Of a stretch of DNA of 34,129 nucleotides, positions 1-34,129 are shown one piece after another (the stretch's first letter is position 1; each line of letters begins with the position of its first letter). Source of the stretch: Kiritimatiellia bacterium (GTDB lineage: Bacteria > Verrucomicrobiota > Kiritimatiellia > RFP12 > JAAYLN01); NCBI GenBank assembly GCA_017509565.1, contig JAFWPM010000134.1, positions 1 to 34,129 of the forward strand. Direction: 5' to 3'. The notes under the pieces are model-generated. The model worked only from the letters and a program-made list of their open reading frames with translations. It was not told where the DNA came from and did no database searches. The position numbers and the translations under genes were made by a program.

Positions 1-617
1 GCCGCGCCAACCCCGAACATGACTCCGCCGCGCGGACGCACGATGCGCCGCGCGGGATCGACCGGCGGGCCGTCCCCCGCCGCGCCCGCCGCCTGGATGC
101 CGGAAACTGTGAACGAGCGGTCCTTTTCGGACTTGCCCAGGAAAAAGAGCAGCTGCGAAACGCGCGACTGGTCGAATGTGCGATCCGAGGGCTTGAAGCC
201 GTTTTCGTAGCCGAAAACCACCTGGACAGTCTTCGCCTCGCGGGGCTTCAGGAAAACGCTTTCCGAATTCCAGGGCTTCCTGCGCCAGTCGCCGGGATTG
301 TCCACGCGCAGCGTAAGGTGGAGCGGCGAATCGCACGAATTCGAGACTAGCGCCTCCACGCGCCCCCACGGGGAAAGGTCCCAGGCGGAGCCTTCGGACG
401 GGACGAGCCCGATTCCCGGCCATCCTGCCGGACCACCCGGCACGAAGACGGAGATCGCGCCGGCGCCAGCCTCCGCGACCACGCCGTCATTTGCGGGCGC
501 GAAGCGCGAAGCGCTGCGCGCGGCATCCGCCTCCCAGAGAGCCTTCGGCGCGATCGCGGGCCCCTGCGCGAACGCCGCCGCGGCGGCAAAAACTAAAAAC
601 AACCTAAATGCGTTCAT
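1..617 (-). CDS. Secreted protein, N-terminal part (possible glycoside hydrolase)
   Basis: The frame opens at ATG 617 and is still open at the left edge, so only the first 205 residues are visible. Residues 1-18 form a signal peptide (MNAFRLFLVF followed by an alanine-rich stretch ending AFAQG). The next ~180 residues look like a beta-sandwich of the type that precedes some agarase-like glycosidases: a WPGIGL motif, then WDLSPWGRVE, then LRVDN. No catalytic domain is in view, so the enzyme family is a guess. Its ATG overlaps the stop of an upstream deacetylase relic (ATGA), a sign of former translational coupling. A strong terminator lies upstream at 798-850 and no promoter is seen between, so expression is unclear. 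Confidence 0.75.
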   Translation of the reverse strand, partial: MNAFRLFLVFAAAAAFAQGPAIAPKALWEADAARSASRFAPANDGVVAEAGAGAISVFVPGGPAGWPGIGLVPSEGSAWDLSPWGRVEALVSNSCDSPLHLTLRVDNPGDWRRKPWNSESVFLKPREAKTVQVVFGYENGFKPSDRTFDQSRVSQLLFFLGKSEKDRSFTVSGIQAAGAAGDGPPVDPARRIVRPRGGVMFGVGA

Positions 618-757
618 GGCGTAGTTGCGAAATCGCGCGGCGTGACGAACTCCCAGCCGTCGGCGAGAAGCTGGTCAACGATTTTATTGAAGGCGGCGAA
701 GCTCGCGTCGTTCCACATGTCCAGGTGGCCCTGGATCACGGCGCAGTCGTCAAGGCG
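614..757 (-). pseudogene. Polysaccharide deacetylase C-terminal relic
   Basis: An open frame of about 47 codons reads like the last residues of a polysaccharide deacetylase: a conserved histidine in QGHLDMW, a helix FNKIVDQLL, then GWEFVTPRDFA. The catalytic NodB core that should precede it is absent. Upstream the frame runs only through the 780-801 repeat and a terminator hairpin. The stop (614-616) overlaps the start of the next gene as ATGA, as in an intact operon. I infer the 5' part was lost when the LamG gene arrived. It could instead be a coincidental frame, but the coupling and motif order argue against that. Confidence 0.5.
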
Positions 758-779
758 GTGCCAGGCGTTGTTTGCGTGG

Positions 780-801
780 TTTGTGTTCTTTATGGCTAAA
801 A
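780..801. repeat. Left copy of direct repeat flanking LamG gene
   Basis: This 22-base stretch matches 4027-4048 at 21 of 22 positions (core TGTTCTTT then TGGCTAAAA). The two copies bracket the LamG gene at 860-4015 in direct orientation. The copy lies between the terminator and the deacetylase relic. Confidence 0.7.
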
Positions 802-850
802 AATTGGCAGGTTGGTGCCCCGGTTTTAACGGTGGCGCCAATCCTGCCAA
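798..850 (-). terminator. Rho-independent terminator of the GH5-LamG unit
   Basis: On the minus strand, 850-834 pairs with 819-804 in a stem of about 16 base pairs with one bulge (TTGGCAGG...TTGGCGCC against GGCACCAACCTGCCAA). The loop is about 14 bases and a run of six T follows at 803-798. It starts 10 bases after the LamG stop codon. Confidence 0.85.
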
Positions 851-859
851 AGGCCAGAA

Positions 860-3800
860 TCAGCGGAATACCAAGACCGTTGCCTGCTGCCCGCCGACGA
901 CGAGACTGCCAGTGCCGGGCGTGGCGACGGCCGTGCCATCCTCGTTCAGCGTCGCGGAGGAATCCTCGAACCACGTCCAGCCGCGCGCAAGCGCGTCGGC
1001 GAGAGTGTAGGTGCCGCTCTCGGCGACAATGGTGCTGCCATGCGAATCGACGACCGAATCGACTGTGAGCTTGCAGCCGGCCAAATCGACGTGGGCGAGC
1101 GAGTCTGTCTCTGTGCGGACTTCAAGGGTGGCGAAGCGCAGGGATGAGAGCAGGCGTATGCGGGCGTTGCTCGCGGCGTAGAGCGTGGCGTCCTTGAAGG
1201 CGGCTTTGGTCGCGGCCGCGTCGTCGCCGGGAATCGGCGTGTAGGCGCGGACGTATGGTCCGAGGTCGTAGTAGGTGCCTTTGGACCAGCTGTCCACGGC
1301 GTTGCGGACGAGGAGCGTCTTGTCGGTGCCGGACTGCAGCCAGACCGTGCCGGCGGCGCCTTCCCAGTAGGGCTGGTTCTCGCGCTTCCAGTAGTCGGGG
1401 GCGCGGGAGCCGTTCGCGGAGGCCGTCGTCGCCAAGGCGGCGTTCGCCCCGATCGCGACGAGCGCCACGCGCCCGCCGGAGGCGGCGGCCTGCTGCTCAG
1501 ACCCTGACGGGGCCGAGGCGTTGGCCGTGAACTGGCCGTCGCCGATGATCTCCGCCGCGCGGACATAGATGGAGCCGCCAGCGCCGCCGGCGACCTGCGA
1601 CCCCGACTGGCCATTGGCAATCACGCGACCTGCGTTGGTGAAGGTTCCACCAACAACGATGTGGAGTGCGCCGCCGCCGTGTCCTTCCGAGACGTCCACG
1701 TCCGTCCCGTTGTTTCCGCGGGCCGAGCCCTTTCCGGTCGTGACGGGTTCGAGGATCGACCCGAAGGGCACGAGCAGCGGATCGGATACGGCGTCGTGCA
1801 TCTGGTTCGTGGCCGTGATAACATAGCCGGCGTGGATGCCGCGCGCGTGGAAGCCGCCGCCCGTCCAGAAGCCGCGGCCGCGGCCCTGAGCGGAGATGTT
1901 GACGCCGGAGCCAACGGTGAAGTCGCCGCCTACCGCGACGTTGAGCCAGTAGCGCTCGACTGGCGCGGCCGCCCCGGCGGTCTTGACGGAGTCGCCCTGC
2001 ACGGGGTGGACCCACGCGCCGCCGAGGACCGAAACGTCGCCGGAGACGGTGAAGAGGTTGAAGCCCGCGTCGACGTCGGCGCCTTCGTAGGTGATCGGGA
2101 ATGTGACGAGACCGTTGTAGTCGGCTGTCTGCGTCCAGGAGGCGACTTCGTGCGTCGCGGCGGCGTCCCAGGTGAGGTTGCGGCTGCTCCACGCGCCGAG
2201 GAGGATGTTGTCGGTCGCGACGGGGGCGCGGCCGAGGCTCCAGTTGGCGTCGGACGAGGCGTTGCCGTCGTAGGTCGCGACCCAGACATTGTAGTCCGAG
2301 GGAATCGCGTAGTCGAGGAGCGTGAGGGCGGCCGTGTTGCCGACGCCGCCGTAGAGGCCGGAGCCGGCGAGGACGGAGAGCGTCAGGGTCGCGTCGGCCT
2401 TGAGCGCCGCGTCGTTGAGGGGCGTGATTGGCACCGACACCGTCGATTCGCCGGCGGCGAAGGTCGCCGTTCCGGATGGCGCCTGGTAGGAGACGCCCGC
2501 CGTGGCGGTGGCGGACGAGACGTCGTAGGCGACGGTGAGCGGGAGCGTGGCGTCGCCGGGACGGGAGAGGACAAACGAGCCGGCGACGAGGCCTTCCTCG
2601 TTCGCGTCGGCGCCCTTGGCGGCGGCAATGTCACCCACGAGGAAGATTTCGTCCGACGTGCGGCGCGCGGAGGCGCCGGACGGGGCCGTCGCCACGACGG
2701 ACGCGGCGTAGGTGCCGGCGGCTTCCGTGCCGGCGCTCGTCCACGACAGGGCGTAGGTGTCGGCGCCGGCGGTGGCGGTCCACGTCGTGGACCAGAGCGT
2801 CGTGTTGCCGAACACGACGGCGAGGCCGTAGGCGTTTCCGGCGACGCCGCCGATGGTGGCCGTCACCGTGTAGGTGCCGTCCTGGTTGCGGACGACGGCG
2901 GGGCCGGCGGAGATGTCCGGGGTGTCCTGGGCGGCGTTCTGCACGGCGCCGTAGGAGACGTAGCCGGAAGTCACGACCTGCTCGTATTCGGCCTGGAGGT
3001 AGTCGGCCGCCGGGACGCCGTTGTAGATGCGTATTTCGTCCGCGTAGCCGGTGAGCGGACTGTATTTGTTGTTGTCCGCCGCATAGCCGCCGAAGGCCAC
3101 GCCCTGGGCGCCCGCCGTGCCGGGCGTGGCGACGGAGCCGGACACGGACTGGTCGTTGATGATCATCCGGCCGGCCGTGCCGTCGATCGTCGCGGCGACG
3201 AAGTTCCACGACTGGTTTTTGAGAATCTGGTAGAGCACGGTGTTCGCGCCGACCTGCGTCGAAGAGCCGTTTCCGCGAAGGATCACGCCCGTGCCGGAAA
3301 TGCCCATGTATTCGAAGCCGTCGTCGCCGTAGGCGACCTTGTTCGAGAAGAAACGGACCGACGGCGTGGCCGACGTGGACCGGACCCACGCCGACACGGC
3401 GAAGCGCGACACGGACGAGAGCGCCGCGAGCGGGTTCTTGTCGCGGGTGCCAAGCTTGAAGCGGGTCCCCTGCTCCGTGTTCGCGTTGTAGAAGGCGCTG
3501 CCGAGGTGGTCGGCCCAGTCGGCGGAGAGCGTGTAGCCGCCCGTCGCGGGCAGGGGCGAGACCGGATAGTCGCCGCCGGTGGCGCTCGTCCAGCCGTTGC
3601 CGTGGTAGACGGCGACGTAGTTCGCCCAGACGGCGGTGGGGTCGTTGGCGTCGGGGGCGTCGCTGCCGTAGCGCATCGTGAGGACGTCGCCTTTGGCGAG
3701 CGACGGCACCTTGACCCAGACGAGCGACTCGCCGGTTTCGTTCCATGTGTCCACTTCATAGGCGAGACCCGTGCCGTCGGCCGTCTCGAAGCGGAGGTCC

Positions 3801-4015
3801 GAACCGTTGGAGCCCTGGAAGTCCTCGTAGGAGAAGCCGGTGATGGTGGATTCCGAGAGGCGCACGAGCAGCGGGAAGTCCACGAGCGTGACGCCTTCGG
3901 GGACGCCGCCGACGGTGATTTCAAGCGTCTTGTCGTAGGTCGCGCCGAACGCGGTCGCGGCGAGGAGCGCCAGGCCGGTCATGGCGGCGCGGAGTATGCG
4001 TAGTGTTGTTTTCAT
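860..4015 (-). CDS. Large secreted DUF2341/LamG/Calx-beta protein
   Basis: This encodes 1051 residues with a signal peptide (about 1-24, ending TAFGA). Residues ~47-118 match DUF2341 (SDLRFETADG, then WVKVPSLAKGD). Residues ~165-345 form a concanavalin/LamG fold (FAVSAWVRS, then DEIRIYNGVP). Residues ~460-560 resemble a Calx-beta repeat (GVSYQAPSGTATFAAGESTVSVPI). The C-terminal half is Gly/Ala-rich and beta-helix-like, ending VLVFR. Such modules bind glycans or surfaces, so it is probably an exported or surface polysaccharide-binding protein with no enzymatic role visible. AAAGGA lies eight bases before ATG 4015, inside a repeated sequence. It follows the GH5 gene by 37 bases and ends in a terminator, so the two form one unit. 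Confidence 0.85.
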   Translation of the reverse strand: MKTTLRILRAAMTGLALLAATAFGATYDKTLEITVGGVPEGVTLVDFPLLVRLSESTITGFSYEDFQGSNGSDLRFETADGTGLAYEVDTWNETGESLVWVKVPSLAKGDVLTMRYGSDAPDANDPTAVWANYVAVYHGNGWTSATGGDYPVSPLPATGGYTLSADWADHLGSAFYNANTEQGTRFKLGTRDKNPLAALSSVSRFAVSAWVRSTSATPSVRFFSNKVAYGDDGFEYMGISGTGVILRGNGSSTQVGANTVLYQILKNQSWNFVAATIDGTAGRMIINDQSVSGSVATPGTAGAQGVAFGGYAADNNKYSPLTGYADEIRIYNGVPAADYLQAEYEQVVTSGYVSYGAVQNAAQDTPDISAGPAVVRNQDGTYTVTATIGGVAGNAYGLAVVFGNTTLWSTTWTATAGADTYALSWTSAGTEAAGTYAASVVATAPSGASARRTSDEIFLVGDIAAAKGADANEEGLVAGSFVLSRPGDATLPLTVAYDVSSATATAGVSYQAPSGTATFAAGESTVSVPITPLNDAALKADATLTLSVLAGSGLYGGVGNTAALTLLDYAIPSDYNVWVATYDGNASSDANWSLGRAPVATDNILLGAWSSRNLTWDAAATHEVASWTQTADYNGLVTFPITYEGADVDAGFNLFTVSGDVSVLGGAWVHPVQGDSVKTAGAAAPVERYWLNVAVGGDFTVGSGVNISAQGRGRGFWTGGGFHARGIHAGYVITATNQMHDAVSDPLLVPFGSILEPVTTGKGSARGNNGTDVDVSEGHGGGALHIVVGGTFTNAGRVIANGQSGSQVAGGAGGSIYVRAAEIIGDGQFTANASAPSGSEQQAAASGGRVALVAIGANAALATTASANGSRAPDYWKRENQPYWEGAAGTVWLQSGTDKTLLVRNAVDSWSKGTYYDLGPYVRAYTPIPGDDAAATKAAFKDATLYAASNARIRLLSSLRFATLEVRTETDSLAHVDLAGCKLTVDSVVDSHGSTIVAESGTYTLADALARGWTWFEDSSATLNEDGTAVATPGTGSLVVGGQQATVLVFR

Positions 4016-4026
4016 GGGTTGTGTCC

Positions 4027-4048
4027 TTTGTGTTCTTTGTGGCTAAAA
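4027..4048. repeat. Right copy of direct repeat flanking LamG gene
   Basis: Matches 780-801 at 21 of 22 positions. On the minus strand this copy forms the leader of the LamG gene and lies next to its AAAGGA ribosome-binding site. Confidence 0.7.
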
Positions 4049-4052
4049 TGGT

Positions 4053-5834
4053 TCAGCGTATCTCCACGGCACTCAAGTCGGCGTCGATTGGCAGGTTGCG
4101 GCCCCAGTGGCCGGGAATGAACTGCAATTCTGCGCCGATGCCCTTGCCGTCGAGGTTGATTTCGCCATCGGGGAGCGGTATGTCGACTTCCACGACTGGG
4201 CGCTCCGGCGTCGCAAGGAAGCACCCGGGCTGGTTGTTGTCGGCCCCGAACTTGACGTCGCCAAGGCCGGGGACGCGGAAATAGCCCTTGACAAGAACGG
4301 AGGTGCCGTTTTTTGCCGTGAGCGAGAAGTGCAGCGAGCGGCCCTTGGCTGAAGTCTTCGGGTTGCCGGACTTCCAGGCGGCCCACGAGCGGCGCGCCTC
4401 AAGGCCGCGGTCGGCCCAAAACTGCTGATGAATCATGTTGCCGCCGGCGCCATGAGTGTCGATGTGCAGCGAGCCATCGGGCGCGCAGGTGAAGAACTTC
4501 AGCGCGGCCCCGTTGCCGTTGACGTTGCCGTAGCCCATCGTCTGGCCCCAGACGCCGGAGTAGTTGTCCGGGCCGCCGACGGCCCAGCGCAGCACGACGT
4601 CGCCCGCCGCGCCCGGCTTGGGCGGCTGGTTCCGCTCCTCGACGGCGGCGAGCCACTTGCCGAAAGTCGCGTCGTCGAGCCTGCCGTGCCACGCGGCGAG
4701 GAAGGTGTCGGCCAGCTCTGGCTTGGTCCACTCGGCGGTCCTGCGGTCGATGAGGCCCATGTCCCAGTCGCCGCCGTTTTCCCAGACGATGATCGGGAAG
4801 CCGTGGCGCCTGGCCGTTTCGGCGTAATGGCGCGCCCACTTCATGCGTTCGGCATCGTTAGGGACATAGTGCAGCGCGTCCATCCAGCGGCGCTGGGCGT
4901 TGACTTCGCCGAGGACGAGCGGGACGCCCTTGTCGGTGAAGTACTTGTCGAAAAGCGGGAAGAAGAGCGCGAAGCGCTGCTGCGCGTGGGCGGGGTCGTG
5001 CTTCTTGCGGTCGCCCCAGATGCAGAAGTCGCCCGGTTCGTAGCAGTGGATGTCGGCGATGACGCGGCCGGAACCCGGTTCCGGGTCGCGCCATCCGGCG
5101 CATGTCGCCTCCTGGAAGCCGGCGGCGTAGGTCGGGACCATGAGGTAGCGCTTAACATTGTTGCCACCAGTGGAGCGCACGGCCTGGACGAAGATTTCCG
5201 CCCAGCGGTTCACCGTGTCGAAATACTCCCTGCGGCCGGTCCAGTCGTCCTTGCCCTTCTGGCTGCCGTCCGGCCCGGCCCACTTGCGGACCTTGCGCGG
5301 CTCGTTGAACGCCTCGAAAATGAGTTTTTCGCCGGCGCCGCCGAGGGCGGTCGCGATCTGCGTCCAGAGGTCGCGCAGCATTTCACCGGCCTCCCCCTCG
5401 TGTTCCCCGTCGATTGCCAGCCAGCCGAAGGGGGGTCCGTCGCCGCCGCTTTCGTGGTGGGTGTTCACGATCGTGACAAGCCCTTCGGCGAGGCACCATC
5501 CGACCACCTCCTTCACGCGGGCAAGGAAGGCGGGCTCGATCGGGTGGCCGGGGGCGTCGTGGTCGAAGCGCCGCGACCAGGTGACGGGGACGCGCACCGT
5601 GTCGAAGCCCCTGGCCCTGTAGGCGCGGATGAGGTCGCGCGTGATCTTCGGGTTGCCCCATTCGGTCTCGTTGCCGCTCGGGACGTCGAGCGTGTTGCCG
5701 ATGTTGATGCCGACGTGGATTTCGTCGCGCACGAACTCGGCCGCGCTGCGCGAAAAAGGCTCCGGCGCGGAAAGGCCAACGGCGGTGGCAAAAGCCGCCG
5801 CCAGGCAAACCAATTTTCCATCCAACTTTACCAT
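4053..5834 (-). CDS. Secreted GH5 endoglucanase-like glycoside hydrolase
   Basis: 593 residues. Signal peptide ~1-22 (KLVCLAAAFATAVGLSA). A GH5 TIM barrel spans ~30-385: GINIGNTLD at 42-50, RVPVTW at 81-86, NTHHE at 124-128, AFNEP with the acid/base Glu178, LVLGE with the nucleophile Glu310, and VWENG near 350. The GINIGNTLD opening is typical of GH5 endo-glucanases acting on beta-glucan, xyloglucan or mannan; the substrate is not fixed by the sequence. Residues ~405-593 form a beta-rich C-terminal domain, perhaps carbohydrate-binding. I chose ATG 5834 because it starts the signal peptide and lies 28 bases after a consensus -10 box; frames further up would include the promoter. It heads the unit that includes the LamG gene. 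Confidence 0.9.
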   Translation of the reverse strand: MVKLDGKLVCLAAAFATAVGLSAPEPFSRSAAEFVRDEIHVGINIGNTLDVPSGNETEWGNPKITRDLIRAYRARGFDTVRVPVTWSRRFDHDAPGHPIEPAFLARVKEVVGWCLAEGLVTIVNTHHESGGDGPPFGWLAIDGEHEGEAGEMLRDLWTQIATALGGAGEKLIFEAFNEPRKVRKWAGPDGSQKGKDDWTGRREYFDTVNRWAEIFVQAVRSTGGNNVKRYLMVPTYAAGFQEATCAGWRDPEPGSGRVIADIHCYEPGDFCIWGDRKKHDPAHAQQRFALFFPLFDKYFTDKGVPLVLGEVNAQRRWMDALHYVPNDAERMKWARHYAETARRHGFPIIVWENGGDWDMGLIDRRTAEWTKPELADTFLAAWHGRLDDATFGKWLAAVEERNQPPKPGAAGDVVLRWAVGGPDNYSGVWGQTMGYGNVNGNGAALKFFTCAPDGSLHIDTHGAGGNMIHQQFWADRGLEARRSWAAWKSGNPKTSAKGRSLHFSLTAKNGTSVLVKGYFRVPGLGDVKFGADNNQPGCFLATPERPVVEVDIPLPDGEINLDGKGIGAELQFIPGHWGRNLPIDADLSAVEIR

Positions 5835-5862
5835 AATATCCCCGTAATACAAATTCACAACA

Positions 5863-5891
5863 ATATTATCTGTTTTACAGCGACTTGTCAA
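5863..5891 (-). promoter_or_regulatory. Sigma70-type promoter of GH5 gene
   Basis: The minus strand reads TTGACA (5891-5886), a 17-base spacer, then TAATAT (5868-5863). This is near consensus. Transcription should start near 5856, giving a leader of about 20 bases before ATG 5834. Confidence 0.85.
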
Positions 5892-5898
5892 GTTTTAT

Positions 5899-5912
5899 TT
5901 ATACATGTATAA
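5899..5912. promoter_or_regulatory. 14-base perfect palindrome, candidate operator
   Basis: TTATACATGTATAA is its own reverse complement. Its centre lies about 50 bases upstream of the predicted GH5 start site, just beyond the -35 box. That position suits an activator or repressor dimer. The protein is unknown; the XylR-like regulator at 18259 is one candidate. Confidence 0.5.
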
Positions 5913-5959
5913 TCGCGACGCCGGCGTGGTGAATCGTTCAGAGGCGCGGAGATTGTTTG

Positions 5960-6019
5960 GACAGAATGAACAGGATTAACAGGATGAGTGGCAATCTTGT
6001 TAACCTTGTTGATTCTGTC
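5960..6019. repeat. 9-mer hairpin element, copy A
   Basis: Left arm 5960-5985 (GACAGAATGAACAGGATTA...) pairs imperfectly with right arm 5993-6019 around a seven-base loop, GAGTGGC. Each arm is three degenerate copies of a 9-base word (ACAGGATTA type). Confidence 0.8.
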
Positions 6020-6150
6020 AAAAGAAAAAGTTCCGACATTCGACAGCCGACATCCGACAACCCATTACCGACTTTCGACCTTCGCCCTTCAAACCTTGGA
6101 CGGGTGATTTTTACGCAGAGAGCAGAGTCGCAGGGAAGCAGGTTTTTTTG

Positions 6151-6210
6151 GACAGGATTAACAGGATTGGCAGGATGAATGGTAATCCTGTTAATCCTGT
6201 CAATCCTGTC
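6151..6210. repeat. 9-mer hairpin element, copy B
   Basis: The cleanest copy. Left arm 6151-6176 has three units of ACAGGATTR; right arm 6184-6210 has three units of AATCCTGTY; the loop is GAATGGT, related to that of copy A. A degraded CGCAGAG-type flank (6115-6135) precedes it. It could also end transcription of the aminotransferase gene, whose stop is at 6268. Confidence 0.85.
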
Positions 6211-6267
6211 AAGGAAAGTCCCGACCTTCGACCTTCGACCTTTTTAACGCCGAGAGGCGGCGGCCCT

Positions 6268-7455
6268 CTACTTGCGGTGCCGTCCGACAAACCTGGCGAA
6301 GCGCGCCATGGCCTCCTCCAGCTGCCCCATGCCCGTCGCGTAGGAGCAGCGGACGAAACCCTCGCCGCACGCGCCGAAGGCGTTGCCCGGGACGCAGGCG
6401 ACGGCCTCCTCGTCGAGCAGGCCCATCGCGAAGTCGTAGGACGAAAGCCCCGTGGAGACGATTGAGGGGAAGGCGTAGAAGGCACCCTGCGGGCGGACGC
6501 ACGGGATATCCATCCTTGCGAAGGCGTCGCTGATGAAATTCCGCCGCGCATGGTAGGAGTCAAGCATGGCCTGCGTGTCGGCGGCGCCGTTTTCAAGGGC
6601 CTCGACCGCGGCGTGCTGGCACACCGTCGGCGCGCACATTATGGCGTACTGGTGGATTTTCATCGCCGCCTCGACGAGTTCGCGGGGCGCGCAGACAAAG
6701 CCGAGCCTGAAGCCCGTCATGGCCCACGCCTTCGAGAACCCGCTCAGGAACACGGCGCGGTCGCGAATCCCGGGGATTGTCATCGGCGAAACCCGCTCCA
6801 CATCGTACGTAAGCTCGGAATAGACTTCGTCGGAAATGAGCAGTATGTCGTGCTCAGTGACGAAGTCGGCGATCATCCTCGCGGTCGCCACGTCCAGAAC
6901 GGCGCCGGTCGGATTGCAGGGGAAGTTCACCAGCAGGGCCTTGGTCCGCGGGGTGACGGCGGCCTCAAGCGCCTCACGCGTCAGGCGGAACCCGTCCTCG
7001 GCGCGGGTCGGCACCGGCACCGGAACCCCGCCGGCAAGCTTTATCTCCGACGGGTAGGCCACGAAGCAGGGCTCGTGGTAGACGATTTCGTCGCCCGGGA
7101 CAATTATCGCCCGGAGAACGGCGTCAAGCGCCTCGGAGACGCCCACGGTCACCAGCACCTCGTTGCGCCAGTCGTAGGCGAGGCCCTTGTAGGACGAGGC
7201 CACGTATGCGCAGATCGCCCTGCGAAGCGCTGCGAGGCCGAGGTTCGAGGTGTAGTGCGTCGCGCCGCGCTCAAGGGAGTAAATGGCCTTTTCGCGAATG
7301 TGCCACGGCGTCGTGAAGTCGGGTTCGCCGATTCCAAGGCTTATGACGTCATCCCGCGTCGCGACGATGTCGAAAAAGTCGCGGATTCCCGAGCGGGGAA
7401 GGTCGCGGACGGTGGGCGAGATGAAGTCACGGAGAGACTTTGAGCCTGTCGTCAT
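6268..7455 (-). CDS. PLP-dependent class I/II aminotransferase
   Basis: 395 residues, the normal length for fold-type I aminotransferases. Visible sites: GEPDF at 43-47, NPTG at 181-184 (substrate/PLP Asn), SDEVY with Asp209, SGFSKAW with the PLP lysine Lys242, and GFRLGF after it. It is close to the aspartate/N-acetyl-diaminopimelate/alanine aminotransferase group; the amino acid is not set by the sequence. The start at 7455 has GGAG ten bases upstream and overlaps the end of the Lrp/AsnC gene by 29 bases. The pair is therefore cotranscribed, and the regulator probably senses an amino acid related to the enzyme. No signal peptide, so cytoplasmic. Confidence 0.9.
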   Translation of the reverse strand: MTTGSKSLRDFISPTVRDLPRSGIRDFFDIVATRDDVISLGIGEPDFTTPWHIREKAIYSLERGATHYTSNLGLAALRRAICAYVASSYKGLAYDWRNEVLVTVGVSEALDAVLRAIIVPGDEIVYHEPCFVAYPSEIKLAGGVPVPVPTRAEDGFRLTREALEAAVTPRTKALLVNFPCNPTGAVLDVATARMIADFVTEHDILLISDEVYSELTYDVERVSPMTIPGIRDRAVFLSGFSKAWAMTGFRLGFVCAPRELVEAAMKIHQYAIMCAPTVCQHAAVEALENGAADTQAMLDSYHARRNFISDAFARMDIPCVRPQGAFYAFPSIVSTGLSSYDFAMGLLDEEAVACVPGNAFGACGEGFVRCSYATGMGQLEEAMARFARFVGRHRK

Positions 7456-7906
7456 CGTCGAAATTCTCCATCAGGACGCCCTGGTCCTTGTAGGTTTTCA
7501 GCATGAAATGCGTGGCGGTCGAGAGGACTCCGTCCATCGTGGCAAGGCGCGAACTTACGAACTTCGCGACTTCCTGGAGGTTGCGCCCCTTGACGAAAAG
7601 CAGCAGGTCGTAGCCGCCGGACATGAGGAACATGGACTCCACCTGCGAGAATCGGCCGATGCGGTTCGAAATCTTGTCGAAGCCCTCTTCGCGCGTTGGG
7701 GCGATGCGGAGTTCGATGACTGCCCGGACGGCATCCTCTTCGACAAGGTCTGTGTTCACAAGCGCCTGGTAGCCGCGGATGACGCCGTCGGCCTCGTACT
7801 TAGCAATCCGGCTGCGGACATCCGCCTCGCTGTCGCCAAGGAGCGCCGCGAGCTGCGCGGGGGTGCGCCTGGCGTCCTCATGGAGCAATTGTAGCAGTCT
7901 TTCCAT
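7427..7906 (-). CDS. Lrp/AsnC-family transcriptional regulator
   Basis: 159 residues. An N-terminal winged HTH (~1-55: RTPAQLAALLGDSEADVRSRI, then YEADGVIRGY) is followed by the ligand-binding RAM domain (~65-145: VESMFLMSGGYDLLLFVKG). It is the first gene of a two-gene unit with the aminotransferase, as is common for Lrp-type regulators and amino-acid enzymes. AAGGA lies eight bases before ATG 7906 and a TAGAAT box 22 bases before it. The helix is somewhat divergent, but domain order and length are normal. It probably controls its own unit. Confidence 0.9.
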   Translation of the reverse strand: MERLLQLLHEDARRTPAQLAALLGDSEADVRSRIAKYEADGVIRGYQALVNTDLVEEDAVRAVIELRIAPTREEGFDKISNRIGRFSQVESMFLMSGGYDLLLFVKGRNLQEVAKFVSSRLATMDGVLSTATHFMLKTYKDQGVLMENFDDDDRLKVSP

Positions 7907-7928
7907 TTTTCAAATCCTTAGGCGATAT

Positions 7929-7934
7929 ATTCTA
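7929..7934 (-). promoter_or_regulatory. -10 box of the lrp-like/aminotransferase unit
   Basis: Minus strand TAGAAT in the context GTGGTAGAAT, which contains an extended-10 TGG. No good -35 at 17 bases. Unlike the leaderless genes, 22 bases separate it from the ATG and an AAGGA site lies between. Confidence 0.55.
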
Positions 7935-7960
7935 CCACATTGTCATCCCATATAATGATC

Positions 7961-8080
7961 AACGCGGAGGCGCAGAGACGCTGAGGTTTCCGGCATTGTT
8001 CGCAAAAAGTCATGTGCAACCATCCCATTCAGGATATTGGCAAGTGGCGTGGGCGTTCTTGTTCCCCGCGCCTCCGCGTT
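7961..8080. repeat. Element bounded by 13-base perfect inverted repeat
   Basis: AACGCGGAGGCGC (7961-7973) recurs inverted at 8068-8080, enclosing 94 bases. The left end continues AGAGACGCTGAGG, the same CGCAGAG-type word that flanks the 9-mer hairpins. It lies between the 3' end of the phosphodiesterase gene and the 5' end of the lrp-like gene. The peptide it could encode is low-complexity and typical of spurious repeat frames. Confidence 0.7.
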
Positions 8081-8165
8081 AAAATACTTGTGGGACGCTG
8101 GCGACTCCACCATTAGGCGGCGCATTCTTCCATACGGCGCAAAATGGCGGCAATGCCGCGCGCCA

Positions 8166-8975
8166 TCAGGCGCGCTGCGCGGAATACTCGCCCAGAAGCC
8201 GCTGGGCGCAGTTGGTCGTCACGGTGTCGGCGCCGCGGCGGAACGCCTCAAGGGCGTCCGCGAGGTTGTCGATCGTCCAGACGTGGAAGCTCTTGCCGGC
8301 CGCGTGCACCGCGGCGATCTTGTCGGCCGTGGTGTAGTCGTCAAGGTACTGGCAGTCGACGCCATCCGCGCCGGTGTCGCGGAGAGTTTCGAGGATGTCG
8401 TCAATGGTGACAAGCGGCTTGGTGGTGTCGTTCCAGGAGCCTACGCCCCATTCGTGGCGGTAGGCCGTCAGCCAATAGACCTTGTATTCCGGGAGCTGCT
8501 CCTTGAGCGCCTTGCAGATGTTTTCGCGGAAGGATATGAAGAGCAGGTTTTCAGGGGTGGCCGCCGTCTGGCGCGCCAGTATCTCCCTGATGCGCGGCAC
8601 GATTTCCGTACTGGGGTTCTTCACCTCAAGGTAGATTTTGCGCCCGTCGCGCGCCAGGGGCAGGACATCTTCAAGGAGCGACGGCTTGGTTCCGGCGAAT
8701 TTGGAGCCCTTCCACTTGCCCCAGTTGCCGACATCGAGATTTTTGATCTCGTCCCACGATGCCTCCCAGCAGGCCTTTTCGCAGACGCCGTCGGTGGTGC
8801 GCTTAAGATTGCGGTCATGGAACATGAAGACCTTGCCGTCGGAGGAGAGGTAGCAGTCGCATTCGAAGCCGAAGCCGCGCTCGACGGCGGTCCTGTATGC
8901 GAGGATGGTGTTTTCCGGGACGTCTTCTGATTCGCCCCTGTGGGCGATGAGCGTTGTGTATGATGGTGTGGCCAT
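8166..8975 (-). CDS. Glycerophosphodiester phosphodiesterase
   Basis: 269 residues of the GDPD/PI-PLC-like TIM barrel. The signature is complete: AHRGESED (His12, Arg13), PENT (Glu21), FECDCYLSSDG (Glu38, Asp40), and FHD (His53, Asp54); KIYLEVKNP and HVWTIDN later in the barrel also fit. It hydrolyses glycerophosphodiesters to glycerol-3-phosphate and an alcohol using a divalent metal. No signal peptide, so probably cytoplasmic. The ATG at 8975 has no purine-rich site; the upstream bases are a pyrimidine-rich repeat (on the gene strand). It follows the duplicated glycosidase gene by 55 bases and might be cotranscribed with it. Confidence 0.92.
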   Translation of the reverse strand: MATPSYTTLIAHRGESEDVPENTILAYRTAVERGFGFECDCYLSSDGKVFMFHDRNLKRTTDGVCEKACWEASWDEIKNLDVGNWGKWKGSKFAGTKPSLLEDVLPLARDGRKIYLEVKNPSTEIVPRIREILARQTAATPENLLFISFRENICKALKEQLPEYKVYWLTAYRHEWGVGSWNDTTKPLVTIDDILETLRDTGADGVDCQYLDDYTTADKIAAVHAAGKSFHVWTIDNLADALEAFRRGADTVTTNCAQRLLGEYSAQRA

Positions 8976-8980
8976 GGGGA

Positions 8981-9027
8981 GGGTTGAAAAGTTGAATGGT
9001 TGAAGGGTTGAAAAGTTGATGGTTGAA
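8981..9027. repeat. Tandem 24/23-base repeat (GGTTGAA type)
   Basis: Two near-identical units (8981-9004 and 9005-9027) begin GGGTTGAAAAGTTGA and are themselves built of GTTGAA words. The array fills the whole gap between the glycosidase stop codon and the phosphodiesterase ATG. Confidence 0.85.
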
Positions 9028-9030
9028 GGG

Positions 9031-12000
9031 TTAGGGGGCTATGGCTATTTCGTAGAAGAGGGTCGCGGCGGCGGGGTCGTAGTCGGTGCGGGCGGTGAAG
9101 CGCAGGGTCATGTGCGCGGCGTCACACCGCGCACCGCCGCTGGCGGGCTCAACCGAAAATGGCACTTCGGCGATGCGGTGGCCGGTTGAGGAAAGGCGGT
9201 AGACCCGCAAGTTGGGCGGCTGCGCCGCTTCCTCTTGCGGCTGCGCCGCCAGCCGCAGCGCCACTTCGGCCGTGCCGCGGCGCATCAGGGCAGGGGTTTT
9301 GCCGAAGTCAAGCCAGACGAGACAGGAGGCATCGTCAAAGAGCGCATCGGTGTTGCGGCTGTCGGTGACATGCGAGACGAGGATGCGCGAAGAGGTGGCG
9401 ATGGGCCTGCCGTCGATGGACGACGCCCAAACCGCGGCGGGGGCGTCGGCGACGGCGACAGACAGGGGCCCCGCCTCGATGGCGCCATCCAGCGCGAAGC
9501 CGCCGGCGGTGCATGGGGTGGCAACCGTAAATGCGCCACGCACCGGATCCGGCGCGGCAAAGTTGGCCGCGCCATCAGTAGGCGCGGGCTGTTGGGCGGT
9601 GGCGGTGGCGGCCGCGCCCAGCCTAAACCCAATGCGCCTCTCCCAGCCCGAGGCGGCGTTGCCCGGTGCGGAAAGGCGCTTAGCGGCGTCATGTCCGGCA
9701 CATAGCGCGGCCTCGTCGATTTCAATGGCGCCGTCGGCTTCCGCCGGCAGCGATGGCAGGTCCCCGCGCAGGAAGAGGCAGAGCATGGCCCGCTCGCTGG
9801 CGCACTGCGTGGGGTCGGCCGCAAGGTCGAAATAGCGCATCCTTACGCTTCCGGGATTTTCGGCGTTGGGCCTGTCATGGCTCCATGCAAAGCGCCACAT
9901 CCCGCTCCAGCCCTGGCGGGCGGCGAGCGCTCCCATCACAAGGCCCGACGCCTGCCGGAACTTCCCTGGCGCGGCCCAGTTCCACTCAGTCACGCAGAAC
10001 GGCTTGCCGAAAAGCCGGCGCCACGCAAAGCCGGGAACCGCATTGCCGTCCTGCAGCGGGTTGGCGCCGGGATGCGACGCAGGCAGCGACCACTGCTTGC
10101 CCAAGAAGAACGGGTGATCCACGTAGCCATGGTCATCGACATAGTCGAAGTCTTTGCGCGCAAGGCCATACGACATGGGGAAATACCACGACGAGAGGTT
10201 GGAAAGCGGGGCGCGGCAGCCCAGCTCCTCTCGCACAAAGGTGCCCAACCTGTGGTAGAAGGCCAATTCCATGTCGGCGAGAAAGAGCGCAAAGGCGTTG
10301 GAGAGCGACTTTTCATCCCCCTTGGAATCATAGAGGTCGGCCGGCAGCGCGGAGAGGTCGCATGGCTCCCTGCCATGCTCCAGGCACCACTTTTCCCAGG
10401 CCTCCCGGACGCCCGGGATGGAGAGCAGGGCGTCGCGCCCATAGTTCCCAAGGTTGCCTTCGTTGATAAGGGCAAGCGTCGCGAGCGCCGGCTCCTCGGC
10501 AAGGCTGCGGCCGGTGTAGGGGTTCACATGGAGCATGAACTGCCGCGACCAGGCCACGAGGTTGGAGTATGCGCCTTCGTGGAATATCGCCGCCGTCTTG
10601 AAGTCCTCCTTCGCCATGGTCCCGTCGCGGTCTATGCCGATGGAGCGCCACGATATCGGGGCGCGGGAGACATACAGGTCGGTGGTGATGTAGAGTCCAT
10701 GGCGAATGCATGCGGCCACCAGCGCGTCGAAACGGTCCTGCGCGCCGGGGTCGATGGCGAGCGCCGACGGGTCGCCCTTGGCGAGCAGCGGGCGCTCGTG
10801 GTGGTGGATTCGAACGGAGTTGAAGCCCATGCGGGCGAGGTTGGCCGCAAGGCGGTCCGAAGCTTCGACCGACGGCGTATTGGCACCATGGACGAAATTG
10901 ACGCCGCAAAAGCGGACTTCCTCGCCGGGGCGGCCTTCGAACTCGAAGTGGCCGCCGACGGCGACTACGCGACCGAACTTGCCGGCAGGTTCGTGGTGCG
11001 GGAGCGTGGACGAGAGGTCTAGCGCAGAGCCAGGCTCGATCCAGTCCTCCCCCGGCTCGGCCGGCACGTATGGTATCCAGTCCGGGCCGGCCTTGGCAAT
11101 CACCTGTTCGCCTTCGTCAAGGACCAGCCTCGATCCCGGCAGGCGGAAAATTGCATTGAGCGCGTATGTCCTGCCGGCCTCCACTTTGCCCTGGACCAAG
11201 AAGAGCCGGAGCGTTGCCACGGCGCTGCCCCAGCTGCGGTTGTCCTGCACGAGGATATTGGCGGAATCCGGGAGCTCGATCGCAAGCCACGCCTTGCCAT
11301 CCGGGCCAATGGCCTCGACACGCGATGCCGGGCCGCGGTAGAGATGCGCCTTCTCCGGCATCGCATCGGGAATCGGTATCGCCCTGCCATCCACCAGGAA
11401 GCCGTTTTTCACGCGGCCAAGCGGGAAGCGCGCCTCCAGCATCACTTCGGACAGCTCCCCGTCGCGGTCGGGGACTATCGTCCAATTGGCGGCGACGCCG
11501 CCGTCGCCGGTGTCGGCGAACGAGGCGCGGCCATCGAAGCGAAGGGCCCCGGCGGCGACGTTGTCACTGGCATTGTTGGCCAAATCGATGGCAAACACGC
11601 GCTCGCCATCCACGCGCGCCCCGCCAAACGCCCCGCGGAACTTCCAGGCCGACGTGTAGGCGCCAAGCCGGAAAAAGAGATCCGCCGGCGCGGAGATTGA
11701 CATGGCCGCCCCCCAGACGGGCCTGGCGGAAGCGGCTGGCGCCACGGCGGGGGATGGCGCAGGCTCGGCCGGGGCCCTTTCGATTTCGTAGAGGAAAGTC
11801 GCGGCGGCGGGGTCGTAGTCGGTGCGCGCGGTGAAGCGCAGGGTTACACCTCCGCTGGCTGGCTCGACGGTGCATGGCACCTCGGCGATTCGGCGGCCGG
11901 AGGGTGAAAGGCGGTAGACCCGCAGGGGCGCGGCCGCGGCATTCCCGGCGGCCAGCGTAAGTGCCACCTCGGCGGCGCCGCAGCGCATCAGGTGCGGCAA

Positions 12001-14706
12001 CTTCCCCCAGTTGAGGAGGATCGTGAGATCGGAATCGGCATATTTGATGTCGCTGTTCTGCACGTCGGTGAGGTGAGTGATCAGGATGTGGCTGGATTCC
12101 GGAATTGACGCCCCGTCAAGCGAGGATGCCCATACCGTGGCGGGAACGGGTAAATTGCCGGATTGGGCCGGCGACACAGCGCTCTTGCCGGTGTTCTGCA
12201 CCGCTGGCGCCGTTCCGGCGCAGAGTTCCCAGTGCAGCGGGCCGGCGGTGTGGGCGCCGCTCTCGGCGAATCCGCCGGCCGTCCGCGGAGTGTTTATCAG
12301 GAAGGTGCCGGTGTCGGCGTCGATCGAGACAGCGCCGTCGCCCGGTTCCGTTGCGCCAAGCGCGGCCAGTTCGGCCCTGACGGTGGCCGAATCGCGGAAG
12401 AGCGGTTCGTAGGCGGTTCCCTCGGGGGAGGCCGCGCCATCCTTGTCGACGTTTATTGACAAGCGCGCGTTCCATGCGGCCCACAGCCAGCTGTCCGCCT
12501 GGCATTTCGGGGCGCCGTTCGCGGGGTTGCGCAGATCGCGCTCCGAAAAGGCAAGCGGGTATTCGGCCTTGAGGGGGGCGAGGTCGCCGCGCATGAAAAG
12601 GCAGAGCGCCGCGCGCTCGGCCGCGAGGCCGAGCGGGTCGCCGCTCATGTCGAAATATCCCATCGTCCTTGTCTCGGGCTTTTCGACGCCGGATTTGCCG
12701 TGGCTCCATGCGAAGCGCCACATGCCGCTCCAGTTCTGGAGCGCGCCGAGGACGCCAGTGGCGATTCCGCCTACGCCGCGGTAGCGGCCGGGCCCGGCGT
12801 AGTTCCACTCGGTGATTGTGAAGGGCTTGTCGGCAAGGCGGCGGAATACGACGGGCCGCGCCCCGGAGCGGCTCCCCTTGATCGGGTTGACATTCGGGCA
12901 CCGGGAAGGCAGCTGCCACGACTTGTCGAGAAAGGCCGGGTGGTCGACGTAGAAGTGGTCGTCAACATAGTCGAAGCCCGTGCGCGGCATCTGGTACTGC
13001 ACCGGATTGTACCAGCAGGAAAGCGAGGATACCGGCGCAAGGCAGTGGAGTTCGTCGCGCAGGAAGGCCGTCAGGCGCTCCGCAAGGCGCGCCTCGGCGT
13101 CGGCGAGAAAGATCGCGAAGGCCGCCGAATGGCGGTTTTCGGGCGTCGAGCCGTCGTCGGCGTACAAGTTGTCGGGAATCGTGCGCGGGATCGACGACCA
13201 GTCAAAGCCGTATTCGACTTCCTGCCGCTCGTCAAGCCACTTTTCCCAGGCCTCCTGGACTCCTGGGAGGCTGCGCAGCGGCGCGGCGCCCCAGTTCCCG
13301 AGGTTGCCCTCGTTCACAAGCGCGAGCGCGCAGAGCGCCGGCTCCTCGGCAAGGCTGCGGCCTGTGTATGGGTTGACATGTCCAAGGAAATTGCGCGACC
13401 ACTCGCAGAGGTTTGTGTAGGCCGGCTCCCAGAATGCGCAGAGCATTTTGAAGTTCTCCGTTCCGGGGAGGCAGCCGTCGCGGTCGATTCCAAGCGAACG
13501 CCAGGTCGTGAACCACGAGCGCGAGACGAAGAGGTCCGTGGTGATGTAAATGCCGTTTTTGACGCATGCGGCGACAAGGGAGTCGAAGCGGTCCATTGCC
13601 GCAGGATCTGGCACCGTATCGTCGAAGTCAGGCCCGGCGCCGTCGTTGGGGCCCTTTCCGCCGAGGATCGCCCTTTCGTGGTGGTGTATGCGCAGGGAGT
13701 TGTAGCCGATGCGGGCGAGGTTGGCGGCGAAGCGTTCGGCCGCCTCGGGCGTGGACGGCGTGTTGGCGTCTCCGCAGATGTTGACGCCGTAGAAGCGCTG
13801 GACTACGCCCGGGAGGCCTTCAAGCTCGAAGTGGTCGCCGACGGCGACGACGCGGCCGAACTTGCCGGCCGGGGCATGGTGCGGCAGGACCTTGGTGAAG
13901 TCGAGGGCGGAGCCTGGCTCGATTATCGGCTCGTTGGCGAGCGGAATCCAGTCAGGCCCGGCGGTGATTGTTACGGGTTTGCCGTCGTTCAAGGCGAGAA
14001 AACCGTCGGCAGGGGTTGAGAAGACCGCGCGCACCGCGTATTCCTTGCCGCCCTTGACGGGCCCCTCGGCGAAGAAGAGCCGGATGGTGAAGTTGTTTCC
14101 GCCCCATGCGCGGTTGTCCTGCAAAAGAATGCGCGTAGGGGCATCGAACACAATGCGGATGCGATCGGCGCCGGTGCGGTCGCGCAGAACGAGTTCGGAA
14201 ACCGCGCCGCGGAAGAAGTGCATACCCCTGCATTCGTCAGGAATGGCTATTTCGCGGCCATCGACAAGGGCCGTCGCCCCCGCGAAGACCGAAATGTCAA
14301 AGTTTCCGGCTACGCACAGCTCAAGCAGGGGGGCGTCGGCCTCCGGGACGACCAGCCACTCGCCGCGGACGCTGCCGTCGCCCGGCATTGAAAAGCGCAC
14401 GCGGCCGTTTATCCTCGGCAAGCCGGCGCGCTTGGAGGTCTGCATGGAGAACGTGCGCCAGCCGCCGGCATCCTGCTCCATGCCGCCGGACGAGCCGTGG
14501 CTGACCCACCCCTGCTCGAAAAGCATTGGGTAAAACGAGACTACGGGGAGCGCGATGCCGCCGCCGAAGACCACGGACGCCGGGACTGCCTTCACGGCCG
14601 TCCCGATTTCCGCCGCGGATACAATTGCCTTCGCCGGTTCGGCGACTGTGTTTGAAAGCGCGCCAAGAAGTGCCAGCGCGACGAATAGGTGTGCCGTTCT
14701 TTTCAT
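9031..14706 (-). CDS. Secreted tandem-duplicated glycosidase-like protein
   Basis: 1891 residues with a signal peptide (~1-22). It is two copies of the same ~940-residue unit. Each has an N-terminal beta-sandwich (QDNRAWG/QDNRSWG), a TIM-barrel-like core and a C-terminal beta domain ending RTDYDPAAAT. Copy 1 has FYGVNICGDANTP, LRIHHHE, LALVNEG (Glu466) and TEWNYAGPG (Glu633). Copy 2 has FCGVNFVHGANTP, VRIHHHE, LALINEG (Glu1416) and TEWNWAAPG (Glu1574). The two glutamates fit acid/base and nucleophile of a clan GH-A glycosidase, with NEG in place of the usual NEP. Both active sites look intact. Copies are joined by an Ala/Pro linker (~978-996). I cannot name the family or substrate. ATG 14706 has no clear ribosome-binding site; it was chosen for its signal peptide. 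Confidence 0.85.
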   Translation of the reverse strand: MKRTAHLFVALALLGALSNTVAEPAKAIVSAAEIGTAVKAVPASVVFGGGIALPVVSFYPMLFEQGWVSHGSSGGMEQDAGGWRTFSMQTSKRAGLPRINGRVRFSMPGDGSVRGEWLVVPEADAPLLELCVAGNFDISVFAGATALVDGREIAIPDECRGMHFFRGAVSELVLRDRTGADRIRIVFDAPTRILLQDNRAWGGNNFTIRLFFAEGPVKGGKEYAVRAVFSTPADGFLALNDGKPVTITAGPDWIPLANEPIIEPGSALDFTKVLPHHAPAGKFGRVVAVGDHFELEGLPGVVQRFYGVNICGDANTPSTPEAAERFAANLARIGYNSLRIHHHERAILGGKGPNDGAGPDFDDTVPDPAAMDRFDSLVAACVKNGIYITTDLFVSRSWFTTWRSLGIDRDGCLPGTENFKMLCAFWEPAYTNLCEWSRNFLGHVNPYTGRSLAEEPALCALALVNEGNLGNWGAAPLRSLPGVQEAWEKWLDERQEVEYGFDWSSIPRTIPDNLYADDGSTPENRHSAAFAIFLADAEARLAERLTAFLRDELHCLAPVSSLSCWYNPVQYQMPRTGFDYVDDHFYVDHPAFLDKSWQLPSRCPNVNPIKGSRSGARPVVFRRLADKPFTITEWNYAGPGRYRGVGGIATGVLGALQNWSGMWRFAWSHGKSGVEKPETRTMGYFDMSGDPLGLAAERAALCLFMRGDLAPLKAEYPLAFSERDLRNPANGAPKCQADSWLWAAWNARLSINVDKDGAASPEGTAYEPLFRDSATVRAELAALGATEPGDGAVSIDADTGTFLINTPRTAGGFAESGAHTAGPLHWELCAGTAPAVQNTGKSAVSPAQSGNLPVPATVWASSLDGASIPESSHILITHLTDVQNSDIKYADSDLTILLNWGKLPHLMRCGAAEVALTLAAGNAAAAPLRVYRLSPSGRRIAEVPCTVEPASGGVTLRFTARTDYDPAAATFLYEIERAPAEPAPSPAVAPAASARPVWGAAMSISAPADLFFRLGAYTSAWKFRGAFGGARVDGERVFAIDLANNASDNVAAGALRFDGRASFADTGDGGVAANWTIVPDRDGELSEVMLEARFPLGRVKNGFLVDGRAIPIPDAMPEKAHLYRGPASRVEAIGPDGKAWLAIELPDSANILVQDNRSWGSAVATLRLFLVQGKVEAGRTYALNAIFRLPGSRLVLDEGEQVIAKAGPDWIPYVPAEPGEDWIEPGSALDLSSTLPHHEPAGKFGRVVAVGGHFEFEGRPGEEVRFCGVNFVHGANTPSVEASDRLAANLARMGFNSVRIHHHERPLLAKGDPSALAIDPGAQDRFDALVAACIRHGLYITTDLYVSRAPISWRSIGIDRDGTMAKEDFKTAAIFHEGAYSNLVAWSRQFMLHVNPYTGRSLAEEPALATLALINEGNLGNYGRDALLSIPGVREAWEKWCLEHGREPCDLSALPADLYDSKGDEKSLSNAFALFLADMELAFYHRLGTFVREELGCRAPLSNLSSWYFPMSYGLARKDFDYVDDHGYVDHPFFLGKQWSLPASHPGANPLQDGNAVPGFAWRRLFGKPFCVTEWNWAAPGKFRQASGLVMGALAARQGWSGMWRFAWSHDRPNAENPGSVRMRYFDLAADPTQCASERAMLCLFLRGDLPSLPAEADGAIEIDEAALCAGHDAAKRLSAPGNAASGWERRIGFRLGAAATATAQQPAPTDGAANFAAPDPVRGAFTVATPCTAGGFALDGAIEAGPLSVAVADAPAAVWASSIDGRPIATSSRILVSHVTDSRNTDALFDDASCLVWLDFGKTPALMRRGTAEVALRLAAQPQEEAAQPPNLRVYRLSSTGHRIAEVPFSVEPASGGARCDAAHMTLRFTARTDYDPAAATLFYEIAIAP

Positions 14707-14772
14707 GTCAATGGGGTTTGGTTAAAAGCGCGTAAAAATGTGGCCGGCGGGCGTTCGTTCCCGCCGACCATC

Positions 14773-14781
14773 ATTATACCA
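14773..14781 (-). promoter_or_regulatory. Extended -10 promoter of duplicated glycosidase gene
   Basis: Minus strand TGGTATAAT (14781-14773), an extended -10 with a perfect TATAAT. No -35 match at 17 bases; TTGAAA lies too close (spacer 11). The predicted leader is about 60 bases. Confidence 0.6.
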
Positions 14782-14803
14782 CAAACTGGTTTCAAGAGGC
14801 GCG

Positions 14804-17800
14804 CTAGCGCACAACCAGCATGAACGGATGCGTCTTGCGGAATTCGATCCTCACCGTGGCGGGCGAGATTCCGGCCTCGTAGGTGTAGGTGGAAGACTCG
14901 ACTGGGGTGGCGTCGCCCCATGTGCCGTCCGCCTGGAGCGCCGCCACGCGCACGAAGTTGGCGCCGGCCGCGCCGGAGAAGACATGCGACCCGAAGACCT
15001 GATAGGCGGTGGCGGTGTCTTCGGCAAGTTCGCCGCTGAATTCGTTCGCGACGACAAGGACGTTCGTCGTCGCGAGCGCGCCGAAGTAGCGGGCGCTGTC
15101 AACATTGCGGTTCCACGCCAGTTCATCCTCGGAGAGCATGCGGTCGTAGAGGCGGACGGACTTGATAGTGCCATAGAGCGGATCTCCTCCGCCGCCGCCC
15201 GTTAACGCTCCGACGCCCCAGCGGGTGGCCGGCGCAGACGCGTCTTTCGATCCAACCGACCAGTCCATGCAAGCCTGGTGCGCCATGGTGTTTTCCGTCG
15301 TCGGATAGGCCGTTCCCTCGACGAGCGCCGCGCGGTTGCCGTTGCGGATGGCCGTGAGATAGGTAGGATGCCCGTCCAACCCGACGAAAACGGATCCGCG
15401 CAAATTCCATGCCGCTCCAGTCATATCTGAAGTGTGGTGCTGAACAGTGCCCATACCGTCGCCCTTGAGCCAGATGCTGCCATAGGAGATGTGGTCTATC
15501 GGCGAGACATAAGTTCCATTGTGGGAGCCGTCCTTGTTTACGGCGAAATCCACATCGCCAAGCGTCTGCATCGTGTAGGCGTGTCCTAGCGAGAACGTGG
15601 CTGCGGCCCCAGTCGCGAATACGGCGTTGCTCGCGAAGAAGTAGCCGTCATCCACCCAGTGGCTTTCGCCCGATGGATTGCCGGCGAGCGTCGCGTCGCG
15701 GCCATTGCCGGAGAGATCGCTCCAGACGGTGGCGGAGGAATCGTGGGCCGTGCCGGCGTTGAGCAGGCCGTCGAGATGCAGCTGCATGCCGCCCGCCGCG
15801 TAGTCGGCGAGCGCGTAGTCGGCGGCGGTGCGGATGCCGGCGACGGGCTTCCAGAGCCATGTCAGGCGCACGGACGGGAGGGCCGCGCTTGTCGCGGCCG
15901 CAGTGTGTTCGGCGACGTTCCCGTCGTCGCACATGACAGAAGACTGCGCGCCCCAGGCGGAGGAGGCGGCGTCCCAAGTCTGGAGCTGGTAGCCGGCGCA
16001 CTGCCACTCGATGCCGCGCGCGGTCTGCGTGCCGGCGCCGGCGGAGAAGGTCCAGCCGTCGGGGAAGTAGATGCCGGAGCTTTCGCGGCCCTCAAGGCCG
16101 TCGATCGCGCTCTGCACCACGACGCATCCGGTCTCGGGGATCTTGCCGAAGAAGCGCGCCTCGTCCACCGCGCGGTTGTGCGCGAGCTCCGCTTCCGTGA
16201 GAAGCCTGTTGTAGAGGCGTACGGACTTCACGGTCCCCTTCGTCGTGTTGGCGGGAGCCGTCGTCCTGCCGCCGACGAGCCATGTCGTCGGATCGGCGAC
16301 GAGGTTCTTGGATCCGACAAGCCAGGCGTTCGTGACATAGTTCTGGCTTGCGGCAATCCCACCATTGGCGACGTCGTATTCGGTTTCGGGATAGGTCGTT
16401 CCCGTGATGAGAGCCGTCTTGGCATTGTCGCGAAGGGCGGCAAGATAGGTGACCGTGGCCAACTGGTAGAACCCGGGCATGGCATTCCAGGGACTTCCGG
16501 TCGTGGCATCGCTGCGGTGGCAGAGGATCGCATTCGCCGCCTTGTAGTAGATTCCGCCTGCGCCGGTCGGGCCGGTGGACGGGACCAGGATGTCCTTTTC
16601 CGCGGTGTCGCCCCACCAATCGGAGCGCTTGCCGTCCATCAGAACTTCGAAGGTGTGCTGCGTCCCGAAGGCGAACTTTTCCGCAGTCGAAAACACGGCG
16701 TTGAAATTGAAGTAGAAGCCCTTGTCCGTCCAGTGGCTCGTTCCGTCGGCGTTGCCGGCGAGGAAGGCGTCGCGGCCGTTGCCGGAGAGGTCCTTCCAGA
16801 CGGCGGCGGAAGCGTCGTGGACGCCGACGCCGGCGTTGTCGATGCCGTCGAGCCGGAGCGCAAGGTCATCCGTCACGTATCCGGCGTCAAGCGAGCCGGT
16901 GGCCGCTTCCCACTGCCAGGTGATTTTCACCTTGTCGGAGGAAGAGACGGAGACGGCGAAGACGCCGTCGCGGATTTCCGCCGCGCCCCAGTCGCCGGTC
17001 GCGGAATTCCACTGCGCGACGGTGCAGCCTGTGCAGGCGTAGGTCACGCCATCAATGACGGCGGTCGGGCTGGCGCGGAAGGTATGGCCGTCCTCGTCCA
17101 CCGCGTAGGCGCCGGCGGTTTCGACGCCTTCGGCGCCGGAAACGGACGTGGCGACCACGGCGTTCGTCACCGGGATGCCCGTGAAGAAGCGGATTTCGTC
17201 GAGCGCGCGATTCTGCGCGAGTTCGTCGTTCGAGAGAACGCGGTCGTAGAGGCGAATTGCCTTGATTTCCCCCTTGATGTATCGGGCGTTGAAGCCATCA
17301 GTCCCGGCTGTGTTGCTTGCGGCGCTGCCAAGGTGGAACGTAATGTCCCCGATGTCGCCCTGCGAACCAGTCACGGTGGCAGACGCCGGACGCGAGACGG
17401 AGGAGAAAATGTATTTGTCGTTGCCGTTGCGGATGGCGTTGAGGTAGCGCTGGTCCCAGTTCGCCGCCGCGAAATTGGCGTTGCCGCCATCGACGTTCTT
17501 GAAAGTGAAATTGTTGGCGCTCTTGCTGAAATAGAGGTTGCAGGCGTCCTTCTTGGCGGAGGTCTCGCCGCCGATGAACATCGGCCACGAGACGGACGAG
17601 GCCGTGCCCTTCAGCGTATCGAGCGTCATGGCCGAAACGACCTGGATCGTCACCGTGTTGGTGAGCGAGACCGTTGTCGAGAGTGTTGCGTAGGAAGCGC
17701 CGCCGAAGGTGTAGCCGCTGACAGTCCACACGCTGCCGTCGGCCGTCGAGTTGAACGTGGCGACTCCGCCCGCCGAGCCGAGGTTGACCCATGTCCCCGC

Positions 17801-17977
17801 GCCGGGATTGTGCGCGACGTCCGCGCCGGCGTTGCGGATGCCGTCGAAGTTCAGGACGAGGCCGTCCTGGACGTAGTCCGACGGCTCCCACGAGCGCAGT
17901 CCGGCGGAGGCGGAGAGGGCCGCCGCAATGGCCGTTGCGGCCGTCAGCAGTCTTGTCATGGCATGGGTGCTATTCAT
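14804..17977 (-). CDS. Secreted triple LamG-like protein
   Basis: 1057 residues. A signal peptide (~1-26, MTRLLTAATAIAAALSASAG) is followed by three modules of ~330 residues. Each begins with a short Y-V-x-D/G-G/D-L-x-L-x-x-D-G motif (LVLNFDGIRNAG, LALRLDGIDNAG, LQLHLDG-like MQLHLDGLLNAG), continues with SGNGRDA (modules 2 and 3), and closes with IRLYDRVLSNDELAQNR or its relatives, then a small beta domain. These are concanavalin-like folds that bind sugars or surfaces. No catalytic residues recognised. AAGGAG lies eight bases before ATG 17977, which fixes the start. It ends FMLVVR, resembling the VLVFR end of the other LamG protein. A weak TAGAAT box lies at 18013-18018. Confidence 0.85.
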   Translation of the reverse strand: MNSTHAMTRLLTAATAIAAALSASAGLRSWEPSDYVQDGLVLNFDGIRNAGADVAHNPGAGTWVNLGSAGGVATFNSTADGSVWTVSGYTFGGASYATLSTTVSLTNTVTIQVVSAMTLDTLKGTASSVSWPMFIGGETSAKKDACNLYFSKSANNFTFKNVDGGNANFAAANWDQRYLNAIRNGNDKYIFSSVSRPASATVTGSQGDIGDITFHLGSAASNTAGTDGFNARYIKGEIKAIRLYDRVLSNDELAQNRALDEIRFFTGIPVTNAVVATSVSGAEGVETAGAYAVDEDGHTFRASPTAVIDGVTYACTGCTVAQWNSATGDWGAAEIRDGVFAVSVSSSDKVKITWQWEAATGSLDAGYVTDDLALRLDGIDNAGVGVHDASAAVWKDLSGNGRDAFLAGNADGTSHWTDKGFYFNFNAVFSTAEKFAFGTQHTFEVLMDGKRSDWWGDTAEKDILVPSTGPTGAGGIYYKAANAILCHRSDATTGSPWNAMPGFYQLATVTYLAALRDNAKTALITGTTYPETEYDVANGGIAASQNYVTNAWLVGSKNLVADPTTWLVGGRTTAPANTTKGTVKSVRLYNRLLTEAELAHNRAVDEARFFGKIPETGCVVVQSAIDGLEGRESSGIYFPDGWTFSAGAGTQTARGIEWQCAGYQLQTWDAASSAWGAQSSVMCDDGNVAEHTAAATSAALPSVRLTWLWKPVAGIRTAADYALADYAAGGMQLHLDGLLNAGTAHDSSATVWSDLSGNGRDATLAGNPSGESHWVDDGYFFASNAVFATGAAATFSLGHAYTMQTLGDVDFAVNKDGSHNGTYVSPIDHISYGSIWLKGDGMGTVQHHTSDMTGAAWNLRGSVFVGLDGHPTYLTAIRNGNRAALVEGTAYPTTENTMAHQACMDWSVGSKDASAPATRWGVGALTGGGGGDPLYGTIKSVRLYDRMLSEDELAWNRNVDSARYFGALATTNVLVVANEFSGELAEDTATAYQVFGSHVFSGAAGANFVRVAALQADGTWGDATPVESSTYTYEAGISPATVRIEFRKTHPFMLVVR

Positions 17978-18119
17978 TGGAAAAATCTCCTTGTTGCGAT
18001 TTGACTGCAACAATTCTACCTTATCGGACCTTCGCAGTTTTAGCGTTTTCAATGAGAATTTGTTTGCATTTTCGATAATAATGTGGTAGATTTCTGTGGA
18101 GGTTTGGAGGTTTTCCTTT

Positions 18120-18176
18120 GGCAGGATTAACAAGATTACCACCCTTAAAAAAACTGTTCATCATGTCAATCCTGTC
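18120..18176. repeat. 9-mer hairpin element, copy C (degenerate)
   Basis: Left arm GGCAGGATTAACAAGATTACC (18120-18140) and right arm ending GTCAATCCTGTC (to 18176) surround a 15-base A-rich centre. The downstream flank TTGCGTTAAAAATCCCG (18196-18212) recurs beside copy D. It lies between the start of the triple LamG gene and the XylR-like gene. Confidence 0.75.
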
Positions 18177-18258
18177 CCAAAAAATCCCGCTTCTTTGCGT
18201 TAAAAATCCCGTCCAGGAATGGAAGTTCCGATGGTTTGATGTTTGGAGGTAGCATTCC

Positions 18259-19446
18259 ATGAAGGAGGAAGTCGGCAATCAGGCTGCGCCGAGGCGCGTC
18301 CTCGTCTCGATATTCATCGGCATCGCGGCCGCCCGCGAAGTGTTCACGGGCGTCGTCTCGCGAATAAACGAGAACCACCCGTGGATTATCGACTACGAAT
18401 TCGACAGCGCCAAGGCATTCGCCAGAATCAAGGCCGAGCCAGGCCATTTCGGCGGGATGATCGCCGAGGCGCCCGGAAGCGCGGAGGAGTTCGCGGAACT
18501 CGCGGCGCTGGACATCCCCATAGTCTTCACGAAGAACGTGGTGGATGGCAAGGCATCGGCGAGGCGCATATCCTACGTCCGCCCGGATGACGAGAAGCTT
18601 GGCCGCGCCGGCTTCCAGCATCTGGCGCGGCTTGGGACCTTCGGGACATGGGTGTTCGTTCCGGACAGCCATAACAGGCGGTTTTCACGCATGCGCGGGA
18701 AAGGCTTCGCGGAAGCCGTCGCAAGGCGGTTCCAGGGGACATCAGCCGTCACGCTCCCGCTTGAGGAGGCGAAAGCGGTCGGAAGACTGGCGCGGCTTCC
18801 AAAGCCGCTGGCGATATTCGCAGTCAACGACAACGCCGCCCTGAACGTTCTGGGCGTATGCCGCCTTGCCGGAATAGACGTCCCGGGCCAGGCGATGGTC
18901 CTTGGCGTGGACAACGACACGATGGTATGCCTGAACTCAAAGCCCACGCTATCGAGCCTCCAGCCCGACCACGTGGCGCTCGGGGCGCGCGCGGTGGACG
19001 AACTCGCGAGGCTGATGAAAGGCGGAACCGGGCGCACAATGACCGTGAGAATACCCGTCACGAAGGCCGTTGTCAGGGAATCGACGCGCTACCTGCCGCC
19101 AGCCGAACATCTGGTTGCCCAGGCGCTGAAGTTCATATCGGAACAGGCCGAGGCCGCGCCGACGGTCGGCGAAGTGGCGGCCCACCTGCGCATATCCAGG
19201 CCGCTGCTCGACCTGCGCTTCAGGCAGATACGCGGCGAAAGCGTGGGCCGCGCGATTGCTGCGGCGCGCATCGCGGAGGTCAAGCGCCGGCTGCAAAGCA
19301 CCAGGGACACGGCGACCCAGATCGCCGAGGACTGCGGCTTCGGCTCCGTGGCGGTCCTTTCGCGGTTCTTCAGGCGCGAGACCGGCGAAACGCTTTCGGC
19401 CTGGCGCAGGAACGCGCGCCGCAGCCACCCCTGGCGTGCGCACTAG
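18259..19446 (+). CDS. XylR-like regulator (LacI sensor + AraC HTH)
   Basis: 395 residues. Residues ~13-270 are a periplasmic-binding-protein-like sugar sensor (MIAEAPGS, then AIFAVNDNAALNVLG, then VLGVDND). Residues ~285-385 are an AraC-type double HTH (TVGEVAAHLRISRPLLDLRF, then ATQIAEDCGFGSVAVLSRFF). This sensor-first, AraC-last order is that of XylR-type activators of sugar genes, common in Lentisphaerae and Verrucomicrobia. GGAGG lies nine bases before ATG 18259. It sits inside the glycosidase region and diverges from the triple LamG gene, so it is a good candidate to control that region. Its stop codon overlaps that of the convergent SDR gene in one CTAG (19443-19446). Confidence 0.92.
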   Translation: MKEEVGNQAAPRRVLVSIFIGIAAAREVFTGVVSRINENHPWIIDYEFDSAKAFARIKAEPGHFGGMIAEAPGSAEEFAELAALDIPIVFTKNVVDGKASARRISYVRPDDEKLGRAGFQHLARLGTFGTWVFVPDSHNRRFSRMRGKGFAEAVARRFQGTSAVTLPLEEAKAVGRLARLPKPLAIFAVNDNAALNVLGVCRLAGIDVPGQAMVLGVDNDTMVCLNSKPTLSSLQPDHVALGARAVDELARLMKGGTGRTMTVRIPVTKAVVRESTRYLPPAEHLVAQALKFISEQAEAAPTVGEVAAHLRISRPLLDLRFRQIRGESVGRAIAAARIAEVKRRLQSTRDTATQIAEDCGFGSVAVLSRFFRRETGETLSAWRRNARRSHPWRAH

Positions 19447-20228
19447 CAGTCGCAATCGACGGGCATGTGCTGGCACGAACACCCGGCGTCGACGGTGATG
19501 ATTTCGCCGGTCATGTTCGCGGAGTCGTCTGAGGCGAGGAATGCGACGACGCCGGCTATGTCGGCGCCCTTCGCCTCCCTGCCAAGCGGGCAGTTCCTGC
19601 GGCGCCGCGCCGCAAGGGCCGGGTCGAGGGTGTTCCATCGCTCGGTGTTGATGTAGCCGGGGGCGCAGCAGTTGACCCGTATCCCAAGCGGCCCAAGGTC
19701 GAGGCCGAGCGAGCGGACGAGCGAGTTGATGGCGCCCTTCGAGGAGCAGTATGCGGTGCGGTTGCGGATTGCGCGGCGGGCAGTGTTCGAAGATAGGAAA
19801 ACCACGACGCCGCGCGTGTCCTGCTTCATGAAAAATCGGTTGCACGCCATCTGCGTCACCTGGAACCCGCCGATTACATTGACGGCAAGGACGCTGCGGA
19901 AGTTGTCCGGCGTCATTTCAAGAGGCCCGCCGTGGCCGATCCCCTGGTTGGCGGCGTTGTTCACAAGAATGTCCAGCCGCCCGGCCTCGCGCCCTATCGC
20001 GTCGAACATCGCCGACACCTGCGCAATGTCGGAGATGTTGCACGGAACATAGGTGACGCCATCGACGCCACGGGCCTTCATCGCGGCCGCGCCACGCGAC
20101 GTGGAATCCTCATCGGACCCGCATGAGAACACGCGGGCGCCCTCCCGGGCGAACCGCTCCACGATGTCAAGCCCCGTGTTCCTGCTGCCGCCGGTGACCA
20201 GAACGACTTTGCCTTCAAATCTTTTCAT
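19443..20228 (-). CDS. Short-chain dehydrogenase/reductase, Cys-rich tail
   Basis: 261 residues of the classical SDR family: nucleotide site TGGSRNTG (12-19), NNAA at 90-93, SS at 147-148, and YCSSK with Tyr160 and Lys164; APGYINTERW follows. It is an NAD(P)-dependent oxidoreductase; beside a sugar-acid dehydratase it may oxidise a sugar or sugar acid, but that is inference. The last 15 residues, DAGCSCQHMPVDCDC, hold four cysteines and a histidine where SDRs usually end soon after DGG. ATG 20228 begins right before the Rossmann strand, and TATAAT lies six bases upstream, so the mRNA probably has no leader. Longer frames upstream would cross the divergent gene. Confidence 0.9.
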   Translation of the reverse strand: MKRFEGKVVLVTGGSRNTGLDIVERFAREGARVFSCGSDEDSTSRGAAAMKARGVDGVTYVPCNISDIAQVSAMFDAIGREAGRLDILVNNAANQGIGHGGPLEMTPDNFRSVLAVNVIGGFQVTQMACNRFFMKQDTRGVVVFLSSNTARRAIRNRTAYCSSKGAINSLVRSLGLDLGPLGIRVNCCAPGYINTERWNTLDPALAARRRRNCPLGREAKGADIAGVVAFLASDDSANMTGEIITVDAGCSCQHMPVDCDC

Positions 20229-20234
20229 AAAATG

Positions 20235-20257
20235 ATTATAGCAAAAAGTGCTAAAAT
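20235..20257. promoter_or_regulatory. Back-to-back extended -10 promoters, leaderless both ways
   Basis: The minus strand has TGCTATAAT (-10 at 20240-20235), six bases before the SDR ATG. The plus strand has TGCTAAAAT (-10 at 20252-20257), seven bases before the enolase-family ATG at 20265. The two boxes are mirror images round AAAAG. The whole intergenic spacer is 36 bases. Confidence 0.7.
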
Positions 20258-20264
20258 TATTCCC

Positions 20265-21431
20265 ATGAAAATCACGGGCATAAGGACATTTGCAATCGAC
20301 TGCTTCCGCACCAACTGGGTGTTCGTCAAGGTGGCGACCGACGAGGGCGTCACCGGAATCGGCGAGGGGACCCTTGAATACAAGGAGAACGCGCTGGCCG
20401 GCGCAATTGCCGACCTTGAGCACGCCATCGTCGGCAAGGATCCCTTCGACAACGAATGGATTTTCCACGAAAACTACCGTGACGCCTACTGGCGCGGCGG
20501 GCCGGTCCTGATGAGCGCGCTCTCCGCGGTTGACATGGCGCTCTGGGACATCAAGGGCAAGGCCCTGGGCATGCCGGTTTGGAAACTGGCCGGCGGAAAG
20601 TGCCGCGACGGGGTGCCATGCTACGCCAACTGCTGGTTCTCGGGCGCAAAGGAGCCGGAGGAGTTCGCGGACAAGGCGACGGCCGCCGTGGAAAAGGGCT
20701 TCAAGGGACTGAAATGGGACCCGTTCGGGAAAAACTACCGCCAGCTTCCGCCGGAGGACTTCAGGAAGGCGATGCGGTGCGTCGCTGCCGTCAAGGCGGC
20801 GACCGAGGGCAGGGCCGAAATACTGATCGAGTGCCATGGGCGGTTCGACGTCCCGACGGCCCTGCGAATTTGCAACGCGCTTGAGGAGTTCTCGCCATAC
20901 TGGGTCGAGGAGCCGGTCATTCCGGACACCATGCGGGCGCTGGCCGACCTAAGGTCGCGCGTCCGCGTCCCAATAGCATGCGGCGAACGCCTCTTCACGA
21001 CGCAGCAGATAATGGACGCAGTGGAACTCCGCGCAATGGACTACCTCCAGCCGGACTCCTCCCACGCCGGCGGAATCACCGGCATGAAGCAGATTGCGGC
21101 AATATGCGACACCCACCACATCCCATTCTGCGCGCACAACCCAAGCGGGCCGGTCGCCAACGCAGTCACGCTCGCGCTTGGCGTTTCAACACCGGGGTAC
21201 TGCATCCACGAGACGCTCTTCGACGACGTTCCGTGGCGCGGCGACGTGGTTGACGAGGATGTGCGGTTCTCAAACGGCCTGATGTATCCGTCCGACAGGC
21301 CAGGGCTTGGCATCGAACTCAACGAGGAGGCGGCCGCGGCACATCCAAAGGCCGACCACTGGCTCAGGCACTACGTGGGGACGCTGACAAACATCCGCCC
21401 GCCCGACAGCGTAAGCTACTGGCACGGCTGA
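20265..21431 (+). CDS. Galactonate-dehydratase-type enolase superfamily enzyme
   Basis: 388 residues of the mandelate racemase/muconate lactonising group. Metal ligands: Glu189 (LIECHGRF), Glu215 (WVEEPV) and Glu241 (CGERLF). Catalytic histidines: His191 (ECHGR) and His291 (CAHNPSGP). All five stand exactly six residues after their counterparts in E. coli D-galactonate dehydratase as I recall them (183, 209, 235, 185, 285), except that the first ligand is Glu, not Asp. It should remove water from an aldonic acid to give a 2-keto-3-deoxy acid; the sugar acid is not certain. I chose ATG 20265 (MKITGIRTF), the usual family start; it lies seven bases after TAAAAT. A possible ATG at 20232 would include the promoter. 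Confidence 0.9.
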   Translation: MKITGIRTFAIDCFRTNWVFVKVATDEGVTGIGEGTLEYKENALAGAIADLEHAIVGKDPFDNEWIFHENYRDAYWRGGPVLMSALSAVDMALWDIKGKALGMPVWKLAGGKCRDGVPCYANCWFSGAKEPEEFADKATAAVEKGFKGLKWDPFGKNYRQLPPEDFRKAMRCVAAVKAATEGRAEILIECHGRFDVPTALRICNALEEFSPYWVEEPVIPDTMRALADLRSRVRVPIACGERLFTTQQIMDAVELRAMDYLQPDSSHAGGITGMKQIAAICDTHHIPFCAHNPSGPVANAVTLALGVSTPGYCIHETLFDDVPWRGDVVDEDVRFSNGLMYPSDRPGLGIELNEEAAAAHPKADHWLRHYVGTLTNIRPPDSVSYWHG

Positions 21432-21496
21432 GGGCCGCAAAGGCCTGGTCGAAGGGCAAAGGGCAGAGGGCTGTCGAATGTCGGAGATTTTCCTCA

Positions 21497-21599
21497 GACA
21501 GGATTAACAAGATTTACAAGGTCGCCCCTCTTAAAGCATCCTGTCAATCCTGTCTAAAAACCTCTGCCCCTTTGCTTCTCTGCGTTAAAAAATCCCGCT
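21497..21599. repeat. 9-mer hairpin element, copy D with right flank
   Basis: Left arm 21497-21520 (GACAGGATTAACAAGATTTA...) and right arm 21537-21554 (CATCCTGTCAATCCTGTC). The right flank CCTCTGCCCCTTTGC...TGCGTTAAAAAATCCCG (21560-21597) resembles the inverse of the CGCAAAGGCGCAGAGG flank of copy E. Upstream, GGCTGTCGAATGTCGG (21469-21484) is the exact inverse of 6033-6048. It sits between two convergent genes and could end transcription from both sides. Confidence 0.75.
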
Positions 21600-21605
21600 T
21601 TTAGG

Positions 21606-23096
21606 CTAGATCTTCCAGTTGGCGATCCCCAGGTTGCGGCAGACCTCCGAAACCAGGATCGCGATTATCAGAAGCGGGGCGATCCACTTCACCATGAAGA
21701 CGTAGAAGCCCCTCGCCCTGAAGGCGTGGCCCTCCCTGGAAATTTCCTCGACGACCACGTCGGGCTTCACGACCCATCCGATGAAGATGCAGGTGCACAG
21801 CGCCACGATCGGCATCAGGATGGAGTTTGTGATGAAGTCGAAGAAGTCCAGGCCCTGCATCGCGAAGATGGACTTCGACGCCCACTCGCCTGTTATGCCG
21901 AGCTTGGCAAGCAACGCGGAGAGAGTGACATTTTGCCACGGGCCGTAGCCAAGCGCGGAAAACACCGCCAGGAAGGCGATTACGAAGAACATGAAGAATG
22001 TGGCGTTGCGGCGCTTCATGCCAAGCAGGTCGCAAACGGACGCCACGCAGGCCTCGTAGAGCGATATTGCGCTGGTCGCAGCCGCAAATGTCACCAGCAG
22101 GAAGAACGCGAAGCCAAGCCATACGCCGCCCCTGCCAAGCATCGCGAAGACCTTGGGAAGCGTAATGAACATCAGGCCGGGGCCGGCATTCATTGCCTCC
22201 TTCACAGGAGTCCCGGTCTTTATGGCGAACATGTGGACGACCGGTATTATCATAAGGCCGGCAACTATCGCGATCAGGGTGTCGAACACCTCGATGCGGC
22301 GGACAGACTTCTCTATCGAGTCGGACTGGCGCATGTAGCTGCCGTATGTGATCATTATGCCCATGGCCAGCGAAAGGGAGTAGAACATCTGCCCCATTGC
22401 GCCAAGGACCGTCTTGCCGAGCATCGCGATTGAAAATGCGCCGCTCTCGCCACGAAGGCTTGAGATGTTCGGGATCAGGTAGTACTTTATCCCTGCAAGG
22501 GAATCCGGGAGAGTCGTCACGTAGATTGAAATCGCTATCGCCATGATGAAGAGAATGGGCATCATTACAAGATTCGACTTCTCTATGCCATTCTTGACGC
22601 CCAGAACTATGACGAATGCGCAGGCTAGGATGAAGAGGATCCCATAGCCGAAGGGCGCGAAGGGCGCGGAAATGAAGGCGCCGAAGAATTCGCCCGACGC
22701 CGACGCGCCATCGCCCATCAGCTCGGCCCCAGTCAGCGCCATCTTGGCGTATGCCACAAGATACTTTAGCACCCATCCGCCGATGACGCAGTAGTAGGGG
22801 ACTATCAGGACAGGGATGACCGTGCCGAGGAAGCCGATGAAGCTCCAGCCCGTGTGCATCTGCGAAAACGCCGTGAGTTGCGACTGCTTCGTCATGCGCC
22901 CAATGGCGATTTCGGTCGTCATTAGGGTAAAGCCAAGAGTAACTACCAGAAACAGGTATATGGCTATGAAAATCCCGCCGCCGTATTGCGCGGCGAGATA
23001 GGGGAATCGCCAGAGGTTCCCAAGACCAATGGCGGAAGCGGCGGCGGCAAGGACGAATGCCAGCTGGCCGGACCAGGATGCGCGTTTGTTTTCCAT
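21606..23096 (-). CDS. NSS-family sodium-dependent transporter
   Basis: 496 residues with about 12 hydrophobic segments. The first helix carries the family signature AIGLGNLWRFPYL, followed by YGGGIFIAIYLFLV. It moves an amino acid or related solute inward with sodium; the substrate is unknown. Length and N-terminus match LeuT-like bacterial members. It faces the enolase-family gene tail to tail across repeat copy D. ATG 23096 is the family's normal start and lies seven bases after a TAGAAT box, so the transcript is probably leaderless. Confidence 0.93.
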   Translation of the reverse strand: MENKRASWSGQLAFVLAAAASAIGLGNLWRFPYLAAQYGGGIFIAIYLFLVVTLGFTLMTTEIAIGRMTKQSQLTAFSQMHTGWSFIGFLGTVIPVLIVPYYCVIGGWVLKYLVAYAKMALTGAELMGDGASASGEFFGAFISAPFAPFGYGILFILACAFVIVLGVKNGIEKSNLVMMPILFIMAIAISIYVTTLPDSLAGIKYYLIPNISSLRGESGAFSIAMLGKTVLGAMGQMFYSLSLAMGIMITYGSYMRQSDSIEKSVRRIEVFDTLIAIVAGLMIIPVVHMFAIKTGTPVKEAMNAGPGLMFITLPKVFAMLGRGGVWLGFAFFLLVTFAAATSAISLYEACVASVCDLLGMKRRNATFFMFFVIAFLAVFSALGYGPWQNVTLSALLAKLGITGEWASKSIFAMQGLDFFDFITNSILMPIVALCTCIFIGWVVKPDVVVEEISREGHAFRARGFYVFMVKWIAPLLIIAILVSEVCRNLGIANWKI

Positions 23097-23103
23097 GCCA
23101 ATG

Positions 23104-23132
23104 ATTCTACCAAAGCGCCGCGACTATTGCAA
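23104..23132 (-). promoter_or_regulatory. Promoter of NSS transporter gene, leaderless spacing
   Basis: Minus strand TTGCAA (23132-23127), 17-base spacer, then TAGAAT (23109-23104) with an extended TGG. Seven bases separate the -10 from the ATG. Confidence 0.7.
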
Positions 23133-23139
23133 AGCAATA

Positions 23140-23250
23140 TTATTAACAATTGTCAGCAAGTCTGTTAATAACTTTTAATACTAACATCGTAAAATACTTA
23201 ATTTTAAAGAATTTTCCAATTATTAACAACTTATTAAAGCCTGTTAATAT
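23140..23250. other. AT-rich cluster of TTATTAACA motifs
   Basis: Exact copies lie at 23140-23148 (+), 23163-23171 (-) and 23220-23228 (+). Near copies lie at 23178-23186 (ATACTAACA), 23231-23239 (TTATTAAAG) and 23242-23250 (ATATTAACA on minus). This stretch is very AT-rich beside GC-rich genes. Candidate replication-initiator or regulator binding array; see findings. Confidence 0.5.
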
Positions 23251-23295
23251 CAGGCGACTATCCTAAATGTCGCAGCTGAAAAGTCAACACAAAGG

Positions 23296-23375
23296 CGCAA
23301 AGGCGCAGAGGTTTTCGGACAGGATTGACAGGATGTTTTAAATGTGGCAATCCTGTTAATCATGTTAATTCTGTC
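23296..23375. repeat. 9-mer hairpin element, copy E with left flank
   Basis: Left flank CGCAAAGGCGCAGAGG (23296-23311), left arm GACAGGATTGACAGGAT (23318-23334), right arm 23348-23375 ending GTTAATTCTGTC. It lies 18 bases past the comEC stop codon and may also serve as its terminator. Confidence 0.8.
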
Positions 23376-23393
23376 AAAGGAAAATATTCGACC

Positions 23394-25046
23394 CTATTCG
23401 TCAAGGTCTGGTTCCTCGAAGTCGGCCGTAGCCTTGATCGCCGGGCCGCAAATGCCTGGAATTCCGCGCAGAAGAAGAAGAAGCGCCAGATACCAGGCCG
23501 CCAGAGCGATGACTGGAAGCCGGACATCGAGCGTGGAATGCGGGAGCGAGGCGGCCCATTCAGATATTGCGCGCATCGTCCAGGCAAGCCAGGCGGCGAT
23601 CCTGTTTGTGACAAGCTCGACGCCGGGGATTGTCGCCGAAAGGAACAGGCCAAAGCCCGATATCGCCATGACAGGAAGCGAAAGCGGGACGACGACAATG
23701 TTCGCAAGGACCGAAAACGGTATGAGGATTCCGAAATAATGGGAGGTCAGCGGCAGGGAGACAAGGGCGGCGCTTAGCGATGCCGCAGCAATGGTCACGG
23801 CGTATGTCCAAAGCTTTATCAGAAAGTCGCGCGGCCAGCGGTAGACGCGGATCCAGCGGTCGCCGTCCTTTTCGGAGCGCAGCGCAAGGCTGCTCTCGAT
23901 GGCCATGTGGCGGCATCCCGCAAGGCGCCGGCAAATTGACGTCACGGGCCCTGTGAAAAGAAGTATCCCCGCAACCATCGCGAATGACATCACCAGTCCG
24001 ATCTGGGATATGTCCAGCGGGCTCCAGGCCAGAATCGCGATAAGCGCGAGGGAAACGGCGTCGCATGTATTCGGCCGCCGCCCAACGAAAAGGGCGAGAA
24101 AGTAGATTGAGACCATCAGCGCGGCCCGTATCGCACTTGGCTGCATCCCCGTCATGTATACGTATGACGCAAGCAGGGGGGCAAGCGCGAGGAAAACGTA
24201 TGCCCTTTCCACGCCAAGGAAGGACAGGAATGCAACCATCAGCACCCCCATTGCGCCGACATGGAGTCCTGATATTGCGAATATGTGGATTGTCCCCGCC
24301 CTCCTGAAGGCGTCGCGGGTGCGCTGAGAGAGGGACGACCTCATGCCAAGCGTCATTGCGAGGATGAGATCGCGCTCCTCCGGCATGTCGTCGAGGCCAC
24401 GCGAAAGGATTTGCGCGGCATCGTGCCTGAACTTCGCCAAACCGCCGCTGTGACCGCGGCGGAGCAGGATACGCGTCGACGCGGCGCCTGTTACGAATTC
24501 GACGTCGTCCGCCGACGGGTTTGCCGAATCAGCGGCGCGCCTGGCGCCAACATATCCGACGGCCTCGACAATATCGCCCCTTTCGGGCGCGCCGGCGCAA
24601 TTTGAATTCGCAAACCACGCAACCCTGACATTTGAACGCAAATGGCGCGGCCTCCCCCGAAGACGGTACGAGGCGTCTTTCAGCATGAACGCATGGCGGA
24701 CACGTCCGTCATCCAGGGGCGTTATCCTGTACTCCGACGCTATTTCGCCCTTTATTGTGACCTGGCGGTCGCTTTCAACCATTCTGGCGAAGTCGCGCTC
24801 CGAACTGTCCGCCGGACCGGCGGCAGTCGCCCCCCGCATGGCCGCAATCCCAAAGGCAAGAACTGCCACTGGCACAAGGCGTGACCGGCGGGGGCATGCA
24901 AAAAAAATGGCGCCGCCAATGGCGACGGCCATGTAGGCGGCGCATGCGCCGAATGAAAAGAACGCCGCGCCGGCGGCGGTTCCGGCGGCGTATGCCAGCG
25001 CCACCGGGACAAGCGGCCGCAGTGGTTCTCCGGCATGCCTCCCCAT
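23394..25046 (-). CDS. comEC: ComEC/Rec2-type competence channel protein
   Basis: 550 residues, a polytopic membrane protein. An N-terminal OB-like soluble part (~70-185) is followed by the Competence domain with the hallmark IFAISGLHVGAMG and then GMQPSAIRAALM. ComEC forms the inner-membrane channel for single-stranded DNA uptake. The C-terminal metallo-beta-lactamase domain found in many ComEC proteins is missing; the frame stops after the last hydrophobic helices. I take ATG 25046; a TTG at 25052 is also possible. It follows the NifU-like gene by 21 bases, so it is probably the last gene of the ribBA array. Confidence 0.85.
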   Translation of the reverse strand: MGRHAGEPLRPLVPVALAYAAGTAAGAAFFSFGACAAYMAVAIGGAIFFACPRRSRLVPVAVLAFGIAAMRGATAAGPADSSERDFARMVESDRQVTIKGEIASEYRITPLDDGRVRHAFMLKDASYRLRGRPRHLRSNVRVAWFANSNCAGAPERGDIVEAVGYVGARRAADSANPSADDVEFVTGAASTRILLRRGHSGGLAKFRHDAAQILSRGLDDMPEERDLILAMTLGMRSSLSQRTRDAFRRAGTIHIFAISGLHVGAMGVLMVAFLSFLGVERAYVFLALAPLLASYVYMTGMQPSAIRAALMVSIYFLALFVGRRPNTCDAVSLALIAILAWSPLDISQIGLVMSFAMVAGILLFTGPVTSICRRLAGCRHMAIESSLALRSEKDGDRWIRVYRWPRDFLIKLWTYAVTIAAASLSAALVSLPLTSHYFGILIPFSVLANIVVVPLSLPVMAISGFGLFLSATIPGVELVTNRIAAWLAWTMRAISEWAASLPHSTLDVRLPVIALAAWYLALLLLLRGIPGICGPAIKATADFEEPDLDE

Positions 25047-25067
25047 CGGCAACTGCTGAATCAGAAA

Positions 25068-25292
25068 CTAGTCCTGGACCCCCACGACGCTGATTTCGGG
25101 GTCAACGTTGGCCTTCAGTATCGTCTCCACGCCGTTCTTAAGCGTCATGGCGGCGTGCGGGCACCCGGCGCAAGCACCCTTCAGGCGCAGGTAGACCGTT
25201 TTGCCCTCGATCTTCACCAGTTCGCAGTCGCCGCCGTCGTTTTGCAGCATCTTGGTGATTTCCTCAAGTTCAGCCTTGACTTTCTCTTCCAT
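25068..25292 (-). CDS. NifU-like Fe-S scaffold domain protein
   Basis: 74 residues, matching the stand-alone NifU C-terminal domain. The CxxC pair that binds the cluster is in GACAGCPHAAMTL; VETILK closes the fold. It assembles or carries an iron-sulfur cluster for transfer to target proteins. ATG 25292 (MEEKVKAEL) has GGAG eight bases upstream, which decides it over longer frames. It lies 22 bases after ribBA and 21 before comEC. Confidence 0.9.
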   Translation of the reverse strand: MEEKVKAELEEITKMLQNDGGDCELVKIEGKTVYLRLKGACAGCPHAAMTLKNGVETILKANVDPEISVVGVQD

Positions 25293-25314
25293 TTTCAATT
25301 CTCCATTTCGAAAA

Positions 25315-26523
25315 TCAGTACATGTGCCCAAGCTTGTCGCGCTTGGTTTCAAAGTAGCGCCTGTTGTACTTCCCCGGGGGTATTACAATAGGGACGCGCT
25401 CGACTATCGTCAGGCCATGGCCCTCAAGGCCGACAACCTTGCGCGGGTTGTTAGTCAGCAGGCGAATCTCCTTTAACCCGAGCTTTGAGAGAATCTGGGC
25501 GCCAGTCCCGTAGTCACGCAAATCCGCCGCGAACCCAAGGCGCTCGTTCGCCTCCACGGTGTCAAGACCGTTCTCCTGGAGCCTGTAGGCGTGGAGCTTG
25601 TTAGCCAGGCCAATGCCGCGCCCCTCCTGGCGCATGTAAAGCACGACGCCGCATCCCTCGGCCTCGATGGCCTTCATGGCCTCCTCAAGCTGGTGGCCGC
25701 AGTCGCAGCGCTCGCTGTGGAACACGTCCCCGGTAAAGCACTCGCTGTGCACCCTGACGAGGACGGGCTTCCCCGATTTTTCGGGTTCGCCCTTGACAAG
25801 CGCGAGGTGCTCAAGCCCGTCAGCCTCTGAACGGAACATCCTAAGCCTGAAGTGGCCGAAATCCGTCGGCATGTCAACCGATTCTATTTCAGTGACAAAG
25901 CACTCATTCCGTCGGCGGTAGGCGATTATCTGCTCGATCGTGCAGACTTTCAGGCCATGCGCGGCGGCGAACTTCCGTATGTCCGGCATCCGGGCCATAC
26001 GCCCGTCGTCGTTCATTATCTCGCAGCAGAGGCCGCATGGGGTCATTCCGGCAAGGCGGAGCAGGTCAACGGTAGCTTCGGTATGGCCGGCCCGGCGCAG
26101 GACGCCACCCTCGCGCGCAACCAGCGGGAACATGTGGCCAGGGCGACGGAAGTCCCCTGGACCTGAATCGGGGTCGGCGCACTTCAGCGCCGTAACCGAG
26201 CGCTCCTCGGCCGAAATGCCTGTCGTAGTCGAAACATGGTCGATTGAAACGGTGAAGGCCGTCCCGTGGTTGTCCGTGTTGTTCTGCACCATCTGCGGGA
26301 GGTCGAGGCGTCTGGCGATGTCGGACGTCATAGGCATGCAGATTAGGCCGCGCGCCCATGTTGCCATGAAATTCACGTTTTCCGTGGTGGCAAACTCGCA
26401 GGCGACTATCACGTCGCCTTCGTTTTCACGCTGCTCGTCGTCGGTTACGATGACAGGGCACCCGGCCTTAAGCTCGTCGAGGATTTCCCCGACATCCGCC
26501 AATTTGAACCCATCTGAATCCAT
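25315..26523 (-). CDS. ribBA: Bifunctional DHBP synthase / GTP cyclohydrolase II
   Basis: 402 residues, full length. Residues 1-~205 are RibB ([10 protein letters not shown] at 28-37, [13 protein letters not shown], then [13 protein letters not shown]). Residues ~206-402 are Rib[21 protein letters not shown] carries the three zinc cysteines, and RQEGRGIGL is the GTP-site motif. RibB makes 3,4-dihydroxy-2-butanone 4-phosphate from ribulose 5-phosphate; RibA opens GTP. Both feed riboflavin synthesis. ATG 26523 lies seven bases after TATAAT, and the N-terminus starts where the family does, so the mRNA looks leaderless. There is no room for an FMN riboswitch. Confidence 0.96.
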
Positions 26524-26530
26524 ATATTAA

Positions 26531-26539
26531 ATTATATCA
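26531..26539 (-). promoter_or_regulatory. Extended -10 of ribBA, inside lpxC stop
   Basis: Minus strand TGATATAAT (26539-26531). The TGA stop codon of the lpxC-like gene supplies the TGN of the extended -10. The -10 box is seven bases before the ribBA ATG. Confidence 0.65.
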
Positions 26540-27574
26540 CACCCTGACAAGGAGGTCCTTCAGTTCAATGAGCGTCATGAACCGGGTGTCGAGACGGTGG
26601 CCGGCCCGGTATGAAATCGCCGTGCCGACGAACCTGCCACCCTCAAGAAGCGCTATCGCGGCCAGAAGGTCAAGCGTCGCGCGGTGCCACACCGGTTCGA
26701 AGTTGCGCCCGTTGAGATTGAACTGCGCGACAGGTTCGTTGACAAATCTCCGTTTGCCGTGAATCAGGATGTTGCGGCGCGTGTAGCCGAGATTGCGCAT
26801 GTCGGCGAACAGCCAGCCAATTGTCTTGACCAACGCCATCTGCCTTTCAGTGGCGTTGGTCCGCGCCGCGGCGCCAAATACGAAATTGTCGCGCGTCACG
26901 TCGAATACGATGCGCTGCCTGCCTATCACGGACTTCCAGTCGATCGAGACGTCCATTCTGAGCTTGCGCCAGCCCTGCGGCGCGGGAAGGAGCGTGACGA
27001 AGTCCCCGCGGTCGCCGCAAATGGACACGGGTTCGCGAACGGTCACCAGCTGGGCCTCGGAGCCGGAAGGCGAATCCACTATCCCGGCCTCCTCAAGCGA
27101 TTCGACAATATCCATGCTGCTGCGCTCGAAGAGCGGCGGGTCGCCCGAATCAGTCTCAAGGACTAGGTCGTCTATTCCCAGGCCGTTGCGCAGGGCGACT
27201 ATGTGCTCGACCATGCGCAGGTAGTTGTGGGGGTTGCCGCTGCGGAGGACGATATTGCGCGCCGCCGTCCAGATGTTCCTCGCCGCCACCTCTATCGGCA
27301 GCTGCTCGGTCTGGTCGGTTCTCTTAATCCACCAACCCGGGCGCTTCGACGGCTTGAAGCGGAGAGTCCGCTGGAACTTGCCGGCGAATGTTCCCGGCCC
27401 GGTGACCGAGGTTTCGTGCGCAATGGTTGTGCGCATCCTGGAAAAGCCGTCGGACATCGATTCAACAGTCCGAACATCGTCGATGGGCTGCTCGCGCCAG
27501 AGTTCGACCGCCCTGGAAAGGTCATCCTGGTTTCCGGCCAAAAGGCGTCCCGTCTCGAATTCGCTGGACCACAT
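26537..27574 (-). CDS. lpxC: LpxC-like deacetylase homologue, divergent
   Basis: 345 residues, longer than the ~305 of typical LpxC because of a ~50-residue N-terminal extension. Family features: SVTGPGTFAGK in place of the usual TGVGLHTGK (56-66), RMVEHIVALRNGLGIDD with catalytic Glu123 and zinc His124, and YRAGHRLD with the second catalytic His326. LpxC removes the acetyl group from UDP-3-O-acyl-GlcNAc, the committed step to lipid A. The zinc pair is altered: HRATLD places Asp302 five residues after His297, while enzymes of known activity have H-x3-D. It may be a diverged LpxC or a paralogue. GGGAGG five bases upstream picks ATG 27574. It lies 30 bases after panC. Confidence 0.75.
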   Translation of the reverse strand: MWSSEFETGRLLAGNQDDLSRAVELWREQPIDDVRTVESMSDGFSRMRTTIAHETSVTGPGTFAGKFQRTLRFKPSKRPGWWIKRTDQTEQLPIEVAARNIWTAARNIVLRSGNPHNYLRMVEHIVALRNGLGIDDLVLETDSGDPPLFERSSMDIVESLEEAGIVDSPSGSEAQLVTVREPVSICGDRGDFVTLLPAPQGWRKLRMDVSIDWKSVIGRQRIVFDVTRDNFVFGAAARTNATERQMALVKTIGWLFADMRNLGYTRRNILIHGKRRFVNEPVAQFNLNGRNFEPVWHRATLDLLAAIALLEGGRFVGTAISYRAGHRLDTRFMTLIELKDLLVRV

Positions 27575-27604
27575 GGCGACCTCCCCTTCCCTTGGCTGCA
27601 ATTT

Positions 27605-28441
27605 CTAAAGCAGGCGATTGTCAATCAGTCGAACAGGGCCGCAATACGCGGCGACGGCAAGAAGTGTTCCCGGGCCAATTTCATCCACGTCCTCCATTGT
27701 CGAATAGTCGACGGCGGAGGCATAGTCCACCTTTAGCCCGCGCGCGGACATTGCGTCGGCCATTATGGCCTTGACGGCGGCGGCGTCTCGCTCGCCCCTG
27801 CCATACGCCTCAATGGCGGCGGAAAGTGCGGCGGAAAGCCCAAGGGCCACTTCGCGGCTTTCAGGCGCAAGGCGGGTGTTGCGCGAACTCATGGCAAGGC
27901 CGTCGGCCTCGCGGACTATCGGCGCCATCACTATCCTCACCGGAAAGTTCAGGTCCCTGACCATGCGGCGGACTATCGCCACCTGCTGTGCGTCCTTCTG
28001 CCCGAAAACAGCGACATCGGCGAGGGTAATGTTGAACAGCTTCGCCACCACCGTGCAAACCCCGCTGAAATGGCCCGGGCGCACGGCGCCGCAAAGATGC
28101 GTCGAAAGCGAAGTCTCGTTGATTTTCACGCTCGCGTCCGGCGCATACATTCCATCGACCGTCGGGGCGAACAGGTAGTCAACCCCGCGCGCCTCGCAAA
28201 GGGCGGCGTCGCGCTCCCGGTCGCGCGGGTACACGGCATAGTCCTCGTTCGGGCCGAACTGTATCGGGTTTACGAATAGAGTGAGGACAACCACGTCCGC
28301 CTCATTCCTTGCGCGATCGACCAGGGAGAGGTGCCCCTCATGCAAGAAACCCATGGTGGGGACGACTGCTATTGTCTTGCCCCGACCATGGATTTCGCGC
28401 GCTATCCCCTGCATTGCAAGGGGGGATTCGACGATTTCCAT
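27605..28441 (-). CDS. panC: Pantoate-beta-alanine ligase
   Basis: 278 residues, typical PanC length. It has VPTMGFLHEGH with the HIGH-like HEGH (34-37), NPIQFGPNEDYAVYPR, FGQKDAQQ, and the SSRN of the KMSKS-like loop (LAMSSRN). The enzyme joins pantoate and beta-alanine using ATP to make pantothenate, the vitamin B5 step of CoA synthesis, in the cytoplasm. ATG 28441 is the family's usual start; no strong ribosome-binding site is seen, so coupling to the small basic protein gene 25 bases upstream is likely. The next gene is lpxC-like, 30 bases on. Confidence 0.95.
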   Translation of the reverse strand: MEIVESPLAMQGIAREIHGRGKTIAVVPTMGFLHEGHLSLVDRARNEADVVVLTLFVNPIQFGPNEDYAVYPRDRERDAALCEARGVDYLFAPTVDGMYAPDASVKINETSLSTHLCGAVRPGHFSGVCTVVAKLFNITLADVAVFGQKDAQQVAIVRRMVRDLNFPVRIVMAPIVREADGLAMSSRNTRLAPESREVALGLSAALSAAIEAYGRGERDAAAVKAIMADAMSARGLKVDYASAVDYSTMEDVDEIGPGTLLAVAAYCGPVRLIDNRLL

Positions 28442-28466
28442 TTCGGAAAAACGTATTTGGGATTTT

Positions 28467-28622
28467 TTATTCGGCGGGCTTCGTCTTGCGAAGACCCTGG
28501 CCACGGTCGCCAGGCTTCCACTGGCCACGCTCGGCAAGAAGGTTTATGCGCTCAAAGCGCTTCAGGACGTTGCGCTTTGCGGTAATCTTGCTCGACCCCT
28601 TAAGACTGCGATGCTGGCTCAT
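28467..28622 (-). CDS. PVC-type small basic protein
   Basis: 51 residues, strongly basic, with MSQHRSLKGSSK, then AKRNVLKRFERINLL, then GLRKTKP. This matches the small basic protein family known from Planctomycetes, Verrucomicrobia and Chlamydiae (pattern MS-x-HKSLK...RNVL-x-R-x-ERI...GLPK). I recall it as possibly ribosome-associated; the function is not established. GGAG nine bases before ATG 28622 supports this start. It lies 26 bases after tRNA-His and 25 before panC, so a tRNA-protein transcript is likely. Confidence 0.85.
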   Translation of the reverse strand: MSQHRSLKGSSKITAKRNVLKRFERINLLAERGQWKPGDRGQGLRKTKPAE

Positions 28623-28648
28623 TTTCTTCAACTCCGAATCTTTGCGAA

Positions 28649-28726
28649 TGGGGCGGGAGACGGGACTCGAACCCGCGACAACCAGATCCACAATCTGGGG
28701 CTCTAACCAACTGAGCTACTCCCGCC
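28649..28726 (-). tRNA. tRNA-His (GTG)
   Basis: 78 bases including an encoded CCA (28651-28649). Anticodon stem CCAGA/TCTGG with loop TTGTGGA gives anticodon GTG. The acceptor is GCGGGAG/CTCCCGC with an extra G at -1 (28726) pairing with C73, the identity pair of bacterial tRNA-His. T-arm GGTTCGAGTCC is canonical. Confidence 0.97.
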
Positions 28727-28745
28727 ACGAAAACGTTAGGTTAAT

Positions 28746-28774
28746 ATCCTACTAAAAAGACACGAAAAATGCAA
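28746..28774 (-). promoter_or_regulatory. Promoter of tRNA-His unit
   Basis: Minus strand TTGCAT (28774-28769), 17-base spacer, TAGGAT (28751-28746). Start predicted about 12 bases before the tRNA. Confidence 0.55.
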
Positions 28775-28827
28775 ATCATATTTTTGCGCGTGGCGAAACA
28801 AAACCTTTCAGACCTTTAAAGCGGCGC

Positions 28828-28856
28828 TTGACCATATTCGGAAAATCATATAGAAT
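28828..28856 (+). promoter_or_regulatory. parB promoter, leaderless spacing
   Basis: TTGACC (28828-28833), 17-base spacer, TAGAAT (28851-28856), then exactly seven bases to ATG 28864. A strong sigma70 pattern that places the first transcribed base at or next to the start codon. Confidence 0.8.
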
Positions 28857-28863
28857 ACAGGAC

Positions 28864-30060
28864 ATGAAAAAGAAAACAGCCATGAAAAAAACACAGGCCT
28901 CCGGCAAGGCTACTAGGAAGGCGGCTGAGCAGGCAAGAAAAACACCGAAGGTTGTCGCAAGGGAGCCACGAACCGTAGGTGTTAAACATTCGGCTGCAAA
29001 AATTACGCCTCAACCGGCAAGGGCATCCTCTCAAAAGGCCGCCGCACCAAGGCGCGCAGGCCTTGGCCGCGGCCTTGACGCGCTGATTTCCGCAAAGGCC
29101 GCCGCCGCCGCACAACGCGACATCCAGGCCGCAAGGGAGGAAATAGTCTCGTCCATCAAGGGACTCAACGCAAAAAAGCAGTCCGATGGACAAGCTGTTC
29201 AGTCCCAGGCCGCGCAATCGCCAAATGCCATCCCGGGTGAGGAGTTCATCAAGGTCAAAACGACACTGATCCACAGGTCGCCATGGCAGCCGCGCGGAAC
29301 ATTCAACCCGGAGTCGCTCCATGAACTCGCGGAAACTATCAAGGTCCATGGACTCATACAGGCCCTGACATGCCGCAGGATTCCGGCGTCAAAGGGCGGC
29401 GGCTTCGAACTCATTTCAGGTGAAAGGCGCCTGCGCGCCGCAATTGAGGCCGGACTTGAAGAAGTCCCTGTCAGGGTGATCGACGTCTCCGACCGCGATG
29501 CGGCGGAAATGGCCGTAATAGAAAACATCCAGCGCGACGACCTCAACGCAATTGAGGAGGCCGAAGGGTACAGGACGCTGATTGACGAATTCCATCTTAC
29601 ACAGCAGGAAGTGGCGGACCGCGTCGGCAAGGGGCGCGCAAGCGTCGCGCATGCGCTCCGCCTTCTCGAACTTCCAGATGAAGTGAAGCAGCTCGTCTCC
29701 GCCGGCCAGCTGTCAGTTGGCCATGCAAAGGTCCTCCTTTCACTCGAAAGCGATACGGAGCAGACGCTTCTGGCTAGAAAATGCGTTCTGTCCGGACAGT
29801 CGGTCCGCGCGCTTGAAAAGGCCATCGCGCGCAGGGAGGTCGAGAAGGAGGAGATTAAGTCAAGGCGGGACGACATCCCGGAAAGCCATGCGAGGTTCCT
29901 TCTTGACAAGCTGCACGGGTTCTTCGGTTCACCGGTCCGCCTAAGGCCAAGCGTGACTTTTTCAAATGGCAAAAGGGCGCGCGGGTCAATTGAAATAGAC
30001 TTCGTGGACAACGACGACCTTACCCGAATTCTTGACCTGCTGGGCATTACAATCGACTGA
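28864..30060 (+). CDS. parB: Chromosome-partitioning protein ParB
   Basis: 398 residues. Residues 1-~70 are a Lys/Ala-rich tail, longer than usual. GLGRGLDALI (~73-82) is the ParA-stimulating motif. The ParB/Srx fold has RSPWQPRGTF, GERRLRAA (CTP-binding box) and ENIQRDDLN; the HTH is TQQEVADRVGKGRASVAHALRLL. The C-terminal part is a short dimer domain. ParB loads at parS, spreads as a CTP clamp and helps segregate the chromosome. No parA neighbour and no parS site were found in the window. I chose ATG 28864 over 28828 because the latter lies inside the promoter. dnaA is 2.5 kb away. Confidence 0.93.
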   Translation: MKKKTAMKKTQASGKATRKAAEQARKTPKVVAREPRTVGVKHSAAKITPQPARASSQKAAAPRRAGLGRGLDALISAKAAAAAQRDIQAAREEIVSSIKGLNAKKQSDGQAVQSQAAQSPNAIPGEEFIKVKTTLIHRSPWQPRGTFNPESLHELAETIKVHGLIQALTCRRIPASKGGGFELISGERRLRAAIEAGLEEVPVRVIDVSDRDAAEMAVIENIQRDDLNAIEEAEGYRTLIDEFHLTQQEVADRVGKGRASVAHALRLLELPDEVKQLVSAGQLSVGHAKVLLSLESDTEQTLLARKCVLSGQSVRALEKAIARREVEKEEIKSRRDDIPESHARFLLDKLHGFFGSPVRLRPSVTFSNGKRARGSIEIDFVDNDDLTRILDLLGITID

Positions 30061-30085
30061 GCCAGTCGCGCCGGCTGGATTTGAT

Positions 30086-30328
30086 ATGGGAATAGTTCGC
30101 CGGAATCGGATAAACGGAAATGGTGGCTTCTCCCTGGTTGAAGTCATGTTCGCATGCGCGCTTCTGGCGCTGGCCCTGATTCCAATGATGAGGGCAATGA
30201 ACGCAAACGCGGCCAACGCCTCCCGCCTCGTTGAAAAGGCAAGGGGGATTGTGCTGGAAAATGACGCATCGGCGCGGCTGGCCGCGGAAGAGGCGGCAAA
30301 TGCAAACGTGCCCCAGGCTAATGAATAG
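30086..30328 (+). CDS. Very short type IV pilin-like (pseudopilin) protein
   Basis: 80 residues. The N-terminus is a class III signal: a short basic leader (GIVRRNRING), then GG with cleavage after Gly14, then FSLVEVMFACALLALALIP. Glu at mature position 5 is present. The mature protein would be only ~66 residues, an N-terminal helix with hardly a globular head; common pseudopilins are 120-200. It may be a minor pilin of a DNA-uptake or secretion machine, or a truncated gene. No good ribosome-binding site; it follows parB by 25 bases. The AT-rich DNA after its stop shows no further coding. Confidence 0.65.
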   Translation: MGIVRRNRINGNGGFSLVEVMFACALLALALIPMMRAMNANAANASRLVEKARGIVLENDASARLAAEEAANANVPQANE

Positions 30329-30542
30329 ATACGGGATTAAGATATATATTCGTAATTACCTCTACTATGCCTGTCAATAATGTCAACAATACTGCCAAAG
30401 TACTCAACTTGCGCTTTTTGCATTTGTAAGTAACAATTGAATGCCGCTGTCAGCAACTGCCTTGTTGCTTCAAGCAGGAAAAAGACTTTAAATTTACTTG
30501 CCAGTTGTAGTCAGGTTATTAACAGGACAATTGCAGAAATAA
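30329..30542. other. AT-rich intergenic stretch, candidate origin region
   Basis: Between the 3' ends of two convergent genes, much richer in A/T than its surroundings. It carries TTATTAACA at 30516-30524; a second copy lies just beyond, at 30559-30567, in the same orientation, inside the end of the MBL gene. No RNA gene or coding frame is visible. The setting beside parB and near dnaA suits an origin or a regulatory site. Confidence 0.4.
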
Positions 30543-31352
30543 TTAAGTTGCTTTCAAGTTATTAACAGCCAGGTCAACCAATTCGGTCATTTCATTTTGG
30601 CTGGTTGCAACCACATTGAAGCACCGTTTTTTCCCCATGGACAGAATGGCTGCCTTGACGCAACTAAAATCATTGCATTCATCGCTCAAGTGTGCGGGGA
30701 AAAGATATTTTAGCCTTGATGTGTCCAGTGATTCCAGAAACTCAATTGCCTGGTCATTGGAAAGATGTCCTAATTTTCCTGCTATTCTGCTTTTTAGCAT
30801 AGGTGGACGATCGGAGTCCATAAGCATCCTGCGGTCATGGTTCATTTCAAGGACCATTGCGTCGCATCCCGAGAGATGGTAGAGTATGGAATTCGTCGTG
30901 CAGCCAAGGTCTGTCGCAATCCCGATTTTCTGGTTTTCAGATTCAATTGTGAAGGCCACCGCGCCGTTTGCGTCGTGCGGGACTTCGAACGGGGTTATTA
31001 ACAAATCGTCCAGCGCGAATGAACTTCCAGGATTGAAGAATGTCCAGTCTATTGAAAAGGCGTATTTATTGAAATAGTCCCTGAAAAACAGGTCGATAGA
31101 ACTGGCGGTTTCTTCAGATGCGTAGACCGGCACCGGATACCTTTTCAGGAAGGTGTTGAGGAACTGGAAGTGGTCCGAGTGGGCGTGCGTTACCAGCACT
31201 GCCGACAGGCTTTCAGGTCTGATTCCAATTTTGGAAAGCGACTTGCAGATGCGTTGTGTGGAAATGCCGACGTCAACCAGTATGTTTGATTTCCCCGATG
31301 AAACCAACGTGCAGTTTCCCTTGCTGCCGCTGGCTAGAACTGAAATTTTCAT
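30543..31352 (-). CDS. MBL-fold metallo-hydrolase (YycJ/WalJ-like)
   Basis: 269 residues. The metal motif THAHSDH (55-61) and later PHDANG, ATDLG, EMNHD and HLSNDQ are those of the YycJ-like metallo-beta-lactamase group, which includes DNA exonucleases. The opening MKISVLASGSKGNCTLV is typical. The substrate is not certain; a nuclease role is inferred from the family. AGGA five bases before ATG 31352 supports this start over an upstream frame. It stands between the rpsT terminator and the AT-rich stretch. TTATTAACA occurs inside it at 30995 and 30559. Confidence 0.88.
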   Translation of the reverse strand: MKISVLASGSKGNCTLVSSGKSNILVDVGISTQRICKSLSKIGIRPESLSAVLVTHAHSDHFQFLNTFLKRYPVPVYASEETASSIDLFFRDYFNKYAFSIDWTFFNPGSSFALDDLLITPFEVPHDANGAVAFTIESENQKIGIATDLGCTTNSILYHLSGCDAMVLEMNHDRRMLMDSDRPPMLKSRIAGKLGHLSNDQAIEFLESLDTSRLKYLFPAHLSDECNDFSCVKAAILSMGKKRCFNVVATSQNEMTELVDLAVNNLKAT

Positions 31353-31378
31353 CAGCGTCCTGTCATTAAACACAAAAT

Positions 31379-31402
31379 GCCGTCGGTTTTCCAACCAACG
31401 GC
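31379..31402 (-). terminator. Terminator of tRNA-Leu/rpsT unit
   Basis: Stem of ten positions with one mismatch (GCCGTTGGTT/AACCGACGGC on the minus strand), four-base loop, then ATTTTG. It begins 26 bases after the rpsT stop. On the plus strand the stem is followed by TTTTT, so it could act in both directions. Confidence 0.75.
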
Positions 31403-31427
31403 TTTTTGTATGTTTGTGTTTTAAGTC

Positions 31428-31685
31428 CTATGCAAGCTTGGCAAGACGCTTTGCGGCGCGGGACTTTCTGCGGTCAGCGGTGTTCTTTTTGATGACGCCC
31501 TGCTTGACAGCCTTGTCAAGAGTTGACGCATAGGCCGATACGGCCTTTTTCATGGCTTCCTTGTCCAGAGAGCCTTCGATGATTGGGCGGCGTGCCGTAC
31601 TGATCTTGCTCTTCACGGCGCGGTTCTTCTGCTGGCTCTTTTCAGACTGCCTGATGCGCTTCTCTGCACTTTTGATGTTGGGCAT
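31428..31685 (-). CDS. rpsT: 30S ribosomal protein S20
   Basis: 85 residues, basic, with the family pattern MPNIKSAEKRIRQSEK, then NRAVKSKI, and a Lys/Arg/Ala-rich C-terminus (NTADRRKSRAAKRLAKLA). S20 binds 16S rRNA early in small-subunit assembly. AGGAG five bases before ATG 31685 decides the start. tRNA-Leu ends 30 bases upstream and no promoter is seen between, so tRNA and rpsT share one transcript, closed by the hairpin at 31379-31402. Confidence 0.96.
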   Translation of the reverse strand: MPNIKSAEKRIRQSEKSQQKNRAVKSKISTARRPIIEGSLDKEAMKKAVSAYASTLDKAVKQGVIKKNTADRRKSRAAKRLAKLA

Positions 31686-31715
31686 GTTGACTCCTAGGGG
31701 ATAAAACTGTGTGGA

Positions 31716-31800
31716 TGGTGCGCCCGGAGGGACTTGAACCCCCACTCCTCGCGGAATAAGAACCTGAATCTTACGTGTCTGCCAATTCCACCACGAGCGC
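31716..31800 (-). tRNA. tRNA-Leu (CAG)
   Basis: 85 bases including CCA (31718-31716). Acceptor GCGCTCG/CGGGCGC, D-arm GGTGGAATTGGCAGACAC, anticodon stem TAAGA/TCTTA with loop TTCAGGT (anticodon CAG), a long class II variable arm (TTCCGCGAGGA) and T-loop GGTTCAAGTCC. Discriminator A fits leucine. Confidence 0.96.
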
Positions 31801-31816
31801 AGAAAACACAGAATCT

Positions 31817-31845
31817 ATATTATCAAAAATTCTTCTGTCGTTCAA
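31817..31845 (-). promoter_or_regulatory. Promoter of tRNA-Leu/rpsT unit
   Basis: Minus strand TTGAAC (31845-31840), 17-base spacer, TAATAT (31822-31817), with TGA in front (extended -10). Start is expected about ten bases before the tRNA. Confidence 0.8.
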
Positions 31846-31902
31846 CAAAAAAATTAAATTTTTAACTGGACGGCAAGTCCTGGTTTCCGTTTCCCGCGCA
31901 TG

Positions 31903-32541
31903 CTATTTTCTGAAGGAGAAGCGGTTTTCAGTGCCGGACAGCAGCCTTGCTATGTTTGCATGGTGCCTGGCTATGACGAAGACCGCGAGAACGGTCGCCA
32001 GAATGGGGACGGCCGCGTCCTCCCCGTTTCTAAGAATCCATGCGCCCGTCGCCAGCGCCACTGCGGCGCAGATTGAGGCAAGGGAAACATAGCGGAAGGC
32101 AAGGAGGACGGCAATCCAGACAATAAGTGCAATTCCAAGTTGCATTGGAATTATTGCAAGCATCATTCCAGCGCTCGTCGCGACGCCCTTTCCCCCTCGG
32201 AATTTCAACCATACCGGCCAGTTGTGTCCGGCAACCGCGAAGAAACCACCGGTAATTTTTAGGCATTCAGCCGAAAGGCCTGAATCGCCTGAAATCCGCG
32301 CCGCAATTGCCGTGACGACCATTGCCCCGGCAATGCCCTTTGCGAAATCCAGTAGGAACGCCAGGACGCCCCAGGGCTTTCCTACTGTTCTGAGGACGTT
32401 TGTCGCCCCGATGTTTCGGGAACCGGCCTTTCTCACGTCAACGCCGCGCGCAAGGCCTATCAGCAGCCCAAAGGGTATTGAACCTGCCAAATAGGCAAGC
32501 AGGGCCGTAATGGCAAGCGTTGTAATTTGATTGAAGTTCAT
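31903..32541 (-). CDS. plsY: Glycerol-3-phosphate acyltransferase PlsY
   Basis: 212 residues with five predicted membrane helices. Motifs: AGSIPFG, GSRNIGATNVLR, and GHNWPVWLKFRGGKGVAT. PlsY moves an acyl group from acyl-phosphate to glycerol-3-phosphate, the first step of phospholipid synthesis, in the inner membrane. Its ATG overlaps the dnaA stop as ATGA, so translation is coupled to dnaA; that pairing is unusual. The stop is 58 bases from the tRNA-Leu -35 box. Confidence 0.95.
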   Translation of the reverse strand: MNFNQITTLAITALLAYLAGSIPFGLLIGLARGVDVRKAGSRNIGATNVLRTVGKPWGVLAFLLDFAKGIAGAMVVTAIAARISGDSGLSAECLKITGGFFAVAGHNWPVWLKFRGGKGVATSAGMMLAIIPMQLGIALIVWIAVLLAFRYVSLASICAAVALATGAWILRNGEDAAVPILATVLAVFVIARHHANIARLLSGTENRFSFRK

Positions 32542-33935
32542 GCGTTTCGCAAATCTTCAGCTGTCCTGCCAAGTGAACCCAATATCGACTCGACATTACG
32601 TCGCGTCGCCTCGTCCGTCTTGTAGAGTTTCTTCATCTTGGTGCATGCGGAATATATGTTGGCGTGCGTCCGGTTGAAGACCTTTCCAATCGAAGGCAGT
32701 GAGCTGTCTTTCAAAAGAACCCGGCAGAGGAACATTGCGGTCTGCCTTGGCGTCACGATTGTCTGTATTCTGGTGTCGCGGTTAAGATCGTCAATTTCAA
32801 CCTTGAAAAAGTCGCATACTGCCTTTCTTATGGCGTCCGCCGTGAGGTTTTCGCTCTGGTCCTCCTCTATCAGGTCCCTCAGAATCAGCCTCAGCTCGTC
32901 GATTCCAAGCTGTGAGTTGCTGTTTAGGTTGCGGTACGCTATGACGCGCTTCATCGCCCCTTCCAGGTCACGGACGTTTGACTTTACGTTTTCAGCGATG
33001 AAGTGTTCGGCCTCCTCCGGAATTGAGACGGACTGGTGTGCGAGCTTGTAGCGGAGGATTGCAAGGCGCATTTCGAAGTTTGGGGACTCCATTTCCACGG
33101 AAAGGCCTTCATTGAAACGGGAGACAAGGCGCTTTTCCAGGCCAGAAACTTCCGAGGCCGGCCTGTCGCTTGTCATAATGATTTGCTTGTGATACTGGTG
33201 AAGGGCGTTGAAGGTATGGAAAAACTCTTCCTGCAACCCCTGCTTGCCGGCGAAGAACTGTATATCGTCGATCATCAGGAGATCGACTTTTCTATATTTG
33301 TTCCGGAATTCAAGGGTCTTTTTGTTAAGAATTGCGTTTGAATATTCGTTGAGAAGCTCTTCTGTCGTTATGTACGCCACTTTTTTCTTCTGCTTGAGAA
33401 GCTCATGGCCCACCGCCTGCATCAGGTGTGTTTTGCCAAGGCCGGTGTCGCCGTATATGAAGAGTGGGTTGTATGCTGTACCGGGGCTGCTTACTACGGC
33501 CTGTGCGGCTGAATGCGTGAAGCTGTTTGAAGATCCCACCACGAATTCGTCGAACGTGAAGTCCGGGTTAAGCATGCCGATGCAATTCGGGTCGCGGGTA
33601 GGTGGTTTTGGATGGGACGGCTGCGGAGTGACTGGCAATTGGATTTGCTGTGTTTGTTTTTCCACGGCTTCGCTTGTTCCGGCGCTCGACACGACCCATT
33701 CAACCTCCCTGTGCGATCCGCTTACAAGAGTTATGGCGTCGGCTATCATCACCTTGTAGTTGCTCTTTTCAAGCCAGTCCCTGAGAAAGGCTGAATCAAC
33801 TTCAAGGACTATTTTTTTATCGTCAATTGAAATCGGCCTGTTGACTTCAATATAGTTTGAAAAGACATCATCGTTGTCGATGACATCGCGCAGTTTTGAG
33901 CAGGCAGATTCCCAGATTTTTAAAAGATCGGACAT
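32538..33935 (-). CDS. dnaA: Chromosomal replication initiator DnaA, atypical domain IV
   Basis: 465 residues, all four domains. Domain I ~1-80, linker ~81-115, AAA+ domain III with Walker A GDTGLGKT (162-169) and Walker B LLMIDD (219-224), domain IV from ~370. The DNA-reading loop is FNRTHANIYSAC (420-431) where most DnaA proteins have FGGRDHTTVLHAC: one Gly is lost, and the Asp and first Thr that contact bases in E. coli (433, 435) become Thr and Ala; the His is kept. The initiator should therefore read a box different from TTATCCACA. No clear ribosome-binding site before ATG 33935, but the N-terminus (LLKIWESACSKL) is right. plsY follows by ATGA overlap. Confidence 0.96.
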   Translation of the reverse strand: MSDLLKIWESACSKLRDVIDNDDVFSNYIEVNRPISIDDKKIVLEVDSAFLRDWLEKSNYKVMIADAITLVSGSHREVEWVVSSAGTSEAVEKQTQQIQLPVTPQPSHPKPPTRDPNCIGMLNPDFTFDEFVVGSSNSFTHSAAQAVVSSPGTAYNPLFIYGDTGLGKTHLMQAVGHELLKQKKKVAYITTEELLNEYSNAILNKKTLEFRNKYRKVDLLMIDDIQFFAGKQGLQEEFFHTFNALHQYHKQIIMTSDRPASEVSGLEKRLVSRFNEGLSVEMESPNFEMRLAILRYKLAHQSVSIPEEAEHFIAENVKSNVRDLEGAMKRVIAYRNLNSNSQLGIDELRLILRDLIEEDQSENLTADAIRKAVCDFFKVEIDDLNRDTRIQTIVTPRQTAMFLCRVLLKDSSLPSIGKVFNRTHANIYSACTKMKKLYKTDEATRRNVESILGSLGRTAEDLRNA

Positions 33936-33968
33936 TTTAATTTCTGCAAGGGATAAAGTGCTGTAAGG

Positions 33969-33996
33969 ATTATAGCAAATTCCAGCAGTTTGTAAA
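33969..33996 (-). promoter_or_regulatory. dnaA promoter
   Basis: Minus strand TTTACA (33996-33991), 16-base spacer, TATAAT (33974-33969) with TGC in front (extended -10). Leader of about 27 bases. Confidence 0.75.
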
Positions 33997-34027
33997 GTCC
34001 AATTTAAGTCGCATAATTAATCGCAGT

Positions 34028-34036
34028 TGTTCATAA
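34028..34036 (-). promoter_or_regulatory. TTATGAACA motif upstream of dnaA promoter
   Basis: One mismatch from the TTATTAACA motif clustered elsewhere in the window; two mismatches from the standard DnaA box. It lies about 30 bases upstream of the dnaA -35 box, where initiators often bind to control their own gene. Confidence 0.35.
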
Positions 34037-34111
34037 TAAAAGACACCGAAATCGAGATGGCAAGAACCCTAATGTTCAAAAGGTAGGACACCGATAAGGT
34101 ATTATGGAAGG

Positions 34112-34129
34112 ATGAAGGCAACGATGTCA
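34112..34129 (+). CDS. Possible start of a rightward gene at window edge
   Basis: ATGAAGGCAACGATGTCA opens a frame that runs off the end. TATTAT (34100-34105) lies six bases before the ATG, similar to the leaderless genes. GACACCGA occurs twice just upstream (34043, 34088). Six codons cannot identify a product. Confidence 0.2.

Follow-up and report, generated by a model that had tools for sequence, protein, structure and literature searches.

The window analysed here comprises 34,129 nt of contig JAFWPM010000134.1 from a Kiritimatiellia bacterium of the gut, a relative of rumen Kiritimatiellae. It harbours one uninterrupted open reading frame of 1891 aa on the minus strand (9031..14706) that holds two glycosidase-like copies. 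This raises the question how both copies came to lie in a single chain and what such a protein might do. We consider it rather likely that its product is a bicatalytic glycoside hydrolase destined for secretion, which arose by fusion of adjacent paralogues from two GH5-related subfamilies and whose halves are probably complementary.

Domain architecture and genomic context of the fused gene

A Sec signal peptide is predicted for residues ~1-23 (MKRTAHLFVALALLGALSNTVAE; 14638..14706, minus strand as for all parts of the gene given below). It was read by eye and shows a basic start, a hydrophobic core and an A-x-A-like end, in line with the secreted protein proposed in a previous sequence-only reading of this locus. 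Copy 1 spans residues 26-975 and copy 2 residues 976-1891; both share 51% amino acid and 59% nucleotide identity over 884 aligned positions. Domain HMMs built here match the N-terminal domain, the barrel and the C-terminal domain twice each and in order, which corroborates the two three-domain copies noticed in that reading.

Copy 1 starts with a predicted beta supersandwich domain (13987..14583; domain HMM, model and Foldseek), followed by the GH5-like catalytic domain (12571..13974; domain HMM and profile match to GH5 mannanases) and the C-terminal beta domain (11785..12339; domain HMM). At the fusion junction a Pro/Ala/Ser-rich linker is located (aa 976-995, 11722..11781), which resembles the N-terminal end of the mature proteins from free copy 2 genes, e.g. 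L130 and gene 2 of L022. Copy 2 again consists of an N-terminal domain (11116..11721; domain HMM and pLDDT), a GH5-like catalytic domain (9748..11103) and a C-terminal beta domain (9049..9567), the latter two identified by domain HMM.

AlphaFold2 models of each copy, built on a 14-row alignment that left out the loci from the genome search, have a mean pLDDT of 61.2 and 57.0. The N-terminal domain of copy 1 is modelled at a pLDDT of mostly 82-96 (residues ~101-240), that of copy 2 at about 87-94 over much of copy 2 residues 81-220. In both copies the first half of the barrel matches GH5 folds and the second half is modelled at a pLDDT of <50; a full (beta/alpha)8 barrel, with both glutamates facing a common pocket, is presumed for each. 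Foldseek matches comprise GH5 mannanases and mannosidases, supersandwich proteins and GH31-type enzymes, with galactose mutarotase and the YidC periplasmic domain among those of the copy 1 N-terminal domain. Long alignments of copy 1 were also obtained with a GH164 beta-mannosidase (6t7g) and an alpha-agarase (9m0b), at TM-scores of 0.21-0.30 on a low-confidence model; this weak similarity is possibly restricted to the fold level.

Directly upstream of the fused gene lies a minus-strand gene (14804-18142) whose 1112-aa product matches Laminin_G_3 (concanavalin A-like) and contains, as judged by eye, three LamG-type repeats. Between both genes a terminator-like hairpin was found by consensus match (14741..14770, minus strand; 11-pair stem with 9 GC pairs, then a T-rich tail). 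The fused gene may hence have its own transcript. A clear GH5 gene (4053-5891, minus strand; PF00150, E 2e-43) is located ~3 kb from the fused gene and is not close to it in sequence. Positions 860-4015 (minus strand) encode a secreted protein of 1051 aa with a DUF2341 and a sub-threshold Calx-beta match. The region 18259-21431 holds a LacI/AraC-type regulator, a short-chain dehydrogenase and a sugar-acid dehydratase-like gene of the enolase family, a possible sugar-acid catabolism unit. ParB-like and DnaA-like genes were recognised by eye in 28828-33935, where GC drops from about 0.65 to 0.48-0.51; this part is possibly near the replication origin.

Relation of the catalytic domain to GH5

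The motif HHHE is found at positions 341 and 1301, NEG at 465 and 1415 and TEWN at 632 and 1573. Both copies thus retain the NEG and TEWN glutamates, as the sequence-only reading had stated. In copy 1 the predicted acid/base is E466 (13309..13311), invariant in 58 homologues and aligned with the GH5 NE, and the predicted nucleophile is E633 (12808..12810), likewise invariant and matched to the GH5 glutamate when the two profiles were aligned globally. The counterparts in copy 2 are E1416 (10459..10461) and E1574 (9985..9987), predicted from motif and conservation in the same 58 homologues.

The usual acid/base motif of GH5 is NEP. Instead, NEG is present in 52 of the 58 homologues and in both copies. 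Invariant throughout the homologues are R339, H342, D391, N465, E466, H584, Y586 and E633, i.e. the R, NE, HxY and E are kept without exception. N465, E466 and E633 correspond to the catalytic glutamate pair of GH5 (NE after strand 4, E on strand 7). Further active-site residues of GH5 are an R on strand 2, H-x-Y on strand 6 and a W near strand 8; these are represented by R339, H584 and Y586 and by W663 (56/58), whose placement on the strands is putative. GH5 also possesses a His on strand 3. The closest conserved motif to it, again by putative strand assignment, is TTDL with the invariant D391 and no His.

The whole protein scores 25.5 bits against PF00150 (cut-off 23.5), whereby no single stretch passes alone; the copy 1 barrel by itself reaches 12.5 bits and stays below the cut-off. 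PF00150 matches 37 of the 58 homologues at E<=1, the best at 7e-7. No match was found in a PDB search with the single protein sequence, and an NCBIfam search of the fused protein assigned no family. A PDB search with a profile of the 58 barrels, however, gave matches to GH5 mannanases that span the first barrel half and include the NE (best E 1.1e-6). Using hhalign against a GH5 set of 30 sequences drawn from genomes of the phylum, a probability of 96.8% was obtained with both glutamates aligned, the second within a region of low identity. The same profile against the single GH5 sequence of the window gave an uninformative 4.6%.

The nearest characterised relatives are GH5 endo-beta-mannanases and an exo-mannosidase (3pz9/6tn6 of Thermotoga petrophila, 8gf3 BlMan5_7, 1uuq Cellvibrio mixtus Man5A). 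They match the profile up to the NE acid/base at E 1.1e-6 to 9e-5 and are among the best Foldseek matches of both copy models. In contrast, identity is about 10-16%, the PDB profile match stops before the second glutamate, they carry NEP where NEG is found here, and the fused protein has an additional N-terminal supersandwich and C-terminal beta domain. Since weak Pfam, profile, hhalign and model evidence combine, we regard the catalytic domain, judged from its sequence, as a distant relative of GH5 mannanases that is clan GH-A-like, but not as a proven GH5 member. The suggestion of a GH-A-type branch with NEG for NEP is supported in the sense that the branch is related to GH5.

Origin of the fusion and exchange between the copies

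Patchy DNA identity between the copies, as described before, is real: the longer direct-repeat blocks lie ~2.7-2.9 kb apart and are about 71% to 88% identical, far above chance. Together with the shared architecture of both halves this would suit the history that the sequence-only reading implied, in which one gene was recently duplicated internally and the copies then diverged in patches amid widespread gene conversion. The barrel tree argues otherwise. One group unites copy 1 with L021 copy 1, L022 gene 1, L023 and L045 (100/99), the other copy 2 with L021 copy 2, L022 gene 2, L053, L055 and L056 (100/99). The two resulting subfamilies, A (copy 1) and B (copy 2), span several genera and differ by 31 fixed barrel residues, including F585 -> G1527 between an invariant H and Y. 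Moreover, the halves share 73-76% and 64-67% identity with their respective orthologues, far more than the 44-51% with each other, and conversion is confined to one tract of ~70 codons as detailed below. A recent internal duplication is thus very improbable; the copies rather represent two older subfamilies that were joined by fusion.

Free, adjacent and fused arrangements of these genes were all observed. Both subfamilies include free genes elsewhere that possess a signal peptide of their own; for copy 2 these are L053, L055, L056 and L130. In L022 both genes are adjacent and unfused, with the stop at 3879-3881, a gap of 14 nt and the ATG at 3896 in a different frame. In L023, as judged by eye, no forward frame of the 210 bases that follow copy 1 encodes the beginning of copy 2. 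The fused frame was detected in the window genome (G000) and in G417 only, among 162 genomes of the order; the G417 contig has the same length as that of L021. L061 (1886 aa) turned out to be one unit with an alpha-amylase-like domain and L130 to be a free copy 2, neither being a double enzyme. Another long frame of 1946 aa appeared in the genome search (G339:C6).

The draft assembly, split into 314 contigs and rich in paralogues, could in principle have joined two genes artificially. Yet L021, from another species and an independent assembly, displays the same fused frame (1935 aa) with the same fusion point and a different linker, which renders an assembly artefact a negligible prospect. The simplest account of the origin is a fusion of neighbouring paralogues. 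Two neighbouring genes, one each from subfamilies A and B, would have fused end to end, whereby the stop of copy 1 and the signal peptide of copy 2 would have been removed and a short Pro/Ala-rich linker left. As the copy 2 barrels of the window and L021 are sisters (97/98), a single fusion before their split is likely.

Regarding the repeats, a nearly identical block had been reported for 9048-9108 and 11788-11848. The block exists (57/61 nt identical), but its partner is 11784-11844; the reported partner is 4 nt off and matches at only 17/61 nt. Gene conversion or selection had been put forward as causes. Along the greater part of the gene, each copy resembles its orthologue more than the other copy, while in the last ~70 codons the window copies are closer to each other. 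The respective tracts make up the terminal part of copy 1 (aa ~906-975, 11782..11991) and of copy 2 (9049..9267, upstream limit approximate). In permutation tests the copy 1 tract resembles copy 2 more than it does the orthologues of copy 1 (p<0.0002, 4/4 tests). For the copy 2 tract p<0.004 was obtained in 4/5 orthologue tests, the fifth sequence (L022 gene 2) ending before the tract. The best-scoring segment begins at copy 1 residue 906 in 4/4 copy 1 and 4/5 copy 2 tests. This test treats codons as exchangeable, hence conserved stretches could inflate its significance.

Between the copies dS is 0.50 in the last ~70 codons versus 1.13-1.42 elsewhere, and dN is 0.17 versus 0.37-0.73. The copies of L021 show little or no conversion signal, mostly none with one comparison at p 0.03. 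Reduced dS and the absent signal in L021 argue against constraint alone as the cause of the tract. Gene conversion between the copies is thus supported for the last ~70 codons only and in the window genome only. Most other near-identical blocks look like what is expected from constraint on catalytic motifs, since there the orthologue is nearer to each copy than the other copy is. Of the two causes put forward, conversion is supported for the terminal tract, and the other blocks fit ordinary constraint. Conversion across the whole gene was considered as well and rejected, only one tract being significant.

Putative function and the surrounding enzyme family

The protein combines two catalytic modules, as recognised by sequence, in one chain with a predicted signal for secretion. 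From the invariant residues two retaining beta-glycosidase sites are predicted. Most likely each half acts on a beta-linked plant cell-wall polysaccharide, which it would hydrolyse by a retaining two-glutamate mechanism (E466/E633 and E1416/E1574). The substrate may be a plant wall polysaccharide that is perhaps pectin-associated, because the hosts of the relatives are ruminants and a sister subclade is fused to GH28, a family of pectin enzymes. The named relatives are all Kiritimatiellae or Verrucomicrobia MAGs, and all named hosts are ruminants. The GH28 hint concerns the sister subclade of copy 2 and not copy 2 itself: L059 (and by eye the similar L058), from genomes G022 and G033, respectively, carries the N-terminal GH28 domain, and L004 of the window genome belongs to the same subclade and is devoid of it.

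Some difference in subsite specificity between the halves is probable, as suggested by the fixed differences between the subfamilies, above all F585 -> G1527 beside H584/Y586. One export event would then deliver two complementary activities to the same substrate. Every catalytic residue is retained in both halves and the barrels are 57% identical, which would also agree with one common specificity, the fusion acting by avidity or gene dosage rather than by division of labour. With the subfamilies kept apart across genera and 31 fixed barrel differences, one of them right beside the invariant H584/Y586, we deem this unlikely. Non-catalytic modules are known in glycosidases generally, and this general precedent is what would speak for one half being catalytically weak and mainly a binding or structural module. 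Each half keeps every invariant residue, however, and barrel dN/dS against L021 is about 0.14 for copy 1 and 0.17 for copy 2, well below 1 and indicative of purifying selection on both; a weak half is accordingly quite improbable.

Comparable arrangements are known. Cel5A of Saccharophagus degradans unites two GH5 modules and three CBM6 (PMC3124978, Table 4). It shares with the fused protein two related catalytic modules, here predicted, in one secreted chain, but is a true GH5 cellulase with CBMs, whereas the modules described here are distantly GH5-like and bring their own accessory domains. The chitinase Chi18B of the same species contains two catalytic domains, one endo and one exo (PMC3124978). 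Despite belonging to an unrelated family it resembles the functional model proposed here, i.e. one chain with two catalytic domains and divided tasks. Multicatalytic enzymes are also described from Teredinibacter, where it is unknown, according to the authors, what advantage co-localisation brings (PMC2699552).

The barrel profile matched 102 of 289 sampled genomes of the phylum. In the window genome (3.2 Mb, 314 contigs) the profile search yielded 24 matches, and a search with the fused protein 29 matches on 13 contigs, several of which are pieces of one gene; close relatives reach 26-30 profile matches per genome, the family being expanded in several relatives. The three-domain unit is the usual plan of the family, the N-terminal domain being absent from some members. 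Besides the fusions mentioned above, a BNR-repeat domain was found in L011. One paralogue of 296 aa in the window genome (L020:1513-2400, minus strand, G000:C119) has kept signal peptide and C-terminal domain and lost the barrel by an apparent internal deletion. Family pairs within about 3-4 kb occur in G277:C538, G041:C11, G104:C8 and G174:C116; tandem copies may be common though fusion is rare. Literature searches revealed no new or expanded GH family in the phylum (CAZy was outside their scope) and no assayed enzyme of the GH5-like barrel family.

A further reading, which we hold only tentatively and as somewhat doubtful, would make the catalytic domain the founder of a clan GH-A family that is undescribed and separate from GH5, with the fused A-B protein as a bicatalytic member of two specificities. 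If true, the new family would have expanded in some rumen Kiritimatiellae relatives, to about 20-30 matches in each genome, and the fused enzyme would direct two different specificities at one plant polysaccharide.

Taken together, the gene represents a fusion caught in the act inside a large and little-studied GH5-like family and not a new kind of system. It points to a large enzyme family in the phylum whose activity we found nowhere described in the literature. The locus offers a rare series of free, adjacent and fused states for a predicted bicatalytic glycosidase, plus local conversion between the fused copies, and the benefit of fusing sister enzymes becomes testable by comparing fused and split natural versions.
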